Positions 1-64,000 of a stretch of DNA of 64,000 bases are shown in pieces. The notes below the pieces were generated by a model. The model saw only the letters and a program-made list of their open reading frames with translations. It searched no databases and was not told where the DNA came from. This stretch comes from Actinokineospora xionganensis (GTDB taxonomy: Bacteria > Actinomycetota > Actinomycetes > Mycobacteriales > Pseudonocardiaceae). Each line of letters begins with the position of its first letter. Position 1 is the stretch's first letter. Where the stretch lies: the NCBI RefSeq assembly GCF_014323725.1, contig NZ_JABVED010000002.1, forward strand, positions 62,001 to 126,000. Reading direction: 5' to 3'. The translations under genes and the position numbers were made by a program.

Positions 1-105
1 GACGACACCGGCGGTGACCGCGGGTGTAGCGGTGTCCACAGCGAGTACCAGCACGGTTGTCAAGAGTACGAGGCGTGCCTTCGGGCACGTGGGGCGCGGT
101 CGCAA
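1..105 (-). CDS. Possible N-terminus of a secreted or membrane protein (off the left edge)
   Basis: One minus-strand frame stays open from about 105 to the window edge. It reads as a basic start (RPRPTCPKARL) followed by a hydrophobic run (VLLTTVLVLAVDTATPAV), which would suit a signal peptide. The only start in frame is a TTG at 103-105, with no clear ribosome binding site. The rest of 1-167 holds only the matB promoter. The short fragment could be a chance open frame, so treat it as a hint that a divergent exported protein may lie to the left. Confidence 0.2.
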   Translation of the reverse strand, partial: MRPRPTCPKARLVLLTTVLVLAVDTATPAVTAGVV

Positions 106-154
106 ACGCTTGCGCGCGTGACCGTCATAACTGCCCGTGAGCGCCCGGCCGCAC

Positions 155-160
155 TAGGGT
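155..160 (+). promoter_or_regulatory. -10 box of a leaderless matB promoter
   Basis: TAGGGT lies 7 nt before the GTG start of matB at 168. In actinobacteria a TANNNT box at this distance places the transcription start on the first base of the start codon. No Shine-Dalgarno sequence precedes the GTG, which agrees with leaderless initiation. No clear -35 was seen. Confidence 0.5.
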
Positions 161-167
161 TGGCCTC

Positions 168-1550
168 GTGCTGCTGCCCACCCTGGCTGATCCGGACGAG
201 CGTGAAGCGCTGCGATTCGGGGCCGACGTCCTCACCCACGCCGAACTCGCCGCCGCGGCCAAGGCGGTCGCGGCCCAGGTCGGCGGGGCCCGCCGGGTCG
301 CCGTCTGGGCCACCCCGAGCTTGCGGACCTGTGTCGCGGTCGTCGGCGCGCTCATCGCTGGGGCGGCCGTGGTGCCGATCAACCCGAAGACCGGCGAGCG
401 CGAACTGGCGCACATCCTGGGCGACAGCTCACCCGACCTGGTGATCGGCGGCCCCGATGGGGTGACGATCGACGTGACGGCCCGCCTCGACGGGCCGCTG
501 CCTCCCGAGGCCGACCCGGAATCGCCTGCGTTCGTCGTCTACACCTCGGGCACCACCGGGCCGCCGAAGGGTGTGCTGCTGCCCCGCCGCGCCATCGCCT
601 CGAATCTCGACGCGCTCGCGGAGGCGTGGGAGTGGACAGCGGCGGACACCGTCGTACATGCGCTGCCGCTGTTCCACGTGCACGGGTTGATCCTGGGTGT
701 GCTCGGCCCGCTGCGCCGCGGTGGCGCGGTACACCACCTCGGGAAGTTCGACACGCGCGCCATCGCCGAGGCACTGTCCGGGTCGGCGACGGTCATGTTC
801 GGGGTTCCGACGATGTACCACCGGCTCGCCGCCGACTGCGAGGCCGACGCCGAGTTGGCCGCGGCTGTCGGCGGGGCGCGACTGCTGGTGTCGGGCTCGG
901 CGGCGCTGCCCGCGACCGACCACGCGCGGATCGCCAAGGCGACGGGCCAGGGGGTTGTCGAGCGCTATGGGATGACCGAGACCCTGATGAACTGCGCCGT
1001 GCGCGCGTCCGGCGACCGACGGCCCGGATTCGTGGGGCCCGCGGTGGACGGCGTGGAACTGCGGCTGGTGGACAACGGCGCCTTGGTGCCCGACGGCGAG
1101 ATCGGTGAGATCGAGGTGCGCGGGCCGAACCTGTTCCTGGGGTACCTGAATCGCCCGGACGCGACCGCGGAAGCGTTGCGGGACGGGTGGTTCCGGACCG
1201 GGGACATGGCGGTGCGGTCGGCGGACGGGTATGTGCGGATCGTCGGGCGGCGGGCCACGGACCTGATCAAGAGCGGCGGCTACAAGATCGGCGCGGGCGA
1301 GATCGAGAACGCGCTGCTGGAACACCCGGGGGTCGCGGAGGTCGCGGTGACGGGTGAGCCGGACGAGGACTTGGGTGAGCGGATCGTGGCGTGGGTGGTG
1401 CCGTCGGGCGAGCCGCCGCCGGTCAAGGAACTGGCCGACCATGTGGCCGCACTGCTGTCACCGCACAAGCGTCCGCGGGTGGTCCACTACTTGGAAGCGT
1501 TGCCGCGCAACGAAATGGGCAAGGTCACCAAGCGAGCCCTGCATGCCTGA
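168..1550 (+). CDS. matB: Malonyl-CoA synthetase (MatB-type acyl-CoA ligase)
   Basis: A 460-aa ANL-superfamily ligase that should activate malonate (or methylmalonate) to its CoA thioester with ATP. Visible motifs are the phosphate-binding loop YTSGTTGPPKG (about 125-135), PLFHVHGL, the adenine motif ERYGMTETLM, the hinge region FRTGDMAVR, and the C-terminal catalytic lysine in NEMGKVTKRALHA. Length and wording along the whole protein match actinobacterial MatB closely (GVPTMYHR, LLVSGSAALP, SGGYKIGAGEIENALLEHPGV). The GTG start is supported by the TAGGGT box 7 nt upstream. The last codons overlap the next gene, a carboxyltransferase, by 8 bp, so both probably feed malonyl-CoA metabolism. Malonate is inferred from family resemblance; other short dicarboxylates are possible. 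Confidence 0.88.
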   Translation: MLLPTLADPDEREALRFGADVLTHAELAAAAKAVAAQVGGARRVAVWATPSLRTCVAVVGALIAGAAVVPINPKTGERELAHILGDSSPDLVIGGPDGVTIDVTARLDGPLPPEADPESPAFVVYTSGTTGPPKGVLLPRRAIASNLDALAEAWEWTAADTVVHALPLFHVHGLILGVLGPLRRGGAVHHLGKFDTRAIAEALSGSATVMFGVPTMYHRLAADCEADAELAAAVGGARLLVSGSAALPATDHARIAKATGQGVVERYGMTETLMNCAVRASGDRRPGFVGPAVDGVELRLVDNGALVPDGEIGEIEVRGPNLFLGYLNRPDATAEALRDGWFRTGDMAVRSADGYVRIVGRRATDLIKSGGYKIGAGEIENALLEHPGVAEVAVTGEPDEDLGERIVAWVVPSGEPPPVKELADHVAALLSPHKRPRVVHYLEALPRNEMGKVTKRALHA

Positions 1551-2859
1551 CGAGGGAGCGCGGCACCTGATCGCCGCCATCAGCACCGACTTCACCGAGT
1601 TTCCCACGAAAGCGTTGGCGTCCGGGGACGGACCACTGGACTGGGACGGGTATGGGGAAGCACGGGAGCGGGCGTCCCGGGCCTCGGGTGAAACCGAGTC
1701 CGTGGTGTGCGGCGAAGGTCGCGTGGGTGGTGTTGCGGCCGTGCTCGTGGTGTTCGACTTCCGATTCCTGGGCGGATCGGTCGGCAGTGCGACCGGCGAT
1801 CGGATCGAGTACGCGTTCGCTCGGGCCCGAGAGACCAGGACGCCGCTGGTCTCGCTGATCGCCACCGGCGGCAGCCGGATGCATGAGGGAATGGTTTCCC
1901 TACACCAACTTCAACGCGTCGCGCGGCAGTCGACGCTGCTGCACCAGGCTGGGGTTCCGCAGATCTCGGTGCTCCGCGACCCGACGACCGGCGGGCTGTG
2001 GGCTTCGCTCGGCGCGGGTGCGGATGTGGTCATCGGGGTCGAGGAGGCGCAGGTCGGGTTCGCCGGACGGCGGGTGCGGCCGGTGGCTGATGACCCGGCC
2101 TATACGGCTGAAGGACAGCTTGCTCATGGACACATCGACGAGGTGTGCGCTCTCGAGGATGTCGGTTCCGTTTTGGCGGAATGGTTACTGTTGCTGAGTT
2201 CTGGCACGCCTGAGCCTGCCGAGGTGCCGCGAGCGCTGGGTTCTGTCGAGCCCGCTTCCGATGCATGGTCGGCGGTGCAGCACGCTCGGTCGGCAGTTCG
2301 GCCGCATGCCGAGTCCTATTTGGACGATTACTTCGATGTGCGGCGGTCGATCTCCGGGGATCGTTGCGGTGGCGTGGATGCCGGGATGATGTGCGGGATC
2401 GGAATGCGGGGGCGGCATTCCATCGCATATGCGGCCCAGACTGGGACCGCTACGACGCCTGCCGGGTTTCGGACTGCGGCTCGGCTGATTCGGTTGGCTG
2501 AGCGGTTGGGAATTTCGGTGCTGACCTTGGTCGACACACCGGGGGCGGCGAATGACGCTGCCGCTGAGCGGGCGGGCGTTGGGCCGGCTATCGCGGAGCT
2601 GTTCGCGACGGTGGCGGCGGCTCGGGTGCCGGTCACGACGTTGGTGATCGGGGAAGGTGGGTCTGGTGGCGCTTTGGCGTTGGCCGCGCCGGACCGGACT
2701 TGGATCACACCGGATGCCTACTTCTCGGTCATCGCACCGGAGTTGTGCGCCGCGATCTTGAAGCGGTCGCCTGACGAGGTTCCTGCCACCGCCGAGCAGT
2801 TGCGGTTGCGACCAGCGGATCTTGTCGAGTTGGGTGTTGTTCGAGGAATCGCAGACTAG
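1543..2859 (+). CDS. Fused acyl-CoA carboxyltransferase, beta and alpha halves (AccD3-like)
   Basis: A 438-aa protein of the biotin-dependent carboxyltransferase family. The N-terminal half has the beta-type crotonase fold (ATGGSRMHEGMVSLHQ, LRDPTTGGLWASLGAGADV). The C-terminal half is alpha-type (TLVDTPGAANDAAAERAGVG, IGEGGSGGALALAAPDRTW). It would move CO2 between carboxybiotin and an acyl-CoA, and it resembles AccD3 of mycobacteria, which also joins both halves. The ATG at 1543 overlaps matB by 8 bp. The same frame is open further upstream, but that stretch reads as shadow of matB. No biotin carboxylase or carrier gene is nearby, so partner and substrate are unknown; a malonyl-CoA role is inferred from matB. 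Confidence 0.75.
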   Translation: MPDEGARHLIAAISTDFTEFPTKALASGDGPLDWDGYGEARERASRASGETESVVCGEGRVGGVAAVLVVFDFRFLGGSVGSATGDRIEYAFARARETRTPLVSLIATGGSRMHEGMVSLHQLQRVARQSTLLHQAGVPQISVLRDPTTGGLWASLGAGADVVIGVEEAQVGFAGRRVRPVADDPAYTAEGQLAHGHIDEVCALEDVGSVLAEWLLLLSSGTPEPAEVPRALGSVEPASDAWSAVQHARSAVRPHAESYLDDYFDVRRSISGDRCGGVDAGMMCGIGMRGRHSIAYAAQTGTATTPAGFRTAARLIRLAERLGISVLTLVDTPGAANDAAAERAGVGPAIAELFATVAAARVPVTTLVIGEGGSGGALALAAPDRTWITPDAYFSVIAPELCAAILKRSPDEVPATAEQLRLRPADLVELGVVRGIAD

Positions 2860-3119
2860 AGATCTCGATAGATTTCGCGCCGGTGGCCAAGATCGACGAC
2901 CAGAACCACGAGCCGACCGTCATCAACGGTATAGACAACGCGGTAGTCGCCCACGCGGACGCGATACGCGCCGCTCAAGCCCTGGAGGGCGATGGCGCCA
3001 TGTGGGCGAGGATCGTCGCCCAGCTTGGTGATCGCGGTCTGCAGCCGACGGCGGATCGGCTTGTCGAGCTTCGCAAGCGCTCGGATCGCCTCTCGGGCGA
3101 TTTCGATCCGACAGGTCAC
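2856..3119 (-). CDS. RelE/ParE-family toxin
   Basis: An 87-aa small basic protein with the RelE-fold pattern: IAREAIRALAKLDKPIRRRL, then DPRPHGAIALQGLSGAYRVRVGDYRVVYTV in pieces, ending LGHRREIYRDL. RelE-type toxins cut mRNA in the ribosome; the basic residues in RVRVGDYRVVYT and the final HRREIYR match the family's active-site region. It overlaps the upstream antitoxin by 4 bp (ATGA), the usual coupling in these pairs. Its stop codon also overlaps the end of the convergent carboxyltransferase gene by 4 bp, so no space is left for a terminator between them. A ParE-type gyrase target cannot be excluded. Confidence 0.85.
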   Translation of the reverse strand: MTCRIEIAREAIRALAKLDKPIRRRLQTAITKLGDDPRPHGAIALQGLSGAYRVRVGDYRVVYTVDDGRLVVLVVDLGHRREIYRDL

Positions 3120-3394
3120 CGGTCGAGGTCTCCGGCTTCCAGCAGTGCCACAGCCTCATCCCACGGGACAGTCGTCTCGCCCTTGGCCAGCACATCGGAG
3201 GCGCGCTGCGACCAGTACGCGTCCTCAAGCTCTTCGAGTCGCTCCGCGACCTCGGCGGGGACGACGGCGCCGACCCTTCGGCCGTATCGGGTCAGGTAGA
3301 CAACATCGCCATCGCGGACATGCGTGTCCAGCAGCTCGGGAAGCTGGGCGCGCGCATCAGTCACGCTTACTTCGTGGTCGCGGGCAGCCGTCAT
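3116..3394 (-). CDS. Phd/YefM-family antitoxin
   Basis: A 92-aa antitoxin. The N-terminal dimerising and DNA-binding part reads EVSVTDARAQLPELLDTH and VYLTRYGRRVGAVVPAEV, as in Phd/YefM proteins. The acidic C-terminal part (EDAYWSQRASDVLAKGET, WDEAVALLEAGDLDR) should wrap the toxin. It precedes and overlaps the toxin gene, the standard order for type II pairs. A TGTACA-containing site lies just upstream of its ATG, fitting autorepression. The pair sits at the end of the glmS-tsaE-HAD gene run but has its own 32-bp upstream gap. Confidence 0.85.
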   Translation of the reverse strand: MTAARDHEVSVTDARAQLPELLDTHVRDGDVVYLTRYGRRVGAVVPAEVAERLEELEDAYWSQRASDVLAKGETTVPWDEAVALLEAGDLDR

Positions 3395-3401
3395 GTATCA
3401 A

Positions 3402-3417
3402 ATGTACATGTTGTACG
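3402..3417 (-). promoter_or_regulatory. Candidate antitoxin operator (TGTACA palindrome plus half copy)
   Basis: An 8-bp palindrome ATGTACAT (3402-3409) contains TGTACA at 3403-3408. A near copy, TGTACG, follows at 3412-3417, with centres 9 bp apart. TGTACA is the known core bound by YefM-type antitoxins. The site lies 8-23 bp upstream of the antitoxin start, where an autoregulated promoter is expected. Binding is inferred. Confidence 0.5.
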
Positions 3418-3426
3418 TCTTGTCCG

Positions 3427-4125
3427 CTAGCTCCAGCTGTCGAGGATCTCCGGGAGGTCCGAAAGGCGGTGCAGGATCGCGTCTGGTTCGACGTCCACCG
3501 GGACCAGTTGGTCCTCCGGGATGTCGCTGTGCGGAATCAAGATCGCCTTCATCCCCGCCGACTTCGCCCCGTTGATGTCGTCATGGGGGCGGTCGCCCAC
3601 GTACACGCAGTCCGCCGGGTCGTCGATGCCGATCGCGTGCATGGCGGCTTCGAAGGACTTCGGGTGCGGCTTCGTGTACTCGAGGTCGCTGCTCCACACA
3701 CACGCGTCGAAGAGGTGGCGGACGTTGTCGCGGATCAGGATCTCTTCGTGCCAGGTGCCGGGCCAGGACGTCGACGACAGGACGCCGGTGCGCAGGCCGC
3801 GGGCGCGGAGTTCGGTCATCAGGGGGGTGACTTCGGGGTCCGTGTACGTGGCCTGGTCCCAAAAAGCCCGGTACGCCGCCCAGGCCGCCTCGTGCTCCGG
3901 CACGCCCACCTCGGTCAGGACGTGGCTCAACGAGAAGGCCGTGGCCTCCGCGCGGCAGCGTGACCAAGCCGCGTTGTCGGCGGCGAGGAGGGCTTCGGCG
4001 ATGACCTTCGCCTGCTCGGGGTCGTCGGCGTGGACGATGTCGGCGTAGATCTGCCAGCCGGCGCGCATGTCCATCGTCACCCAGGGGGTGAGGGTGCCGC
4101 CCCAGTCGAAGATCACGGCTTTCAT
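3427..4125 (-). CDS. HAD-superfamily hydrolase (probable phosphatase)
   Basis: A 232-aa haloacid-dehalogenase-type hydrolase. Motif I is FDWGGTL, with the nucleophile Asp7; the usual second aspartate (DxD) is replaced by glycine, as in many HAD-IA members. Motif II is VLSSTS, motif III is the lysine in YTKPHPKSF, and motif IV is VYVGDRPHDDINGA. A helical cap lies between motifs I and II, as in subfamily IA. It starts 5 bp downstream of tsaE, so it is probably the last gene of the glmS-tsaE run. In many actinobacteria tsaB follows tsaE, but here this enzyme does. The substrate cannot be told. Confidence 0.82.
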   Translation of the reverse strand: MKAVIFDWGGTLTPWVTMDMRAGWQIYADIVHADDPEQAKVIAEALLAADNAAWSRCRAEATAFSLSHVLTEVGVPEHEAAWAAYRAFWDQATYTDPEVTPLMTELRARGLRTGVLSSTSWPGTWHEEILIRDNVRHLFDACVWSSDLEYTKPHPKSFEAAMHAIGIDDPADCVYVGDRPHDDINGAKSAGMKAILIPHSDIPEDQLVPVDVEPDAILHRLSDLPEILDSWS

Positions 4126-4130
4126 GCGGG

Positions 4131-4586
4131 TCAGCCTATCCGGCGGTCGGCCCAGTTTCCATGTGGTTCAAGGGTGGCGACACGGCTGTCGTCGGGGCGG
4201 CGATCCAGGCGAATCAGCAGGTGATCCTCCGACAGGCGCTCGGCCGCGCCCTCGCCCCATTCGATGACCACGACGGCGTCCACCAACTCCGTGTCCAGGT
4301 CCAGATCGTCCAACTCGGTGAGGTCACCGCCGAGCCGGTAGGCGTCGACGTGGACCAGCGGGATGCCTCGATCGCCCGCCCGGTGTTCGCGGGCGATGAT
4401 GAAGGTGGGGCTGCTGACCCGGCCGTGCACCCCGAGCCCGGCGGCTATGCCTTTGGCGACAACGGTTTTGCCCGCGCCCAGCGGGCCGGCGAGCAGGATC
4501 AGGTCGCCGGGGCGCACCATCTCGCCAAGTTTGCGGCCGAAGTCGAGGGTGTCCTCGACCTGGCGCAGTTCGATCGTCTCAGCCAC
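4131..4586 (-). CDS. tsaE: tRNA threonylcarbamoyladenosine biosynthesis ATPase TsaE
   Basis: A 151-aa small P-loop ATPase of the complex that makes t6A37 on ANN-decoding tRNAs, working with TsaB and TsaD in the cytoplasm. Walker A is GPLGAGKT (34-41). The family signatures SSPTFIIAREH, LVHVDAYRLGG and VVVIEWGEGA follow in order. Length is normal. Its start overlaps the upstream hydrolase by 8 bp, so translation is probably coupled. TsaB and TsaD are not next to it in this window. Confidence 0.93.
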   Translation of the reverse strand: MAETIELRQVEDTLDFGRKLGEMVRPGDLILLAGPLGAGKTVVAKGIAAGLGVHGRVSSPTFIIAREHRAGDRGIPLVHVDAYRLGGDLTELDDLDLDTELVDAVVVIEWGEGAAERLSEDHLLIRLDRRPDDSRVATLEPHGNWADRRIG

Positions 4587-5655
4587 GACGCCACCACTTC
4601 TTCCGCCCGGCCCCAGCGCTCCGCGCGCACTCGCGGAGGAGGTCGGCCAGGTGATCGTTCACGAAATCGGGTTGTTCCAACATGACCATGTGCCCAGCGC
4701 CGCGGGCTCGGACCAGCACGGCGTCGGGCAGTTCTAAGGCGATGCGTTCGGTGTGCTCGAACGGCGTCATCCGGTCCTCGTCGGCGCCGATCACCAACAC
4801 CCGGCAGTATTTCAAACCAGCCAGAGCCGCGTACCTGTTGTGGCTGCCCAGAGTCTCGATGAAGTCCGCCAGCACCCGCACCGGGGTCACGTTGAGCATG
4901 TCCATCAGGAAGTCCACCAGGCTCGGGCTGACGCTGCGCGACCCGAAGGCGAGCCTGCGCACCGCCTGCCGCGTGAGGTGGCCGCCGCTCGCCCGCACGA
5001 GTTCGACCAGACCTGGCTGCCAGTCTGCGAACCGGCCGACGTAGCGGGTGACCGGGTTGTACTTCGAGAGCAGCGGACGGGAGAGGCCGCTCTTGCCGAC
5101 CTCGCCCGCGGACGTGCCGATGAGCGCGACGCCTTCGACCCGTTCGGCGAACAGGCCCGGGTTCTGCTCGGCCAGCTCCATGATCGCCATGCCGCCCATC
5201 GAGTGCCCGACGAGCACCAGCGGACCGTCCGGCGCCATGGCCCGGATGACGTCGTCGAGGTCGCGGGCGAGCTGCTCGATCGTGCTCGACTCCTCGTCGG
5301 TCAGCGCGGAGCGGCCGTGGCTGCGGTGGTCGTAGAGCACCTGCCGCACACGGGGTTCGGTCATGGCGGCGAGCATCTCGCGCTGGAAGTGCCAGCAGCG
5401 GCGGGAAAGCGCGAACCCGTGCACCAGAATGACGGTGAGCTCCGGCTTGCCGCCGTCGGCCGGGTCGACCTCCTCGACGGACAACGCGCCGCCGTCCGCC
5501 GCGGCGACCGTGCTGACCCGGTCGGGCGGCAACTCGCCCAGCGCCACACCCGGGTAGAGCTCGTCCGGCCTCCGGGCCCGGATGACGCCCGCGACCACGG
5601 CGCCGCCTGCGATGGCCATGCCGATACCCGCGAGGACCCGGTTGGCCACGCTCAC
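4579..5655 (-). CDS. Membrane-anchored alpha/beta hydrolase
   Basis: A 358-aa serine hydrolase with an N-terminal hydrophobic anchor (VLAGIGMAIAGGAVVAGVI, about 7-25). The alpha/beta-fold elements are the HGFALSRRCW oxyanion loop (79-88), the nucleophile Ser152 in LVGHSMGGMA, the acid in VIGADEDRMTP, and the base histidine in GAGHMVMLEQ. The GTG at 5655 was chosen because it makes the GTGA overlap with alr and begins the natural VSVANRVLAGIG sequence; the frame is open further up but that part is alr shadow. Homologues commonly sit between alr and tsaE in actinobacteria. The substrate, an ester or a lipid, is unknown. Confidence 0.82.
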   Translation of the reverse strand: MSVANRVLAGIGMAIAGGAVVAGVIRARRPDELYPGVALGELPPDRVSTVAAADGGALSVEEVDPADGGKPELTVILVHGFALSRRCWHFQREMLAAMTEPRVRQVLYDHRSHGRSALTDEESSTIEQLARDLDDVIRAMAPDGPLVLVGHSMGGMAIMELAEQNPGLFAERVEGVALIGTSAGEVGKSGLSRPLLSKYNPVTRYVGRFADWQPGLVELVRASGGHLTRQAVRRLAFGSRSVSPSLVDFLMDMLNVTPVRVLADFIETLGSHNRYAALAGLKYCRVLVIGADEDRMTPFEHTERIALELPDAVLVRARGAGHMVMLEQPDFVNDHLADLLRECARSAGAGRKKWWRRG

Positions 5656-6728
5656 GAGGACTCGCCAAGGTACGAGCGCGCCACGCGCGAGCGGTACATG
5701 CCGGTCACGATCTCGTAGTCGATCGTCCCGATGGTGTCGGCCCACTCACGGGCGGTGGGCTCGCCGCGCTCGCCGGTGCCGAACAGCACGACTTCGTCCC
5801 CCACCAGGACTTCGTCGTCGCCGCAGTCGACCATGATCTGGTCCATGCAGACCCGGCCGCGCACCGGACGACGCTTCCCGCCGAGGAACACCTCGAACCG
5901 GCCGGACAATGATCGCGAGACACCGTCGGCGTAGCCCACCGGCACCAGAGCCAGACTCGTTGCCCGGTCAGCGGTCCACGTGTGTCCATAGGAGACGGAC
6001 TCGCCCGCGTCGATCCGCTTGGTGAGCACGACCGAGGACCGGAACGTCATCGCCGGGCGCAGGTCTTCGTGATAGGGCAAGGGGTTCAGCCCGTACATGG
6101 CGATACCCACGCGCACCAGGTCGAAGTGCAGGTCCTTGCGGTCGAGCGTGGCCGCGGAGTTCGCCAGGTGCCTGCGCGGCGTCAGACCGGCGTCCAGCGC
6201 GACTTGGTACGCCTCGGCGAACCGCGCGGCCTGCTGGTCGACCGACGGGTGACCCGGTTCGTCGGCGCACGCGAGATGCGACCACACCGCGTACACCTCG
6301 TTGTCCGACGCGGCCGCCGCGGCGACCAACTCGGGCCACGCCGAGCGCGGGCACCCGTTGCGGCTCAACCCAGTGTCGATCTTGAGATGGATTCGCCTGC
6401 CGGACAGGCGGGCCAGCTGCTCCACAGAGGACACCGACAGATCGATGTCGGACGGGCCCTGCGCGCCGGGGACGTCGAGCCAGGCCAGGATCGGCGCGGT
6501 GATGCCGGCCGCGCGCAACACCGCGGCCTCGTGCACGGAGGCCACACCGAGCCAGGTCGCGCCCGCGGAAAGGGCGGCACGGGCCACCGGCACAGCGCCG
6601 TGGCCGTAGCCGTCGGCCTTCACCACGGCCATCGTCTCCGCGCCGGCGGCGCGCGCGGACAGCAGCGCGACGTTGTGCCGGATGTGGTCGAGATCGACCG
6701 TCACCTCGGCGCGCGGCTGGTCAGGCAT
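5652..6728 (-). CDS. alr: Alanine racemase
   Basis: A 358-aa PLP enzyme that interconverts L- and D-alanine for peptidoglycan. The PLP-binding lysine is Lys37 in AVVKADGYGHG. The second catalytic base is the tyrosine of SVSYGHTW. RVCMDQIMVDCGD near the C-terminus belongs to the family's C-terminal beta domain. The ATG at 6728 begins MPDQPRAEVTVDLDHIRHNV and overlaps the upstream nnr gene by 8 bp, with GTGA coupling to the hydrolase downstream. It lies between two other cell-envelope or repair genes, as is common in actinobacteria. Confidence 0.95.
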   Translation of the reverse strand: MPDQPRAEVTVDLDHIRHNVALLSARAAGAETMAVVKADGYGHGAVPVARAALSAGATWLGVASVHEAAVLRAAGITAPILAWLDVPGAQGPSDIDLSVSSVEQLARLSGRRIHLKIDTGLSRNGCPRSAWPELVAAAAASDNEVYAVWSHLACADEPGHPSVDQQAARFAEAYQVALDAGLTPRRHLANSAATLDRKDLHFDLVRVGIAMYGLNPLPYHEDLRPAMTFRSSVVLTKRIDAGESVSYGHTWTADRATSLALVPVGYADGVSRSLSGRFEVFLGGKRRPVRGRVCMDQIMVDCGDDEVLVGDEVVLFGTGERGEPTAREWADTIGTIDYEIVTGMYRSRVARSYLGESS

Positions 6729-8157
6729 GACGGAATCGTGACACACCGCGGATGGCGTCGGGCAGCGCGTCCACGATGGCCGACGCGGAGGTGGGCGAAC
6801 CGGACGCGGCCAGCTCACCCGCGCGGACATGCACGAATGCCGCGCACGCACCGGCGAGCAGCGGTTCGAGCCCCGCGGCGAGCAGTGCGCCGCAGAGTCC
6901 GGAAAGGACATCGCCCGACCCCGCGGTGGCCAGCCAGTACGAGCGGGCGGCGTTCACGGCCACGCGCCCGTCCGGGGCGGCGATGACGGTCGCGTGGCCC
7001 TTGAGCAGCACGGTCGCGTTCAGCTTCGCCGCCAGCCCGCGGGCGGCGGCGACCCGGTCGGCGCCCAGGTCGACCCCGAGCGGTCCGGCGATGCGGGCGA
7101 ACTCGCGGTCGTGCGGGGTGAGCAGCACCGGGACATCGGGGTCGCGGGAGTCCCAGAGGGAGGAGTGTTCGGCGAGCAGGGTGATGCCGTCGGCGTCCAC
7201 GACGGCCGGAACGCCCGCGGCCAAGACCGTGGCCACCACGTCACGCGAGGCCTTGCCGGTGCCCAGACCCGGTCCGACGACCCAGGCCTGCACCCGGCCC
7301 GCGTCCTCCACGGACCCGGTCGCGACCACCTCGGGCCAGCGCTGGCGGACCTCGTCGGCGGCGGACCCGGCGTAGCGGGTCATGCCCGAGGTGGCCCGCA
7401 CCGCGGCGCCGACCGAGAGCACGGCCGCGCCCGGGTAGGTCGCCGACCCGGCCGCGATGCCGACCACACCCTGGGTGAACTTGTCGTCCGACGGACCGGG
7501 CAACGGCCACGCCCGACCGACATCCTCGGCGTCGAACACCTCGAAGTCCGGGTCGGCCAGGTCGAGGCCGAGATCCACCAGGTGCACCTCGCCGCAGCGT
7601 GGGCTCAGGAAGTGGACCGGCTTGAGCGCGCCGAAAGTGACCGTGACCTTGGCGTCGACCGCGGGGCCGTCGACGGCTCCGGTGTCCGGGTCGACACCGC
7701 TGGGCAGGTCCACCGCGACGATCGGCGCCCGCACCCGTGAGACCAGCGCGGCGGCGTCCGGCCGCAGCGAACCGCGCGCGGACAGCCCGACGATCCCGTC
7801 GATCACCACGTGGGCGTTGTCGACGTCCTCTGCCATGCCGACCCGTCCGCCCGCCCACAGCAGCGCTTCGAGTCCTCCGGCGTGGGCGCGGTCGGGCTGC
7901 AGGAGGACGGCCGTGACCGCCACGGAACGCTTGCGCAGCATGGCGCCCGCCCACAGCGCGTCGCCGCCGTTGTTGCCCGCGCCGACCAGCAGGACGACCC
8001 GCCGACCGGCCACCGCGCCGGTCGTCGAGCGGAGGAGCCGGATCGTGTGGAGCGCGACACCGTGGGCGGCGCGGCGCATCAGGGCGCCCTCCGGCGTCCG
8101 GGCGAGTACCTTGTCCTCGGCCTCCCGGACGCGCGCCGTGGTCCAGACGCCCTTCAC
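6721..8157 (-). CDS. Bifunctional NAD(P)H-hydrate epimerase / ADP-dependent dehydratase
   Basis: A 478-aa two-domain repair enzyme (NnrE-NnrD). The N-terminal epimerase half (about 1-210) shows VLLVGAGNNGGDALWAGAML, IVGLSARGSL and VDLPSGVDPDTGAVDG. The C-terminal dehydratase half shows VVGPGLGTGK, LLTPHDREFARIAG, LKGHATVIAAPDG and ATAGSGDVLSG. It restores NAD(P)H damaged by hydration. It begins 2 bp downstream of the glmS stop and overlaps alr, so it belongs to the glmS-alr run. The ATG at 8157 gives the expected MKGVWTTARVREAE start. Confidence 0.93.
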   Translation of the reverse strand: MKGVWTTARVREAEDKVLARTPEGALMRRAAHGVALHTIRLLRSTTGAVAGRRVVLLVGAGNNGGDALWAGAMLRKRSVAVTAVLLQPDRAHAGGLEALLWAGGRVGMAEDVDNAHVVIDGIVGLSARGSLRPDAAALVSRVRAPIVAVDLPSGVDPDTGAVDGPAVDAKVTVTFGALKPVHFLSPRCGEVHLVDLGLDLADPDFEVFDAEDVGRAWPLPGPSDDKFTQGVVGIAAGSATYPGAAVLSVGAAVRATSGMTRYAGSAADEVRQRWPEVVATGSVEDAGRVQAWVVGPGLGTGKASRDVVATVLAAGVPAVVDADGITLLAEHSSLWDSRDPDVPVLLTPHDREFARIAGPLGVDLGADRVAAARGLAAKLNATVLLKGHATVIAAPDGRVAVNAARSYWLATAGSGDVLSGLCGALLAAGLEPLLAGACAAFVHVRAGELAASGSPTSASAIVDALPDAIRGVSRFRHA

Positions 8158-8159
8158 GG

Positions 8160-10019
8160 CTATTCGACCGTAACGGACTTCGCCAGGTTGCGCGGCTTGT
8201 CGACGTCGTACCCGCGCGAGCGGGCGATCTCGGCGGCGAGCACCTGCAACGGGACGGTCGACACCAGCGGCTGCAGCAGCGTCGGCACCGCGGGGATCTC
8301 GATCAGCTCGTCGGCGAACGGGCGGACCGTCTCGTCGCCCTCCTCGGCGATGACGATCGTGCGCGCGCCGCGCGCCTGGATCTCACTGATGTTGGACACC
8401 AGCTTCGAGTGCAGCACCGCGCGGCCCTTCGGCGACGGCATGACCACGACGACCGGCAGGCCTTCCTCGATCAGCGCGATCGGGCCGTGCTTGAGTTCGC
8501 CCGCGGCGAAGCCCTCGGCGTGCATGTACGCCAGTTCCTTGAGCTTGAGCGCGCCTTCGAGGGCCACCGGGTAGCCGACGTGGCGGCCGAGGAAGAGCAC
8601 GGCCTTGGAGTCGGACAGGTCGCGGCCGAGCGCGCGGACCTGGTCGACCGTGCCGAGGACCCGGCGGACGGCCTCGGGCATCGCCTCCAGCTCGTGGAAC
8701 TCGCGGGCGATCTCGTCGGGGTACTTGGTGCCGCGGGCCTGCGCGAGGGCCAGACCGACCAGGTAGTTCGCCGCGATCTGCGCGAGGAACGCCTTGGTGG
8801 ACGCGACCCCGATCTCCGGGCCCGCGTGGGTGTAGAGGACCGCGTCGGACTCGCGGGGGATCTGGGCGCCGTTGGTGTTGCACACCGCGAGGACGCGCGC
8901 CTTCTGCTCACGCGCGTGGCGCACGGCCTCCAGGGTGTCGGCTGTCTCACCGGACTGGGAGACCGCCACGACGAGCGTGTCGCGGTCGAGCACCGGGTCG
9001 CGGTAGCGGAACTCCGAGGCCAGCTCGACCTCGACGGGCAGCCGGGTCCAGTGCTCGATGGCGTACTTGGCGACCAGGCCGGAGTGGTAGGCCGAGCCGC
9101 AGGCCACGACGAAGACCTTGTCCACGTCGCGCAGGTCCTGCTCGGCGAGCCGCTGTTCGTCGAGCACGATCCGGCCGTCGACGAAGTGCCCGCGCAGCGT
9201 GTTCGCCAGCGCCTCGGGCTGCTCCTCGATCTCCTTGAGCATGAAGTACTCGTGGCCGCCCTTCTCGGCGGCGGAGAGGTCCCAGTCGACGGTGAACGGC
9301 TTGGCCGGGGCGGGCTCGCCGTGGAAGTCGAGGACCTCGTAGCCCTCGCGGGTGATCACGACGAGCTGGTCTTGACCCAGCTCGACGGCCTCGCGGGTGT
9401 ACTCGATGAACGCGGCGACGTCGGAGGCGACGAACGTCTCACCGTCGCCGATGCCGACCACGAGCGGCGAGGACCGGCGCGCGGCGACGATCAGATCCGG
9501 CTCGTCGACATGGGTCACGACCAGCGTGAACGCGCCCTCCAGGCGGGCGCAGACGGCCCGGACGCTGGCGGGCAGGTCACCGGCGGTCTCGCCGTCGGCG
9601 TAGGCGCGGGCGACCAGGTGCGCGGCCGTCTCGGAGTCGGTGTCGCTGCTGAACTCGATACCCGCGGACTCCAACTCGCCGCGCAGGGCGACGAAGTTCT
9701 CGATGATGCCGTTGTGCACGACCGCGACCCGGCCGGTCGTGTCGCGGTGCGGGTGGGAGTTGCGGTCGATCGGGGCGCCGTGGGTGGCCCAGCGGGTGTG
9801 GCCCATGCCCGCGGTGCCGCCGAAGCCCTCGCGGCCGACCTCGTCGAGCCTGGCCTCCAGGTTGGCGAGCCTGCCCGCCTTGCGCTCCACAGCCAGGTCC
9901 GCGCCGGTCAGGACGGCGATTCCGGCCGAGTCGTACCCGCGGTACTCAAGGCGGCGAAGCCCGCCGAGCACGACGTCCAGTGCCTGCCGGTGGCCCACAT
10001 ATCCCACGATTCCGCACAC
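8160..10019 (-). CDS. glmS: Glutamine-fructose-6-phosphate aminotransferase (isomerizing)
   Basis: A 619-aa enzyme that makes glucosamine-6-phosphate, the first step to UDP-GlcNAc. The N-terminal glutaminase domain needs Cys2 as nucleophile, so the start must be the GTG at 10019 (M-CGIVGYVGHRQ); longer open frames upstream are not the gene. Further motifs are RLEYRGYDSAG, MGHTRWATHG and HNGIIENF. Two SIS sugar-isomerase domains follow (ACGSAYHSG, SQSGETADTLEA, LGRHVGYPVALEGALKLKEL), and the end KPRNLAKSVTVE is diagnostic. No strong ribosome binding site is visible. It is divergent from the hydrolase at 10080 across 60 bp. glmM lies 8 kb away on the same strand. Confidence 0.96.
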   Translation of the reverse strand: MCGIVGYVGHRQALDVVLGGLRRLEYRGYDSAGIAVLTGADLAVERKAGRLANLEARLDEVGREGFGGTAGMGHTRWATHGAPIDRNSHPHRDTTGRVAVVHNGIIENFVALRGELESAGIEFSSDTDSETAAHLVARAYADGETAGDLPASVRAVCARLEGAFTLVVTHVDEPDLIVAARRSSPLVVGIGDGETFVASDVAAFIEYTREAVELGQDQLVVITREGYEVLDFHGEPAPAKPFTVDWDLSAAEKGGHEYFMLKEIEEQPEALANTLRGHFVDGRIVLDEQRLAEQDLRDVDKVFVVACGSAYHSGLVAKYAIEHWTRLPVEVELASEFRYRDPVLDRDTLVVAVSQSGETADTLEAVRHAREQKARVLAVCNTNGAQIPRESDAVLYTHAGPEIGVASTKAFLAQIAANYLVGLALAQARGTKYPDEIAREFHELEAMPEAVRRVLGTVDQVRALGRDLSDSKAVLFLGRHVGYPVALEGALKLKELAYMHAEGFAAGELKHGPIALIEEGLPVVVVMPSPKGRAVLHSKLVSNISEIQARGARTIVIAEEGDETVRPFADELIEIPAVPTLLQPLVSTVPLQVLAAEIARSRGYDVDKPRNLAKSVTVE

Positions 10020-10067
10020 GCGCACCAGGGTAGCCGGCACCGCCACACCCCGATGCGCGGCCACCGA

Positions 10068-10073
10068 TAGGCT
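10068..10073 (+). promoter_or_regulatory. -10 box of a leaderless promoter
   Basis: TAGGCT stands 6 nt before the ATG at 10080, with no ribosome binding site between. This is the leaderless arrangement also seen at 155 and 11265. It lies in the 60-bp divergent gap with glmS. Confidence 0.5.
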
Positions 10074-10079
10074 GACCAC

Positions 10080-10898
10080 ATGGCACGCAAGGCCAAGCAC
10101 CTGCTCGACGAGCTTTCGCGTCCCGGTCCCAACGAGGTCCTTCGCGGCGACCTCGCGCTGATCGGGATGCCCGGGCTGGTCTTCACGCCGAAATCGGGCC
10201 TCGGGCTGCCCGCTGTCGCGTTCGGCCACGGCTGGCTCCAGCCCCCCGACCGGTATCGCGGATTGTTCCGCCACCTGGCGTCCTGGGGCATCGTCGTCGC
10301 CGCGCCCGGTACCCACACCGGGCCGCTGGGCTCACACCGGCTGCTCGCCTCCGACCTGCGCACCGCCCTCGACGTCTGCGTCGGCGTCCGCCTGGGCGAG
10401 GGCGCGATCAGCGTCGACGGCGACAAGCTCGGCCTCGCGGGCCACTCCACCGGCGGCGGCTGCGCCGTCCTCGCCGCGGCGGACGACAACCGGGTCCGCG
10501 CGGTGGCGACCATGGCCGCCACCCAGACGAAGCCGTTCGCGTCCGAGGCGGCCCGTTCCTGCGGCATGCCGGGTCTGCACCTGGCCGCGGGTGCCGACCG
10601 GGTCGCGCCGCCGGTGGGCAACTCAGAGCTGATCGCCCGGATGTGGGCGGGGCCGGTGCAGGTGCGGACGCTGCCCAAGGCGACCCACCTCGGGTTCACC
10701 GAGGGCAGGCACTGGAGCGGGCTGCTCGTCGACGGCAAGGCCCAGCACGCCACCCAGCGCGTGTCCCGGGCGCTGCTCACCGCGTTCTTCCTGGTTCACC
10801 TCACCGGTGAGGCCGAATACCTCCCGCTGGTCGAGGAAGACATCAAGGGCGCCGAGATCACCTTCGACGGTGATGACGATCTGGCCACCACCGCCTAG
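10080..10898 (+). CDS. Alpha/beta hydrolase (chlorophyllase / dienelactone hydrolase-like)
   Basis: A 272-aa cytoplasmic hydrolase without a signal peptide. The fold elements are AVAFGHGWLQPPDRYRGLF, the nucleophile in LGLAGHSTGGGCAV, a central AAGADRVAPP acid loop, and a late histidine in LPKATHLGFTEG. The order and the HSTGGG elbow resemble chlorophyllase-like and polyester-hydrolase-like enzymes. Its 3' end overlaps the next small membrane protein gene by 26 bp. The leaderless promoter at 10068 supports the ATG. The substrate is not known. Confidence 0.78.
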   Translation: MARKAKHLLDELSRPGPNEVLRGDLALIGMPGLVFTPKSGLGLPAVAFGHGWLQPPDRYRGLFRHLASWGIVVAAPGTHTGPLGSHRLLASDLRTALDVCVGVRLGEGAISVDGDKLGLAGHSTGGGCAVLAAADDNRVRAVATMAATQTKPFASEAARSCGMPGLHLAAGADRVAPPVGNSELIARMWAGPVQVRTLPKATHLGFTEGRHWSGLLVDGKAQHATQRVSRALLTAFFLVHLTGEAEYLPLVEEDIKGAEITFDGDDDLATTA

Positions 10899-11232
10899 GT
10901 CCCACCGCGCGACGACCATCGGCGTGCTCTCGATCGTGATCGGGTTGACCTGGCTGCTGTCGGTGTACCTGAGGCTCACGGGCATCGTGACGCTGCTGTG
11001 CGACCTCGGGATGATCGCGGGCGGCGTGCTCGTCCTCAAAGGACGGCGGGCCGGGCGGGTGCTGTGTCTGGTCTGCGCCCCGATCGCGCTGGTGCTGGCG
11101 ACGCTGACCATGCTGGTGCCCGCCCTCCAAACCACCGTTCGGCTGGTGTTCGCGTTCAACGCCATGACGGTGGCCGCACTACTGGTGCTGGTGATCCTCG
11201 TCTTCACCGAACACATCGCGGCGAACGACTGA
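10873..11232 (+). CDS. Small membrane protein, four predicted helices
   Basis: A 119-aa protein of unknown function. Four hydrophobic segments are visible: IGVLSIVIGLTWLLSVYL, a second around GIVTLLCDLGMIAGGVLVL, a third around VLCLVCAPIALVLATLTMLV, and a fourth around MTVAALLVLVILVF. The chosen ATG at 10873 (MTIWPPPPRSHR) overlaps the previous gene by 26 bp; a GTG near 10923 would trim the tail before the first helix. Coupling to the hydrolase suggests one transcript. No family was recognised. Confidence 0.6.
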   Translation: MTIWPPPPRSHRATTIGVLSIVIGLTWLLSVYLRLTGIVTLLCDLGMIAGGVLVLKGRRAGRVLCLVCAPIALVLATLTMLVPALQTTVRLVFAFNAMTVAALLVLVILVFTEHIAAND

Positions 11233-11264
11233 CGGAACCGCGAACGGGGATCGGGGCGTACCTC

Positions 11265-11270
11265 TAACCT
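11265..11270 (+). promoter_or_regulatory. -10 box of a leaderless promoter
   Basis: TAACCT ends 7 nt before the ATG at 11278. As at 155 and 10068, no Shine-Dalgarno sequence lies between, so the transcript probably begins at the start codon. Confidence 0.5.
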
Positions 11271-11277
11271 TGGCGGT

Positions 11278-11874
11278 ATGAACTACGGTCCGCCTCAGCA
11301 GCCGGGTCCACCCGGGTTCGGCCCGCCACCGGGCAACGGCCCTGGGTACGGCCAACAGCCCGGCTATGGACCACCTGCCGGATATGGACCGCCTCCGGGA
11401 TACGGGGCTCCGGGGTACGGACAGCCCATGCCGGGGCAGCCATATCCGATGCGGGCACCCCAGGACCCGGTGGCCGCGGCCAAGTCGACCGGGGCGTTCG
11501 CGCTCGTCATGGCGGTCGTCGCCCTGCCGATGTCGATCCTCGGCCGGACGGGCGTGCTGTTCCTTGGCGGGTACATCATCTGCGCCGGTCTGCTGATCGC
11601 GGGCGGGATCCAACTACGGCAGCGCCGCGCCGCAGGCCGCTCCCTGGTCCTGAGCGGCGGGATCGGCCTCCTGGCGATCCTCGGACTCCAGGTCGCCCTC
11701 CAACTCCCCCGCGCGTGGCGCAAAGGCTGGGACGACGCCTACTGGATCGCCATCCCGATCAGCGGATTCATCGGCGCGGTGGTGTTGGTGATCCTTGTGA
11801 TGCGCCCGATCGTGAACGCCGCGCTGATCGTGGCGCCCCCTCAGCTGCCGCCGCCAGGTCACCGCGGGTTTTGA
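11278..11874 (+). CDS. Proline/glycine/tyrosine-rich N-tail membrane protein
   Basis: A 198-aa protein. Residues 1-60 are a low-complexity cytoplasmic-type tail with repeated PGYGPP and PGYG units. Four hydrophobic stretches follow (about 70-90 FALVMAVVALPMSILG, 93-110 LFLGGYIICAGLLIAGG, 122-140 LVLSGGIGLLAILGLQVAL, 150-175 IPISGFIGAVVLVILVM). Such Pro/Gly/Tyr tails are common on actinobacterial small membrane proteins, including several near ESX loci, but give no function. A broken relative seems to follow directly downstream. Confidence 0.65.
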   Translation: MNYGPPQQPGPPGFGPPPGNGPGYGQQPGYGPPAGYGPPPGYGAPGYGQPMPGQPYPMRAPQDPVAAAKSTGAFALVMAVVALPMSILGRTGVLFLGGYIICAGLLIAGGIQLRQRRAAGRSLVLSGGIGLLAILGLQVALQLPRAWRKGWDDAYWIAIPISGFIGAVVLVILVMRPIVNAALIVAPPQLPPPGHRGF

Positions 11875-11913
11875 CCATGGGGCGTTCCCCGGACCCTGGA
11901 CAGGGTTCGGGAC

Positions 11914-12439
11914 ATGCCTTTCGGGCCAGGTCAGCCGCGACAGCCATACCGCGGCAGGGAGTACCGCCACGCCCCCGGCCCAGCAGCACTGGCGGCCGCC
12001 GCCGGGAGACGTGCCCAGGCCGGGTCCGCCGCCTGCGCCCGGGCACGGCCTTGTCGTCGCCGCGGGTGTCCTGCTGATCCTGCAAGCGGTGTCGCAGCTC
12101 GGTCTGGCCGTTTCCTTGTCGCCCAAGTACAAATCGAGCGTGGATGACGAGCACTTCAGGTTTTCCTTGGCATGGACTGGCGGTACGCGCTCCCCATCGC
12201 GGTGAGGTTCATCGTCGGGATCCTGACCGCATTCGCCTCCGTGACGGTCCTGCGGTTCCGCGGCCGGGCGTTCGGCATCGTGATGGGTGTGCGCGGGTTG
12301 ACCACGGCTTTCTTCGGGGTGTTCGGCGTGGCCGGTGGTTGTGTTGTCGGCGATGCCTACGGCGGCCGAAGTGATCCGCGCTCGCCGCGCCGGTACGGGA
12401 CCTGGCGCCGGGTTCGCACCGCCGCCGCGCTGGAACTAG
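11914..12439 (+). pseudogene. Frameshifted remnant of a proline-tailed membrane protein
   Basis: No single frame spans this stretch, but the pieces of one protein can be read in order across frames. Frame A from ATG 11914 gives MPFGPGQPRQPYRG. The next frame gives QQHWRPPPGDVPRPGPPPAP, then a helix VVAAGVLLILQAVSQLGLAV. From about 12170 the first frame resumes with YALPIAVRFIVGILTAFASV and a further helix GLTTAFFGVFGVAGGCVVG. A third change would give a natural end APPPRWN and TAG at 12437-12439. The plan (proline-rich tail, then helices) is that of the intact gene just upstream. At least two frameshifts are needed. Real decay or sequencing errors are both possible. Confidence 0.6.
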
Positions 12440-12780
12440 TTCTTGGTCATCCAGCTCACGGAGAACACCCCGGTGTCCGACGGGTCGACGGGCTCGGGCC
12501 GGGCCTGCTTCGGCGGCACGGCCCGAACGGGCTTCTCCTGGACGGGCGGCTTGCCCTTGCGGTCCCTGGGAACCGCCTTCTTCCGCTCCTGGCGCGGTGG
12601 GGCCTGCTCGGCCCGCTGAGCCTCTTCCTTCGCCGCGCGCTCGGCGACGTACTTCTCGTGCGCCGCCAGCTTCGCCTGGTACGCGACGCGGGAGGCGTCG
12701 AGGCGGTCGCCCAGGTCGGCGCGGATCTGCTGGAACGCCGCGCGGGCCGCGCGGACCGCCGGGTCCGTCTCGTCGATCAC
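12436..12780 (-). CDS. Small charged ESX-associated protein, helical N-half and Lys/Pro-rich tail
   Basis: A 114-aa protein. The GTG at 12780 begins VIDETDPAVRAARAAFQQIR; the open frame further up is shadow of the next gene. The first 65 residues look like one long charged helix or coiled coil (AYQAKLAAHEKYVAERAAKE). The rest is Lys/Pro/Arg-rich (PPRQERKKAVPRDRKGK) and ends TGVFSVSWMTKN. It stands 10 bp after the 474-aa glycine-rich protein and is the last gene of the ESX-associated run. Its plan matches the 141-aa protein at 14547 and the 127-aa protein at 25204, both also beside ESX genes. Function unknown. Confidence 0.6.
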   Translation of the reverse strand: MIDETDPAVRAARAAFQQIRADLGDRLDASRVAYQAKLAAHEKYVAERAAKEEAQRAEQAPPRQERKKAVPRDRKGKPPVQEKPVRAVPPKQARPEPVDPSDTGVFSVSWMTKN

Positions 12781-12790
12781 GGTCGCCTCC

Positions 12791-14215
12791 CTACTTCGCG
12801 CGTGCTGCCGGGTCTTCGCCGACGACGCCGTCGAAGCTCGCCATCGGGTCGCGGTCGTCGAACAGGGTGCCCGCCAACCGCCACTTGCTCGCCTTGCGCT
12901 CGGAGTCGCCACCGCCCTGCCCACCACCGGCGCCACCCATGCCCCCCATCGGCGCCCCACCGACGGGCGCGGCCCCGCCCACAGGGGCCCCGCCGGCAGC
13001 CGCGGCACCGGAGCGAGGCTTCTCAGAGTCATCGTTCGGAGCCTGCGCGCCCGCCGAAATCCCTTCAGCAGGCGGAGTCGCCGTGCCGGCGGCGCCACCG
13101 CCACCGCCGCCACCACCCAGCGCCTCGGCACCGCCGCCGCCTCCACCGCCACCGGAACCCGCGCCGCCGCCCGCACCCGCACTCCCGGTGCCCGACTCGC
13201 CCGCGGGCCCGCCACCTTTGACCGCCTCAGGCGCAGGCTGCGCTCCGGGCTCTGGCTGCATCCCCAGCACGTACTGCTTGCCATCGACATTCAGCGCGAC
13301 ACGGCCGTCGGCATCCGGCTCGGTCACCTTGATCGCGTGGCCGCCCTGGCGGATCGTCACACTCTCGCCGGTGGCCCCACTCCCCACACTTCCCAGACGC
13401 GCGAACGGATCCGCGTCAACACCCCGCGCCATGTCCCCCAACGCCAGCCAAGCCCGCGCGGTGGCTTCGTGCACATCGCGAAGGTTGCGCCGGAACTTGC
13501 CGACAATGGCGTCGTAGCGCGCGCAGAAGTCGTCGAGGTAGTTGATCACCTCGTTGCTGGGCCACGACTCGCCCAGCTGTCCGGGCACAAGATTGAGGTC
13601 ACACACACCCGGTGTGCGCAGAGCGTCCACTGGAAACGTTCTGCCCCAAAGGGTTCCGCTGTTCATCGCGTCGTCGACACGCGCGATCTGCATTGTCCGC
13701 TTAGCCTGGTCGTCGACCGTGAGGTCCTTGAGCGAGACCGACTTCAGCTCGTCGACCAACGCACGCAACCCAGTCGCGGCGACCTTGCCCGCCCCGTCGA
13801 CGACGGTGGCGAGCATCGTGAGCGCCTCCTGCCAGGTCCGCGCGTTCGTAGCGAACTTGTCGAGCTTGGTCCGCACCAATTGGGCCGCACCCTCGGCGCC
13901 CAAGTGCACCTGGCCGAGTTCGGCGGCCGCCGCAGCCAGTGACGCCAGCCGCTGTTGTCCCGCGTCGAGCCGCCCAAACTCGGTGCCCCGAAGCTCGGCC
14001 AACATCCGCAGGTCGAGGTCGTTGCCCCACGGGGTTTCCTGCCAGCCACCACGAGCCGCCGGATGCGTCCGCCACCGGGTGAACAGGGGGCCGCCCTCGG
14101 CGAGCACGTCGCACAAACCCTTGAGCCCGTCGATCAGCGCCGTCGAGGTGTTCGCGGAATCCGCGGCGGGCACCGGTTGCAGCGCCTCAGCCACCGCCTC
14201 CAGTGTGCGGCTCAC
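12791..14215 (-). CDS. Large ESX-associated glycine-rich protein, paralogue A
   Basis: A 474-aa protein. The N-terminal 280 residues are alpha-helical and share landmarks with the 810-aa paralogue at 14981: RWRTHPAARGGW, PWGNDLDLR, DALRTPGVCDL, NEVINYLDDFCARYD. A small beta-like unit follows (IRQGGHAIKVTEPDADGRV). Next is a long Gly/Ala/Pro linker with runs of glycine and GGAPMGGMGGAGGGQGG. The tail is conserved with the paralogue: KWRLAGTLFDDRDPM. No signal peptide is seen. It overlaps the small WXG100-like gene upstream by 4 bp, so the two may be co-translated as partners. A secreted ESX substrate or surface adaptor is the best inference. Confidence 0.6.
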   Translation of the reverse strand: MSRTLEAVAEALQPVPAADSANTSTALIDGLKGLCDVLAEGGPLFTRWRTHPAARGGWQETPWGNDLDLRMLAELRGTEFGRLDAGQQRLASLAAAAAELGQVHLGAEGAAQLVRTKLDKFATNARTWQEALTMLATVVDGAGKVAATGLRALVDELKSVSLKDLTVDDQAKRTMQIARVDDAMNSGTLWGRTFPVDALRTPGVCDLNLVPGQLGESWPSNEVINYLDDFCARYDAIVGKFRRNLRDVHEATARAWLALGDMARGVDADPFARLGSVGSGATGESVTIRQGGHAIKVTEPDADGRVALNVDGKQYVLGMQPEPGAQPAPEAVKGGGPAGESGTGSAGAGGGAGSGGGGGGGGAEALGGGGGGGGAAGTATPPAEGISAGAQAPNDDSEKPRSGAAAAGGAPVGGAAPVGGAPMGGMGGAGGGQGGGDSERKASKWRLAGTLFDDRDPMASFDGVVGEDPAARAK

Positions 14216-14550
14216 CGCATTTCACCCGCCCTGGTGATCAGCGCGGCCGACTCCTCGTCGACCGCCCGCACCCGCAGGGCCGACTCCTCCACGGAATCGC
14301 TGAGGTCCGCCAACAACGGCAAAGCCTTCTCCATCGACGCCACGAGGGCATCCCGCACCTGAACGAACGCCGCACCAGCTGCCATCTGTTCGCCCAAGAC
14401 CCCGAATGACGACGGCGTGAGGTCCTCCTCCCGCACGTAAGCCACCACAGCGACCAAGGCGGTCTTGAGGTCGGCCAACTCACGGACCACAAGATCGACC
14501 GATTCGTGGTCGACCCGGAGTTCCCCGGATGTCATAGCTCCCCCGCTCAC
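14212..14550 (-). CDS. Small helical WXG100/EspC-like protein
   Basis: A 112-aa all-helical protein: LRVDHESVDLVVRELADL, EEDLTPSSFGVLGEQMAAG, then a long helix to LITRAGEMR. Size and layout (helix, short loop with a conserved F-G, helix) fit the WXG100 or EspC-type ESX target families, although the W-x-G itself is absent. The GTG at 14550 overlaps the upstream stop as GTGA; the ATG at 14535 is an equally good start and removes five residues. It overlaps the 474-aa protein by 4 bp, as expected for a partner pair. In M. tuberculosis similar small and large genes lie between glmM and glmS, as I recall. Confidence 0.62.
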   Translation of the reverse strand: MSGGAMTSGELRVDHESVDLVVRELADLKTALVAVVAYVREEDLTPSSFGVLGEQMAAGAAFVQVRDALVASMEKALPLLADLSDSVEESALRVRAVDEESAALITRAGEMR

Positions 14551-14972
14551 CTCACCCAGCTACGGCCCGACCAGTCGTCTTCTTCCTCTTCCTCCACCGC
14601 GACCGGACGACTGGGCGCGGGCCGCGGCCTGCGCGCCTGCGGCGCCGGAGGCGGCGGCGGGGCGGACTCGTCGTCGAGTTCCTCACCCCCGAAGGACAGC
14701 ACCTTGGGTTTGGCCTCGCGTGGCTCCCAAGTGCTGTTCTTCTCCTTCTCCGCCTGCTCACGCAGGTATGCCTGCTCGGATGCCACCTTCTCCGCCACGA
14801 TGGCGGGCTTCATCTCCGCCTGGATCCGATCGCGCTCAGCGGCTTCGGCCTCACGGGCCTTGACCTCCTGCGCGAAGTCCTCGCCGATGTTGTTGACCCT
14901 GGCGTGGTACTCGTTGGCGATGTCCTCGTACTTGGCGAGGATGAGCCTGCTCTCGATGGTCATGTCATCCAT
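14547..14972 (-). CDS. Charged coiled-coil ESX-associated protein
   Basis: A 141-aa protein. Residues 1-75 form a long charged helix (YEDIANEYHARVNNIGEDF, EVKAREAEAAERDRIQAEM). The tail is Pro/Arg and acidic (PPPPPAPQARRPRPAPSRP, then EEEEEDD) and ends WSGRSWVR. It lies between the 810-aa protein (8 bp before it) and the small WXG-like gene, which it overlaps. The same plan recurs at 12436 and 25204. The helix-plus-tail design suggests a scaffold or chaperone for the neighbouring large proteins. No family was recognised. Confidence 0.6.
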   Translation of the reverse strand: MDDMTIESRLILAKYEDIANEYHARVNNIGEDFAQEVKAREAEAAERDRIQAEMKPAIVAEKVASEQAYLREQAEKEKNSTWEPREAKPKVLSFGGEELDDESAPPPPPAPQARRPRPAPSRPVAVEEEEEDDWSGRSWVR

Positions 14973-14980
14973 GGCGTCCC

Positions 14981-17413
14981 TCAGTTCCCGCCGTCGATGC
15001 TGCTCATGCTCGTCTGCGTTTCCAGGTAGTCGTCATCGAAGAGAGTGCCGGTGGTCCGCCACTGCGAGCCGCTGCGCTCTTGGTCACCACCACCACCACC
15101 GCCACCGCCGCCACCCGCCATACCGCCGCCCATCGGCATCCCGCCGCCCACTGCGGAGCCAGGCTGGCTCGCATGGTCGCCACCGGGAGTCGACTGGGCG
15201 CTGGAAAGCCCGGCCTCGCCGGGACCGGCTGCGGACGAGTCTGTCGAGGACGGATCCTCGGCGCCGCCGTCGAACACGTTGCCCGCCGCGCCCCAAGCCT
15301 GGGAGACACCACTGTCGACGCTCGCCGCGTAGGTCGCCCCCTCCACCGGACCGTGGCCGCCCGCCTGGAAACCGCTGTCTGGCGAACCGACCGGGGAACC
15401 CGTGAAGGCCGCGCCCTGGCCGCTGGATCCACCGGGTGAACCCGCCGACGCCGGGCCGTTGCCGCCCGAATCGCCCGGCGCGCCCATCGACGCCGGACCG
15501 CCTGCCACGCCCGCCGATGCCGGAGCGCCCGCTGCCGAGGCGCCCACGGGCGCGCCCAGGTCGGCCGGTCCGCCGTTGACGCCGGGAGTCGAGGAACCCG
15601 TCACCGGCTGAGCGCCTGCCGCCGATTCCGCGTAGTCGAGGGTGTAGGTGGTGGACTTCCCGGACCCGTCGTCCACGGTCACGATGACGGTGTCGGGCGC
15701 ACCCGGGTCGCGCTCCGCGGTGATCGTCAGCGGACCGTCCTGGATCACGGCCTTGCCGTCAGGACCAGCCTGTACGTGCTCCACGCCTGCTTCGGCCGAC
15801 AGCGGCTTGCCATCGGGACCCACCGTGGATCCGGGTCCACTCGGGCCGAACGCGGCGGGCTGACCGTCGGCGGTGACCGGACGTCCGTCCGGACCGATCG
15901 CGGTGGAGCCGTCCGCGAGCCCGGCCGCGGTGGCGAAATCCAGGTCGTAGGTCTTCGGGTTGCCGGTGCCATCGTCGACGGTGACCTTGACGTGGCCCTG
16001 CCCGTCCGGGCTGGCGACCTCGATGGTCCGGTCGCCTTCGGTGATCTTGACCGTCTCCGGCGTGCCGGGGCCCTGAACCAGCGAGTCCGGCTTGCCGTCG
16101 CCGTCGAGGTCGCTCGGGTCGTCTGGCTTGCCGTCGCCGTCCTTGTCCGCCGGGTTGTCTGGCTTGCCGTCGCCGTCCTTGTCCCCAGGGTTGTCGGGCT
16201 TGCCGTCCATGTTGAGGTCGCCGGGGTTATCCGGCTTCCCATCCATGTTCGCGTCGCCGGGGTTGTCGGGCTTGCCGTCGCCGTCCAGGTCGCCGGGCTT
16301 GGGCATGGGCGGCGGCTGGTAGCCGGCGTTTCCACCGGGCTGGCTGCCGCCGCCCGGGTTCTTGCCGCCCGGGTCCTTACCGCCAGGGTCCTTACCACCG
16401 GGATCTTTGCCGCCCGGGTCCTTGCCGCCCGTGTCGCCCGGGATCAGAACCGACAGCTTCGCGTACGGGTCGTGATCTCCGAACGTGTTGGTCGACAACT
16501 GCGTCCACGCCGCGATCACCGCGTCGACGGTCTGGGTCACCCGCTGCCGGAAATTGCGAATGGTCGACTGGTAGAGGTTGCACAAGTCGTCGAGGTCGTT
16601 GCAGATCTCGTTTGACCACCGGTCGTCACCCTCTTCGAGTTCGACTCGACCCGGTGTGCGCAAGTCCGACGGCGAGATGTGATCCCACTCGTAGTCGTGG
16701 TCCTCGGCCTTCTCGTATTTCGACGGCGAGTTCCGATACACGCCCATGTCGTCACCGGTGTTGACGATCTTCCACATCTCGTCCATATAGGTGCTGTACT
16801 GCGCACGGCTGACCGAGTCGGTGTCACCGTCGCTATTGCCGCCAAGCCCGGCGTATTTCTCCACCAAAGGCTTGCCGCCGTCGCTCTGATCGGCGAAGTT
16901 CGCAAGCTTCTCGATCACCTCGTTGGTCGCGGTGCTGGCGCCCGCGAGGTGGTCACGCAATTGTGTGAGCATCGTGTTGTAACTGGCGGTCGCGGCCTTC
17001 ATCTCGTTGATCTTGGTGACCGCGTTCTCGCCCGCCTTGCTGTCCCACGCCACGGCGAGCTTGGTGGTGGCGTCGGCGATGGCCGCGTCGATGCCGTGCG
17101 CGGCCTTGGTGAGCTGGTCCAGCCGACCACGGGCCCCGGTCATCATGCCCCAGCTGATGATCTTGAGCTTGTAGAGGCCGCCGCCGGGCTCGGTGCGCTC
17201 TTCCTCACCGTCACCCCAGGCCTTTTCGCTCCACTTGCCCTGGCAGGCCGGGTGATTGCGCCACCGGTCGTAGAGAAAGCCGAGTTTCGTCTTGTCCATC
17301 ATGCCCGCGAACCGCTCGAGCCTGCGCAGCTTGGCCTCGGAGGTGTCGTCCGGGTGCGCGGTCGGGGTGCTGAGCGCGTTCAGGATGTCAGCGACTACTG
17401 GGCTTGGCGCCAT
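14981..17413 (-). CDS. Large ESX-associated protein with calcium-loop repeats, paralogue B
   Basis: An 810-aa protein. Residues 1-320 are helical and share FLYDRWRNHPACQGKW, SPSDLRTPGRVEL and NEICNDLDDLCNLYQ-type landmarks with the 474-aa paralogue. Residues 329-353 are five GGKDP/GGKNP repeats. Residues 375-446 hold six 12-residue units of the DLDGDGKPDNPG type, which match calcium-binding thrombospondin type-3-like loops. Two similar beta units follow (TEGDRTIEVASPDGQGHVKV; TAERDPGAPDTVIVTVDDG). A Gly/Ala/Ser-rich linker leads to GGMPMGGGMAGGG and the conserved tail QWRTTGTLFDDDYL. No signal peptide is visible, so export would need another route; ESX is the obvious one. It begins 1 bp after the small gene at 17415. 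Confidence 0.65.
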   Translation of the reverse strand: MAPSPVVADILNALSTPTAHPDDTSEAKLRRLERFAGMMDKTKLGFLYDRWRNHPACQGKWSEKAWGDGEEERTEPGGGLYKLKIISWGMMTGARGRLDQLTKAAHGIDAAIADATTKLAVAWDSKAGENAVTKINEMKAATASYNTMLTQLRDHLAGASTATNEVIEKLANFADQSDGGKPLVEKYAGLGGNSDGDTDSVSRAQYSTYMDEMWKIVNTGDDMGVYRNSPSKYEKAEDHDYEWDHISPSDLRTPGRVELEEGDDRWSNEICNDLDDLCNLYQSTIRNFRQRVTQTVDAVIAAWTQLSTNTFGDHDPYAKLSVLIPGDTGGKDPGGKDPGGKDPGGKDPGGKNPGGGSQPGGNAGYQPPPMPKPGDLDGDGKPDNPGDANMDGKPDNPGDLNMDGKPDNPGDKDGDGKPDNPADKDGDGKPDDPSDLDGDGKPDSLVQGPGTPETVKITEGDRTIEVASPDGQGHVKVTVDDGTGNPKTYDLDFATAAGLADGSTAIGPDGRPVTADGQPAAFGPSGPGSTVGPDGKPLSAEAGVEHVQAGPDGKAVIQDGPLTITAERDPGAPDTVIVTVDDGSGKSTTYTLDYAESAAGAQPVTGSSTPGVNGGPADLGAPVGASAAGAPASAGVAGGPASMGAPGDSGGNGPASAGSPGGSSGQGAAFTGSPVGSPDSGFQAGGHGPVEGATYAASVDSGVSQAWGAAGNVFDGGAEDPSSTDSSAAGPGEAGLSSAQSTPGGDHASQPGSAVGGGMPMGGGMAGGGGGGGGGGDQERSGSQWRTTGTLFDDDYLETQTSMSSIDGGN
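16085..16291 (-). repeat. Six 12-residue DxDGDGxPD-type repeats
   Basis: Codons 375-443 of the 810-aa protein. Units are DLDGDGKPDNPG, DANMDGKPDNPG, DLNMDGKPDNPG, DKDGDGKPDNPA, DKDGDGKPDDPS and DLDGDGKPDSLV. The DNA is correspondingly repetitive with a 36-bp period. In units 2 and 3 the second calcium-ligand position is changed (NM in place of DG). Confidence 0.85.
16355..16429 (-). repeat. Five GGKDP-type pentapeptide repeats
   Basis: Codons 329-353 of the 810-aa protein encode four GGKDP units and one GGKNP. The 15-bp DNA period varies at third positions, so the copies are not recent slippage products alone. It acts as a charged flexible linker between the helical part and the calcium-loop repeats. 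Confidence 0.8.
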
Positions 17414-17414
17414 C

Positions 17415-17738
17415 TCACTTGCCCCCGGCCTTGTTCAGGTTCCACGTGTTGTCGATATCGGTTTCCTTGGTCGCCTTCGAGGAACTGGTCAGCAGACTGG
17501 AGGCGTCGGCGCAGAATTTCTGCGCCTTCCCGACCGACGTGGCAAGCGCCTTGACAGCGGCGTCGAACGAGGTGAATGCGCGCGCTCCGTCCGGAGTGCC
17601 GCCGAAATGCTCAGCCTTAAGCCCGTCGCCACTGGCGTACTTCTGCACCTCGGCCAGTGCCAGAGCAAGACTGTTCATGTCCGCGGCCACGGCAGCCACG
17701 CCATCGTGGTCCATGTCCAATACTTCGTCGCGCGCCAC
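17415..17738 (-). CDS. Small helical WXG100/EspC-like protein
   Basis: A 107-aa all-helical protein: DHDGVAAVAADMNSLALALA, a loop KAEHFGGTPDGARAF, then a second helix region to NTWNLNKAGGK. It matches the plan of the protein at 14212, including the F-G in the central loop. The GTG at 17738 is preceded by GGAGG-type purine stretches (two of them within 20 bp); the frame upstream is open but has no site. The gene stands directly before the 810-aa protein, repeating the small-then-large pairing. Probably an ESX substrate or partner; the secretion role is inferred. Confidence 0.62.
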   Translation of the reverse strand: MARDEVLDMDHDGVAAVAADMNSLALALAEVQKYASGDGLKAEHFGGTPDGARAFTSFDAAVKALATSVGKAQKFCADASSLLTSSSKATKETDIDNTWNLNKAGGK

Positions 17739-17780
17739 TGCTCCCCCTACCTCCTGCTCGACTGTCCCCGGTTCGACGTA

Positions 17781-17801
17781 CGGCACCACCAATCGGTGCC
17801 G
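17781..17801. promoter_or_regulatory. Inverted repeat upstream of the ESX-associated gene run
   Basis: CGGCACC and GGTGCCG are perfect 7-bp arms around a 7-nt loop. The repeat lies between the end of the small membrane protein (17873) and the first gene of the 17738-12436 run. It could be an operator of that run or a weak terminator of the gene before it; no T-tract follows, which favours an operator. The rest of 17739-17872 shows nothing else I can name. Confidence 0.35.
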
Positions 17802-17872
17802 TCGCGTACGCAAAGACCCCTACCGCTATGCGGAACTGTATCGAGAGACCGCAAATCCCGAAGGCGGAACGC

Positions 17873-18163
17873 CTAAAGGCCCGGGGGTGGCAGCGGTGGC
17901 GGACCCGGGTGCGGCGGCGGCGGAAATCCCGGTGGCGGCTGCGACGGATAGCCCGGCTGCGGATACGGCTGCTGCGAGAGACCACCCGACGGCGGATGCT
18001 GCTGCGCGGGATACCCCGGCGGCCGCGGGTACGGCTGCTGCGGGTATCCCGGCGGCGGGTGGCCGGGCGGCTGCCTGGCCTTCGTCTTGTTGTTCGACGT
18101 GATGACGATCGGCACCACGATCGCTGCGACGACCAGGAGGATGATCAGGGTGAGCGCGGACAT
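17873..18163 (-). CDS. Single-helix membrane protein with proline-rich tail
   Basis: A 96-aa protein. One transmembrane helix is visible near the start (LTLIILLVVAAIVVPIVI, about 4-21). The remainder is a Pro/Gly/Tyr/Gln tail with repeated QQPYP and PGYP units, like the tail of the protein at 11278. Codon use is normal for the window. It follows a 31-aa membrane peptide and glmM on the same strand. Function unknown. Confidence 0.6.
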   Translation of the reverse strand: MSALTLIILLVVAAIVVPIVITSNNKTKARQPPGHPPPGYPQQPYPRPPGYPAQQHPPSGGLSQQPYPQPGYPSQPPPGFPPPPHPGPPPLPPPGL

Positions 18164-18183
18164 GCGCCCAGTTTCGCAGTCGG

Positions 18184-18279
18184 TCAGCGGCGAGAGGCGC
18201 GGCGGGCGGCGATTATGCCGCCGATGATGAAGATCCCGAGCACGATCAGGATCAGCGCTTCGCTCAGGCCCAGGCTCAT
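18184..18279 (-). CDS. Small 31-residue membrane protein
   Basis: A short frame directly after glmM (4-bp gap) encodes MSLGLSEALILIVLGIFIIG followed by GIIAARRASRR. One hydrophobic helix and a basic C-terminus are the pattern of real single-pass small proteins. The position as second gene of a glmM transcript and the clean ATG support it. A role beside glmM in wall precursor synthesis is only a guess. Confidence 0.55.
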   Translation of the reverse strand: MSLGLSEALILIVLGIFIIGGIIAARRASRR

Positions 18280-18283
18280 GGGC

Positions 18284-19618
18284 TCACACTACGTCGGCGA
18301 CAACCTTGGACAGGCGCTCGGCCGCGGACTGGGCGGTCTCGTGGGTGGGGGCTTCGACCATCACCCGAACGAGTTGTTCGGTGCCCGACGGGCGCAGGAG
18401 GACGCGGCCGGTGTCGCCGAGTTCGGCTTCCACCGCCGCGACTGCCTCGCTGACCTGCGAAGACGCGGCGACCGTTGCCTTGTCTGCGACCTTGACGTTG
18501 ATCAGGACCTGGGGCAGCTGGGTCATCACGCCCGCCAACTCGGCCAGGGACTTGCCGGTGGCGGCGACCCTGGCCATCAGCCGCATGGCGGTCAGGAGGC
18601 CGTCGCCGGTCGTGGCGTAGCCGGGGAGCAGGACGTGGCCGGACTGCTCGCCGCCGAGGGAGTAGCCGCCGTTGCGGATTTCCTCCAGGACGTAGCGGTC
18701 GCCGACGGCGGTGGTGCGCAGGGCGATGCCCGCGTCGCGCATGGCCAGGTGCAGGCCGAGGTTGCTCATGACGGTCACCACAAGGGTGTCCTCGACGAGT
18801 TCGCCCGCGTCCTTCATGGCCAGCGCGAGGACGGCCATGATGTGGTCGCCGTCGATGACGTTGCCCGCGCTGTCCACGGCGAGGCAGCGGTCGGCGTCGC
18901 CGTCGTGGGCGATGCCCAGGTCGGCGCCTTCGGCGAGGACGGCCTCGCGGAGCTGGTCGAGGTGGGTGGAACCGCAGCCGTCGTTGATGTTCTCGCCGTC
19001 GGGCAGGGCGTGGATGGCGATGACCTCGGCGCCCGCCTCGCGGTAGGCCTGCGGGGCAGCGGCCCAGGCCGCGCCGTTCGCGCAGTCGACGACGACCCGC
19101 AGGCCGTCGAGACGATTCGGGATGGACTTGAGCAGGTGCGCCACGTAGCGGTCGTGCGCGTCGGCGATGTCGTAGACGCGGCCGACGCCCGCGCCGGTCG
19201 GACGGGGAGCGGTGCTGTTGAGGCCCGCTTCGATCTCGTCCTCGATGGCGTCGGCGAGCTTGTGCCCGCCCGCGGCGAAAAGCTTGATGCCGTTGTCCGG
19301 CATGGGGTTGTGCGAGGCGGAGATCATCACGCCCAGGTCGGCGCCGAGTTCGGCGACCAGGTGGGCGACGCCCGGGGTGGGCAGCACGCCGACCTGCATG
19401 ACATCGGCGCCCGCGGAGGCGAGTCCCGCGCACACGGCGGCCTGCAGCATCTCACCGCTGGCGCGCGGATCGCGTCCCACAACGGCTACGGGTCGGTGGG
19501 AGCGGTCGTGTTCCGCGAGGACCCGCGCCGCGGAGGCGGCGATGGCGAGTGCCAGCTCCGGGCTCAGGTCGGAGTTCGCGAGGCCACGCACTCCATCGGT
19601 ACCGAACAGCCGTGCCAT
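18284..19618 (-). CDS. glmM: Phosphoglucosamine mutase
   Basis: A 444-aa enzyme that converts glucosamine-6-phosphate to glucosamine-1-phosphate in UDP-GlcNAc synthesis, working after GlmS. The ATG at 19618 begins [21 protein letters not shown] stands 10 bp upstream. The catalytic phosphoserine loop is [14 protein letters not shown], the metal site is [12 protein letters not shown], and the sugar loop is [11 protein letters not shown]. The C-terminal phosphate site is [15 protein letters not shown]. It is separated from rpsI by a strong terminator, so it has its own promoter in the 50 bp upstream. Confidence 0.96.
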
Positions 19619-19668
19619 CGTCGGAGAACCTCCGCTGCGCTGGGGAGAGGGAGAAAGCGGTGAAAAGA

Positions 19669-19705
19669 CCGGCGGGAGCAGCATCGAACGTGCTGCTCCC
19701 GCCGG
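19669..19705 (-). terminator. Rho-independent terminator of rplM-rpsI
   Basis: A perfect 15-bp stem (CCGGCGGGAGCAGCA and its complement) with a 7-nt loop lies 27 bp after the rpsI stop. On the minus strand it is followed by a T-rich run (TCTTTTC). It isolates the ribosomal pair from glmM. Confidence 0.85.
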
Positions 19706-19731
19706 GTCGTGCGTGTGGCTGACGCGCAGGG

Positions 19732-20340
19732 TCAGCGCTTGCTGTACTGAGGCGCCTTGCGGGCCTTCTTCAGACCGTACTTCTTACGCTCCTTGGCCCG
19801 CGGGTCACGGGTCAGGAAGCCGGCCTTCTTCAGGGGCGGGCGGTCCTCGCTGTCCAGCTCGATCAGCGCGCGGGCGATCGCCAGGCGCAGCGCACCGGCC
19901 TGGCCGGTGATGCCGCCGCCGTGCAGGTTGGCGCGGATGTCGAAGGACTCGGGCTTCTCGACCAGCACCAGGGGCTCACGGATGAGCTGCTGGTGGACCT
20001 TGTTCGGGAAGTACTCCTCAAGGGACTTGCCGTTGAGGAGGAACTTGCCGGTGCCCGGGGTGAACCGGACGCGGACGATGGCCTGCTTGCGGCGGCCGAC
20101 CGTTTGCGCGGTCTCCGGGGTCAGGTGCGGGATCGCCGGAGCGTCCGCGGCCTCTTCGGCGACGGGAGCCTCGTCGGCGACGACGGGGGCTTCCTCGGCG
20201 ACGGCCTCGTCAGCGACGGGAGCGTCGGCCTCGACGGCCTCGGTCTCCGCTGCCTCGGTCTCGACGGCCGCGGGGGCTTCGTCGGTCTCGACGGCGGCGA
20301 CGGCCTCGTCGGTCTCGGGGGTCACGGCGTCCTCACTCAC
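19732..20340 (-). CDS. rpsI: 30S ribosomal protein S9 with acidic N-terminal extension
   Basis: A 202-aa S9. The ribosomal core starts near residue 80 ([20 protein letters not shown]) and ends with the diagnostic basic tail RKAPQYSKR that reaches the P-site. Residues 1-75 are a low-complexity Glu/Ala/Val extension with repeated ETEA and DEAPVA units. Typical S9 has about 130-150 residues. The start codon overlaps the rplM stop by 4 bp. The extension is probably disordered and its role is not known. Confidence 0.95.
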
Positions 20341-20780
20341 TTGACGACCTTCGCAATCTCGAACGGCTTGGGGAGCTGGGCGGCGTGCGGGTGATCAGGG
20401 CCTGCGTAGACCTTGAGCTTCTTACCCTGGGCGCGGCCGAGCTTGGTCTTCGGCAGCATGCCCTTGACGACCTTTTCCAGCAGCCGGTCGGGGCGAGAGT
20501 CGATCAGTTCACCGAACGACTGCTTGCGCAGACCGCCCGGGTAACCGCTGTGTCGGTAGGCGAACGCCTGGTCCCGCTTGTTGCCGGTCAGGAGGACCTT
20601 CTCGGCGTTCACGATGACGACGAAGTCGCCAGTGTCCATGTGGGGGGCGAACGTGGGCTTGTGCTTGCCTCGCAGGAGCGTGGCAACATGCGTCGCGAGA
20701 CGGCCGAGCACCACGTCCTCGGCATCGATCACGTGCCAGGCGCGGTCGACCTCGCCGGGCTTAGGGCTGTACGTGGGCAC
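20337..20780 (-). CDS. rplM: 50S ribosomal protein L13
   Basis: A 147-aa protein of normal length. Visible signatures are [37 protein letters not shown], and [14 protein letters not shown]. The GTG start at 20780 has GAGG 7 nt upstream. It forms a two-gene operon with rpsI, as in almost all bacteria. It binds 23S rRNA early in assembly. Confidence 0.97.
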
Positions 20781-20829
20781 GGGTCTACCTCATCGTCAAC
20801 TTGCGTCATGGGTGTGCGTGCGGGCCTCA

Positions 20830-20853
20830 CCTCTGGATGGGGTCACCCAGAGG
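20830..20853 (-). promoter_or_regulatory. Leader hairpin upstream of rplM
   Basis: CCTCTGG and CCAGAGG pair around a 10-nt loop, 50 bp before the rplM start. A hairpin in this place could serve autoregulation by L13, but there is no direct evidence. The remainder of 20781-21147 must contain the rplM promoter (minus) and the promoter of the AfsR-like gene (plus); I see no clear -35/-10 pair. The stretch near 20910-20940 is locally AT-richer. Confidence 0.35.
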
Positions 20854-21147
20854 CGCGCAACGCGGCTCGACTCGCGTTCGACCAGTCGAGCAATGCGCCC
20901 CGCGCCGCACAACAAAGTAAGAAGATACCGGGTGGCACACCGCAGGGTCAAAACGGGTCCCCCAGGGTGTCCCTGGCATGCGGATCGCCACGCTCAGCGA
21001 TCACCCGCGCACGATTCCGACCACCGCTCGCACCCCCAGGGCGAGCGGCGGCCGGAGCCGGGCACGAAGTGCCCTTGACCGCAAGCATCTGCGACCATCC
21101 CTGCGGGCGTCTTGGACAAACCTTGAATCCGCTGGTCGGAGGGTTGA

Positions 21148-24100
21148 TTGGAATTCAGGCTGTTCGGTCCCGTCGAGGCCTGGTCGGATGGACGGCGCCT
21201 CGACGTCGGACACACGCGGCAACAACTCGTCCTGGTGGCGCTCCTGGTGGACACCGGCACGCCGGTCTCGGCGGACACGCTGGTCGAGCGGGTATGGGGA
21301 GATCAACCCCCGCTGCGGGCGACGTCCAGGCTCTATAGCTATGTGTCCCGACTGCGCTCAATCCTCGGCGCCGCGATCACGCGCGAGCGGGGCGGATATG
21401 TGATCGATGCCTCCTCCACTGAGGTGGACGTCCACCGGTATGAGGATCTGCTCACCGACGCGGGCCGCGCCAAGGGCGAGGCGGCGGTCGCCCTGTTGGA
21501 CGAGGCGGCGCGACTTTGGCGAGGAACTCCCTTCGCCGGATTCGACGCCCCCTGGCTGGTCGCACTCCGGGAGTCGCTCGAACGGCGGCGACGGGGAGCC
21601 GACCTCGATCGCGCGGAACTTCTGCTCGACCTCGGACGGCACCACGACCTGCTCCCCGGGATGCTCGACCGCGCCGCCGCGGACCCCTTGGACGAGCGAG
21701 CGTGCGCCCAGCTGATGCTCGTGCTGTACCGCCTGGGCAGGCAGGCCGAGGCGCTGACGCACTACGAGGGCATGCGGCAGCGGCTGGCCGACGAACTGGG
21801 GGTCGACCCGGGCGCGCCCCTGCGCGAGCTCCACCTCCGCATCCTCCGACTCGACCCGGCATTGACCGGACCGGTGGGCTCCCGCCCCCGCGGCGGGGGC
21901 CGGGTGGCGCAACTGCCCGGCGACGTGAGCGCGTTCAGCGGTCGGAAGTCCGACCTCCGCCGGCTCGACGCAGTCCGCGGCGCCGTCTCGCCGACCGCGG
22001 TCGCGATCGCGGTGATCACCGGGTCCGCGGGCATCGGCAAGACCGCTCTGGCGGTGCACTGGGCCCACCGGATCCGCGACGACTACCCGGACGGACAGCT
22101 GTTCATCGACCTGCGCGGCCACGCACAGGCGCCACCGGTGGCGCCGCGCGACGCGCTGTCGCAGTTCCTCCGGGCGCTGGGAGTGGCGGCGGACAAGATC
22201 CCCACCGAGCTGGACGAGGCGTCGTCGCTGTTCCGCAGCATGCTCGCGGGCACCCGGACGATCGTGGTGCTCGACAACGCGGCGGACGCCGACCAGGTGC
22301 GCAGACTGCTCCCGGGCGACCCCGGGACGCTGGTGCTGATCACGAGCCGCAACCGGCTGGGCGGCTTGGTGGCGCGCGAGGGCGCGTACGCCGTCGGGCT
22401 CGACGTGCTGGAGCGCGACGACGCACGGGTCCTGCTTGAGGGCATGCTGACCCGCCCGAGAGTCGAGGCGGAATCGGCGGCGGCCGAAGAACTCGCACGG
22501 CTGTGCGCGTACCTGCCCCTCGCGCTGCGGATCGCGGGCGCCTCGCTCGCGGGCGACCCCGACCGCGGCATCGCGGACTACGTCACGGAACTCCGCGCCG
22601 GGAACGTCGTGAGCGCGCTGCGCATCGACGGCGACGAGGACACCGCCGTCCGGGCGGCGTTCGACCTGTCCTACGCCGCGCTGTCCGAGCAGGCCAAGCG
22701 CCAGTTCGCGCTGCTCGGCCTGGTCCCGGGCAACGACTTCACCGCGGCGGCCGCCGCCGCGCTCGCGGACACGACGACCGACGCGAGCGCGCGGGCACTC
22801 GACGAACTCGCGGCCGCGCACCTGACCAGGCGCAAGACCGACAGCCGCTACACCTTCCACGACCTGCTCGGCGCCTATGCGGCCGATCTCGCGGCGCGAC
22901 AGCCGGACCACGGCGCGGCGTGGCTGCGGTTGTGCGCCTGGTATCAGCACAACCTCGACGCCGCCACGGCGTTCGAGGTGCCGCGGTTTCGGCTTTCGGC
23001 GGGCGGCGGGCCGATCCGGTTCGCCAGTGCCCGAGAGGCGAAGACGTGGCTGGACCAGGAGTACCGCAATGTCACCGCCGCGGTCGTCCGCGCGAGCGAG
23101 ACGGGGCCTGAGGAGTTCGCCTGGTGCGCGGCCGACGCGATCCGGCTCCACCTCAGCCGGAACCTTCACTATCCACAGTGGACCACGGTGGTCGAGGCGG
23201 GCAGACGCGCCGCGGTGAAGGCGGGCGACCGCCGGGCCGAGGGTGTGATGCTGCAGAGCCAGGGCAGCCTCCACGGCTACCTCGGTGAGAGCGAAGCCTG
23301 CATGGCGGACCAACTCGCCGCGCTCGAATGTTTCGAGGAGTGCGGTTTCGGCGTCGGGGCGGCGAGCGCGCTGAGCAACATCGGTGTCACCTATGACGAT
23401 CTCGGGCAGCCACGGAAGGCCGCACGGTCCCTGCATCAAGGGCTCGCGCTGGCGCGCAAGCACGGGATGACGGTCCTCGTGGGCAAGACGCTGGCGAACC
23501 TCAGCACGGCGCACGCCAATCTCGGCGAACTGGCCGAAGCCGTGAGCTGCGCGAGCGAATGCATCGCGATGGACGGACCGGACGCGGCGGCCGACATCCG
23601 GGGCGCGGCGATGATCAGCCGCGGCGGGGCCTACCGGCTGCTTGGCGAGTACGACGCCGCGTTCGCGGATCTGCACGCGGGAAGCGCGCTGGTGAGCGTC
23701 CGGTATGGACCTCGCGGGGAGTTCGAGTCGGCCCGCTGCCACGCGGCGACCGGCGCGCTCGACCTGGCACTGCGCCATGCGGAACAGGCGGTGCGGCTCA
23801 GCGAGAAGCTCGCCGATCCGCGCGAGATGATCATTTCGCGGGCGACGCTGGGGGATGTCCTGGTGCTGCGCGGGCAGGTCCGGGACGCGATGGCGCACCA
23901 CGAACAAGCCGTCCAGCTGGCGGCGGAATCAAAACAACACGGGTATGGCGCCGACGCACGGACCAGCCTGGCCAGGGCGATGCTCCACCTCGGCGACGCC
24001 GCGGCCGCGGGAGACGAGGCCGAGTCGGCGCTCAAGGTGGCACGAGAACTGGAACTCACGATCGTGCGGTGCCGCGCTCACAGCGTTCTCGCCCAGGTGA

Positions 24101-24195
24101 ACGAGCGGCTCGGCAGGCTCGCCGAGGCGTCGGCGCACCACCGGGAGTCGCGCTCGATCCAGCGGCTCACCGGATACGTGCCCGAGCCCGGATAG
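21148..24195 (+). CDS. AfsR/SARP-family transcriptional regulator with NB-ARC and TPR domains
   Basis: A 1015-aa regulator. Residues 1-90 are an OmpR-like winged helix (MEFRLFGPVEAW, TLVERVWGDQPPLRATSRLY). A BTAD domain runs to about 240 (ALTHYEGMRQRLADELGVDP). The NB-ARC ATPase has Walker A GSAGIGKT at 292-299, IVVLDNAADADQVRRLLPG, LVLITSRNRLGGL and LPLALRIAG. The C-terminal 350 residues are TPR-like repeats (ALSNIGVTYDDLGQPRKAAR). The TTG start is supported by GGAGG 5 nt before it. It stands alone between the rplM promoter and the esx genes, closed by a strong terminator. AfsR-type proteins activate secondary metabolism or development. Control of the neighbouring ESX locus is plausible but unproven. 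Confidence 0.9.
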   Translation: MEFRLFGPVEAWSDGRRLDVGHTRQQLVLVALLVDTGTPVSADTLVERVWGDQPPLRATSRLYSYVSRLRSILGAAITRERGGYVIDASSTEVDVHRYEDLLTDAGRAKGEAAVALLDEAARLWRGTPFAGFDAPWLVALRESLERRRRGADLDRAELLLDLGRHHDLLPGMLDRAAADPLDERACAQLMLVLYRLGRQAEALTHYEGMRQRLADELGVDPGAPLRELHLRILRLDPALTGPVGSRPRGGGRVAQLPGDVSAFSGRKSDLRRLDAVRGAVSPTAVAIAVITGSAGIGKTALAVHWAHRIRDDYPDGQLFIDLRGHAQAPPVAPRDALSQFLRALGVAADKIPTELDEASSLFRSMLAGTRTIVVLDNAADADQVRRLLPGDPGTLVLITSRNRLGGLVAREGAYAVGLDVLERDDARVLLEGMLTRPRVEAESAAAEELARLCAYLPLALRIAGASLAGDPDRGIADYVTELRAGNVVSALRIDGDEDTAVRAAFDLSYAALSEQAKRQFALLGLVPGNDFTAAAAAALADTTTDASARALDELAAAHLTRRKTDSRYTFHDLLGAYAADLAARQPDHGAAWLRLCAWYQHNLDAATAFEVPRFRLSAGGGPIRFASAREAKTWLDQEYRNVTAAVVRASETGPEEFAWCAADAIRLHLSRNLHYPQWTTVVEAGRRAAVKAGDRRAEGVMLQSQGSLHGYLGESEACMADQLAALECFEECGFGVGAASALSNIGVTYDDLGQPRKAARSLHQGLALARKHGMTVLVGKTLANLSTAHANLGELAEAVSCASECIAMDGPDAAADIRGAAMISRGGAYRLLGEYDAAFADLHAGSALVSVRYGPRGEFESARCHAATGALDLALRHAEQAVRLSEKLADPREMIISRATLGDVLVLRGQVRDAMAHHEQAVQLAAESKQHGYGADARTSLARAMLHLGDAAAAGDEAESALKVARELELTIVRCRAHSVLAQVNERLGRLAEASAHHRESRSIQRLTGYVPEPG

Positions 24196-24200
24196 CACAA

Positions 24201-24243
24201 ACCCGAGTGGGGCCCAGGAGTTTCCTCCGGGCCCCACTCGGGT
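24201..24243. terminator. Bidirectional terminator between the regulator and the esx pair
   Basis: ACCCGAGTGGGGCCC (24201-24215) pairs perfectly with its complement at 24229-24243 over a 13-nt loop. It lies between two converging genes (stops at 24195 and 24272) and should serve both. Confidence 0.85.
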
Positions 24244-24271
24244 GGTGTAGCACTAGCTCAGCGAAGCGGGA

Positions 24272-24565
24272 TCAGCCCCACTTGGCGGCGTTGGCCTTCT
24301 CGGTGGCCTCGTAGTTGTCACCGGACTGCTGCACGGCCATACCGATCGAGGCGAGAACCTGACGCAGGTCGTCCTGCGCGCGGTTCCACTCCTGCTGCTT
24401 GGCGTGCCAGGCCTCCTTGGCGGCACCTTCGTAGCCCGCCTCGAGCGGCGCGAGGCGCTGCTTGAGCTCGCCGAGCAGGGTCTCGAGCTTCCCGGCGGAC
24501 GAGGACAGGGCCTGGGAGGCGTTCGCCACCTCCGCGAAGTTGACCTTGATCATGTCGTTAGGCAT
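24272..24565 (-). CDS. Esx-family (WXG100) secreted protein, EsxA/EsxT type
   Basis: A 97-aa two-helix protein of the WXG100 family. The central turn reads EGAAKEAWHAKQQEW, with a W-x-A in place of W-x-G. The C-terminus has NYEATEKA, which contains the ESX export signal YxxxE. It should form a dimer with the protein encoded just upstream and leave the cell through the EccC channel. A stop-to-terminator distance of 29 bp ends the transcript. By position it corresponds to esxT of the M. tuberculosis ESX-4 locus. Confidence 0.85.
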   Translation of the reverse strand: MPNDMIKVNFAEVANASQALSSSAGKLETLLGELKQRLAPLEAGYEGAAKEAWHAKQQEWNRAQDDLRQVLASIGMAVQQSGDNYEATEKANAAKWG

Positions 24566-24633
24566 TGCGGTTCTCCCTTGGAATCAAGTCTTGGTTTAAC
24601 GGAGCGAAGCTGAAAGACGAAGAGCGGGGCAGA

Positions 24634-24945
24634 TCAGCCACCGAGCACGTTGGCGATGTTCGACATCGACTGCGCGGACTCTTCTTCCTGGCGGATGTAG
24701 GCCTCGTTCGAGGACTTGAGCTGCTCCGAGATGCCCTGAAGCGCGTCGGCGAGCTTCGCGGCGTCGTCGTCGAAGCGCTGCATCAGCGTCTGGAAGGCGG
24801 TCGCCGCCTGGCCGGCCCAGTTGTCGCGCAGCGGGTCGAGGGCGCTGCGGAGGCTGGACAGCACGCCGCGCGACTCCTCGTTCACGTTGTCGACGTCGAC
24901 CGCGGCCTTGGCCATCTCTTCGGGCGTAATTCCGTAACCGGACAT
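24634..24945 (-). CDS. Esx-family (WXG100) secreted protein, EsxB/EsxU type
   Basis: A 103-aa WXG100 protein starting MSGYGITPEEMAKAAVDVDN. The turn motif is a true W-x-G (RDNWAGQAATAFQ). The tail has AYIRQEEE, again the YxxxE export signal. The ATG at 24945 follows a GGGGG run; the longer open frame upstream is not coding. It is the first gene of the pair with its promoter in 24946-25203, where I see no clear consensus boxes. By position it corresponds to esxU. Confidence 0.87.
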   Translation of the reverse strand: MSGYGITPEEMAKAAVDVDNVNEESRGVLSSLRSALDPLRDNWAGQAATAFQTLMQRFDDDAAKLADALQGISEQLKSSNEAYIRQEEESAQSMSNIANVLGG

Positions 24946-25203
24946 TGGGAGTAACCCCCTGGTTAGTAGTTGGTCGTACGCGTTCTTCGTTCGTACAACC
25001 CTTACGACGGAACCCTGCCAGGTTCGGTTCCGACTCGGTGCCGCTATCCGGCAGGTAGTTGCTCTAGTGAACGCTATTTCAGGAAACTCGCAGGTCACAG
25101 CATGTTTCGCCAACGCGAACGCACCCGAACGTGGTTCACAATGGCGAATTCGGGCGCGATTCGGCGGGCCGGTGGGGCTTTCAGCGAGGGTTTCGAGGCG
25201 AGG

Positions 25204-25587
25204 TCAGCCGCGGAAAAGCACGGAGTGCTGGGAGAAGTCCTCGTCATCGTCGTCCGGGCGGGGCGCGCGCTTCGCGGGCTCCTCCTTGGCGGGCTCGGCC
25301 GGTTCGGTGACGAGGTCGGCGGCAGGAGGGAACTCGGTGACCGGGAGCCCCTGGGCGCGGCGCCACTCCTCGGCGGCCGCGCGGCGCTGCTCGTCGGTCA
25401 ACTCGGCCGGGTCCACCTTGGACTTGCCGATCCGCTTCGCCAGTTCGTCGTTCTCGGCGCGGAAGTTCGCCGACTGGTCGCGGGCCTCGGCGACGGCGCG
25501 CCGGGAGCGAGTGACCGCCGCCGCGAGCTCCGCCCGGTACCGGGCGACCGCCTCGGCGAATCCCTGGTTCTGACCGGTCATCTCCAC
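25204..25587 (-). CDS. Charged helical ESX-associated protein
   Basis: A 127-aa protein. Residues 1-60 form a charged helix (FAEAVARYRAELAAAVTRSR). A TDEQRRAAAEEWRRAQGLP segment and a Pro/Glu-rich tail follow, then DDDDEDFSQHSVLFRG at the end. It starts 1 bp after the Hsp70-like gene and must share its transcript. The design matches the small charged proteins at 12436 and 14547. Function unknown. Confidence 0.6.
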   Translation of the reverse strand: MEMTGQNQGFAEAVARYRAELAAAVTRSRRAVAEARDQSANFRAENDELAKRIGKSKVDPAELTDEQRRAAAEEWRRAQGLPVTEFPPAADLVTEPAEPAKEEPAKRAPRPDDDDEDFSQHSVLFRG

Positions 25588-25588
25588 C

Positions 25589-27382
25589 TCATCCCTCGAT
25601 GGCCATCGTGCGGACCACCGATTCGCAGGCCTGGCGCACCTTGTCGCGGCCGCTCTCGGTGTACTGGCAGCCGACGCTGACTTGCGACTTGCCCTGGAAC
25701 AAGACGTACCAGTCGACAGTCGCGTCTTTCCGGTCGAGCCGCTCCCGGTAGCTGACGACCTCCCGGCCGCCGAAGGTCACCTTCTCGCTGAAATCCGTGA
25801 ACTCGTCGCCACCGGACTCGTAGTCGCTGCGGAGTTTGTCGACGGCTCGGGCGCGGTCGGCATCGCTGTCGAAGACAAGTCGCTTCTCCTCGACGAGCAC
25901 GAGGTCGTCGCCCTTCTCGGCGCCCACCGGTTTGATCTCGGTGCGCAGCAGACCGGGGTTGCCGCCGGTCTGGGTCCAGCCGTCAGGGCGGGTGAAGCGG
26001 TACTCGTACTGCGCGATGACCGGGCCCGCTTCGGCAGGCGGGGTCTCACGGCCGAGCAGCACCACCATGGTCACCGCGACGGCGGCGACCACGACGACCG
26101 CGGCGCCGACGAGCAGTGCGGTGCGCCTCGGCTTGGCCGGGCGCGGCACGGGCAACGGCCCGGAGTGCGGGCCCATCGGCCGGGGCGGGAGCGGTGGGCG
26201 GTGGTCGACCGGCATGGTCGACTCCGCGGCGAGGACACCGGCGGGCCCGGATCGGCCGGGCCGCGCGGCCATGGCGCCGGTGTGGTCCGGTTCGACCGCG
26301 GCCGCCCGCAGCGCGCCGCGGGCGACCACCGTCTCGGGCTGGTCGAGTGTCACCGGGACCATGCCGGTCCGCTCGGCGACGAGCCGTGCGACCAGCGGGA
26401 TCCGGCTGGATCCGCCCACGAGGAAGATCCCCGCGAGCTGTTGGGGCGCCAGGCCAGCCTCGTGGATGGTGGCCAGCGTCAGGTCCACCGCCCGGCCGAC
26501 CGGGACACCGATCAGCCGTTCAAGGTCGGTCCGGGTGACGTGCGCGTCGGGGAACGGCGACGGCAGCGGGACGTCGGTGTACGGGTGGCGCGACAGGGTT
26601 TCCTTCGCGCCGCGGATGTCCTGGCGCAGGACGCGCCTGCGCCTGCGGTCGGCCAGGTCGCGGCCTTCGACGAGGGCCCGCCAGGAGTCCGGGTCGCCGC
26701 TGGAGACCAGGTCGCCGACGTAGCCGAGGAGTAGCTCGTCGATGTCGGCCCCGCCGAAGTGCGGGTCGCCGCGGGTGGCGAGGACCGTGTACGCGGGCGG
26801 CAGCCCCGGCCGGGCAGGCGGGCTGGTGCGCACGACACTGACGTCGACGGTGCCGCCCCCGAGGTCGAGGACGGCGAGGGTGCGGCCCTGCGGACCGGTG
26901 GGCGCCGGGTAGCTCGCCGAGTGGAAGACCGCGGCCGCGACCGGTTCGGGCACCAGCACGATCCGCTGGGCGAGACCGGCGGCGGCCTGGCGGAGGACCT
27001 GGGTGCGGACGCCACCCCAGTCGGCGGGGTGGGTGAGGACGAGCTGCGCGACCTGGACGCCGCCCGCGACCCGGCGGGCCTCGTTCACCGCCCGGCCGAG
27101 CACGGCCCGGAACACGGCGACGACAGGAAGAACGGTGTCGCCGAGCAACAGTTCCCTCTCATCGATCCGCCGCTTGGGATGCGGCTCGTAGCGCGAGGGA
27201 TCAAGCGCGGCCTGGCGATCGGCTTCCTGCCCGACGAAGAGAGTGCCATCCGGCGCGGCGTAGACGGATGACGACAGCAAGGGCTGCCCATCGACCACGA
27301 CGACCTGGGGCTCCCGACCGTGTACGGACACCGCGACACACGTACTCGACGTCCCAAAGTCGACCGCGACGCGCAGTGCCAC
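25589..27382 (-). CDS. Hsp70-like type VII secretion-associated membrane protein (Rv3446c family)
   Basis: A 597-aa three-part protein. Residues 1-370 are an actin/Hsp70 ATPase fold: RVAVDFGTSSTCVAV, LVPEPVAAAVF, LAVLDLGGGTVDVSVV and FLVGGSSRIPLVARLV. A proline-rich link leads to one transmembrane helix at 421-444 (LVGAAVVVVAAVAVTMVVLL). The last 150 residues (RFTRPDGWTQTGG to ACESVVRTMA) match the C-terminal domain typical of Rv3446c-type ESX-4 proteins. The ATPase would be cytoplasmic and the last domain external. In ESX-4 loci this gene sits between the esx pair and eccC, exactly as here. Confidence 0.85.
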   Translation of the reverse strand: MALRVAVDFGTSSTCVAVSVHGREPQVVVVDGQPLLSSSVYAAPDGTLFVGQEADRQAALDPSRYEPHPKRRIDERELLLGDTVLPVVAVFRAVLGRAVNEARRVAGGVQVAQLVLTHPADWGGVRTQVLRQAAAGLAQRIVLVPEPVAAAVFHSASYPAPTGPQGRTLAVLDLGGGTVDVSVVRTSPPARPGLPPAYTVLATRGDPHFGGADIDELLLGYVGDLVSSGDPDSWRALVEGRDLADRRRRRVLRQDIRGAKETLSRHPYTDVPLPSPFPDAHVTRTDLERLIGVPVGRAVDLTLATIHEAGLAPQQLAGIFLVGGSSRIPLVARLVAERTGMVPVTLDQPETVVARGALRAAAVEPDHTGAMAARPGRSGPAGVLAAESTMPVDHRPPLPPRPMGPHSGPLPVPRPAKPRRTALLVGAAVVVVAAVAVTMVVLLGRETPPAEAGPVIAQYEYRFTRPDGWTQTGGNPGLLRTEIKPVGAEKGDDLVLVEEKRLVFDSDADRARAVDKLRSDYESGGDEFTDFSEKVTFGGREVVSYRERLDRKDATVDWYVLFQGKSQVSVGCQYTESGRDKVRQACESVVRTMAIEG

Positions 27383-27549
27383 TTCTTCGCCCCTCGACCC
27401 GCCTGATCTCGACCCGCCTGTTGCTGCCCCGAGTCACCCTACGTGATCGCCAACGCGGATGAATCCACCACTTTGGAAGCGACGTGCAGCCCCCGCACAG
27501 GCGACGGGCAGAACCCAACGGCCCAGCAAACGCACCCCACAAAGAAAAA

Positions 27550-27583
27550 CCCGGTTGGCGATGCCGAAGCACCACCAACCGGG
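27550..27583 (-). terminator. Rho-independent terminator after eccC
   Basis: CCCGGTTGG (27550-27558) pairs with CCAACCGGG (27575-27583). On the minus strand the stem is followed by GTTTTTCTTT. It stands 16 bp after the eccC stop and splits eccC from the Hsp70-like gene. The rest of 27383-27549 should hold the promoter of that gene. Confidence 0.85.
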
Positions 27584-27599
27584 AAGATCACCCCGAGAA

Positions 27600-30500
27600 C
27601 TACTCCGGCGGAATCCAGGCCACATGCATCAAGGCCTGGCCGACCTTGCGACTGACCAGCGTGCCACGACCCGGCGGCATCGCCGACGGCTTCACCGTGC
27701 CAAGCAACGCACCCTCATCCTTGTTGCCGCTCATCACGACACCAGGGCTGGCGATCTCACGCAGCTTGCCGAGGATCGGGTCGAACATGGCCCGGCTGGC
27801 GCCGCCGGAGCGGCGGGCGGCGATCACGTGCAGGCCGACGTCCTTGGCCTGCGGCAGGAATTCCGCGATCGGCTGCAGCGGGTTGTTGCCCTGCGGGGCC
27901 ACGAGGTCGTAGTCGTCGACGATGACGAACAGCTCGGGGCCCTTCCACCACGACCGGTTCCGCAGCTGGTCCTGCGTGACATCCGGTCCCGGCAGCCGCT
28001 TGAGCATCGACCCGCGGACATCCTTGACCATGTCGCCGAGCTGGTTGGACGAGACCGCGTAGCCCAGCAGGTGGTTGGTGTCGATGAACCCCAGCATCGT
28101 GCGCCGGTAGTCGACCAGCAGGATGACCGCTTCCTGCGGGGTGTAGCGGTCCATGATGCCGCGCACGATCGTGCGGATCAGGTTCGTCTTGCCCGACTCG
28201 CCTTCGGCGAAGGCCATGAAGTGCGGCTCGGCGTCGAAGTCGAGGTACACCGGGGCCAGATCGTTCTCGTCGATGCCGATCGGCACCAGCTTCGAGTCGC
28301 GGCGGGTGTCCTGGGTGAGCAGGTCCTCGTAGCTGATGAGCTCGGGCAGCAGGCGCACCTTGGGGGCACCGCGGCCGCGCCAGGCGCCCTTGATCTTGGC
28401 GACCGCGTCCTGGACGCCGGTCGCGACGTCGTCGGCGTTGCTGGAGCCGTCGATGCGGGGCAGGCCGGTCAGGAAGTGCAGCTTGTCGCGGGAAAGGCCG
28501 CGACCCGGTCGGCCGGCGGGGATGTTGACCGCAACCCGACGGTCCACATCGGACTCGCTCGGGTCACCGAGGCGCAGTTCGAACCGGGTGCCGAGCAGAT
28601 CCTTGAGCGCGGGCCGGATCTCCGCCCAGCGGTTGGCCGCCACGATGACGTGGATGCCGTAGGACAGACCCTGCGCGGCGAGGTTGACGACCTGCGACTC
28701 CAGTGACTCGAACTCCTGGCGGAAGTTGAGCCAGCCGTCGACGATCAGGAAGACGTCGCCGAACGGGTCCTCCTGGATCTCCCCGCGCCGCTTGCGGTTG
28801 CGGAAGTCGGTCATCGAGTCGATGCCGAGGTCGCGGAAGCGCTGCTCCCGCTCGCCGATCAGGCTGCTGACCTCGGCGACCATGCGGCGGGCCTTGTCCG
28901 GGTCGATACGGCCCGCGACACCACCGACGTGCGGCAGCCCTTCGAGCGTGCCCATCGTGCCGCCACCGAGGTCGAGCACGTAGAACTGGACTTCCTCGGC
29001 GGTGTGCGTCAGCGCCATCGACATGATGAGCGTTCGCAGCATCATCGACTTGCCCGACTGCGGGCCGCCCGCGATCGCCGCATGGCCCGCGGCGCCGGAG
29101 AAGTCGGCCCAGAGCAGGTCTCGGCGTTGCTCGAACGGCTTGTCGATGATGCCCAGGGGAACCTGGAGCCTGCCGTTGCCGTAGAAGCCGACCGGGGACA
29201 GGCCGCGGTCCTCGGTGGGTTGCAGCGGGGGGAACAGGGTGTCGAGCGAGTTGGGCTCGTTGAGCGGGGGCAGCCACACCTCGTGCGCGGGCGGGCCCTG
29301 CCCGATCAGCCTGCCGACGATGACGTCGAGTTCGCTGGCCTCGGTGCCGCCCTCGGGCTTCTTCTCCTCGACGACCGGCACCAGGGGCTTCTCGGGCTCC
29401 TTGGGGATCTCGACGTAGTCGGGCACGAAGAGCTTCGCGCGCCGGTCGCCGGACACCGCCGCGGTGGGGCCCGCGGCCTGCATACCCGCCGGGCGGTAGG
29501 GCCCGGAGACGTAGGCGGCCTTGAACCGGACCATCGTGCTGGTGTCGAACTTCAGGTAGCCGGAGCCCGGGATCGACGGGAGTTCGAACGCGTCCGGCAC
29601 ACCGATCGCGGCGCGCGACTCGGCGGCGGAGAACGTCTTGAGACCGATCCGGTAGGACAGGTGCGAGTCGAGTCCGCGCAGCTTGCCCTCTTCGAGCCGC
29701 TGCGAGGCGAGCAGCATGTGCATCTGCAGCGACCGGCCCAGTCGGCCGACGGCGACGAACAGGTCGATGAAGTCGGGCTTGGCGGCGAGGAGTTCGGAGA
29801 ACTCGTCGACGACGATGAACAGGGCGGGCAGCGGGTCGAGGTCGGCGCCGTTCTCCCGGGCCTTCTCGTACTCCCACACGTTCTTGAAGTTGCCGCCGTT
29901 CTTGAGCGCTTCCTGGCGGCGGTTCATCTCGCCCGCGAGGGCGTCCTTCATGCGGTCGACCAGGGTCAGGTCGCCCTGCAGGTTGGTGATCGTCGCGGCG
30001 ACGTGCGGCGCGTCGTCCAGACCGAGGAAGGTCGCGCCACCCTTGAAGTCGACGAGGATGAAGTTCAGCGTCGTCGACGAGTGCGTCGCCAGCATGCCGA
30101 GCACCAGGGTGCGGAGGAACTCGGACTTGCCGGAACCGGTCGCGCCGATGCACAGGCCGTGCGGGCCCATGCCCTCCATGGCCGATTCCTTGATGTCGAG
30201 TTCGACGAACTGGCCGAACTCGCCGATGCCGAACGGCACCCGGTAGCGGTCGCGGACCGGCCGCGGCCGCCACGCCTGCTGGACGTCGAACGTCATCGGG
30301 TCGCCCGGGATGCCGAGCAGTTCGAGCAGGGTCGGGTTGGCGTTCAACGGCTCGTCGTCGCCGGAGTCGGACGCGCCGACCCCGAGCCGGTACGGCGAGA
30401 GCTTGCGGGCCAGCGCCTCGGCCTCGGCCACGCTGAGCGTGTCCGGGTTGGCGAACCACTCGACGCCGCTGGCGCTGCGCGCGCCGAGCCGCTCTTCCTC

Positions 30501-31592
30501 CACGACCAGGCGCAGACCACGCCGGGCGGTGAGGTTGCCGAGACTGTCGGAGAGGTCCATCAGCGTGACGCCGACCAGCCCCTCCTCAAGGATGATCTGC
30601 TCCTCGCGGGTGACCTCGCCGTCGTCGATGACGATCACGATGTGCGGCTGGTCGGGCTGCGGCGGGGCGTTGCGGGTGAACCGCTGCCGGTCGCGCAGTT
30701 CCTCGTCGAGCCACTCCTCGATCTGGGCGAGCGACCCCGCCATCATCCGCAGCTGGCCGATGCCGTCGGCCATGGTCGGGTGCTGCGCGTGCGGCAGCCA
30801 TTTCGCCCATTCCCACTCCTGCTTGGCCTTGCCCGCGGTGACGACCGCGACGAGCACGTCCTCAGGGGTGTGGAAGGTGACCAGCTGGGCGATGAGCGCC
30901 CTGGCCAGGCCGCGGGTCAGCTCGCGGTCGCCGGTCAGGCCGACGGCGGCGAACCCGCGGATGGCGACCTGGATGGGCAGTTCGGGGACGATCGAGTGCG
31001 CGCGCACGAACCGGCGCAGCGCGAGCGTGGCGATCGGCTCCAGCTCGTCGACCGGTCCGGTCTGCGGCGGGACGAGCCGGGTGGCCAGGCGCTGCGAGCC
31101 GCGGCCCGCGCGCAGGTGGCAGAAGTCGGGGTCAGCCTGGCGGCGCTCCCACATCCGCCTGCTGGTCGCGATCGACCACAGGGCCTGCGGGTCGGGGTGG
31201 GTCCACTCCAGGGAGGCGCGCTGGTCGAGCGAGGCCTCGCGGGCCCGGTCGCGCATCTGGCCGAGGTAGCGCAGGTAGTCCTTGCGGTCCTCGTTCATCT
31301 CGGCCTTCTTCTGGCCGCCCCCCTTGCCGCCCATGCCGCCTGCCATCATGCCCACGGTCGACATCACCATCATGCCGCCGAACATCAACGAGGTGGGATT
31401 GCGCCCGCCCGTCGTGAACATGAAGACCATCATTCCGACGGAGGCCAGGATCATGACCGCGGGCAGCATCTTCATCACGATGCTGCCGGGAATGACCCTG
31501 GGCACCTCGGGTGGCGGCTCCAGGTGAACCTCACCGCCAGGCTGGCGGGGCGCGGCAAGGCGGGGCGAACGCTTGAACTGCAGCGTGCTCAC
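27600..31592 (-). CDS. eccC: Type VII secretion ATPase EccC (fused, three ATPase domains)
   Basis: A 1330-aa FtsK/SpoIIIE-type motor that recognises Esx substrates and drives their export. Two transmembrane helices lie at about 38-85. Three P-loops are visible: GATGSGKSEFLR near 482, GGPQSGKSMMLRT near 841 and AEGESGKTNLIR near 1128. The first is canonical; the latter two belong to the more divergent substrate-binding domains. Walker B-like strands are NFILVDFKGG and FYVLDLGGG. The protein is one chain, as in ESX-4, not split into Ca and Cb. The GTG at 31592 has GAGG 11 nt upstream. Confidence 0.95.
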   Translation of the reverse strand: MSTLQFKRSPRLAAPRQPGGEVHLEPPPEVPRVIPGSIVMKMLPAVMILASVGMMVFMFTTGGRNPTSLMFGGMMVMSTVGMMAGGMGGKGGGQKKAEMNEDRKDYLRYLGQMRDRAREASLDQRASLEWTHPDPQALWSIATSRRMWERRQADPDFCHLRAGRGSQRLATRLVPPQTGPVDELEPIATLALRRFVRAHSIVPELPIQVAIRGFAAVGLTGDRELTRGLARALIAQLVTFHTPEDVLVAVVTAGKAKQEWEWAKWLPHAQHPTMADGIGQLRMMAGSLAQIEEWLDEELRDRQRFTRNAPPQPDQPHIVIVIDDGEVTREEQIILEEGLVGVTLMDLSDSLGNLTARRGLRLVVEEERLGARSASGVEWFANPDTLSVAEAEALARKLSPYRLGVGASDSGDDEPLNANPTLLELLGIPGDPMTFDVQQAWRPRPVRDRYRVPFGIGEFGQFVELDIKESAMEGMGPHGLCIGATGSGKSEFLRTLVLGMLATHSSTTLNFILVDFKGGATFLGLDDAPHVAATITNLQGDLTLVDRMKDALAGEMNRRQEALKNGGNFKNVWEYEKARENGADLDPLPALFIVVDEFSELLAAKPDFIDLFVAVGRLGRSLQMHMLLASQRLEEGKLRGLDSHLSYRIGLKTFSAAESRAAIGVPDAFELPSIPGSGYLKFDTSTMVRFKAAYVSGPYRPAGMQAAGPTAAVSGDRRAKLFVPDYVEIPKEPEKPLVPVVEEKKPEGGTEASELDVIVGRLIGQGPPAHEVWLPPLNEPNSLDTLFPPLQPTEDRGLSPVGFYGNGRLQVPLGIIDKPFEQRRDLLWADFSGAAGHAAIAGGPQSGKSMMLRTLIMSMALTHTAEEVQFYVLDLGGGTMGTLEGLPHVGGVAGRIDPDKARRMVAEVSSLIGEREQRFRDLGIDSMTDFRNRKRRGEIQEDPFGDVFLIVDGWLNFRQEFESLESQVVNLAAQGLSYGIHVIVAANRWAEIRPALKDLLGTRFELRLGDPSESDVDRRVAVNIPAGRPGRGLSRDKLHFLTGLPRIDGSSNADDVATGVQDAVAKIKGAWRGRGAPKVRLLPELISYEDLLTQDTRRDSKLVPIGIDENDLAPVYLDFDAEPHFMAFAEGESGKTNLIRTIVRGIMDRYTPQEAVILLVDYRRTMLGFIDTNHLLGYAVSSNQLGDMVKDVRGSMLKRLPGPDVTQDQLRNRSWWKGPELFVIVDDYDLVAPQGNNPLQPIAEFLPQAKDVGLHVIAARRSGGASRAMFDPILGKLREIASPGVVMSGNKDEGALLGTVKPSAMPPGRGTLVSRKVGQALMHVAWIPPE

Positions 31593-31650
31593 CGGACAGA
31601 CACCTCTTTTATCTCGACAGCTGCTGGGGAGAACCTACCGAACCGCGTGG

Positions 31651-32340
31651 TCACCGACGGCCGGATCGGGCTAAAGCCCAGACTTCGTCCACCTTCAACG
31701 CGGACCACAGCGCCGCCAACGACATGGCCCCGAAGAGGATGCCGGCCGGGGACGACCCGATGGCGTACAGGTACGTCAGCATGATCACGACTACGGCGAG
31801 CCCGATGCCGAGTGCGAACTTCACCTGGCCGGTCGTGGTGTGACCGACCAGCACACCGATGGAGATGATCAGCAAGTAGCTGCCGATGACCAGGAAGCCG
31901 GGCCCGAATCTCACGAACAGCACACCCATGGCCGCCATGGCCGCGGTGATGCACACCCAGGCCAGGATGCCCACATAGCCGATCCGGGTATCGGACACGG
32001 GAACGCCGAACGTCAGCGCGACGGCGGCCGCCAGGAAGATCGCGCCGAGCATCAGGGAACTCGGGTTGCGCCCACCGACGAAGAACAACAACCCCATGAC
32101 CGCGAGCGCCGCCCCGACGACGAGCAGGCCCAGGCCGACTCTGCCCACCCTGCTCTCACCCATCGGCGTCCAGGTCATCGCGGCCGTGGCGGCGAAAATC
32201 ACCAGACCGGGCAGCACCGCGGCGGGGTGTCTGCCCGCCATCACGAAGGTGAACACGGCGATGCCGAGGCCGCCCGCGCACACGAGGGCAGAAAGCAACA
32301 TCATCACGCCGCTTCGAGGCACGCCCGAACCATCGCTCAC
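31651..32340 (-). CDS. Membrane protein with EccC-like transmembrane repeats
   Basis: A 229-aa protein with about eight hydrophobic helices and almost no soluble part. Short turn motifs recur: VMAGRHPAAVLPG, FVGGRNPSSLMLGAI and AIGSSPAGILFGAM. The second is nearly the turn between the two EccC helices (TGGRNPTSLMFGGMM). It therefore looks built from duplicated EccC-type transmembrane hairpins. It lies just upstream of eccC on the same strand (58-bp gap) and is divergent from eccD over 136 bp. The GTG at 32340 is the first start. No known ESX component has this form that I recall. Confidence 0.65.
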   Translation of the reverse strand: MSDGSGVPRSGVMMLLSALVCAGGLGIAVFTFVMAGRHPAAVLPGLVIFAATAAMTWTPMGESRVGRVGLGLLVVGAALAVMGLLFFVGGRNPSSLMLGAIFLAAAVALTFGVPVSDTRIGYVGILAWVCITAAMAAMGVLFVRFGPGFLVIGSYLLIISIGVLVGHTTTGQVKFALGIGLAVVVIMLTYLYAIGSSPAGILFGAMSLAALWSALKVDEVWALARSGRR

Positions 32341-32476
32341 CGAAGTCCATCCCCCAAGTCGACACGCATTCTCGGAACCGCCGTACTCGCCGATCCCGGT
32401 GCGGCCATACTAGGGGCGGTTCCGGCACGGCCGGGACCCTTCGCGCATACCTGTGGATAACTCAAAGGGGGCAGGC

Positions 32477-33868
32477 GTGGCAACCGGGACGACCGTGTTC
32501 AGCCGGGTGACGGTGGTGGCGCCCAGAACGCGCATCGACGTGGCGCTGCCGGCGGACGTGTCCGTCGCGGACCTGCTGCCCATGTTGTTGGAGATGGCCA
32601 AGGAGACCACTCCCGACGGCGGCGCGCGCCACGGCGGGTGGTGTCTGGCCAAACTCGGCGACAACCCGCTCGACCCGAGCCGCACGCTCGGCTCCCTCGG
32701 CATCGTCGACGGCGACATGCTGCAGCTGCGCAAGCGCGCCGAGAACCCGCCGCCCCCGCTCTACGACGACGTCGTCGACGCGATCGCGGAGTCCACGCCG
32801 GACAGCTACCGGCCGTGGACCAAGGAGACGGCCAACCGGATCGGGCACATCGCGGGCTCGCTCGCGCTGATCGCGGGCGCCCTCGCGGTGTTCATGGCGG
32901 GCCCGATGTGGGGTGGCGGCAACCTCGGCCCGGCGATCACCGCGGGTGTGGCGGCGATCGTCGCGGTCGCACTCGGCGCGACCATCGCGCGGGCCTACCA
33001 GGCGCAGTCGACCGGTGTGCTGATCGCGGCGGCGGGCGGACTGCCGATGGCGTTCGCGAGCGGCCTGTCGATCGTGCCGGGCCAGCCCGGCCGGGCGAGC
33101 CTGCTGCTCGCCTGCACCCTGGTGCTGATCGTCGCCTCGGCCTCGATCATGCTCATCGGGGCGGGCATCACGACCTTCGTCGCCGCGGGCAGCGCGGCCA
33201 CCCTGGGCATCGTCGCGTTCGGTGTCGCGACCCTGATCGCGCACCCCGCGCCCGGCATCGCCGCGGGCACGGTCGCCGTCGCGCTGGGCGCGCTGTCGGT
33301 GCTGCCGCGGCTGACGATCCAGCTCGCCCGGCTGCCGCTGCCCACCGTTCCGGGCAGTGCCGAGGACCTCAAGGAAGACACCGGGTTCCCGGACTACCGC
33401 TCCATCGAGCGGCGCGCGGGCCTGGCGCACGAGTACATGACCGGCATGATCATCGGCTGCGGTCTCGCCACGGCCATCGGCGCCGTGGTGGCGGCGACCT
33501 CCCCGGACATCTGGGGTGTGATCCTCGGCGTCGTGGCGACCGTGGTGCTGCTGCTGCGTGCCCGCACTTACGCCAACGGCAGCCAGGCGGTGGCGCTGCT
33601 GGCGTCGGGCATGGTCAGCGCGGCAGGCATCCTGCTGGGCTGGCTGATGACAGCCGACCCGTTCGCGCGCCTGCTGTGGGTCTTCGGCGTTCTGGTGATC
33701 CTCGGCGCCGCGGCACTGGTGCTCGGCGTGATCTTCCCGAACCAGCGCTTCTCGCCGCCGCTGCGCCGCACGGTCGAGATCATCGAGGCCATCTGCATCG
33801 CGTCGGTGCTGCCCATCGCCCTGGGCGTCATGGACCTGTACAGCACGCTGCGCCACATCTCGTTCTAG
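32477..33868 (+). CDS. eccD: Type VII secretion integral membrane protein EccD
   Basis: A 463-aa protein forming the ESX membrane channel. The N-terminal ubiquitin-like domain (1-85) reads VFSRVTVVAPRTRIDVALP and LGSLGIVDGDMLQLR. Eleven hydrophobic helices follow. The GTG at 32477 is chosen because a GGGGG stands 7 nt upstream and the protein then starts MATGTTVFSRV; a GTG at 32453 would add eight residues without a site. It is followed by mycP with 8 bp between, as in other ESX loci. Confidence 0.92.
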   Translation: MATGTTVFSRVTVVAPRTRIDVALPADVSVADLLPMLLEMAKETTPDGGARHGGWCLAKLGDNPLDPSRTLGSLGIVDGDMLQLRKRAENPPPPLYDDVVDAIAESTPDSYRPWTKETANRIGHIAGSLALIAGALAVFMAGPMWGGGNLGPAITAGVAAIVAVALGATIARAYQAQSTGVLIAAAGGLPMAFASGLSIVPGQPGRASLLLACTLVLIVASASIMLIGAGITTFVAAGSAATLGIVAFGVATLIAHPAPGIAAGTVAVALGALSVLPRLTIQLARLPLPTVPGSAEDLKEDTGFPDYRSIERRAGLAHEYMTGMIIGCGLATAIGAVVAATSPDIWGVILGVVATVVLLLRARTYANGSQAVALLASGMVSAAGILLGWLMTADPFARLLWVFGVLVILGAAALVLGVIFPNQRFSPPLRRTVEIIEAICIASVLPIALGVMDLYSTLRHISF

Positions 33869-33876
33869 GGGAGAGC

Positions 33877-35301
33877 ATGCGAGTGGGAAAGATGCGGGGA
33901 ACAGCCGCGCTCACGGTCGCCCTGATGGTGACCGTGGCCGCGGCCCCCGGGGCGGCGGCGCAGCAGGAGAAGCAGGAGCCGACGTCGATGGCGACCCCGC
34001 CACCGTTGGAGCCGAACTGGCCCCTGCCCACCGGGATCGCGCCGGACACGAATTACGAGATCAAGACCCAGTGCATCTCCTCGCTCGACAAGGGTGTCGA
34101 CCTCAAGAACAAGCCGTGGGGACAGCAGCAGCTCCGGTTCGACGAGCTGCACAAGTTCTCCACGGGCACGGACATCCTCGTCGGCGTCATCGACACCGGG
34201 GTGAAGCCGCACCCGTACTTCCAAGACCGGATCAAGGGCGGCGGCGACCTCGTCAAGGGCGGTGACGGCCTGGAGGACTGCGACGGCCACGGCACGGAGG
34301 TCGCGGGCATCATCGCGGCCAAGCCGCCCGTGGAGAACGGCATCGGGTTCAAGGGAATCGCGCCGGACGCGCGGATCCTCTCCATTCGCCAGACAAGCAC
34401 GAACTACCAGGGCAGGCGCCCGAACGCGACCCAGGACCACGGGGCCGGGTCGGTCGAAAGCCTCGCCCAGGCTGTCGTCCACGCGGCCAACCAGGGCGTC
34501 CGCGTCCTGAACATGTCCGTGGACAGCTGCAGGCCGGTGTCCAACGGAGGCATCACCGCGGCGGAGAAGAACCTTCAGGCCGCCCTCCGGTACGCCTTCA
34601 AGGACAAGGACGTCGTGCTGGTCGCCTCGGCGGGCAACTCCGGCGAGAACTCCTGCCCGGACGCCACGAACGGCAGCGACCCGAACAACCCGACGCACCT
34701 GGTGACCCCGCCGTGGTTCTCCGAGTACGTGCTCTCGGTGGGCGCCACCGACCGCAACGGCGATCCGGCTCCGTTCTCGGTGCAGGGGCCATGGGTCTCG
34801 GTCGCCGCACCCGGCACGGAGATCATCTCGCTCGACCCCGCCGCGGGCAGCGACGGCCTGGCCAACCTGCAGGTCCTCAAGGACGGCAACAAGGTCCCGA
34901 TCCAGGGCACCAGCTTCGCGGCGCCCTATGTGGCCGGGCTGGCGGCGCTGATCCGCGAACGTCACAAGACCCTGAACGCCCAGCAGGTGATGGACCGGAT
35001 CAAGATCACGGCGTCGCACCCGGCGGCCCCGGGTGGGCGGGACAACCTCGTCGGACACGGTGTGATCAACCCGATCGGCGCGCTGACCGCGACCATTCCC
35101 AGCGAGCACGGCATCGCGGCGGACTCGCCGCTGGACGTGCAACTCGACCTGCCGCCCGCCGTCGAGACGAACTGGCTGCCGATGCGGGTCGCGGTGATCG
35201 GGTCGAGCGCGGGCGTGGTGGCACTGCTCCTGACGCTGTTCATCGTCCGAACCGTGCGCCGCAACAACGGCGACACCCCAGAACCCCGCGGCTCCGCCTA
35301 G
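33877..35301 (+). CDS. mycP: Mycosin, ESX-associated S8 serine protease
   Basis: A 474-aa membrane-bound subtilisin that stabilises the ESX complex and trims substrates outside the membrane. A signal peptide covers 1-28 (ALTVALMVTVAAAPGAAA). The catalytic triad is Asp106 (GVIDTGVKP), His138 (CDGHGTEVAG) and Ser346 (QGTSFAAPYVAG). A C-terminal helix (VAVIGSSAGVVALLLTLFIV) and a basic tail anchor it. The ATG at 33877 follows GGGGAG by 3 bp plus; the long open frame upstream is shadow of eccD. Translation is probably coupled to eccD. Confidence 0.95.
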   Translation: MRVGKMRGTAALTVALMVTVAAAPGAAAQQEKQEPTSMATPPPLEPNWPLPTGIAPDTNYEIKTQCISSLDKGVDLKNKPWGQQQLRFDELHKFSTGTDILVGVIDTGVKPHPYFQDRIKGGGDLVKGGDGLEDCDGHGTEVAGIIAAKPPVENGIGFKGIAPDARILSIRQTSTNYQGRRPNATQDHGAGSVESLAQAVVHAANQGVRVLNMSVDSCRPVSNGGITAAEKNLQAALRYAFKDKDVVLVASAGNSGENSCPDATNGSDPNNPTHLVTPPWFSEYVLSVGATDRNGDPAPFSVQGPWVSVAAPGTEIISLDPAAGSDGLANLQVLKDGNKVPIQGTSFAAPYVAGLAALIRERHKTLNAQQVMDRIKITASHPAAPGGRDNLVGHGVINPIGALTATIPSEHGIAADSPLDVQLDLPPAVETNWLPMRVAVIGSSAGVVALLLTLFIVRTVRRNNGDTPEPRGSA

Positions 35302-35382
35302 CTGGCCCGCCTCCCAGGAATTTGCCAGTCCGCCTCCCCGGAATTCTTACGTGTGGTCCTGATCAGGGGTATCCGGCGGTTC

Positions 35383-35419
35383 AAGGGGCACCGGGGTCGG
35401 GTTGCGTCGCGGTCCCCTT
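35383..35419. terminator. Imperfect hairpin between mycP and the glycine-rich gene
   Basis: AAGGGGCACCG pairs with CGGTCCCCTT with one bulged base over a long loop. It lies between two converging genes (stops 35301 and 35482). A bidirectional terminator is likely but the loop is large and no T-tract is present. Nothing else was seen in 35302-35481. Confidence 0.4.
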
Positions 35420-35481
35420 AGGCGGCGGTTTGAGGTGCCGTCAGTTCTTCGACTGCAAAGCCGAAGATGTCGACGGGGCGG

Positions 35482-36696
35482 TTAGTCCTCGCCGATTACG
35501 GAGGGGGAGGTCTTGGTGGGCTTGCCGAAGATGTCGACCGGGTCGGCCATCACGCGGTTTCGGGTCTTGTGTTCGGAGTCGCCGCCCTGCTGGCCGCCCA
35601 TTCCGCCCATCATCGGCATGCCGCCCATCATGCCGCCGCCCGTGCGGCCGTCACCGCCGCCGCCCGCGCTTGCCGCCGCGGCCAACGGCGTGCCTGCCGC
35701 GGGGCCCGGGAGTGCCTCGCCCGCCGTGACATAGCCGCCTGGCTGTGGGGTGGGCGGAGTCGCGGCGCCACCGCCACCACCGCCACCACTGATCGCGGCA
35801 CCGCCACCGCCACCTCCGCCGCCCTTGATCGCGTCCACCTGCGCGGGCGCGGGCTCTTCTGCCGCGCCCGCCTGCGCCGGGATGGCGGGCAGTTCCTGGG
35901 TGAACGCCCAGTTGTCGGCGGGCATCGGGTGCGCCATGGTGATCTTGTCGAAGACCTGGGAGCCGTCGATCCCCTCGCACAGGCCCACGAGCGCCTCAAG
36001 GACCTGGCGGACCGACTCGAACAGCTCCTTGGTGGGGCGCTTCATGTGGTCGAGGTAGAGCCGGGTGCGGTCCTCGCCCTGCATCGGCATCGCCATGGCC
36101 GTGGACGCGGTATCGGCCACGTCGGCAAGCAGGCCCGCCATGTCCGTGACGATCTGGCGCAGGCCGTCGGCCGTGTCGTCGAGGATCTCCGACATCCCGA
36201 CCATCGCGTCGGACATGTCGTGGCCCGCGAGCCCGATGCCATTCATGTACTCGATGAAGGAGTCCGCGTCGGCGCCTTCCCATGCGGCGTCGAGCCCGCC
36301 CAGGGGTTTGGTGAGGTTGTCGGCGACCTTGTCCGCCCGCAGGCCGACCATGCGCCAGCGCACCGCCTCGTCGTGCATGTCGCTCCAGCGGCCGACGACC
36401 GGCGCGAAGTACTCCTCGACCGGGTCGGGCACGCCGAGTTCGCCGCAGAGCCTGCTCAGGTAGTCGAGGTAGCCGCTGACGTCGGCCTCGATGTCGGCGC
36501 CGTTCGGGCCGCCCCGCTCGGGTCCGGCCGGGTCCACCAGGTGGTCCGGCTCGGCCACCGGCCTGCCGGGCCGGTCCTGGTCGAACCGCTCGACACCGGA
36601 CCGCTCCGCCACCAACCGGTCGGCGACCGGCCGCTCGGCGGCGACCCCGTCCTGGTCGACCCGCTCCGGTCGTTCGGCCGCGCCGCGCTTGTCCAT
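35482..36696 (-). CDS. Large ESX-associated glycine-rich protein with W-x-G, paralogue C
   Basis: A 404-aa protein. A charged start (1-60) is followed by a helical domain of about 200 residues. Within it LDAAWEGADADSFIEYMNG is a good W-x-G turn of the WXG100/PPE type. The linker has runs of glycine and GGMPMMGGMGGQQGGDSE, as in the paralogues at 12791 and 14981. The tail is HKTRNRVMADPVDIFGKP. No signal peptide. It stands 9 bp after an EspC-like gene, repeating the small-then-large pairing. A secreted ESX substrate is likely. Confidence 0.65.
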   Translation of the reverse strand: MDKRGAAERPERVDQDGVAAERPVADRLVAERSGVERFDQDRPGRPVAEPDHLVDPAGPERGGPNGADIEADVSGYLDYLSRLCGELGVPDPVEEYFAPVVGRWSDMHDEAVRWRMVGLRADKVADNLTKPLGGLDAAWEGADADSFIEYMNGIGLAGHDMSDAMVGMSEILDDTADGLRQIVTDMAGLLADVADTASTAMAMPMQGEDRTRLYLDHMKRPTKELFESVRQVLEALVGLCEGIDGSQVFDKITMAHPMPADNWAFTQELPAIPAQAGAAEEPAPAQVDAIKGGGGGGGGAAISGGGGGGGAATPPTPQPGGYVTAGEALPGPAAGTPLAAAASAGGGGDGRTGGGMMGGMPMMGGMGGQQGGDSEHKTRNRVMADPVDIFGKPTKTSPSVIGED

Positions 36697-36705
36697 CCCA
36701 GCCCC

Positions 36706-37020
36706 CTACGCCTGGCCGCTGCGGTTGATCTCGCGCACGCTGTCGCCCTCGGAGACGGCGTAGTGCTCGGCGACCTGCCCGAGGCTGTCCGCCGCCGACT
36801 CCAACGCCTCGACGGCCCGCGTGAGCTGACCGCGCAGCACCTCGGCGGCGCGCCCGTACGACTCGGCGATGCGCACCGTCCGGCCCAGCGAGCCGAAGGC
36901 CTCCGCGGCCAGCGGCGCGGTGTTGAGCACCTCGGCTCCCGCGCCGAGCGCTTCCGCGTTCTCGGCGACCTTCTTCGCGTAACCACTGACCCAGTCGGGA
37001 TCGACCTTGATGGCAGTCAT
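36706..37020 (-). CDS. EspC/DUF2580-like ESX target protein
   Basis: A 104-aa all-helical protein starting MTAIKVDPDWVSGYAKKVAE, close to the EspC-type family of ESX targets. The tail contains HYAVSEGD, a YxxxE export signal. It lies between eccB and the 404-aa W-x-G protein, and the two are probably secreted as a pair. The ATG at 37020 begins 71 bp after the eccB stop. Confidence 0.75.
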   Translation of the reverse strand: MTAIKVDPDWVSGYAKKVAENAEALGAGAEVLNTAPLAAEAFGSLGRTVRIAESYGRAAEVLRGQLTRAVEALESAADSLGQVAEHYAVSEGDSVREINRSGQA

Positions 37021-37091
37021 CGACTACCGACCTCCTCGCACGCCCTTGTCACCTTCTGACGGTAATGCGCGCGAGCCGGTTCCCGAAGTGC

Positions 37092-38714
37092 TCAGCCGCC
37101 TGGAGCTTTCGGGGCCGTGGACGGGAACTGCCCCGGTTGCACGGCCACCGAGTCGAAGGTCTGCCGGACGTCGCGGGTGTTGAGCGACGCCCCGTTGGGC
37201 AGCAGCCGCATGATCGCGTCCGGCGCCGGGCGCTGGTTCGCCAGGCCGAGTGCCGTCGCGGTCTTCGCGTCCGGCACACCGAACTTCACGCCCCGGTCGG
37301 AGACCAGGTAGATCGGGCCGGTCGCGAAGTCCACCTTGGATGTCGCGCCGCGCACGACCGCGGCGCGGCCCGGCGGCATGTAGAAGTGGTCGAGACGCTG
37401 GCCGTCGGCGCTCGGGGTGCTGATCGGCACCGTGGCGGGCTCGCCACGCGGGGTGCGCGGCAGCGGCAGCTGGGTGCCGACGTGGACCTGCGTGTGCTCG
37501 TCGGCGTCCGGGCCCTCGCCCACCACGTACCAACGCAGGCAGGCGACCGGGAAGTTCACCGGATCGAGTGCTTCCGGCACGACCTTCGGGAAGGTGCTCT
37601 CGTCGATCTCGTTCGACGGCGACGCGCCGGGGATCTGGTCCGGGCGCACCTCCGTGATCTTGTCGCCGCCCGCGGTGGACTTGAACCGGATGAGGTCGGC
37701 GGTGGTCTTCTTGATCTTCTGCACACCGTCGCGCAGGATCACGTAGTAGTCGTTCTCGATCGCCGATGCGCCCGCACGCTGGATGGACACGATCGAGCCC
37801 ACCGGCAGACCTTTGATGTCGACCTGGCTGGCGCCGCCAAGGCCCGGGATCGGCGGCGACTCAAGCTTCGGCGCCTCGGGAATCGCGTTGAGCAGTCCCG
37901 TGGTGATCTGTCGGATGTTCTCGGTCCGCAGGTTCAGCGCGGTCGTCACTCGACTGTCGGCCATATCCACCTCGGCGCGGACCGTGTTGGCGTTCTTCTT
38001 GACCGCCGTCTCAGGCGTGCGATAGACGAGGTAGACCTTCTTGTTTTCGGCCTGGACCAGCAGAGCCTCGTTGACCGCGAGTTCGGGTCCGAAGTCGGTG
38101 TGGCCCGCCGCGACCGTGGTCTCGATCTTGTTCTCGCTCGCGGGCTTGTTCAGGCTGCGGTCGAGTTGGTACTCGTCGCACACCGCCCAGTCGCTGTTGA
38201 TCCGCTGGTCGTCGCCGGGCAGCATCTGCGGCCCGTCCGGGATGCCGGTCAGCCGCTCGCGGGTGATGTCGACGAGCTTCGAGTCCGGAACGACCTCGAC
38301 CTTGGCGGGACCGCCCGCGGCGCCGCTGCCGTCGTCGGTCTGGCTGCCGGGCTGATCACCGCCGTTGTTGCTGCGGGCCAGCAGCAACAGCCTCGCGGAG
38401 GCCAGGTTGAACGTCGGGACTAGGACCTTGCCCCGATCCGTGTTCGTCAACAGCACATAGATCGCCCCCGACGGCTGGGCGATGACGATGCCGTCTTGGC
38501 CCGGGGCCTTCGGCGCGGGCTTGAGCAGCCCGAAGATCAGCACGCCGATCATGCCGATGGCGGCGATGCACACACCCACGATCGTGGCTCTGGAGTGCGT
38601 GCGCATCGGGTCATGGAGCATCACCGCGTCCTTGCGGACCAACGCCGACTGCATTCTGCGCAGTACGAAGCGGTATGCCTGAACCTGAGACTTGGTAGTC
38701 GGTGTTGATGGCAT
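37092..38714 (-). CDS. eccB: Type VII secretion protein EccB
   Basis: A 540-aa core membrane component. The N-terminal cytoplasmic segment reads MPSTPTTKSQVQAYRFVLRR, the family hallmark. One transmembrane helix follows (IVGVCIAAIGMIGVLIFGLL, about 45-64). The rest is the large periplasmic domain with two well-spaced cysteines (WAVCDEYQ, VACLRWY). The ATG at 38714 fixes the start. Long open sequence further upstream is antisense to eccE. It diverges from eccE over 105 bp. Confidence 0.95.
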   Translation of the reverse strand: MPSTPTTKSQVQAYRFVLRRMQSALVRKDAVMLHDPMRTHSRATIVGVCIAAIGMIGVLIFGLLKPAPKAPGQDGIVIAQPSGAIYVLLTNTDRGKVLVPTFNLASARLLLLARSNNGGDQPGSQTDDGSGAAGGPAKVEVVPDSKLVDITRERLTGIPDGPQMLPGDDQRINSDWAVCDEYQLDRSLNKPASENKIETTVAAGHTDFGPELAVNEALLVQAENKKVYLVYRTPETAVKKNANTVRAEVDMADSRVTTALNLRTENIRQITTGLLNAIPEAPKLESPPIPGLGGASQVDIKGLPVGSIVSIQRAGASAIENDYYVILRDGVQKIKKTTADLIRFKSTAGGDKITEVRPDQIPGASPSNEIDESTFPKVVPEALDPVNFPVACLRWYVVGEGPDADEHTQVHVGTQLPLPRTPRGEPATVPISTPSADGQRLDHFYMPPGRAAVVRGATSKVDFATGPIYLVSDRGVKFGVPDAKTATALGLANQRPAPDAIMRLLPNGASLNTRDVRQTFDSVAVQPGQFPSTAPKAPGG

Positions 38715-38741
38715 TCTCGGCCTGCTGCTCTCCCCGTCGCG

Positions 38742-38766
38742 GTACGGTTCCGGAGGATAGCCGTAC
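38742..38766. promoter_or_regulatory. Inverted repeat in the eccB-eccE divergent region
   Basis: GTACGG (38742-38747) and CCGTAC (38761-38766) are inverted around a 13-nt spacer. The centre lies about 40 bp before eccB and 65 bp before eccE, so one regulator could act on both. No protein is known to bind it, and six-base arms can arise by chance. Confidence 0.25.
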
Positions 38767-38819
38767 GGCCGTCGCCGTATGTGGGGTTCTCCACCAACCG
38801 AGGGGAAGAGATCTAGCGG

Positions 38820-40283
38820 ATGTCCGTGACCACTCCTCCGCGACAGGGCCGGACGCCACCTCCCGGTGGCCCGGGTCGACCTCCCGGCCCAGGCGGACCC
38901 GGCAGACCAGGCGGACCCGGTGGCCCCGGCGGACCTCCCGGACCAGGGGGACCTGGCGGCCCAGGAGGTCCTGGCGGACCTGGCGGACCCCCGCCCGCGG
39001 GACCGGGACCCGCCGCCGCGGCGCAGCCGCCTGCCGGACCGCGGGTCCGCGTGTCGGCGCGCAGGCGCCACCGCGGGTCGAGCCTCGGCAGCCTGCCGGT
39101 GTCCAACCTTGTCGTGCTCGAAGTCGGCCTGGCCCTCGGCCTTGTCCTGCTCGCCATCGACCTCGGCCTCGTCTACGTGTCGATCGGCATCGCCGTGGCC
39201 GCGCTGGTTCTCGCGTTCCTGCGCTGGCGCGGCCGCTGGTTCACCCAGTGGATCGGCCTGACCGCGCGCTATTCCGTGCGGTCGCACGCACGGGTCACGA
39301 AGCCGCCGAGCCCGGTGACCATGGAGGCGGTCGCGGCGCAGGACGAAGCCGCGGTGACCGGTCCGGACGACCCGCGGGTCAACCTGCTGCGGCTGGCGGT
39401 GCCCGACCTGGTCGTGGCACACGCGGTCGACCACGAGCAGCGCCCGCTGGGCCTGGCCTGGCACGAGGGCACCTGGACCGCGGTCCTGCTGGTCGACCCG
39501 GCCCCCGCGCTGGTCAGCCAGGTCGGGTCCACCCCGAGCCTGCCGCTGGGCGCGCTGGCGCCCTGCCTGGAAGACCGCGGTGTGGTGCTCGACGCCATCC
39601 AGGTCATCTGGCACTGCTACCCCGGAAGTGTCGCGCTGCCACCGAGTTCGCCCGCGCTGGCGTCCTACCTGGAGGTGCTCGGCCCGCTGCCCGCGGCGGC
39701 CCGGCGCACCACGTGGGTCGCGGTCCGGCTCGACCCGCGCCGCTGCCCGGCCGCGGTCCGCGAGCGTGGCGGCGGCGTCGTCGGCGCCCACCGCGCGCTC
39801 ATCGGCGCGTTGTCCCGGGTGCGCAACGCCCTCGAGTCGCGCGGTGTGCCGACCCGGCCGCTGGACCCGGACGAGTTGCTCAAGGCAGGCATCTCCGCGG
39901 CCGAACTCACCTCCGTCGCGGGCTCCAACACCCGGGTGTCGCTGCGCGAGCGGTGGACCGGCGTCACGGCGGCGGGCATCGGCCACGCCAGCTACGCGAT
40001 CACCGGCTGGCCACAGGGCAAGCTGGCGACGAGCCTGAACTCGCTCACCGGTGTGCGCGCCATGTCGGCGACGGTCGCGATGTCGATCTCGCCCGGCAGC
40101 GACGAGGGCAAGGTGGGCCTGCGCGGCCTGGTCCGGGTCAGCGCCCGCAACCCCGACGAGCTCAGCGACGCCGACGACCGGCTGTCGGCGATCTCCGACC
40201 GGCTCGGCATCACCCTGACCCCGCTGCGCGGGCTCCAGGTCGCCGGGCTGGCCGCCACACTGCCGCTGGGGGGACAGGCATGA
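38820..40283 (+). CDS. eccE: Type VII secretion protein EccE with collagen-like N-terminus
   Basis: A 487-aa protein. Residues 10-60 are a GGP/GPP-repeat segment like collagen. Two transmembrane helices follow (LVVLEVGLALGLVLLAIDLG and VSIGIAVAALVLAFLRW, about 98-135). The large C-terminal domain fits EccE of the ESX membrane complex (LSLNSLTGV-type region, ISARNPDELSDADDRL-like segment). The ATG at 38820 has GGGGAAGAG upstream. ESX-4 of M. tuberculosis lacks EccE but, as I recall, the M. abscessus ESX-4 has it. The stop overlaps a 78-bp minigene. Confidence 0.82.
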   Translation: MSVTTPPRQGRTPPPGGPGRPPGPGGPGRPGGPGGPGGPPGPGGPGGPGGPGGPGGPPPAGPGPAAAAQPPAGPRVRVSARRRHRGSSLGSLPVSNLVVLEVGLALGLVLLAIDLGLVYVSIGIAVAALVLAFLRWRGRWFTQWIGLTARYSVRSHARVTKPPSPVTMEAVAAQDEAAVTGPDDPRVNLLRLAVPDLVVAHAVDHEQRPLGLAWHEGTWTAVLLVDPAPALVSQVGSTPSLPLGALAPCLEDRGVVLDAIQVIWHCYPGSVALPPSSPALASYLEVLGPLPAAARRTTWVAVRLDPRRCPAAVRERGGGVVGAHRALIGALSRVRNALESRGVPTRPLDPDELLKAGISAAELTSVAGSNTRVSLRERWTGVTAAGIGHASYAITGWPQGKLATSLNSLTGVRAMSATVAMSISPGSDEGKVGLRGLVRVSARNPDELSDADDRLSAISDRLGITLTPLRGLQVAGLAATLPLGGQA

Positions 40284-40357
40284 GCGAGCTTGCGAGCGAA
40301 TCATCGACACAGGGCGACCGCGAGCGGCGGCACCGAGCCTGCGAGGGGGCGTCGTGA
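40280..40357 (+). repeat. MIRU-like 78-bp intercistronic minigene
   Basis: An ATG at 40280 overlaps the eccE stop as ATGA. A 25-codon frame beginning MSELASESSTQGDRERR runs to a TGA at 40355-40357. That stop overlaps the GTG of the next gene as GTGA. Length (78 bp), double overlap and a GCGAGCTTGCGAGCGA core all resemble mycobacterial interspersed repetitive units, which insert at such ATGA junctions. Only one copy is in the window. Confidence 0.5.
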
Positions 40358-41085
40358 GTGGGTCCAGCAGGCTTCTCGACACGCAGGGCGGCGCGGGCGG
40401 GATCGCGCCGGAGTTCATGGTCTCGCCCGAGATGCTCGACGCGGTCAGCCCATCCGGCGACCGCGGCGGCATGGTCCTGGGCTCCGGCCTGCAGGGCGAG
40501 CCGCTGACCATCTCGGCGCTGCGTCCGGCGCCGACGAGGATCGTGCTCGTCGGCGGGCTCTACCTGGCCCGCCAGGTGGCGCTGCGGGCGATGGCGGTCG
40601 GCGCGTGGGTGGTCGTGGCCACCGGTCGCCCCGGCGCATGGCAGGTGCTGCAGAAGGCGGCGGGCAACGGTCCGGACGGACGCCCGGCCCCGCTGGTGCA
40701 GATCCGCAGGCTCAGCCCGGTCGAGCTGCCGCGGCCGTCGGAGGACGGTCCGCTGCTCGTCGTGCACGATGGCGGTCCGACGCCGCAGGAGCTCTTCCCG
40801 CCGCGCTCGCCCTGGCAGACCACGGTGTACGTGCTGCCCTACATGCACCCGCAGGCCGGGGCGACGGCCAACGCCGCCGACCTCGTGCTGCTGCAGCGGC
40901 TCCCCGTTGGCCAGGCGCAGCTCGCGGCCCGGATCTGGCGGCTGCCGCCGCCGATGGTGCAGCAGCTGACGACGCTGGCCGACGATCAGGTCGTCGCGCT
41001 GGGCCGCAACCTCTGGCGGCCGCTGCGACTGGTCACCACGGCGAAGGAACAGCAGATCCTGGGTCCGGTCCGCCGCGGCGACTGA
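40354..41085 (+). CDS. ESX-locus protein of unknown function
   Basis: A 243-aa soluble protein starting at GTG 40354. Beta strand and loop patterns such as TRIVLVGGLYLARQVALR and VGAWVVVATGRPGAWQVL suggest an alpha/beta fold, but no nucleotide motif is complete. No signal peptide or helix long enough for a membrane is seen. It is the last gene of the ESX transcript after eccE, coupled through the 78-bp minigene. It does not match a standard Ecc component that I know. Confidence 0.6.
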   Translation: MSGSSRLLDTQGGAGGIAPEFMVSPEMLDAVSPSGDRGGMVLGSGLQGEPLTISALRPAPTRIVLVGGLYLARQVALRAMAVGAWVVVATGRPGAWQVLQKAAGNGPDGRPAPLVQIRRLSPVELPRPSEDGPLLVVHDGGPTPQELFPPRSPWQTTVYVLPYMHPQAGATANAADLVLLQRLPVGQAQLAARIWRLPPPMVQQLTTLADDQVVALGRNLWRPLRLVTTAKEQQILGPVRRGD

Positions 41086-41098
41086 CACCCCCACGGCA

Positions 41099-41142
41099 CG
41101 ACTTTCCGCCCCTGACACCGCGCGACGTCGGGGGCGGAGTCG
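41099..41142 (+). terminator. Hairpin after the ESX genes
   Basis: CGACT..CCGCCCC pairs with GGGGCGG..AGTCG, with two unpaired T bases in one arm. It lies 14 bp after the stop at 41085. No T-tract follows, but the stem is long and GC-rich. It is the likely end of the eccE transcript. Confidence 0.5.
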
Positions 41143-41523
41143 TCCGCGGGGTGCGCTGTCCGGATTGGGCGCTCCGCCATTCCGGCATATGTGGGCCGTT
41201 CGGTGGCGGACACGCTGGACATTTCGGCCCAGTGCCTACGGCCGGACAGCACAACAAACAACCTGAAACGCGATATCTACTCAGGAGTCGTCGCGGGGTA
41301 CCGCGCCAAGCGACCGCGACCGCACATCCGGTCCGATAGCGGCCCACCCCAAGGGTTTTACCCGTTCGTTCGAATTCGGTAACCGCCCCGCGAAATCTCA
41401 TTCCACTGTCCGAAGAATGAGCGGAATCGACGTGTGAATGGATTCTGGCACTGAATGGACACATGCGGGGTAACCCGCACGGGCTCGCCAAGGGGGTCAC
41501 AACACCCCTGTTGGAGACTTCAG

Positions 41524-41631
41524 ATGGGGCTGTTCGGCAGCAGTAAATCCGCCGGATGGCCCAACTCATTGCCAGGGCTGCTCAACTGGCGAAAAGACCT
41601 GATTCATAAACGCTGCAATTGCCTTGCGTGA
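41524..41631 (+). CDS. Possible 35-residue peptide upstream of the S8 protease pair
   Basis: An ATG at 41524 is preceded by GGAG at 7 nt and opens a 35-codon frame: MGLFGSSKSAGWPNSLPGLL, then NWRKDLIHKRCNCLA. It ends with a CxC near the C-terminus. Third-position GC is only about two thirds, lower than the neighbours, so it may be non-coding or recently acquired. The 41143-41749 region around it shows other small inverted repeats (41463-41478, TGCGGG/CCCGCA) and no other gene. Confidence 0.35.
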   Translation: MGLFGSSKSAGWPNSLPGLLNWRKDLIHKRCNCLA

Positions 41632-41660
41632 CTGATTGCCGCTGTCCCAATGTTATCAGC

Positions 41661-41672
41661 GTTCGCGCGAAC
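41661..41672. promoter_or_regulatory. 12-bp perfect palindrome before the S8 protease gene
   Basis: GTTCGCGCGAAC is fully symmetric and lies 78 bp before the protease ATG. It could be a repressor site over the protease promoter; TTATCA at 41653 is a possible -10-like box beside it. Both are inferred from position only. Confidence 0.3.
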
Positions 41673-41749
41673 ACGTTCAGCACCTCTCAAGCAGCACACG
41701 GCCTGTTGTGAGGCAGGCCGAAGTGCCCCTGCCCGAAGGAGAACGTGCA

Positions 41750-43321
41750 ATGGGTATGTCTCGCGCCAAAGCGCTGCGGCGGCTGACCGCCGCGGGCATC
41801 GCGACCGTCGCCGGCATGGCGACCGCGATCACGCTGGCGACCCCCGCGGTAGCGGCCGAGGCCCAGATCCTGGGCGCCGACGCGGCAAACGTGGTCAAGG
41901 ACAGCTACATCGTCGTGTTGAAGGACGGAGCGCAGGCTCGCGGCGCCACCGCCGACAGCCTGTCCGCCCGATACGGCGGCAAGGTCAACCACCGGTACTC
42001 GGCCGCCATCTCCGGCTACGCCGCGACGATGACCGAGCAGCAGGCCAAACGCGTGGCGGCCGACGATCAGGTCGCCTACGTCGAGGCCGACCAGACCATG
42101 AGCATCGCGGTGGACCAGCTCAACCCGCCGTCGTGGGGCCTGGACCGGGTCGACCAGCAGTCGCTGCCGCTGAACCAGAAGTACTCGTACGCGACCACGG
42201 CCTCGAACGTCAACGCGTACATCATCGACACCGGCATCAACCTGACGCACACCGACTTCGGCGGCCGCGCGGTCAGCGGCCGGGACACGGTCGACAACGA
42301 CGCCGACGCCACCGACTGTCAGGGCCACGGCACGCACGTGGCGGGCACCGTCGGCGGTAGTGCCTACGGCCTGGCCAAGGGCGTCAAGCTGATCGCCGTG
42401 CGGGTGCTGAACTGCCAGGGCTCCGGCACCAACGCGGGCGTCATCGCGGGCATCGACTGGGTCACGGCCAACCACGTCAAGCCCGCCGTCGCCAACATGA
42501 GCCTCGGCGGCGGCGCGTCCACCACCCTCGACGACGCGGTGCGCCGCTCGGTCGCCGCGGGTGTCAGCTACGCGGTCGCGTCGGGCAACTCCAACGCGAA
42601 CGCGTGCAACTACTCGCCCGCCCGGGTCGCCGAGGCCCTGTCGGTCAACGCGAGCGACATCAACGACGCGCGCGCCTCGTTCTCCAACTACGGCACCTGC
42701 ACCGACCTGTTCGCGCCCGGCGTGAACATCAAGTCGGCGTGGATCGGCGGCAGCACGGCCACCAACACGATCAGCGGCACCTCGATGGCCTCCCCGCACG
42801 TCGCGGGCGCCATCGCGCTGTACCTGGCGGCCAACCCGTCGGCCAGCCCGGCGACCGTGCACAGCGCCATCGTGAACGCGGCCACCGCGAACAAGATCAC
42901 CAACCCCGGCACCGGATCGCCGAACAAGCTGCTGTACACCGGCTCCGGCACCACCGAGCCCCCGCCGCCCACCGGTTGCGCGGCCGTCACCAACGGAACC
43001 GACGTCACCATCCGGGACAACTCGACGGTGAGCAGCCCGATCACCATCTCGGGCTGCAGCAGCACCCCGTCCACGGCGTCCACCATCGCGGTCGACATCC
43101 GGCACACCTGGCGCGGTGACCTGGTCATCGACCTCGTCGCCCCGGACGGCACCGCGTACCGGCTGAAGAACTCGAGCTCGAGCGACTCGGCCGACAACGT
43201 GATCACCACCTACACCGCCAACCTGTCGTCGGAGGTGGCGAACGGCACCTGGAACCTGCGGGTGCAGGACGTCTACACCTACGACACCGGCTACATCAAC
43301 AGCTGGACGCTCGACCTCTAA
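41750..43321 (+). CDS. Secreted S8 (subtilisin) peptidase with P-domain, copy 1
   Basis: A 523-aa exported protease. A signal peptide covers 1-36 (ATAITLATPAVAAEA). An I9 propeptide follows to about 118 (DSYIVVLKDGAQ, AYVEADQTMSI). The catalytic triad is Asp160 (YIIDTGIN), His193 (CQGHGTHVAG) and Ser345 (SGTSMASPH). After a short proline linker (TEPPPPTG) a P-domain ends the protein (TIRDNSTVSSPITISGCSS, DIRHTWRGDLVIDLVAPDG). The ATG at 41750 has AAGGAGAA 7 nt upstream. It is not membrane-anchored, unlike mycosin. Copy 2 follows directly. Confidence 0.95.
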   Translation: MGMSRAKALRRLTAAGIATVAGMATAITLATPAVAAEAQILGADAANVVKDSYIVVLKDGAQARGATADSLSARYGGKVNHRYSAAISGYAATMTEQQAKRVAADDQVAYVEADQTMSIAVDQLNPPSWGLDRVDQQSLPLNQKYSYATTASNVNAYIIDTGINLTHTDFGGRAVSGRDTVDNDADATDCQGHGTHVAGTVGGSAYGLAKGVKLIAVRVLNCQGSGTNAGVIAGIDWVTANHVKPAVANMSLGGGASTTLDDAVRRSVAAGVSYAVASGNSNANACNYSPARVAEALSVNASDINDARASFSNYGTCTDLFAPGVNIKSAWIGGSTATNTISGTSMASPHVAGAIALYLAANPSASPATVHSAIVNAATANKITNPGTGSPNKLLYTGSGTTEPPPPTGCAAVTNGTDVTIRDNSTVSSPITISGCSSTPSTASTIAVDIRHTWRGDLVIDLVAPDGTAYRLKNSSSSDSADNVITTYTANLSSEVANGTWNLRVQDVYTYDTGYINSWTLDL

Positions 43322-43401
43322 ACCCGGCGACGGGCTCCGGTCGGCTCCTCCCTGCTGGGGGCCGACCGGGGGCCTGAGTCCGGTTCGGCCAGTTTCACAC
43401 G

Positions 43402-43433
43402 CCGGGCGCGGCAATCAGCCGCGCCCGGTTTTT
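43402..43433 (+). terminator. Rho-independent terminator after protease copy 1
   Basis: CCGGGCGCGG (43402-43411) pairs with CCGCGCCCGG (43419-43428) and TTTTT follows. A second hairpin, CCGGTCGGC with GCCGACCGG (43337-43369), stands before it. The two protease genes are therefore separate transcripts. The 43434-43587 gap must hold the promoter of copy 2; GACGATCGTC at 43494 is a palindrome there. Confidence 0.88.
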
Positions 43434-43587
43434 ACCCTTTCCCAGCCAGTGACCATCCCTCCAGGTCACACCCGGTCACCCTGAATGGCCCCGGACGATC
43501 GTCGGTTACCCCTCGCTGAACACGGCTCTAGCGTCCGCGCTCGACGCCTGTCCCCTGCAAAGCAGGCGCACCAGTGAGGGAGCTTTC

Positions 43588-45105
43588 ATGAACCTGCTCG
43601 TGAAGATGGGGGCGGTGGCGGCCTGCACCGCCATCGCCGCCTCGGCCGCGGCCTTGACCGCGCAGGCCGAACCGGCCATCGACGGCCACTACATCGTCGT
43701 CCTCAAGGCCGACGGCGCCCGCCAGTCGTCCGCCGCCGCGGCGGCGCTGACCGCCCGGCACGGCGGAAAGGTCGAACGCACCTACTCCGCGGCCCTGCGC
43801 GGGTTCGCCGCGGCGATGACCGACCAGCAGGCCCGACGGCTCGCCGCCGACCCCGCGGTCGCCTACGTCGAGGCCGACCAGGTCGTGCACGTGACGACCG
43901 ACCAGCTCAACCCGCCCTCGTGGGGCACCGACCGGGTCGACCAGCGGGCCCTGCCGCTGGACTCGAAGTACACCTACTCGACCACCGCGTCGAACGTGAC
44001 CGCGTACGTGCTCGACACCGGCATCACCATCACCCACTCCGACTTCGGCGGCCGGGCCGTCCACGGCCGCGACACGGTGGACAACGACAACGACTCCAGC
44101 GACTGCAACGGCCACGGCACGCACGTCGCCGGGACCGTCGGCGGCGCCAAGTACGGCATCGCCAAGGGCGTGAAACTGGTCGGCGTGAAGGTGTTCGGCT
44201 GCGATTCGGGGAGCACGAACTCCGCCATCATCGCCGGGATCGACTGGGTGACGGCGAACGCGGTCAAGCCCGCGGTGGCGAACCTGAGCCTCGGCGGACC
44301 CAAGTCGCAGGCCATGAACGACGCCGTGCAGCGGCTCATCGATTCCGGGGTGACAGCGGTCGTGTCGGCGGGTAACTCCAACGAGGACGCCTGCGGAAAC
44401 TCCCCCGCCAGCCTGGCGACCGCCATCACCGTCGGCGCCTCCAACATCAACGACGCGCGGTGGCAGCACTCGAACTGGGGCACCTGCCTGGACCTGTTCG
44501 CACCTGGGCAGGACATCGTGTCGGCGAAATTCGGCACGACCAGCGGTTCGTTCTCGACCAGCGGAACTTCCATGGCCGCCCCGCAGGTCGCGGGCGCGGC
44601 GGCGCTGCATCTGAGTGCGAACCCTTCGGCGACGAACCAGCAGGTTCGGGATGCGTTGGTCGGGGCCACTACGCCCAACGCGTTGAGCTCGATCGGGACT
44701 GGGTCGCCGAACAAGCTGCTCTACGTCGGGTCTGGCGGGACCACTCCGCCGCCCACCGGCTGCGCGACGGTCACCAATTCCGACGATCTCGCCATCCCGG
44801 ACGCCGGAGCGGCGGTGACCAGCCCGATCACCGTGTCCGGTTGCTCGGGGACGGCGTCGTCGACCAGCAAGATCGCCGTCGACATCACCCACCCGTACCG
44901 CGGCGACCTGGTCATCGACCTGGTGGCGCCGGACGGCGGCAACTACCGGCTCAAGGCCGCGTCGAATGATTCCGGGGACAACGTGGTGCAGACGTTCACC
45001 GTGAATGTCTCGTCGGAAGCCCGCAACGGTGTTTGGAAGCTCAAGGTGCAGGACATCTACCGGGCTGATGTCGGGACGCTGAACAGCTGGAGCCTGACTC
45101 TCTAG
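43588..45105 (+). CDS. Secreted S8 (subtilisin) peptidase with P-domain, copy 2
   Basis: A 505-aa paralogue of the preceding protease with the same order: signal peptide (1-28), I9 propeptide (GHYIVVLKADGARQ, AYVEADQVVHV), S8 domain, linker and P-domain. The triad is Asp143 (YVLDTGIT), His176 (CNGHGTHVAG) and Ser328 (SGTSMAAPQ). The P-domain shows DITHPYRGDLVIDLVAPDG. A GGGAG stands 6 nt before the ATG. The gene ends 1 bp before truA on the other strand, so the two tails abut. Confidence 0.95.
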   Translation: MNLLVKMGAVAACTAIAASAAALTAQAEPAIDGHYIVVLKADGARQSSAAAAALTARHGGKVERTYSAALRGFAAAMTDQQARRLAADPAVAYVEADQVVHVTTDQLNPPSWGTDRVDQRALPLDSKYTYSTTASNVTAYVLDTGITITHSDFGGRAVHGRDTVDNDNDSSDCNGHGTHVAGTVGGAKYGIAKGVKLVGVKVFGCDSGSTNSAIIAGIDWVTANAVKPAVANLSLGGPKSQAMNDAVQRLIDSGVTAVVSAGNSNEDACGNSPASLATAITVGASNINDARWQHSNWGTCLDLFAPGQDIVSAKFGTTSGSFSTSGTSMAAPQVAGAAALHLSANPSATNQQVRDALVGATTPNALSSIGTGSPNKLLYVGSGGTTPPPTGCATVTNSDDLAIPDAGAAVTSPITVSGCSGTASSTSKIAVDITHPYRGDLVIDLVAPDGGNYRLKAASNDSGDNVVQTFTVNVSSEARNGVWKLKVQDIYRADVGTLNSWSLTL

Positions 45106-45106
45106 C

Positions 45107-45955
45107 TCAGAGGGTGCGGACGTTGCGGGTCAGCGTCGCGCGCGTGGCCAGGTCCTCATCGGCGGGATAGTCGACGCCGATGAGGGCCAAGCCGTGCGCG
45201 GGGGCCACTGTGATGGCGCTGGGGCGTTCGGTGGCGCTGAGCATGGAGGCGGGCCAGTCAGCCGGCTTGCGGCCCTCACCGACCGCGAGAAGCGCGCCGA
45301 CGAGGCTGCGGACCATCGAATGGCAGAAGGCGTCCGCGGACACCCGGGCGGCCAGCAGGCCGTCGGATTCGCGGGTCCAGTCGAGCCGCTGCAATTCGCG
45401 GATGGTCGTGGCGCCTTCGCGGCGTTTGCAGAAGGCGACGAAGTTGTGTTCGCCCAGGAGTTTGCGGGAAGCCTCGTTGAGGGCGTCCAGGTCCAGCTTT
45501 CGCGGCCAGGCGACCACATGGCCTCGGCGCAGCGGGTCAGCCGACCAGGCCGCGTCGCAGATTCGGTAGACGTAGTGCCTGCGGAGGGCGCCGAAGCGGG
45601 CGTCGAACTCCGCGGGGACGCGGCGCATCGCGGTGACGCGGACGTCGGCGGGCAACGCCCGGGCAAGCCTCAGGACCAAGGCGTCCGGGTCGGTTTCCGC
45701 AGGCAGGTCGGCGTGGGCTACCTGGCCGGTGGCGTGGACGCCTGCGTCGGTGCGGCCCGCGACCGTGAGGCGGACGTCGTGGCGCAGGACCAGGGACAGC
45801 GTGTCCTCCAGGACACCGCACACCGTTCGCCGCTCGGGTTGGCGGGCCCAGCCCGAGAAGTCGGTGCCGTCGTAGGCGATGTCCAGGCGAATGCGGACGA
45901 GCCCGCCGCCCCCAGCGGGGGTGACGGGCTCGTCCGTGGTGTTCTGCGGGGTCAG
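45107..45955 (-). CDS. truA: tRNA pseudouridine synthase TruA, likely CTG start
   Basis: An enzyme that makes pseudouridine at 38-40 of tRNA anticodon arms. Motifs are [18 protein letters not shown], the catalytic aspartate in [22 protein letters not shown] and [14 protein letters not shown]. The start is unusual. No ATG, GTG or TTG lies between the rplQ stop and the conserved [11 protein letters not shown] (that valine is GTC). The nearest workable start is CTG at 45953-45955, overlapping the rplQ stop as CTGA, with AAGGA 6 nt upstream; this gives 282 aa. An ATG at 46051 would overlap rplQ by 100 bp and is unlikely. Confidence 0.88.
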
Positions 45956-46671
45956 GACTCGTCCTTGGCGGACTCGTCCGACTCCTCTTCCCGCTGCGAC
46001 GGGGGCAGCTGGAAACCAGCGGCCTCCGCGGCCTCGGCGGTGGCGAACCACACCTCGGCGACCGTGCGGTCGTAGAAGGCGCTGTCCGGCACGTGGTACA
46101 GCATCGAGTCGGCGTTGCCCTTGATCGGGAAACCCTCCGGCTGCGAACCGTCCTCGAGCGGCAGGTGGCTGCCCTCGCCGTACGACTTGGTCTCCTCCGA
46201 CGCCTCCGACGCCTCGGCCGACTCAGTGGCCTCGACGTCAGCGGCCTTGTCGGCCTTCTTCGGCTTGTCAGCGAACTTGGTCTTGCGGGCGGCCTCGGCC
46301 TCCGCGGTGACCGTCTTCTCGCTGATCAGCTCGATGACCGCCATGCTGGCGTTGTCGCCCTTGCGCGGCATGGTCTTCGTGATGCGCAGGTAGCCACCCG
46401 CGCGGTCGCTGAAGAACGGGCCGATCTCGACACAGAGACGCTGCACGACGTCCTTGTCGCGGATCACCTTCATGATCTCGCGACGGTTGTGCAGGTCACC
46501 GCGCTTGGCCTTGGTGATCAGCTTCTCCGCGAACGGACGCAGCCGACGAGCCTTGGCCTCAGTGGTCTTGATCCGGCCGTGCTGGAACAGCGCGGTGGCC
46601 AGGTTGGCCAGAATCAGCCGCTCGTGGGCCGGGCCCCCGCCGAGACGGGCGCCCTTGGTTGGGGTGGGCAT
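45952..46671 (-). CDS. rplQ: 50S ribosomal protein L17 with an added C-terminal domain
   Basis: A 239-aa L17. The ribosomal core is residues 1-125 ([40 protein letters not shown]). A Lys/Ala/Glu/Ser linker follows (126-163). Residues 164-227 are an extra domain: [53 protein letters not shown]17 of most bacteria ends before the linker. The same domain ends L4 in this window. It resembles the small domain called sunset in ArfC-like actinobacterial proteins, from memory. Confidence 0.95.
45991..46182 (-). repeat. C-terminal add-on domain of L17, near copy of the one in L4
   Basis: Codons 164-227 of rplQ. Between 46086 and 46146 the DNA is identical to 62697-62757 in rplD for 61 nt, and the flanks on both sides also align well. 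Such identity at third codon positions points to recent duplication or gene conversion rather than protein-level constraint alone. Confidence 0.9.
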
Positions 46672-46722
46672 TCCTTGCTCCTTGTGGAATTCCGCTGCTC
46701 AGCCAGTCCGGAATGGACTGGA

Positions 46723-47772
46723 TCAGAGCTGCTCCGTCTCTGCGTAGTCCTGGCCGTCGTCGTTGCCGGTGTCCGCGCCTTCCGACCAGCCGTCGGAGGC
46801 GTAGTCCGCCGCGGCAGCCGTCGGGTCGAACCCGGGGGGGCTGTCCTTGAGCGCGAGACCGAGGCCGACGAGCTTCATCTTGACCTCGTCGATCGACTTC
46901 GCACCGAAGTTGCGGATGTCCAGCAGGTCCGCCTCGCTGCGCGAGACAAGCTCACCCACGGTGTGGATGCCCTCGCGCTTGAGGCAGTTGTAGGAACGCA
47001 CCGTCAGGTCGAGGTCCTCGATCGGCATCGCGTAGGCGGCGATGGTGTCGGCCTCCTGCGGCGACGGGCCGATCTCGATGCCCTCGGCGTCGATGTTCAG
47101 CTCGCGGGCGAGACCGAACAGCTCGACCAGCGTCTTGCCCGCGGACGCCACGGCGTCGCGCGGGGTGATCGACGGCTTGGTCTCGACGTCGAGAACGAGC
47201 TTGTCGAAGTCGGTCCGCTGCTCGACACGGGTGGCCTCGACCTTGTACGTCACCTTGAGGACCGGCGAGTAGATCGAGTCGACCGGAATCCGGCCGATCT
47301 CGGCGCCTGCCTGCTTGTTCTGCACGGCCGGGACGTAGCCGCGACCGCGCTCGACAACGAGCTCGATCTCCAGCTTGCCCTTGCCGTTCAGCGTGGCGAT
47401 GTGCAGGTCGGGGTTGTGCACCGTGACACCGGCGGGAGGAACGATGTCCCCCGCGGTGACCTCACCGGGTCCCTGCTTGCGCAGGTACATCGTCACCGGC
47501 TCGTCCTCCTCCGAGGAGACGACAAGCTCCTTGAGGTTGAGGATGACGTCGGTGACGTCCTCTTTGACGCCCGGAACCGTGGTGAACTCGTGCAGCACAC
47601 CGTCGATGCGGATGCTGGTCACCGAGGCGCCGGGGATCGAGGAGAGCAGCGTGCGCCGGATCGAGTTGCCGAGCGTGTAGCCGAAGCCAGGCTCGAGGGG
47701 CTCGATGACGAAGCGGGAGCGGGTCTCGTTGACCGGCTCCTCAGCCAGGGTGGGTCGCTGTGAGATGAGCAC
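46723..47772 (-). CDS. rpoA: RNA polymerase alpha subunit
   Basis: A 349-aa subunit that dimerises to nucleate RNA polymerase. The N-terminal domain shows [20 protein letters not shown] and [18 protein letters not shown]. The C-terminal domain, which contacts UP elements and activators, shows [20 protein letters not shown] and [19 protein letters not shown]. The acidic end ([14 protein letters not shown]) is typical of actinobacteria. The position between rpsD and rplQ is universal. The 47773-47890 gap carries no gene. Confidence 0.98.
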
Positions 47773-47890
47773 TTCTTGGTTCTTCCTTCCCGAGGACGCC
47801 CGCTATTTGACGTCACTGAAATGGGATGACAGGTATAGCGACAGTGCCGGCGACCTCTTGAATTTCAACAGGCCGCCGGCCCGGTCACGA

Positions 47891-48496
47891 TTACTTCGAG
47901 TAGTACTCGACGATGAGCTGTTCGGTCACCGGAACGTCGATCTGCGCGCGCTCGGGGAGCTGGTGCACCAGGATCCGGAGGTTGGACTGCACGACCTGCA
48001 GCCAACCCGGGATCGGGCGGTCACCGAAGGACTCCTTGGCGGCCACGAACGGGAGGGTGCCCAGCGACTTCGGCTTGACGTCGATGATGTCGAACTTCGA
48101 CACCTGGTAGCTGGGGATGTTCACCTTCTTGCCGTTCACCAGGAAGTGAGCGTGGCTCACGAGCTGGCGGGCCTGGCGGCGCGTGCGGGCGAGGCCCGCA
48201 CGGTAGACCACGTTGTCCAGACGCGATTCGAGCAGCTGGAGCAGGACCTCACCGGTCTTGCCCTCGCGGCGAACCGCCTCTTCGTAGTACTTGCGGAACT
48301 GACGCTCGAGGACGCCGTAGGTGTAGCGCGCCTTCTGCTTCTCCTGCAGCTGGAGCAGGTACTCGCTCTCCTTGATCCGACCGCGGCCGTGCTGGCCGGG
48401 CGGGTAAGGACGACGCTCGAATGCCTGGTCTCCGCCGACAAGGTCGACCTTGAGCCGACGCGAGATGCGGGTCGCGGGGCCGGTGTAGCGTGCCAT
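47891..48496 (-). CDS. rpsD: 30S ribosomal protein S4
   Basis: A 201-aa primary 16S rRNA-binding protein. The S4-type RNA-binding motif is visible at [20 protein letters not shown] and [20 protein letters not shown]. The N-terminal region lacks the four zinc cysteines, so this is the zinc-free form. The operon position is after rpsK. Confidence 0.97.
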
Positions 48497-48519
48497 CTCT
48501 TCTTACTCCTCCCCGTTCC

Positions 48520-48927
48520 TCAGACCCGGCGCCGCTTGGGCGGGCGGCAGCCGTTGTGAGGCTGCGGGGTCACGTCCTGAATGGTGCCGACCTCGAGGCC
48601 CGCCGCCTGCAGCGAGCGGATCGCGGTCTCCCGGCCGGAGCCGGGGCCCTTGACGAACACGTCGACCTTCTTGACGCCGTGCTCGGCAGCCTTGCGGGCA
48701 GCGTTCTCGGCGGCCATCTGGGCGGCGAACGGCGTCGACTTACGAGAGCCCTTGAAACCGACGTGGCCGGACGAGGCCCACGCGATGACAGCACCGGTCG
48801 GGTCCGTGATGGACACGATGGTGTTGTTGAAGGTGCTCTTGATGTGAGCGTGGCCGTGCGTGATGTTCTTCTTTTCCTTGCGCCGGACCTTTTTGACTCC
48901 GGCGCCGGTACGCGACTTCGGTGGCAT
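48520..48927 (-). CDS. rpsK: 30S ribosomal protein S11
   Basis: A 135-aa platform protein. Signatures are [40 protein letters not shown] and the basic end [10 protein letters not shown]. The start [20 protein letters not shown] is the actinobacterial form. A 194-bp gap separates it from rpsM; I see no gene there. Confidence 0.97.
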
Positions 48928-49121
48928 GTCTCTGGGTTTCTCCTAGCTGCTTCGCGAGGTGGTGATGACTGGAGCTGCGTGCCGGATTCGAGTTCCGGCG
49001 TCCGTGTAGAGGTCGCGCAGTGCAGCCGGACGGGCGCACTTGGGCGCGACCATGAGGGCCACGAATGGCCTGTTGCGTCGCCTCTGTGGAACAACGGCGA
49101 CCACGGTCTCGCAGCTCTTGC

Positions 49122-49502
49122 TCACTTCTTTCCGGCCTTCTTCTTGCCGGCGACCGTCTTCTTCGGGCCCTTGCGGGTACGGGCGTTGGTCTTGGTCCGC
49201 TGACCGCGGACGGGCAGACCGCGGCGCCACCGCAGGCCCTCGTAGCAGCCGATTTCGATCTTCCGGCGGATGTCGGCCTGAACCTCACGGCGCAGGTCAC
49301 CCTCGACCTTGAAGTTCTCTTCGATGTACTCACGAAGTTTGACGAGCTCGTCGTCGGACAAGTCCTTGACGCGCAGGTCCGGGCTGATCTCGGTGGCGAC
49401 CAGGAGCTCCTTGGAGCGGGTCCGGCCGATACCGAAGATGTAGGTCAGCGCGATCTCCATCCGCTTTTCGCGGGGGAGGTCTACGCCGGCGAGTCGTGCC
49501 AT
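49122..49502 (-). CDS. rpsM: 30S ribosomal protein S13
   Basis: A 126-aa head protein contacting the P-site tRNA. Visible are [20 protein letters not shown], the helix-hairpin-helix [20 protein letters not shown], and [20 protein letters not shown]. The lysine-rich end is normal. It precedes rpsK in the alpha operon. Confidence 0.97.
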
Positions 49503-49678
49503 GTCGGCGGTGTCTCCTCTGTTTCGTCTTCAGGTCTGCTCCCCTACCGCCCTGAGACCGACTCGATGGTCTCAAGACCCGGCCTGAAGTCCGGGCGTGA
49601 ACCAGGTCCGTCTGACCTGGCAGGTGCGGGAAGTTCGTCTGTGTAGCTGTCGTCGTCCGAACTACGACTGGGAACTGC

Positions 49679-49792
49679 TCAGCCCTGACGCTGCTTGTGG
49701 CGCAGGTTCTCGCAGATCACCATGACCCGGCCGTGACGGCGGATCACCTTGCACTTGTCGCAGATCTTCTTGACGCTCGGGTTGACCTTCAC
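49679..49792 (-). CDS. rpmJ: 50S ribosomal protein L36 (zinc-ribbon form)
   Basis: A 37-aa protein, [20 protein letters not shown] followed by [17 protein letters not shown]. Cys11, Cys14, Cys27 and His32 make the zinc site, so this is the zinc-containing paralogue. The GTG start is at 49792. It sits between infA and rpsM as usual. Confidence 0.95.
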
Positions 49793-49875
49793 GTCTGCTT
49801 TCTCCTGCTTCGGCCGCGTGCCCCCGAGAAGCCGAGGGCACCGATAGTGGCATCCCAGTCAGAGCGACTGGGGAG

Positions 49876-50097
49876 TCACTTGTAGCGGTAGACGATGCGG
49901 CCGCGGGACAGGTCGTAGGGCGAAAGCTCTACGACGACCCGGTCCTCAGGCAGAATGCGGATGTAGTGCTGCCGCATCTTGCCGCTGATGTGCGCGAGAA
50001 CCTTGTGGCCGTTCTCCAACTCGACGCGGAACATCGCGTTGGGGAGTGGCTCGACCACGCGGCCTTCGACCTCGATGGCCCCGTCCTTCTTGCCCAT
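49876..50097 (-). CDS. infA: Translation initiation factor IF-1
   Basis: A 73-aa single S1/OB-domain protein, [20 protein letters not shown] with [20 protein letters not shown] and the end [11 protein letters not shown]. It blocks the ribosomal A-site during initiation. The ATG at 50097 follows GGAGG closely. The frame open further up is not conserved. Confidence 0.97.
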
Positions 50098-50189
50098 GTC
50101 CTCCGCGTTTCGTGACGTGTTGACTTTGCAACGACGGGCATGCCACACGGCGACGACCTGCACCACTGAGTGACACGCACGGCGAAACC

Positions 50190-50206
50190 GGCACTCGAAT
50201 AGTGCC
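50190..50206 (-). promoter_or_regulatory. Hairpin in the infA upstream region
   Basis: GGCACT and AGTGCC pair around a 5-nt loop, 93 bp before infA and 60 bp after the map stop. It may be an attenuator or map terminator; no T-tract follows. A clear infA promoter was not found in 50098-50266. Confidence 0.35.
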
Positions 50207-50266
50207 AGCGGTCAAGTGTACGCGCCGGTCACTTGACGCCCAAATCGGGGTCCACCAGCGGGTGAA

Positions 50267-51097
50267 CTACTCCGGGGCGGTCAGGACCCAGGGGCCGTCG
50301 TCGGTCACGGCGACAGTGTGCTCCCAGTGGGCGGCACGGGAGCCGTCGGCGGTGACGACGGTCCAGCCGTCCTCCAGTTCCACCGTCTCCTCGGCGCCGA
50401 GGGTGAGCATCGGCTCGATGGCGATGGCCATGCCGACACGCAGGCGCGGGCCCTTGCCGGGCTTGCCGTAGTTCGGCAGGAACGGGTCCATGTGCATGGA
50501 GCTGCCGATGCCGTGGCCGCCGTATTCGCGGACGATGCCGTACGTGCGGCCGTCGGCGCGCTCCGAGGAGTGGACCGAGGTCTCCACGGCGTGGGAGATG
50601 TCGGTCAGCCGGTTGCCGGGGCGGATGGCTTCGATGCCCGCCAGCATGGACGCCTTCGTGGCGTCGGAGAGCGCCTGGTCGGCGTCGCTGATGGTGCCGA
50701 CGAACAGGGTCACGGCCGAGTCGCCGTGCCAGTCGTCGAGGATGGCACCGCAGTCGACCGAGATGAGGTCGCCGTCGGCGAGCACCTGGGACTTGCTGGG
50801 GATGCCGTGGACGATCTGCTCGTTGACCGAGGCGCAGATGCTCGCCGGGAAGCCGTGGTAGCCCTTGAAGGACGGCACGGCCCCGGCGTCGCGGATGGTC
50901 TGCTCGGCGATCTCGTCGAGCTCCGCGGTGCTGACGCCCGCGCGCGCCGCGGCCGCGACGGCGGCCAACGACTTGGCCACCACCAGGCCCGCGGCGCGCA
51001 TCGCGTCGAGCTCGCCCGGCGACTTGATCTCGATCATGCGGGAACGCCAGGTCGCGAGAGCCATGCGGAGACCGCCGAACATGCCACCGCCGGTCAC
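50267..51097 (-). CDS. map: Methionine aminopeptidase, type I
   Basis: A 276-aa enzyme that removes the initiator methionine. The five metal ligands are visible: both aspartates in [20 protein letters not shown], His in [11 protein letters not shown], Glu in AIEPMLTLG and Glu in HWEHTVAVT. The GTG at 51097 overlaps adk as GTGA. Internal ATGs at 51064 and 51037 ([11 protein letters not shown]) are alternatives, the latter matching the usual family start. It follows secY and adk as in most bacteria. Confidence 0.95.
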
Positions 51098-51648
51098 GTC
51101 CGAGCGCGCAGCGAGTCCAGCACGCGGCCGGTGATCTCGTCGACATCGCCGACCGCGTCGATCGTGATCAGCACGTCGGCGTAGTAGTCGAGCAGCGGGG
51201 CCGTCTCCGAGCGGTACACCTGCTGGCGGTGCCGGATGACGGCCTCGTTGTCGTCGTCGCGGCCGCGGGCGAGCAGACGCTCGACCACGACCTCTTCGTC
51301 GATCCGGAACTCGACCACAGCGTCGATCTTGGTGTCCGAGGCGCTGAGGATCTCTCCCAGCACCGCGGCCTGACCGACATTGCGCGGGAACCCGTCGAGC
51401 AGGAAGCCGTCAGTGGCGTCCGGCTGGGCGAGCCGCTCGCGGACCATCTCGTTGGTGACCTCATCGGGCACGAGCTGTCCCGAGTCGAGGTACCGCTTGA
51501 CGTCCTGGCCGAGTTCGGTGTTGTTCGCGATGTGCGCCCGGAAGAGGTCACCGGTGGAGATGTGCGGTACGCCGAGCTTGTGGCTCAAAGCGGTCGCCTG
51601 GGTGCCTTTTCCCGCTCCGGGCGGGCCAACGAGAACAACACGAGTCAC
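51094..51648 (-). CDS. adk: Adenylate kinase
   Basis: A 184-aa kinase. Visible are [45 protein letters not shown] and the short LID region [19 protein letters not shown]. The LID lacks the zinc cysteines and is short, as in other actinobacterial forms. The GTG at 51648 overlaps secY as GTGA. It balances AMP, ADP and ATP. Confidence 0.97.
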
Positions 51649-52949
51649 TTGAGGAACCCTTCGTAGTTTCGCTGCATGAGCTGGCTCTCGATCTGCTTCA
51701 CCGTGTCCAGACCGACGCCGACCATGATCAGCACCGCGGTGCCGCCGAACGGGAAGTTCTGGTTCTGCCCCTCGGCGGTGATGTCGAGGAAGAAGTTCGG
51801 CAGAACGGCGATGGTGCCGAGGTAGAGCGAGCCGGGCAGGGTGATCCGGCTCAGCACGAAGCTCAGGTAGTCGGAGGTGGAGCGGCCCGGGCGGATACCC
51901 GGAATGAAGCCGCCGAACTTCTTCATCTCGTCCGCACGCTCGGTCACGTTGAACGTGATCGTGATGTAGAAGTACGTGAAGAAGATGATCAGGCCGAAGT
52001 ACACGCCGATGTGCACCCAGCTGGACTGCTTCGTCAGGTGGTTGGCGACGAACTGGTTCCACCAGCTGGCGCTGTCGGTGCCGACGAGCTTGGTGATCAG
52101 GTCCGGCAGGTACAGCAGCGACGAGGCGAAGATGACCGGGATGACGCCCGCCTGGTTGACCTTCAGCGGCAGGTAGGTCGAGGTGCCGCCGTACATGCGG
52201 CGACCGATCATGCGCTTGGCGTACTGGACCGGGATCCGGCGCTGGCCCTGCTCGACGAACACGACGCTGGCGATGATGACCAGGCCGAAGACGCAGACGA
52301 CCGCGAAGGTCACGCCGCCCTGGTTGTCGAGGATGGTCTTGCCCTCGAACGGGATGCGGGCCGCGATGTTGACGAACATCAGCAGGGACATGCCGTTGCC
52401 GATGCCGCGCTCGGTGATGAGCTCGCCGAACCACATGATCACCGCGGTGCCCGCGGTCATGGTCGTGACGACCACGACGAGGGTGAACGTGGTGCTGTTC
52501 GGGATGACCGGGTCCGGGCAGTTGCCGAAGAGCTGACCGCCGTTGGCCATGGCCACGATGCCGGTCGCCTGCAGGACGGCGAGGGCGATGGTCAGGTAGC
52601 GCGTGTACTGCGTCAGCTTGCCCTGACCGGCCTGGCCTTCCTTCTTGAGCTGCTCGAACCGCGGAATGACCACGGTGAGCAATTGGATGATGATGCTCGC
52701 GGTGATGTAGGGCATGATCCCCAGCGCGAACACCGAAAGTTGGAGTAGGGCGCCGCCGCTGAACAGGTTCAGCAGCTGGGTGATGCCCTCGGTCTGGACG
52801 CCCTCGATGCACTTCTTGACGTTCGGATACGACACACCGGGCGACGGCAGGGCCGCGCCCACGCGGTAGATCGCAATGATGCCGAGCGTGAAAAGGATCT
52901 TGCGGCGCAGGTCCGGCGTCGCGAGAGCCGAGCGGAAGGCGCTGAGCAC
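51645..52949 (-). CDS. secY: Protein translocase subunit SecY
   Basis: A 434-aa channel protein with ten transmembrane helices. Signatures are [52 protein letters not shown] and [20 protein letters not shown]. The end NYEGFLK is normal. In this genome it is not directly after rplO. Two unrelated genes and three leader hairpins (52969-53085) precede it, so it has its own promoter. Confidence 0.97.
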
Positions 52950-52968
52950 GCAGGAACCTCCATCGGCG

Positions 52969-53085
52969 TCACCGGCAACTCAGTGCCGGTGAACGGCTTA
53001 ACCGGCTGGTCGCCGGCAGGGAACATGTCCCGACTGCCAGGTGCTGGCAAGCCAGGAACGCTTCGGGGTACCTACCCCGAAGCGT
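52969..53085 (-). promoter_or_regulatory. Three successive hairpins between lysE and secY
   Basis: Perfect stems are seen at 52969-52992 (TCACCGGCA/TGCCGGTGA, loop 6), 53035-53049 (TGCCAG/CTGGCA, loop 3) and 53058-53085 (13-bp arms ACGCTTCGGGGTA, tight loop). The outermost is probably the lysE terminator. The inner two lie in or near the secY leader and could regulate it. No T-tracts are present. Nothing else was seen in 52950-53157. Confidence 0.5.
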
Positions 53086-53157
53086 GCTGACGACTGTAAC
53101 AGCACTACCGGGGCATCTATCACCCATGGGGTGGCCAAACCTGCCCCGCGGATAGCC

Positions 53158-53781
53158 TCAGCGCGGTGATGAAGCTAACATCCCGGCCATTCCCAGCAGA
53201 ATCACACCTGTGCCGCGGTCCAGGTTGCGTTGGGCACGCTTGCTCATGCGCACCGCGCGGACGACCGCGCCGATACCGACATAGATGCTTCCGGCCGCCA
53301 ACTCGGCCACCAGGTAGACCGCGCCGAGCGTCAGCACCTGGGCCGTGACCTGGCCACGAACCGGGTCGATGAACTGCGGGACGAACGCGGTGAAGATCAG
53401 GACGGCCTTCGGGTTGGTGACCGCGGTGAGGAACTCCTTGCGCGCGAGCGCGAAGAGGCTCGGCGCTGTTGTCACGTCGTCGGCCGCGGTGAAGGCCCCG
53501 GCCCGGAAGCTCGTGTAGAGGATCCGGCCGCCGATCCAGACCAGGTAGGCCACGCCGACCCACTTGACGACGGTGAGGGCGTGCTCGGACGCGGCGAGGA
53601 GGCTGCCCAGGCCGGCGGCCACGGCGGCGATGAGGATGGCGAAGCCGGTGAGCCTGCCGAACAGGCCCGTGACGCCGCTGGCGGTGCCGTAGCGCATGCC
53701 GTGGTGCATGCCGAGCAGGTTGTTCGCCCCCGGGGTCATGGCGACCAGGAAGGCGGCGCCGAGGAAGACGAGCAGCCACAT
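53158..53781 (-). CDS. LysE-family amino acid exporter
   Basis: A 207-aa membrane protein with about six helices. The family hallmark GAAFLVAMTPGANNLLGMHH is near the start, with VKWVGVAYLVWIGGRILYTS and FLTAVTNPKAVLIFTAFVPQ in order. The ATG at 53781 (MWLLVFLGAAFL) was taken over the longer frame because it gives the normal length. It lies in an uncommon place, between rplO and secY. Confidence 0.85.
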   Translation of the reverse strand: MWLLVFLGAAFLVAMTPGANNLLGMHHGMRYGTASGVTGLFGRLTGFAILIAAVAAGLGSLLAASEHALTVVKWVGVAYLVWIGGRILYTSFRAGAFTAADDVTTAPSLFALARKEFLTAVTNPKAVLIFTAFVPQFIDPVRGQVTAQVLTLGAVYLVAELAAGSIYVGIGAVVRAVRMSKRAQRNLDRGTGVILLGMAGMLASSPR

Positions 53782-53924
53782 GGGGCCATGCCTACCAGGG
53801 CTGATGCCGGCGGCGCGCGCGGATTTCGGATATCTCACGCCCGGTGATGCCTGCGGGCTTGCCGCACGGGCTTCACCGGCCGCACGCCCACAGCGGCGGC
53901 TCCGGCTGTGGTCAGGTCGCGAGG

Positions 53925-54422
53925 TCAGCTTTGGGGACGGGCCGTGGGGTGGGTGGGGATTTCGGCGGTCACCTTGGTCAGCGTGGTGGTCAGGGTGGCG
54001 CCGCAGCGGGTGAGGGCCCGGATGGCCGCTGTGTTGTCCGGTGTGGTGTCAGCGCGGACTTTGTGAATGCCCGCCTCGGCGGCGATGTCCAGGAGGATGC
54101 GGAGGGCGTCCACGCCGATCCCCTGGCTGCGCATGTGCCTGCCGAGCCACATGCCGGTCTCGGCCGTCCCGGGCTCGTCCAGGTGACGCAGGCGGATCAT
54201 TCCGACAATCTCCCCGCGCAGCTGGATGGCGTACATCAGGGTGCCCTCGGCGCCTCCGGCGTGGGAGCGGTGGAACTCGCGGAACGCCGTGCGCCTGGCC
54301 TCCGTCCAGCCCGGCGGGCCCTCGACGGCGGGCATCACGTCGTCGGGTTCCGCGTAGGCCACCGCGACCGTCAGGAGGTCCTCGGTCAGGGCTTCGTCGA
54401 GCGGGGTCAGTCGAACGATCAC
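53925..54422 (-). CDS. GNAT-family N-acetyltransferase
   Basis: A 165-aa acetyltransferase. The acetyl-CoA loop is WLGRHMRSQGIGVDALRILL (motif A), and the N- and C-terminal strands fit the fold (YAIQLRGEIVGMIRLRHL, VRADTTPDNTAAIRALTRCG). The start MIVRLTPLDEALTEDLL is at GTG 54422. It resembles ribosomal-protein or small-molecule acetyltransferases, and the substrate is unknown. It lies between the rplO terminator and lysE; a gap of 143 bp follows it. Confidence 0.82.
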   Translation of the reverse strand: MIVRLTPLDEALTEDLLTVAVAYAEPDDVMPAVEGPPGWTEARRTAFREFHRSHAGGAEGTLMYAIQLRGEIVGMIRLRHLDEPGTAETGMWLGRHMRSQGIGVDALRILLDIAAEAGIHKVRADTTPDNTAAIRALTRCGATLTTTLTKVTAEIPTHPTARPQS

Positions 54423-54482
54423 AGTGAGGAGTGTCCCTCACCCGCCGCTGAGCCAACTCCTGTGCCAACCCCGATCCGGACG

Positions 54483-54523
54483 CGACGAAGCCGGGCACGC
54501 GAATCGCGTGCCCGGCTTCGTCG
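54483..54523 (-). terminator. 19-bp hairpin ending the rplC-rplO operon
   Basis: CGACGAAGCCGGGCACGCG (54483-54501) pairs perfectly with 54505-54523 around the loop AAT. It lies 17 bp after the rplO stop. No T-tract follows on the minus strand, the I-shaped kind common in actinobacteria. Confidence 0.8.
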
Positions 54524-54539
54524 GGTGTTTCTGTCTGGA

Positions 54540-54986
54540 TCAGACCAGCGCGATGGCGGAACCGCCACCGGCGTTGAGCTTCTCCACAGCGCTGCTGGAG
54601 AACTTGTCAGCAGTGATGTCCAGCTTGACGCCGTTCAGGTCCCCGTTGCCGAGGATCTTCACGAGCGAGTTCTTGCGGACGAGACCGGCCTGCACCAGGT
54701 CCGGGATACCGACGGCGCCGCCGTCGGGGAACGCCACAGCGACGTCTCCGACGTTGACGACCTGGTACTCGGTCCGGAAGCGGTTCTTGAAGCCCTTGAG
54801 CTTCGGGAGCCGCATCTGGATCGGCATCTGGCCACCCTCGAAGCGCGCGGGGACGTTCTTGCGCGCCTTGGTGCCCTTGGTACCGCGACCAGCCGTCTTG
54901 CCCTTGGAGCCTTCACCGCGACCGACACGGATCTTGTCGCGCTTGGCGCCGGGGGCCGGACGCAGGTGGTGGATTTTGATCGACAT
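54540..54986 (-). CDS. rplO: 50S ribosomal protein L15
   Basis: A 148-aa protein, [20 protein letters not shown] with [20 protein letters not shown] and [20 protein letters not shown]. Last gene of the ribosomal operon here. It overlaps the rpmD stop by one base, and a strong hairpin follows. Confidence 0.97.
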
Positions 54987-55171
54987 CAGGCGTCGACCTC
55001 CTCAACGACTACGAGGTGGCGGACACAGTGGATCAGGCCACGCACCTCAGGGGTGTCCTCGCGCACCGTCGACTGACGAATCTTGCGCAGACCGAGGGTC
55101 CGGAGGGACTCGCGGTGGTTGCGCTTCGTGCCGATGGTGCTCTTGATCTGGGTCACCTTGAGCTGTGCCAT
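54986..55171 (-). CDS. rpmD: 50S ribosomal protein L30
   Basis: A 61-aa protein, [20 protein letters not shown] with [18 protein letters not shown]. The conserved GLRKI loop binds 23S rRNA. The ATG at 55171 lies 1 bp after rpsE. Longer open sequence upstream is rpsE shadow. Confidence 0.95.
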
Positions 55172-55172
55172 G

Positions 55173-55847
55173 TCATCCCACCTGCCCAGCGGCCGCGGCC
55201 GCCGCACGGGCGCGGAGCATGCCTGCCGGAGCGACGTCCTCGAGGGGGAGGCCACGACGGGCCGCGACCTCTTCCGGACGCTGCAGACCCTTGAGGGCCG
55301 CAACGGTGGCGTGCACGATGTTGATGGCGTTGTCGCTACCGAGCGACTTCGACAGCACGTCGTGGACGCCCGCGCACTCCAGCACGGCGCGAACCGGACC
55401 ACCGGCGATAACACCGGTACCGGCGCTGGCCGGGCGCAGGAGCACCACACCGGCAGCCTTCTCGCCCTGGATGGGGTGCGGGATGGTGCCACCGATACGC
55501 GGGACGCGGAAGAAGTTCTTCTTGGCTTCCTCCACACCCTTCGCGATCGCGGCGGGCACCTCCTTGGCCTTGCCGTAGCCGACACCGACCATGCCGTCGC
55601 CGTCACCGACCACGACCAGGGCGGTGAAGCTGAAGCGACGACCACCCTTCACGACCTTGGCGACGCGGTTGATCGCCACAACGCGCTCCAGGTGCGGGCT
55701 CTTCTCCTGAGCCTGACCACGACCGCCACCATCGCGACGGTCGCCGCGACCGCGACGCTCGCCACGCTCGCCGCCCTGGCCACCGCCCTGGCCGCCCTGG
55801 CCGCCAGGTCCGCCCTGGCCGCCGAACTGCCGCGTACGTCCCGGCAT
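55173..55847 (-). CDS. rpsE: 30S ribosomal protein S5 with glycine-rich N-terminal extension
   Basis: A 224-aa S5. Residues 1-48 are Gly/Gln/Arg-rich with GGQGG and RGDRRDGG units; the core begins [40 protein letters not shown] and [20 protein letters not shown] complete it. Such glycine-rich tails occur in actinobacterial S5. The ATG at 55847 starts [11 protein letters not shown]5 controls decoding accuracy. Confidence 0.96.
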
Positions 55848-55878
55848 CAGGCGTTCCTTCCCTTGTTGCTCTGCATGA

Positions 55879-56286
55879 TCAGAACTCCAGCCCCGCGCCG
55901 CGGGCCGCTTCGGCCAGCGCCGCGATACGGCCGGTGTACTTGTTGCCGCCGCGGTCGAACACGACCGCGGAGATGCCGGCGTCCTTGGCCCGACCGGCAA
56001 CCAGCTCGCCGACCTTGGCCGAACGGGCCTTCTTGTCGCCGTCGACCGCGCGGACATCCGCCTCGAGGGAGGTTGCCGACGCGAGCGTGCGGCCCGCGAG
56101 GTCGTCGACGATCTGCACGGTGATGTGCCGCGCCGACCGGTGAACGACCAGGCGAGGACGCTCCGGCGTGCCGCTGATCTTCTTGCGGAGCCGGAAGTGC
56201 CTGCGGGTCTTCGAGACGCGGCGCTTGGTGGACACATCGGTGCCCACCGGCTTGCGCTTCGTGATAGTCGCTTCGCTCATGATCAC
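55879..56286 (-). CDS. rplR: 50S ribosomal protein L18
   Basis: A 135-aa protein that binds 5S rRNA. Visible are [35 protein letters not shown] and [20 protein letters not shown]. The GTG at 56286 overlaps the rplF stop as GTGA. The ATG at 56280 ([11 protein letters not shown]) is the other choice and removes two residues. Confidence 0.96.
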
Positions 56287-56822
56287 TTACCCGTCTTTCC
56301 GACCTTGCGGCGGATCTTCTCGCCGGAGTACCGGACGCCCTTGCCCTTGTACGGGTCGGGCTTGCGCAGCTTGCGGATGTTGGCGGCGATTTCGCCGACT
56401 CGCTGCTTGTCGATACCCGAGACGGAGAACTTGGTGGGGCTCTCCACGGTGAAGGTGATGCCCTCAGGGGCGACGACCTTCACCGGGTGGCTGAAGCCGA
56501 GCGCGAACTCGAGGTCCGAACCCTTCGCCATGACGCGGTAACCGACGCCGTGGATCTCAAGCTTCTTCTCGTAGCCCTCGGTGACACCGACGACCAGGTT
56601 GTTGACAAGCGAACGGGTCAGACCGTGCAGCGCACGGCTCTGCCGCTCGTCGTTGGGGCGCTTGACCTCAAGCGTGCCGTCCTCGGCGCGCTCGACGACA
56701 ATGGGCTCCGAGACGGTGAGTGCCAGGGTGCCCTTGGGGCCCTTCACGCTGACGTTCTGACCGTCGATGTTGATGTCGACCCCAGCCGGGACGGGGATCG
56801 GAAGCCTTCCGATGCGAGACAT
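56283..56822 (-). CDS. rplF: 50S ribosomal protein L6
   Basis: A 179-aa protein, [20 protein letters not shown] with [25 protein letters not shown] and the end [20 protein letters not shown]. It sits near the sarcin-ricin loop. Normal length and position between rpsH and rplR. Confidence 0.97.
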
Positions 56823-56840
56823 ACGTTTCTCCCCCTTCCC

Positions 56841-57239
56841 TTACCAGACGTAGGCGAGGACTTCTCCGCCCACGCCCTGCTTGTTGGCCTGACGGTCGGT
56901 CAGCAGGCCGCCGGACGTGGAGATGATCGCCACGCCCAGGCCGCCGAGAACCTTCGGCAGATTGGTCGACTTCGCGTACACCCGGAGACCGGGCTTTGAC
57001 ACCCGGCGCAGACCGGCGATGCTGCGCTCGCGGTTGGGGCCGTACTTCAGCTCGACGACGAGGTTCTTGCCCTTCTCGCCGTCTTCGTCGCGGAAGCCGG
57101 TGATGTAGCCCTCACGCTGAAGGATCTCGGCGATGTGCGCCTTGAGCTTCGAGTGCGGCAGCACGACCTCGTCGTGGTATGCCGAGTTGGCATTGCGCAG
57201 ACGGGTCAAGAAGTCTGCGATCGGGTCGGTCATCGTCAT
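56841..57239 (-). CDS. rpsH: 30S ribosomal protein S8
   Basis: A 132-aa primary 16S rRNA binder, [20 protein letters not shown] with [33 protein letters not shown] and the end [10 protein letters not shown]. In E. coli S8 represses the spc operon; that is not tested here. A 114-bp gap to rpsN holds no gene. Confidence 0.97.
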
Positions 57240-57353
57240 GGTGACCTGTCAACCTTTCTCGCCGGGGTTCCCTTGCGGGCCTACGGCGAACTGGGGGTAA
57301 AGCGGGCCAGGCAGTCCGGTCCACTGTGGATAACCGCAGCGGACCGGACGGTC

Positions 57354-57539
57354 CTACCAGCTGGACTTGCTGACGCCGGGCAGTTCGCCGGCGTGGGCCA
57401 TCTGGCGCAGGCAGATTCGGCACAGGCCGAACTTGCGGAACACCGAGTGCGGACGGCCGCAGCGGTTACACCGGGTGTAGCCGCGCACCTTGAACTTCGG
57501 CTTCTTGGAAGCCTTGTGGACAAGAGCCTTCTTCGCCAT
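57354..57539 (-). CDS. rpsN: 30S ribosomal protein S14 type Z (zinc form)
   Basis: A 61-aa short S14. The zinc cysteines are in TRCNRCGRP and GLCRICLRQ (CxxC twice). [20 protein letters not shown] starts it and [10 protein letters not shown] ends it. This zinc form is the usual spc-operon S14 in actinobacteria. A zinc-free paralogue would be elsewhere. Confidence 0.97.
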
Positions 57540-57543
57540 CGGC

Positions 57544-58107
57544 TCAGTTCTCCTTGAACGGGAAGCCCAGGTGCTTCAGCAGCGCCCGGCCCTCTTCGTC
57601 GTTGATCGCGGTGGTGACGATGGTGATGTCCATGCCGCGCTGGCGGTCGATCGAGTCGGGGTCGATCTCGTGGAACATCGACTGCTCGTTGAGGCCGAAC
57701 GTGTAGTTGCCGTTGCCGTCGAACTGCTTGCCCGACAGGCCGCGGAAGTCGCGGATACGCGGCAGCGCGATCGTCAGCAGGCGGTCGAGGAACTCCCACA
57801 TGCGGTCGCCGCGCAGGGTGACCCGGGCGCCGATCGGCATGCCCTCACGCAGCTTGAACTGCGCGATGGACTTGCGGGCCTTGCGGACCTCGGGCTTCTG
57901 GCCGGTGATCGTGGCGAGGTCGCGGACCGCGCCTTCGATCAGCTTGCCGTCGCGGGCGGCGTCGCCGACACCCATGTTGACGACGACCTTGACCACGCCG
58001 GGGATCTGCATGACGTTGGCGTAGTTGTACTCGTCCCGCAGAGCGACCGTGATTTCCTCGCGGTAGCGCGTCTTGAGACGGGGGATGATCTTCTCAGTGG
58101 TAGTCAT
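57544..58107 (-). CDS. rplE: 50S ribosomal protein L5
   Basis: A 187-aa 5S rRNA-binding protein. Visible are [40 protein letters not shown] and [20 protein letters not shown]. Ends GFPFKEN. The gap to rpsN is 4 bp. Confidence 0.97.
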
Positions 58108-58109
58108 GA

Positions 58110-58439
58110 TCAGATCTCCTTCCCATTGCCGCTGCCGCGAGCGATACGGACCTTGCGGCCCTCGTCATCGAACTTGTAGCCCACGCGGACCGCCTTGCCC
58201 TCGGACACCAGCATCACGTTCGACACGTGGATGGGCGCTTCCTGGGTGACGATGCCGCCGGACTGGGCGCCGCGCTGGGTCTGCGAGATCCGGGTGTGCT
58301 TCTTGACCCGGTTCACACCCTCGACGAGGACCTTGGAGGTCTCGGGGTAGGCCTGAATGACCTTGCCCTTCGCGCCCTTGTCCTTGCCCGCGATGACGAC
58401 GACCGTGTCGCCCTTCTTGATCTTCATCTTGGTCTTCAT
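58110..58439 (-). CDS. rplX: 50S ribosomal protein L24
   Basis: A 109-aa protein with the KOW motif: [39 protein letters not shown] sequence follows. It initiates 50S assembly. Two bases separate it from rplE. Confidence 0.96.
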
Positions 58440-58442
58440 GAG

Positions 58443-58811
58443 TCAGAGCACCTCCGGCGCGAGCGAGATGATCTTCATGAACTTCTTGTCGCGCAGCTCG
58501 CGGCCGACCGGGCCGAAGATGCGGGTCCCACGGGGCTCACCCTCCGGCTTGATCAGCACGGCGGCGTTCTCGTCGAACCTGATGTAGGACCCGTCCGGAC
58601 GGCGACGCTCCTTGACGGTGCGAACGATGACCGCCTTGACGACGTCACCCTTCTTCACCGCCGCGCCGGGGATCGCGTCCTTGACGGTGGCGACGATGAT
58701 GTCGCCGATGCCCGCGTAGCGACGGCCCGAGCCACCGAGAACACGGATGCAAAGGATTTCCTTCGCACCGGTGTTGTCGGCGACACGCAGCCGCGACTCC
58801 TGCTGGATCAC
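58443..58811 (-). CDS. rplN: 50S ribosomal protein L14
   Basis: A 122-aa protein, [20 protein letters not shown] with [20 protein letters not shown] and [20 protein letters not shown]. Highly conserved and of normal length. A 74-bp gap separates it from rpsQ. Confidence 0.98.
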
Positions 58812-58885
58812 TTCAACTCCTGACCATTCTTGGCTCGCCAGATTTCCGACCTGACAAGCTCGGTCTTACCTGGAACAGCTTGTGG

Positions 58886-59158
58886 TTACTTGGCCTTCTC
58901 GAGGATCTCGACGAGCCGCCAGCGCTTGGACGCCGACAGCGGGCGGGTCTCCATGATCTGGACCCGGTCGCCGATACCCGCGGTGTTGGCCTCGTCGTGC
59001 ACCTTCACCTTGGTGGTGGAGCGCAGGACCTTGGAGTACCGCGGGTGCTTCTTGCGGTCTTCCAGGGCGACGACGACGGTCTTGTCCATCTTGTCGGACA
59101 CGACCAGGCCCTCGCGGACCTTGCGGTTGTTCCGAACTTCGGTCTCGTTCTCGCTCAT
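58886..59158 (-). CDS. rpsQ: 30S ribosomal protein S17
   Basis: A 90-aa OB-fold protein: [40 protein letters not shown] and [20 protein letters not shown]. Its ATG overlaps rpmC by 4 bp. Confidence 0.97.
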
Positions 59159-59394
59159 GCTGCGCCCTCATTGCTTTCCGGGGCTGCCGACAGGCCAAGC
59201 TCGCGCTCACGCATGACGGTGTAGATCCGGGCGATCTCGTGCTTGACCGTGCGCAGTCGACGGTTGTTGTCGAGCTGCCCGGTGGCCATCTGGAAACGAA
59301 GGTTGAAGAGCTCTTCCTTCGCCTCACGCAGACGCAGCACGAGCTCTTCTTCGTTGAGCTCGCGGAGGTCTGCCGCGGTGGTTCCCGCTGCCAT
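59155..59394 (-). CDS. rpmC: 50S ribosomal protein L29
   Basis: A 79-aa two-helix protein at the peptide exit tunnel: [20 protein letters not shown] and [21 protein letters not shown] short tail ([11 protein letters not shown]) is added. Start and stop overlap rplP and rpsQ. Confidence 0.96.
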
Positions 59395-59813
59395 CAGAAG
59401 TCACCACCTTCACGCGTGACGATGCGGCACTTCATCGGAAGCTTGTGGATCGCGCGGCGCAGTGCCTCGCGCGCCACGGTCTCGTTCGGGAAGCTCATCT
59501 CGAACATGACACGACCCGGCTTGACGTTGGCCACCCAGTACTCGGGGGAACCCTTACCGGAACCCATGCGGGTCTCGGCAGGCTTCTTGGTGAGCGGGCG
59601 GTCGGGGAAGATGTTGATCCACACCTTGCCGCCACGGCGGATGTGCCGGTTGATGGCGATACGAGCGGACTCGATCTGCCGGTTGGTGACGTACGCGGGC
59701 TCGAGCGCCTGGATGCCGAACTCGCCGAACGTGACGCGCGTGCCGCCCTTGGCAGCGCCCGATCGCTTCGGGTGGTGCTGCTTACGGTGCTTTACCCTGC
59801 GCGGGATAAGCAT
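59394..59813 (-). CDS. rplP: 50S ribosomal protein L16
   Basis: A 139-aa protein near the A-site: [40 protein letters not shown] and [20 protein letters not shown]. Normal length. Overlaps rpmC by one base. Confidence 0.97.
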
Positions 59814-59816
59814 GAC

Positions 59817-60646
<830 letters not shown>

Positions 60647-60647
<1 letters not shown>

Positions 60648-61060
60648 TAGCGGGCACCACCCTTCTTGGCAGCCTTGGCTGCGGGCTTCGGCCGGGACTC
60701 GACCTCGACCGTGATGTGGCTCGTGCGCTTGCGGATCCGGTAGGCGCGCCCCTGGGCACGCGGACGGAAACGCTTCAACGTCGGGCCCTCGTCCACGTAC
60801 ACCGTCGACACCCAAAGGGTGTCCGGGTCGAGGTTGAGGTTGTTCTCGGCGTTGGCAATGGCACTGGCGAGCACCTTCGCGACCGGCTCACTAGCCGCCT
60901 GCGGCGCGAACTGGAGCACGGCCAGGGCCTCGCTGGCGCTACGTCCCCTGATGAGCTCGACGACGCGGCGCACCTTCATGGGCGTGTCGCGAACGTAGCG
61001 AGCCCGAGCAACGGCGCGAGGGAATTCCTCCTGCGCCGGAGCTTCGTTACGGGCGTTCAT
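60647..61060 (-). CDS. rplV: 50S ribosomal protein L22
   Basis: A 137-aa exit-tunnel protein: [40 protein letters not shown] and [20 protein letters not shown]. The tunnel loop has the macrolide-contact region. A short basic tail ([11 protein letters not shown]) follows. Confidence 0.97.
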
Positions 61061-61133
61061 CGCTGCTTCCCCTTGCTCTTTCTCTGGTACAGCCCCGCCT
61101 GGCGGGGAACTGCTGTGCTTTAGTTCGAGCCGC

Positions 61134-61415
61134 CTAGCGGCGACGGGCCTTGCGGTCGTCCTTGATGTGGCCCTTGAACGTGCGGGTCGGGGCGAACTCG
61201 CCCAGCTTGTGACCCACCATGGCCTCGGAGACGAACACCGGGACGTGCTTGCGGCCGTCGTGCACGGCGATCGTGTGCCCCAGCATGTCGGGGATGATCG
61301 TCGAGCGACGCGACCAAGTCTTGATCACGGTCTTCTTGCCGGACTCGTTGAGAGCGTCCACCTTCTTGAGCAGGTGGTCGTCCACGAACGGGCCCTTCTT
61401 CAGGCTGCGTGGCAT
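61134..61415 (-). CDS. rpsS: 30S ribosomal protein S19
   Basis: A 93-aa protein, [20 protein letters not shown] with [20 protein letters not shown] and [20 protein letters not shown]. It contacts S13 and the P-site. A 73-bp gap to rplV. Confidence 0.98.
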
Positions 61416-61432
61416 TGCTTCTACCTCCCTGC

Positions 61433-62269
61433 TCAGCGCTTGTTCTTGCCGGTGGAACGGCGGCGGACGATCAACTTGTCGCTCGGCTTGTTGCGACGGG
61501 TGCGGCCTTCGGGCTTACCGGCCGGGTTCACCGGGTGGCGACCACCGGAGGTCTTACCCTCACCACCACCGTGCGGGTGGTCGACCGGGTTCATCGCGAC
61601 ACCGCGGACGGTCGGGCGCTTGCCCTTCCAGCGCATGCGGCCCGCCTTGCCCCAGTTGATGTTGGAGTGATCGGCGTTGCCGACCTCGCCAACCGTGGCG
61701 CGACAGCGCACGTCGACGTTGCGGATCTCGCCGGACGGCATACGCAGCTGGGCGTAGGGGCCGTCCTTCGCGACGAGACGCACGCTCACACCGGCGGACC
61801 GGGCGATCTTCGCGCCGCCACCGGGGCGGAGCTCGATCGCGTGGATCACGGTGCCGACCGGGATGTTGCGCAGCGGCAGGTTGTTGCCCGGCTTGATGTC
61901 GGCGCGGGGGCCGTTCTCAATCGGGTCGCCCTGCGACAGCTTGTTCGGCGCGATGATGTAGCGCTTCTCGCCGTCGGCGTAGTGCAGCAGCGCGATGCGG
62001 GCGGTGCGGTTGGGGTCGTACTCGATGTGAGCGACCTTGGCCGGCACGCCGTCCTTGTCGTTGCGACGGAAGTCGATGAGGCGGTACGCGCGCTTGTGAC
62101 CGCCACCCTTGTGCCGGGTGGTGATCTTGCCGTGCGCGTTACGCCCGCCCTTGCCATGCAGGGGACGGATCAGCGACTTCTCCGGCGTCGACCGGGTGAT
62201 CTCGGCGAAGTCCGACACGCTGGAGCCACGACGGCCCGGGGTGGTCGGCTTGTATTTGCGGATGCCCAT
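61433..62269 (-). CDS. rplB: 50S ribosomal protein L2
   Basis: A 278-aa 23S rRNA binder at the peptidyl-transferase centre: [39 protein letters not shown] core and the conserved histidine loop [20 protein letters not shown]. Normal length and position. Confidence 0.98.
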
Positions 62270-62284
62270 GTTTTAGTCAGTCCC

Positions 62285-62584
62285 TTACGCGGCCGGGCCG
62301 CCGAAGATCTCGATCGGCTTGCTCTCCGGGGAGAGCGTGACGATCGCGCGCTTCGTGTCCTTGCGCTTGCCGAACCCGGTGCGGGTGCGCTTGCGCTTTC
62401 CGTTGCGGTTGAGCGTGTTGACGCTCACCACCTTCACGCCGAAGACCTTCTCGACCGCGATCTTGATCTGGGTCTTGTTGGCGTCCGGAGACACCACGAA
62501 GGTGTACTTGTTCTCCTCGAGCAGCCCGTAGGACTTCTCGGAGATCACCGGCGCGAGCAGGATGTCGCGGGGGTCGGGGATCAC
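62285..62584 (-). CDS. rplW: 50S ribosomal protein L23
   Basis: A 99-aa protein at the exit where SRP and trigger factor dock: [40 protein letters not shown] and [20 protein letters not shown]. Overlaps rplD by 4 bp. Confidence 0.97.
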
Positions 62585-63477
62585 TTGTCCTCCTCAGACT
62601 TCCGCTGCGACGGCGGCAACTGGAAGCCTGCCTTCTCAGCGTCCTCGGCGGTGGCGAACCACACCTCGGCAACGGTCCGGTCGTAGAAAGCGGTGCCCGG
62701 CACGTGGTACAGCATCGAGTCGGCGTTGCCCTTGATCGGGAAACCCTCCGGCTGCGAGCCGTCCTCCAGCGCGTCGTGGCTGCCCGCACCGAAGCGCGCG
62801 CCGCCGACGAGGCCCTGGACCTCGGAGCCCTTGGCCGAAGCCTTGGCGCCGCGGGTCGGGGCGGACAGGAACGCGTCGAGCGCGGCCTTGGTGAACACGA
62901 TGTCGTCGTTGACGAGCACGTCATAGGTGTTCAGCTGGTCCGGCGCGATCACGTGCACGTTCTGCAGGTTGCGCACCGACACCCAGGCGACGTCCTCGTC
63001 ACGGGTCAGCACGACCAGAACGCGCTTGGCGTCGGTCAGCGTGGCCAGCAGGTTGCGGGCGGTCTTGGTCGAGGGCTTGTCGCCGTCCACCAGACCGGTC
63101 ACCACGTGCACCTGGCCGGAGCGGGCCCGGTCGGAGAGGGCACCGCGCAGGGCGGCGGCCTTCATCTTCTTGGGGGTCCGCTGGGCGTAGTCGCGCGGCT
63201 GCGGGCCGTGCGAGATACCGCCACCGACGAACTGCGGGGAACGCGTCGAGCCCTGACGGGCGCGGCCGGTGCCCTTCTGGCGGTACGGCTTGCGGCCACC
63301 GCCGGAGACCTCGCCACGAGTCTTCGTCGAGTGCGTGCCCTGGCGGGCCGCGGCGAGCTGCGCCGTGACCACCTGGTGCATCAGCGGAATGTTCGCCTGC
63401 ACGTCGAAGATCTCTGCGGGAAGCTCGGCAGTGCCGTCGGTCTTGCCCGCGGGGGTCTTGATGTCAATGCTGGTCAT
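62581..63477 (-). CDS. rplD: 50S ribosomal protein L4 with an added C-terminal domain
   Basis: A 298-aa L4. The core is residues 1-220 ([40 protein letters not shown]). A short link GLVGGARFG leads to the extra domain at 230-292: [53 protein letters not shown]. The domain is almost the one of L17. Ordinary L4 ends near residue 220. The added part would lie outside the ribosome core. It shares 61 identical bases with rplQ. Confidence 0.96.
62602..62790 (-). repeat. C-terminal add-on domain of L4, near copy of the one in L17
   Basis: Codons 230-292 of rplD. The DNA at 62697-62757 is identical to 46086-46146 in rplQ over 61 nt. Both copies are on the minus strand, 16.6 kb apart. Confidence 0.9.
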
Positions 63478-64000
63478 CAGGCACCACCCTTAGCTGCGGT
63501 ACGCAGGAACACGAGACCGCCCTTGGGCCCCGGAACGGCGCCCTTGATGAGGATCAGGCCGGACCCACCGTCGACCTGGTGCACCTTGAGGTTCTGGGTG
63601 GTGACCCGGACGTTGCCCATCCGGCCGGCCATCCGCAGACCCTTGAACACGCGGCCCGGGGTGGCACAGCCACCGATGGAACCCGGGGAGCGGTGCTTGC
63701 GCTGGGTGCCGTGCGAGGCGCCCAGACCCTTGAAGCCGTGCCGCTTCATGACACCCGCGGTGCCCTTGCCCTTGGTGGTCCCGGTGATGTCGATGACCTG
63801 ACCGGCCTCGAACACCTCAGCGGTGATCTCCTGGCCGAGCTCGTATTCGGTGGCGTCGGTGGTGCGCAGCTCCGCGAGGAAGCGGCGCGGCGTCACACCC
63901 GCCTTGCCGAAGTGGCCGGCTTCAGGCTTGTTGACCTTGCGCGGGTCGATGGCGCCGAACGCCAGCTGGACCGCGACATAGCCGTCGGATTCCTGGTTAC
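63477..64000 (-). CDS. rplC: 50S ribosomal protein L3 (N-terminus off the window)
   Basis: About 174 residues are visible, reading in from the right edge as [20 protein letters not shown]. Family signatures are [35 protein letters not shown] turn and [20 protein letters not shown]. Around 40 residues are missing at the start. It is the first visible gene of the S10 operon and abuts rplD. Confidence 0.97.

Follow-up and report, generated by a model that had tools for sequence, protein, structure and literature searches.

A Common C-Terminal Domain on L17 and L4

Why do two ribosomal proteins of one bacterium end in nearly the same domain? The question is raised by a stretch of 64,000 nucleotides from Actinokineospora xionganensis (contig NZ_JABVED010000002.1, positions 62,001 to 126,000), referred to below as the window. 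On its minus strand, rplQ (45952..46671) encodes ribosomal protein bL17 (239 aa) and rplD (62581..63477) encodes ribosomal protein uL4 (298 aa). In L17, a linker (about residues 119–164; 46180..46317, minus strand) leads to the domain with its leader (residues 165–226; 45994..46179, minus strand). In L4, the linker (about residues 203–229; 62791..62871, minus strand) follows residue 202, where the L4 profile match stops, and runs up to the domain with its leader (residues 230–291; 62605..62790, minus strand). A sequence-only reading had claimed that the last 65 or so residues of both proteins are nearly identical; the domain in common measures about 60 residues, and its two copies indeed proved to be 89% identical. 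The 61 identical bases that it noted are an exact match (46086..46146 in rplQ and 62697..62757 in rplD), and a repeat finder paired 45972–46180 with 62583–62791 (209 nt, 85% identical).

Based on NCBIfam profile scores, the tie to the sunset domain of ArfC-like proteins, drawn in the sequence-only reading, was correct. Against the sunset domain model NF051437 (42 positions, cut-off 27 bits), L17 scored 78.5 bits at residues 183–221 (46009–46125) and L4 scored 76.1 bits at residues 248–286 (62620–62736). The protein models NF051448 (50S_L17_sunset) and NF051449 (50S_L4_sunset) gave 349.5 bits over residues 1–223 of L17 (cut-off 280) and 440.9 bits over residues 17–285 of L4 (cut-off 385), respectively, with no departure from these families. 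Since both tails score as sunset domains far above the cut-off, their likeness is beyond chance.

NCBIfam already records sunset variants of L4, L17, L20, S2 and ArfC, so the L17/L4 pair is not new, and the description of it as previously undescribed has to be withdrawn. No function is stated in the NCBIfam sunset model descriptions, and none was found in the literature searched for the domain and related wordings. The L20 protein of genome G097 and the S2 protein of genome G461 resemble the corresponding NCBI sunset variants without reaching their cut-offs (203.7 vs. 375 and 402.7 vs. 710). By name, PRK12279 (L22/unknown domain fusion) and PRK14537 (L20/unknown domain fusion) likewise join a ribosomal protein to an unexplained domain; matches to them lay mainly over the ribosomal part and fell short of the cut-offs (84.4 vs. 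526 and 132.6 vs. 187).

Divergence of the Tails

The identity of the L17 and L4 tails at silent sites is only moderately unusual. The same codon is used at 39 of the 50 residues common to both, where the codon bias seen in 20 cluster genes (19 ribosomal genes and rpoA) predicts 32.8 ± 2.8. The chance of the 20-codon identical run is about 1.3e-4 under this bias, for a run chosen after the fact.

The sequence-only reading had explained this identity by a recent copy or ongoing gene conversion. Ongoing conversion was rejected based on two close relatives with both tails (G445 and G453) and on a comparison of 45 tails: each copy has diverged along with the gene that bears it, the outcome which that reading itself had named as speaking against it. 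The L17 tails of two congeneric species (G000 and G453) have 41 of 45 codons in common, and the L17 and L4 tails within one genome have 32, 32 and 35 of 45 (G000, G445 and G453, respectively). The 45 tails were those from genomes with at least two typed tails, the frames L109 and L143 being typed by hand. For 42 of them, a tail of the same gene in another genome matched or surpassed the nearest own-genome copy in similarity. The own-genome copy was closer in three cases, namely the two tandem L4 domains of G461 and one S3 tail without a counterpart for comparison. When only other genera were compared, it was closer for 18 of the 45 tails, six of which had no same-gene tail to compare.

The idea of a recent copy survives as an older copying event. 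The L4 tails of the window's genus are closer to own-genome L17 tails (0.85–0.88) than to L4 tails of other genera (0.80–0.83), so the alignments make an older copy between L17 and L4 in this genus likely. In G496, the adjacent L22 and S3 genes have both tail and linker in common, which is a recent copy.

Tether, Fold and Constraint

In the AlphaFold model of L17, residues 135–162 had a pLDDT below 50 and the sunset domain about 75–84; modelled alone, the domain reached 88, a confident monomer fold. The tails are thus predicted to consist of a flexible arm and a folded head. In the available portion of the C. acnes cryo-EM report (PMC10085706), the uL4 extension is described as solvent exposed, without density and "likely disordered". 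Tether length was 56–99 aa in L17 (27 tails), 43–99 aa in L4 (17 tails) and 82–137 aa in L22 (26 tails), and each of the 85 typed entries, in which a few genomes appear twice, had a sunset domain of negative net charge. In its flexible hinge, acidity, folded head and several copies per ribosome, the arm may be likened to the bL12 (L7/L12) stalk, whose head recruits translation factors. However, bL12 has another fold and another position, and the sunset tail is not a member of that family.

It is conceivable that the tail is a tolerated passenger, spread by recombination among exposed protein ends and of little or no use to the host protein. The dN/dS value is the same for the L17 domain and the L17 linker (0.46 each), the recent copy in G496 included the linker, and the spread is patchy: L17 bears the tail in 4 of the 16 species of the window's genus, and a ribosomal tail occurs in at least 26 of 160 genomes of the host family (a lower bound, from the part of the hits fetched, down to E near 7e-15). 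However, 11 positions are invariant over L4, L17, L20, L22, S2, S3 and NusA (38 ribosomal and NusA tails picked from 86 typed), K-G-N being among the invariant residues. The L4 domain has a dN/dS of 0.20, pN falls by roughly half from the L17 linker (0.193) to the L17 domain (0.106), and no relatives were found among viral contigs or phages. We regard a mere passenger as unlikely. A phage or plasmid origin was also considered and rejected, since the search of viral contigs and phages was empty and only two plasmid records held relatives.

It should be noted that the L17 tail is dispensable, because 12 of the 16 species of the genus have L17 without it. This, like an L17-domain dN/dS no lower than that of the linker (though the L4 value is lower), counts against the docking role proposed below.

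Carriers in Other Genomes

At least 14 protein families, both ribosomal and non-ribosomal, were found to bear the sunset tail, as were multi-copy membrane proteins, and the carrier is swapped between lineages. Ribosomal and NusA carriers include L20 (G097), L4 (G214), L17 (G085), L22 with L4 and NusA (G113), S2 (G484), S3 with L22 (G496), and S16 in Nakamurella aerolata (by eye) and in a Nocardioidaceae protein. L17 and L4 tails occur together in the non-pathogenic actinomycetes Actinophytocola, Labedaea and Herbihabitans as well. Among non-ribosomal carriers were ATP synthase gamma, COX1 (cytochrome oxidase), MIP (aquaporin), H+-PPase, an Fe-S oxidoreductase and a CTP_transf_1/CdsA-type protein; multi-copy single-TM proteins were further carriers. 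By motif, ATP synthase gamma made up 58 of the 274 proteins among the matches listed in three protein searches (best 120 of 1959, best 120 of 283, and 63 of 63), two of which began from non-ribosomal carriers. Locus L271 is a complete gamma subunit, and L248, which begins with an arginine-repressor piece, may stem from a wrongly joined contig. For most loci, typing relied on motifs and inspection by eye, with Pfam or NCBIfam confirmation for the cited examples; L035, L042, L043, L149 and L152, with no domain above the threshold of our own six-sequence model, were left out.

The sequence-only reading had considered the domain ribosome-linked, recruiting one factor to the ribosome. In the named-genome scan, 77 of 81 carriers were ribosomal (13 of the 81 typed by eye), though the query consisted of ribosomal and NusA tails. 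Furthermore, two genomes listed as 100% complete, G214 (L4, one contig) and G085 (L17), bear a single sunset domain above the cut-off, and on a ribosomal protein only. The enzymes, channels and membrane proteins listed above, among them ATP synthase gamma, argue against ribosome linkage as a defining property, and ribosome-specific recruitment appears quite unlikely. Because relatives bear it on several other cell machines, a tag for general attachment seems a better description of the domain than a part confined to the ribosome.

G214 and G085 each have one sunset protein, and therefore a second one is not required; the lone carrier in these complete genomes is a point against the docking role proposed below. 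Obligatory pairing with a membrane sunset protein was rejected based on G214, G085, G465, G544 and G566, with further matches (E <= 1) of at most 12.9 bits.

Membrane Proteins with Sunset Domains

Six sunset domains of the own genome exceed the cut-off; they lie on L17, L4 and two TM proteins. The latter are inner-membrane Arf-operon proteins with one and three copies, beside a BON+OmpA ArfA-type protein. The three-sunset protein scores 207 against NF051433 (ArfC_sunset, cut-off 100) and differs from that family in having three copies of the domain; its neighbour is ArfA-like (NF051434 ArfA/OmpATb, 83.5 vs. 81). The one-sunset protein remains under the ArfC_sunset cut-off (68.4 vs. 100).

By the positive-inside rule, the sunset domains of both proteins are predicted to face the cytoplasm. 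Among hand-picked single-TM carriers without a cysteine pair, the C-terminal flank of the helix had the higher net charge in 14 of 14, vs. 0 of the 11 scorable of 14 carriers with the pair (one tie). A bare K/R count of the cysteine type was mixed (4 N-side, 5 equal, 2 C-side), two cysteine-less TM carriers (L192 and L256) were ambiguous by eye and left unscored, and in some Actinophytocola genomes the protein at the ArfC position gave no TM helix. The choice of proteins by hand, the mixed counts and the Actinophytocola proteins all weigh against a docking tag. So does the situation in several Ilumatobacter-type genomes with ribosomal tails, where the other sunset protein among the matches listed is of the cysteine type only and probably sits outside the cell.

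Tandem sunsets are common: Herbihabitans L17 and the L4 of G461 have two each, and among single-TM proteins, ArfC-like ones included, there are three or four. It is possible to explain them by sunset–sunset binding, whereby tails would cluster ribosomes and tandem membrane copies would form a scaffold. Such binding would work even with L4 as the sole carrier. One-frame TM proteins with three or four sunsets (G000, G301, G303, G445 and G453) occur, in the family sample and among the matches listed, only alongside ribosomal tails; G417, with two sunsets in adjacent frames, also has ribosomal tails among these matches. However, the domain is predicted as a confident monomer, and we consider this explanation decidedly unlikely.

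Proposed Docking Role

Based on the above results, we tentatively suggest that the sunset tail is a cytoplasmic docking tag bringing large machines to a common partner, perhaps at the membrane; this is quite possible, though short of probable. From the sequence-only reading it keeps the same sunset-family domain, the exposed arm and the older copy, and drops ongoing conversion, novelty and the ribosome as the defining host. A small folded docking domain would ride on a long, acidic, unstructured tether, and through it L17 and L4 would tie the ribosome to a partner in the cytoplasm, one also used by other machines with sunset domains. In the own genome, these would be the two inner-membrane proteins of the ArfA/OmpATb-type operon, with their one and three sunsets in the cytoplasm. 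The tag would be interchangeable, in that delivery to the cytoplasmic face of a large complex matters and the carrier subunit does not. We infer that sunset may bind a protein, that the partner may be common, and that ribosomes would thus be brought to the membrane or to one another.

A wider proposal, unlikely as a whole, is that Actinobacteria use one Ada-derived universal address tag, cytoplasmic on ribosomes, NusA, ATP synthase, cytochrome oxidase, H+-pyrophosphatase, aquaporin and a lipid-synthesis enzyme. Single-TM proteins with 2–4 copies would be membrane scaffolds that gather these machines and so give translation and energy metabolism a spatial order; the tag would persist, whichever subunit carries it. 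If the tag is common, one partner found would explain every carrier and open a way to study how ribosomes and energy machines are positioned in these bacteria.

Relation to the Ada Domain

The sunset domain may descend from the Ada zinc-binding domain (PF02805) with loss of the cysteines, as profile comparisons indicate and the predicted fold weakly suggests. Alignment of the sunset profile to three Ada domains from the same genome had a probability of 83.7%, and the three VIA matches were Ada. The Ada motifs TGIYCRPSC and AGYRACR align with SMLYHVPDS and AGFQLPP of sunset. In Ada, the cysteines bind zinc; neither window domain contains a cysteine, and sunset differs from the Ada metal-binding domain also in occurring on different proteins. 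Structural matches between the two were weak (Foldseek E of 1 or more). PF02805 (gathering threshold 23 bits) had no match in the window L17 or L4 at E <= 10.

The Ada relationship would allow nucleic-acid binding. However, the window domains lack cysteines, the charge is negative throughout the typed entries, and the available portion of the C. acnes report gives no density for the extension on the ribosome (PMC10085706); such binding is extremely improbable. The Ada link itself offers a likely origin for the sunset domain and a testable fold. PF02805 was passed by two multi-sunset proteins, at 24.2 in the own genome and 25.5 in P0122, of which no single stretch passes alone, and one sequence (L044) lies above both the sunset and the Ada curated cut-offs.

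The Shared Tail of L17 and L4

The genes for L17 (45952-46671, minus strand) and L4 (62581-63477, minus strand) flank most of the ribosomal gene cluster, each lying close to one of its ends. The presence of the same tail domain on both proteins, proposed in the sequence-only reading, was confirmed: repeat pairing within the window gave 85% identity over the final 209 bases of the two genes, and a 61-base stretch common to both tails matched exactly. The same codon was used at 39 of the 50 shared residues, with 32.8 ± 2.8 expected from codon bias alone; thus, the silent identity is a modest signal, whereas the protein identity is a strong one.

This pair had been put forward as a possible new, ribosome-linked system. 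Both proteins, however, exceed the NCBIfam cut-offs for the sunset variants of L17 and L4 and belong to these already named families; NCBIfam also holds sunset variants of L20, S2 and ArfC. A Pfam profile search of the window L17 and L4 gave no match in the tail; in the protein database the tail is annotated under a more recent Pfam accession, PF27542. The new content lies in the wider set of carriers and in the relationship to the Ada zinc-binding domain.

It should be noted that two adjoining subtilisin-like protease genes (named by eye; 41636-43321 and 43588-45105, plus strand) stand beside the ribosomal cluster. Several blocks of their DNA, set 1784-1787 bases apart, are 70-77% identical, which indicates a tandem gene duplication.

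Carriers and Distribution

Besides L4, L17, L20 and S2, the sunset domain was found on L22, S3, S16 and NusA (one NCBIfam-confirmed example each); none of these four examples matched a sunset-variant model of its own in NCBIfam. Nor is the domain restricted to ribosome-linked proteins: it also occurs on ATP synthase gamma (the fetched locus L271 contains the whole gene), COX1, aquaporin, H+-pyrophosphatase, Fe-S oxidoreductase, a CdsA-type protein (on the N-terminal side) and single-TM proteins, some of them with two to four sunset domains. One relative's genome (G567) combines ATP synthase gamma and L22 carriers with a piece bearing two sunset domains. A recruiter acting only at the ribosome is ranked second among the alternatives to a general tag.

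In the genome of A. xionganensis itself, six domains exceeded the cut-off: those of L17 and L4, three carried by a protein of 586 aa and a single one carried by a protein of 535 aa. The latter two proteins stand on either side of an ArfA/OmpATb-type BON+OmpA protein, and each has one transmembrane helix at the start followed by basic residues, so their sunset domains are predicted by the positive-inside rule to be cytoplasmic.

Matches were obtained in 26 of 296 genomes of the phylum sample (E <= 1e-4) and in 135 of 150 genomes of the family Pseudonocardiaceae (E <= 0.001), where the fetched non-ribosomal carriers were mostly single-TM proteins, some carriers being without a detected helix. 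Of 160 genomes of the family, 26 or more bore the domain on a ribosomal protein; the carrier was L17 in 26 of 26, and additionally L4 in 9. Within the genus, L17 was found in 16/16 species and its tail in 4/16. A single domain over the cut-off was found in each of two genomes with a listed completeness of 100%, on L4 in one and on L17 in the other. Bacillus subtilis, one of 14 control genomes and outside the phylum, gave a match over NCBI's cut-off; therefore, the domain also occurs beyond Actinobacteria.

Several further arrangements were observed in relatives. A small single-TM protein is widespread, occurring in many Acidimicrobiia-type genomes (loci L153-L172, also L148, L150 and L151); its sunset domain is of the cysteine-pair type and probably lies outside the cell; in the last three loci the upstream stretch resembles 2-isopropylmalate synthase by eye. 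Also by eye, the domain ends LGFP-repeat-like proteins in genomes of the same order, probably Mycobacterium (L021, L028, L034). Herbihabitans rhizosphaerae (L045) has two tandem sunset domains on L17. A helix-hairpin-helix-like stretch follows the domain in Fe-S oxidoreductase and a multi-sunset TM protein (database proteins P0246, P0247, P0249, P0251, P0124), P0246 giving a Pfam HHH_5 match below cut-off. A rplQ with the tail was found on NZ_LR134464.1 (H1), a 224-kb Tsukamurella record among plasmids, which, given this gene, may be a mislabelled chromosome piece.

Evolution of the Tails

Concerted evolution of the two copies had been raised as a possibility. Compared across genomes, the tails tracked their host genes: in genomes with several tails, 42 of 45 had a same-gene match in another genome that was no more distant than the nearest other tail of the home genome. 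With only other genera as comparison, the own-genome copy was closer for 18 of 45 tails (for 6 of these no counterpart was available), a pattern that fits older copying inside lineages. A recent copy from one ribosomal gene to the adjacent one is clear in the relative G496, whose neighboring S3 and L22 genes (L107, 296-1417 and 1417-2307, minus strand) are closely alike in linker and domain.

The motif YHR.DSR was counted among 274 listed proteins (best 120 of 1959, best 120 of 283 and 63 of 63), whose carrier type was assigned from motifs for all but 16. It was present in gamma subunits (48/58), COX1 (2/2), aquaporins (3/3), pyrophosphatases (2/2), Fe-S proteins (4/4), CdsA-type proteins (2/2), TM proteins (7/11) and NusA (1/1), and was found in none of the L17 (0/66), L4 (0/78), L22 (0/27) and S2 (0/3) proteins. 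The common motif of the non-ribosomal carriers fits spread between genes inside a lineage.

Possible Role of the Domain

All typed tails are acidic. In the predicted structure of full-length L17, a low-confidence stretch (135-162) separates the core from the domain, and linker length inside one carrier type varies about 1.7- to 2.3-fold. In the PDB, the domain matched a single distinct sequence, L4 of the Cutibacterium acnes ribosome, whose C-terminal extension is reported to be solvent-exposed, without density and likely disordered (PMC10085706). The sunset head, acidic, mobile and free to change carriers, resembles a docking tag in its behavior rather than an extension that binds rRNA, and would serve as a putative tag.

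The first-ranked alternative to this general tag is a passenger without function. Pooled within-genus dN/dS for L17 was 0.46 in the domain, 0.46 in the linker and 0.23 in the core (38 pairs), and for L4 0.20, 0.51 and 0.31, respectively (6 pairs). The domain is subject to purifying selection, which on L17 is no stronger than on the linker by this ratio. Self-association of sunset domains is ranked third.
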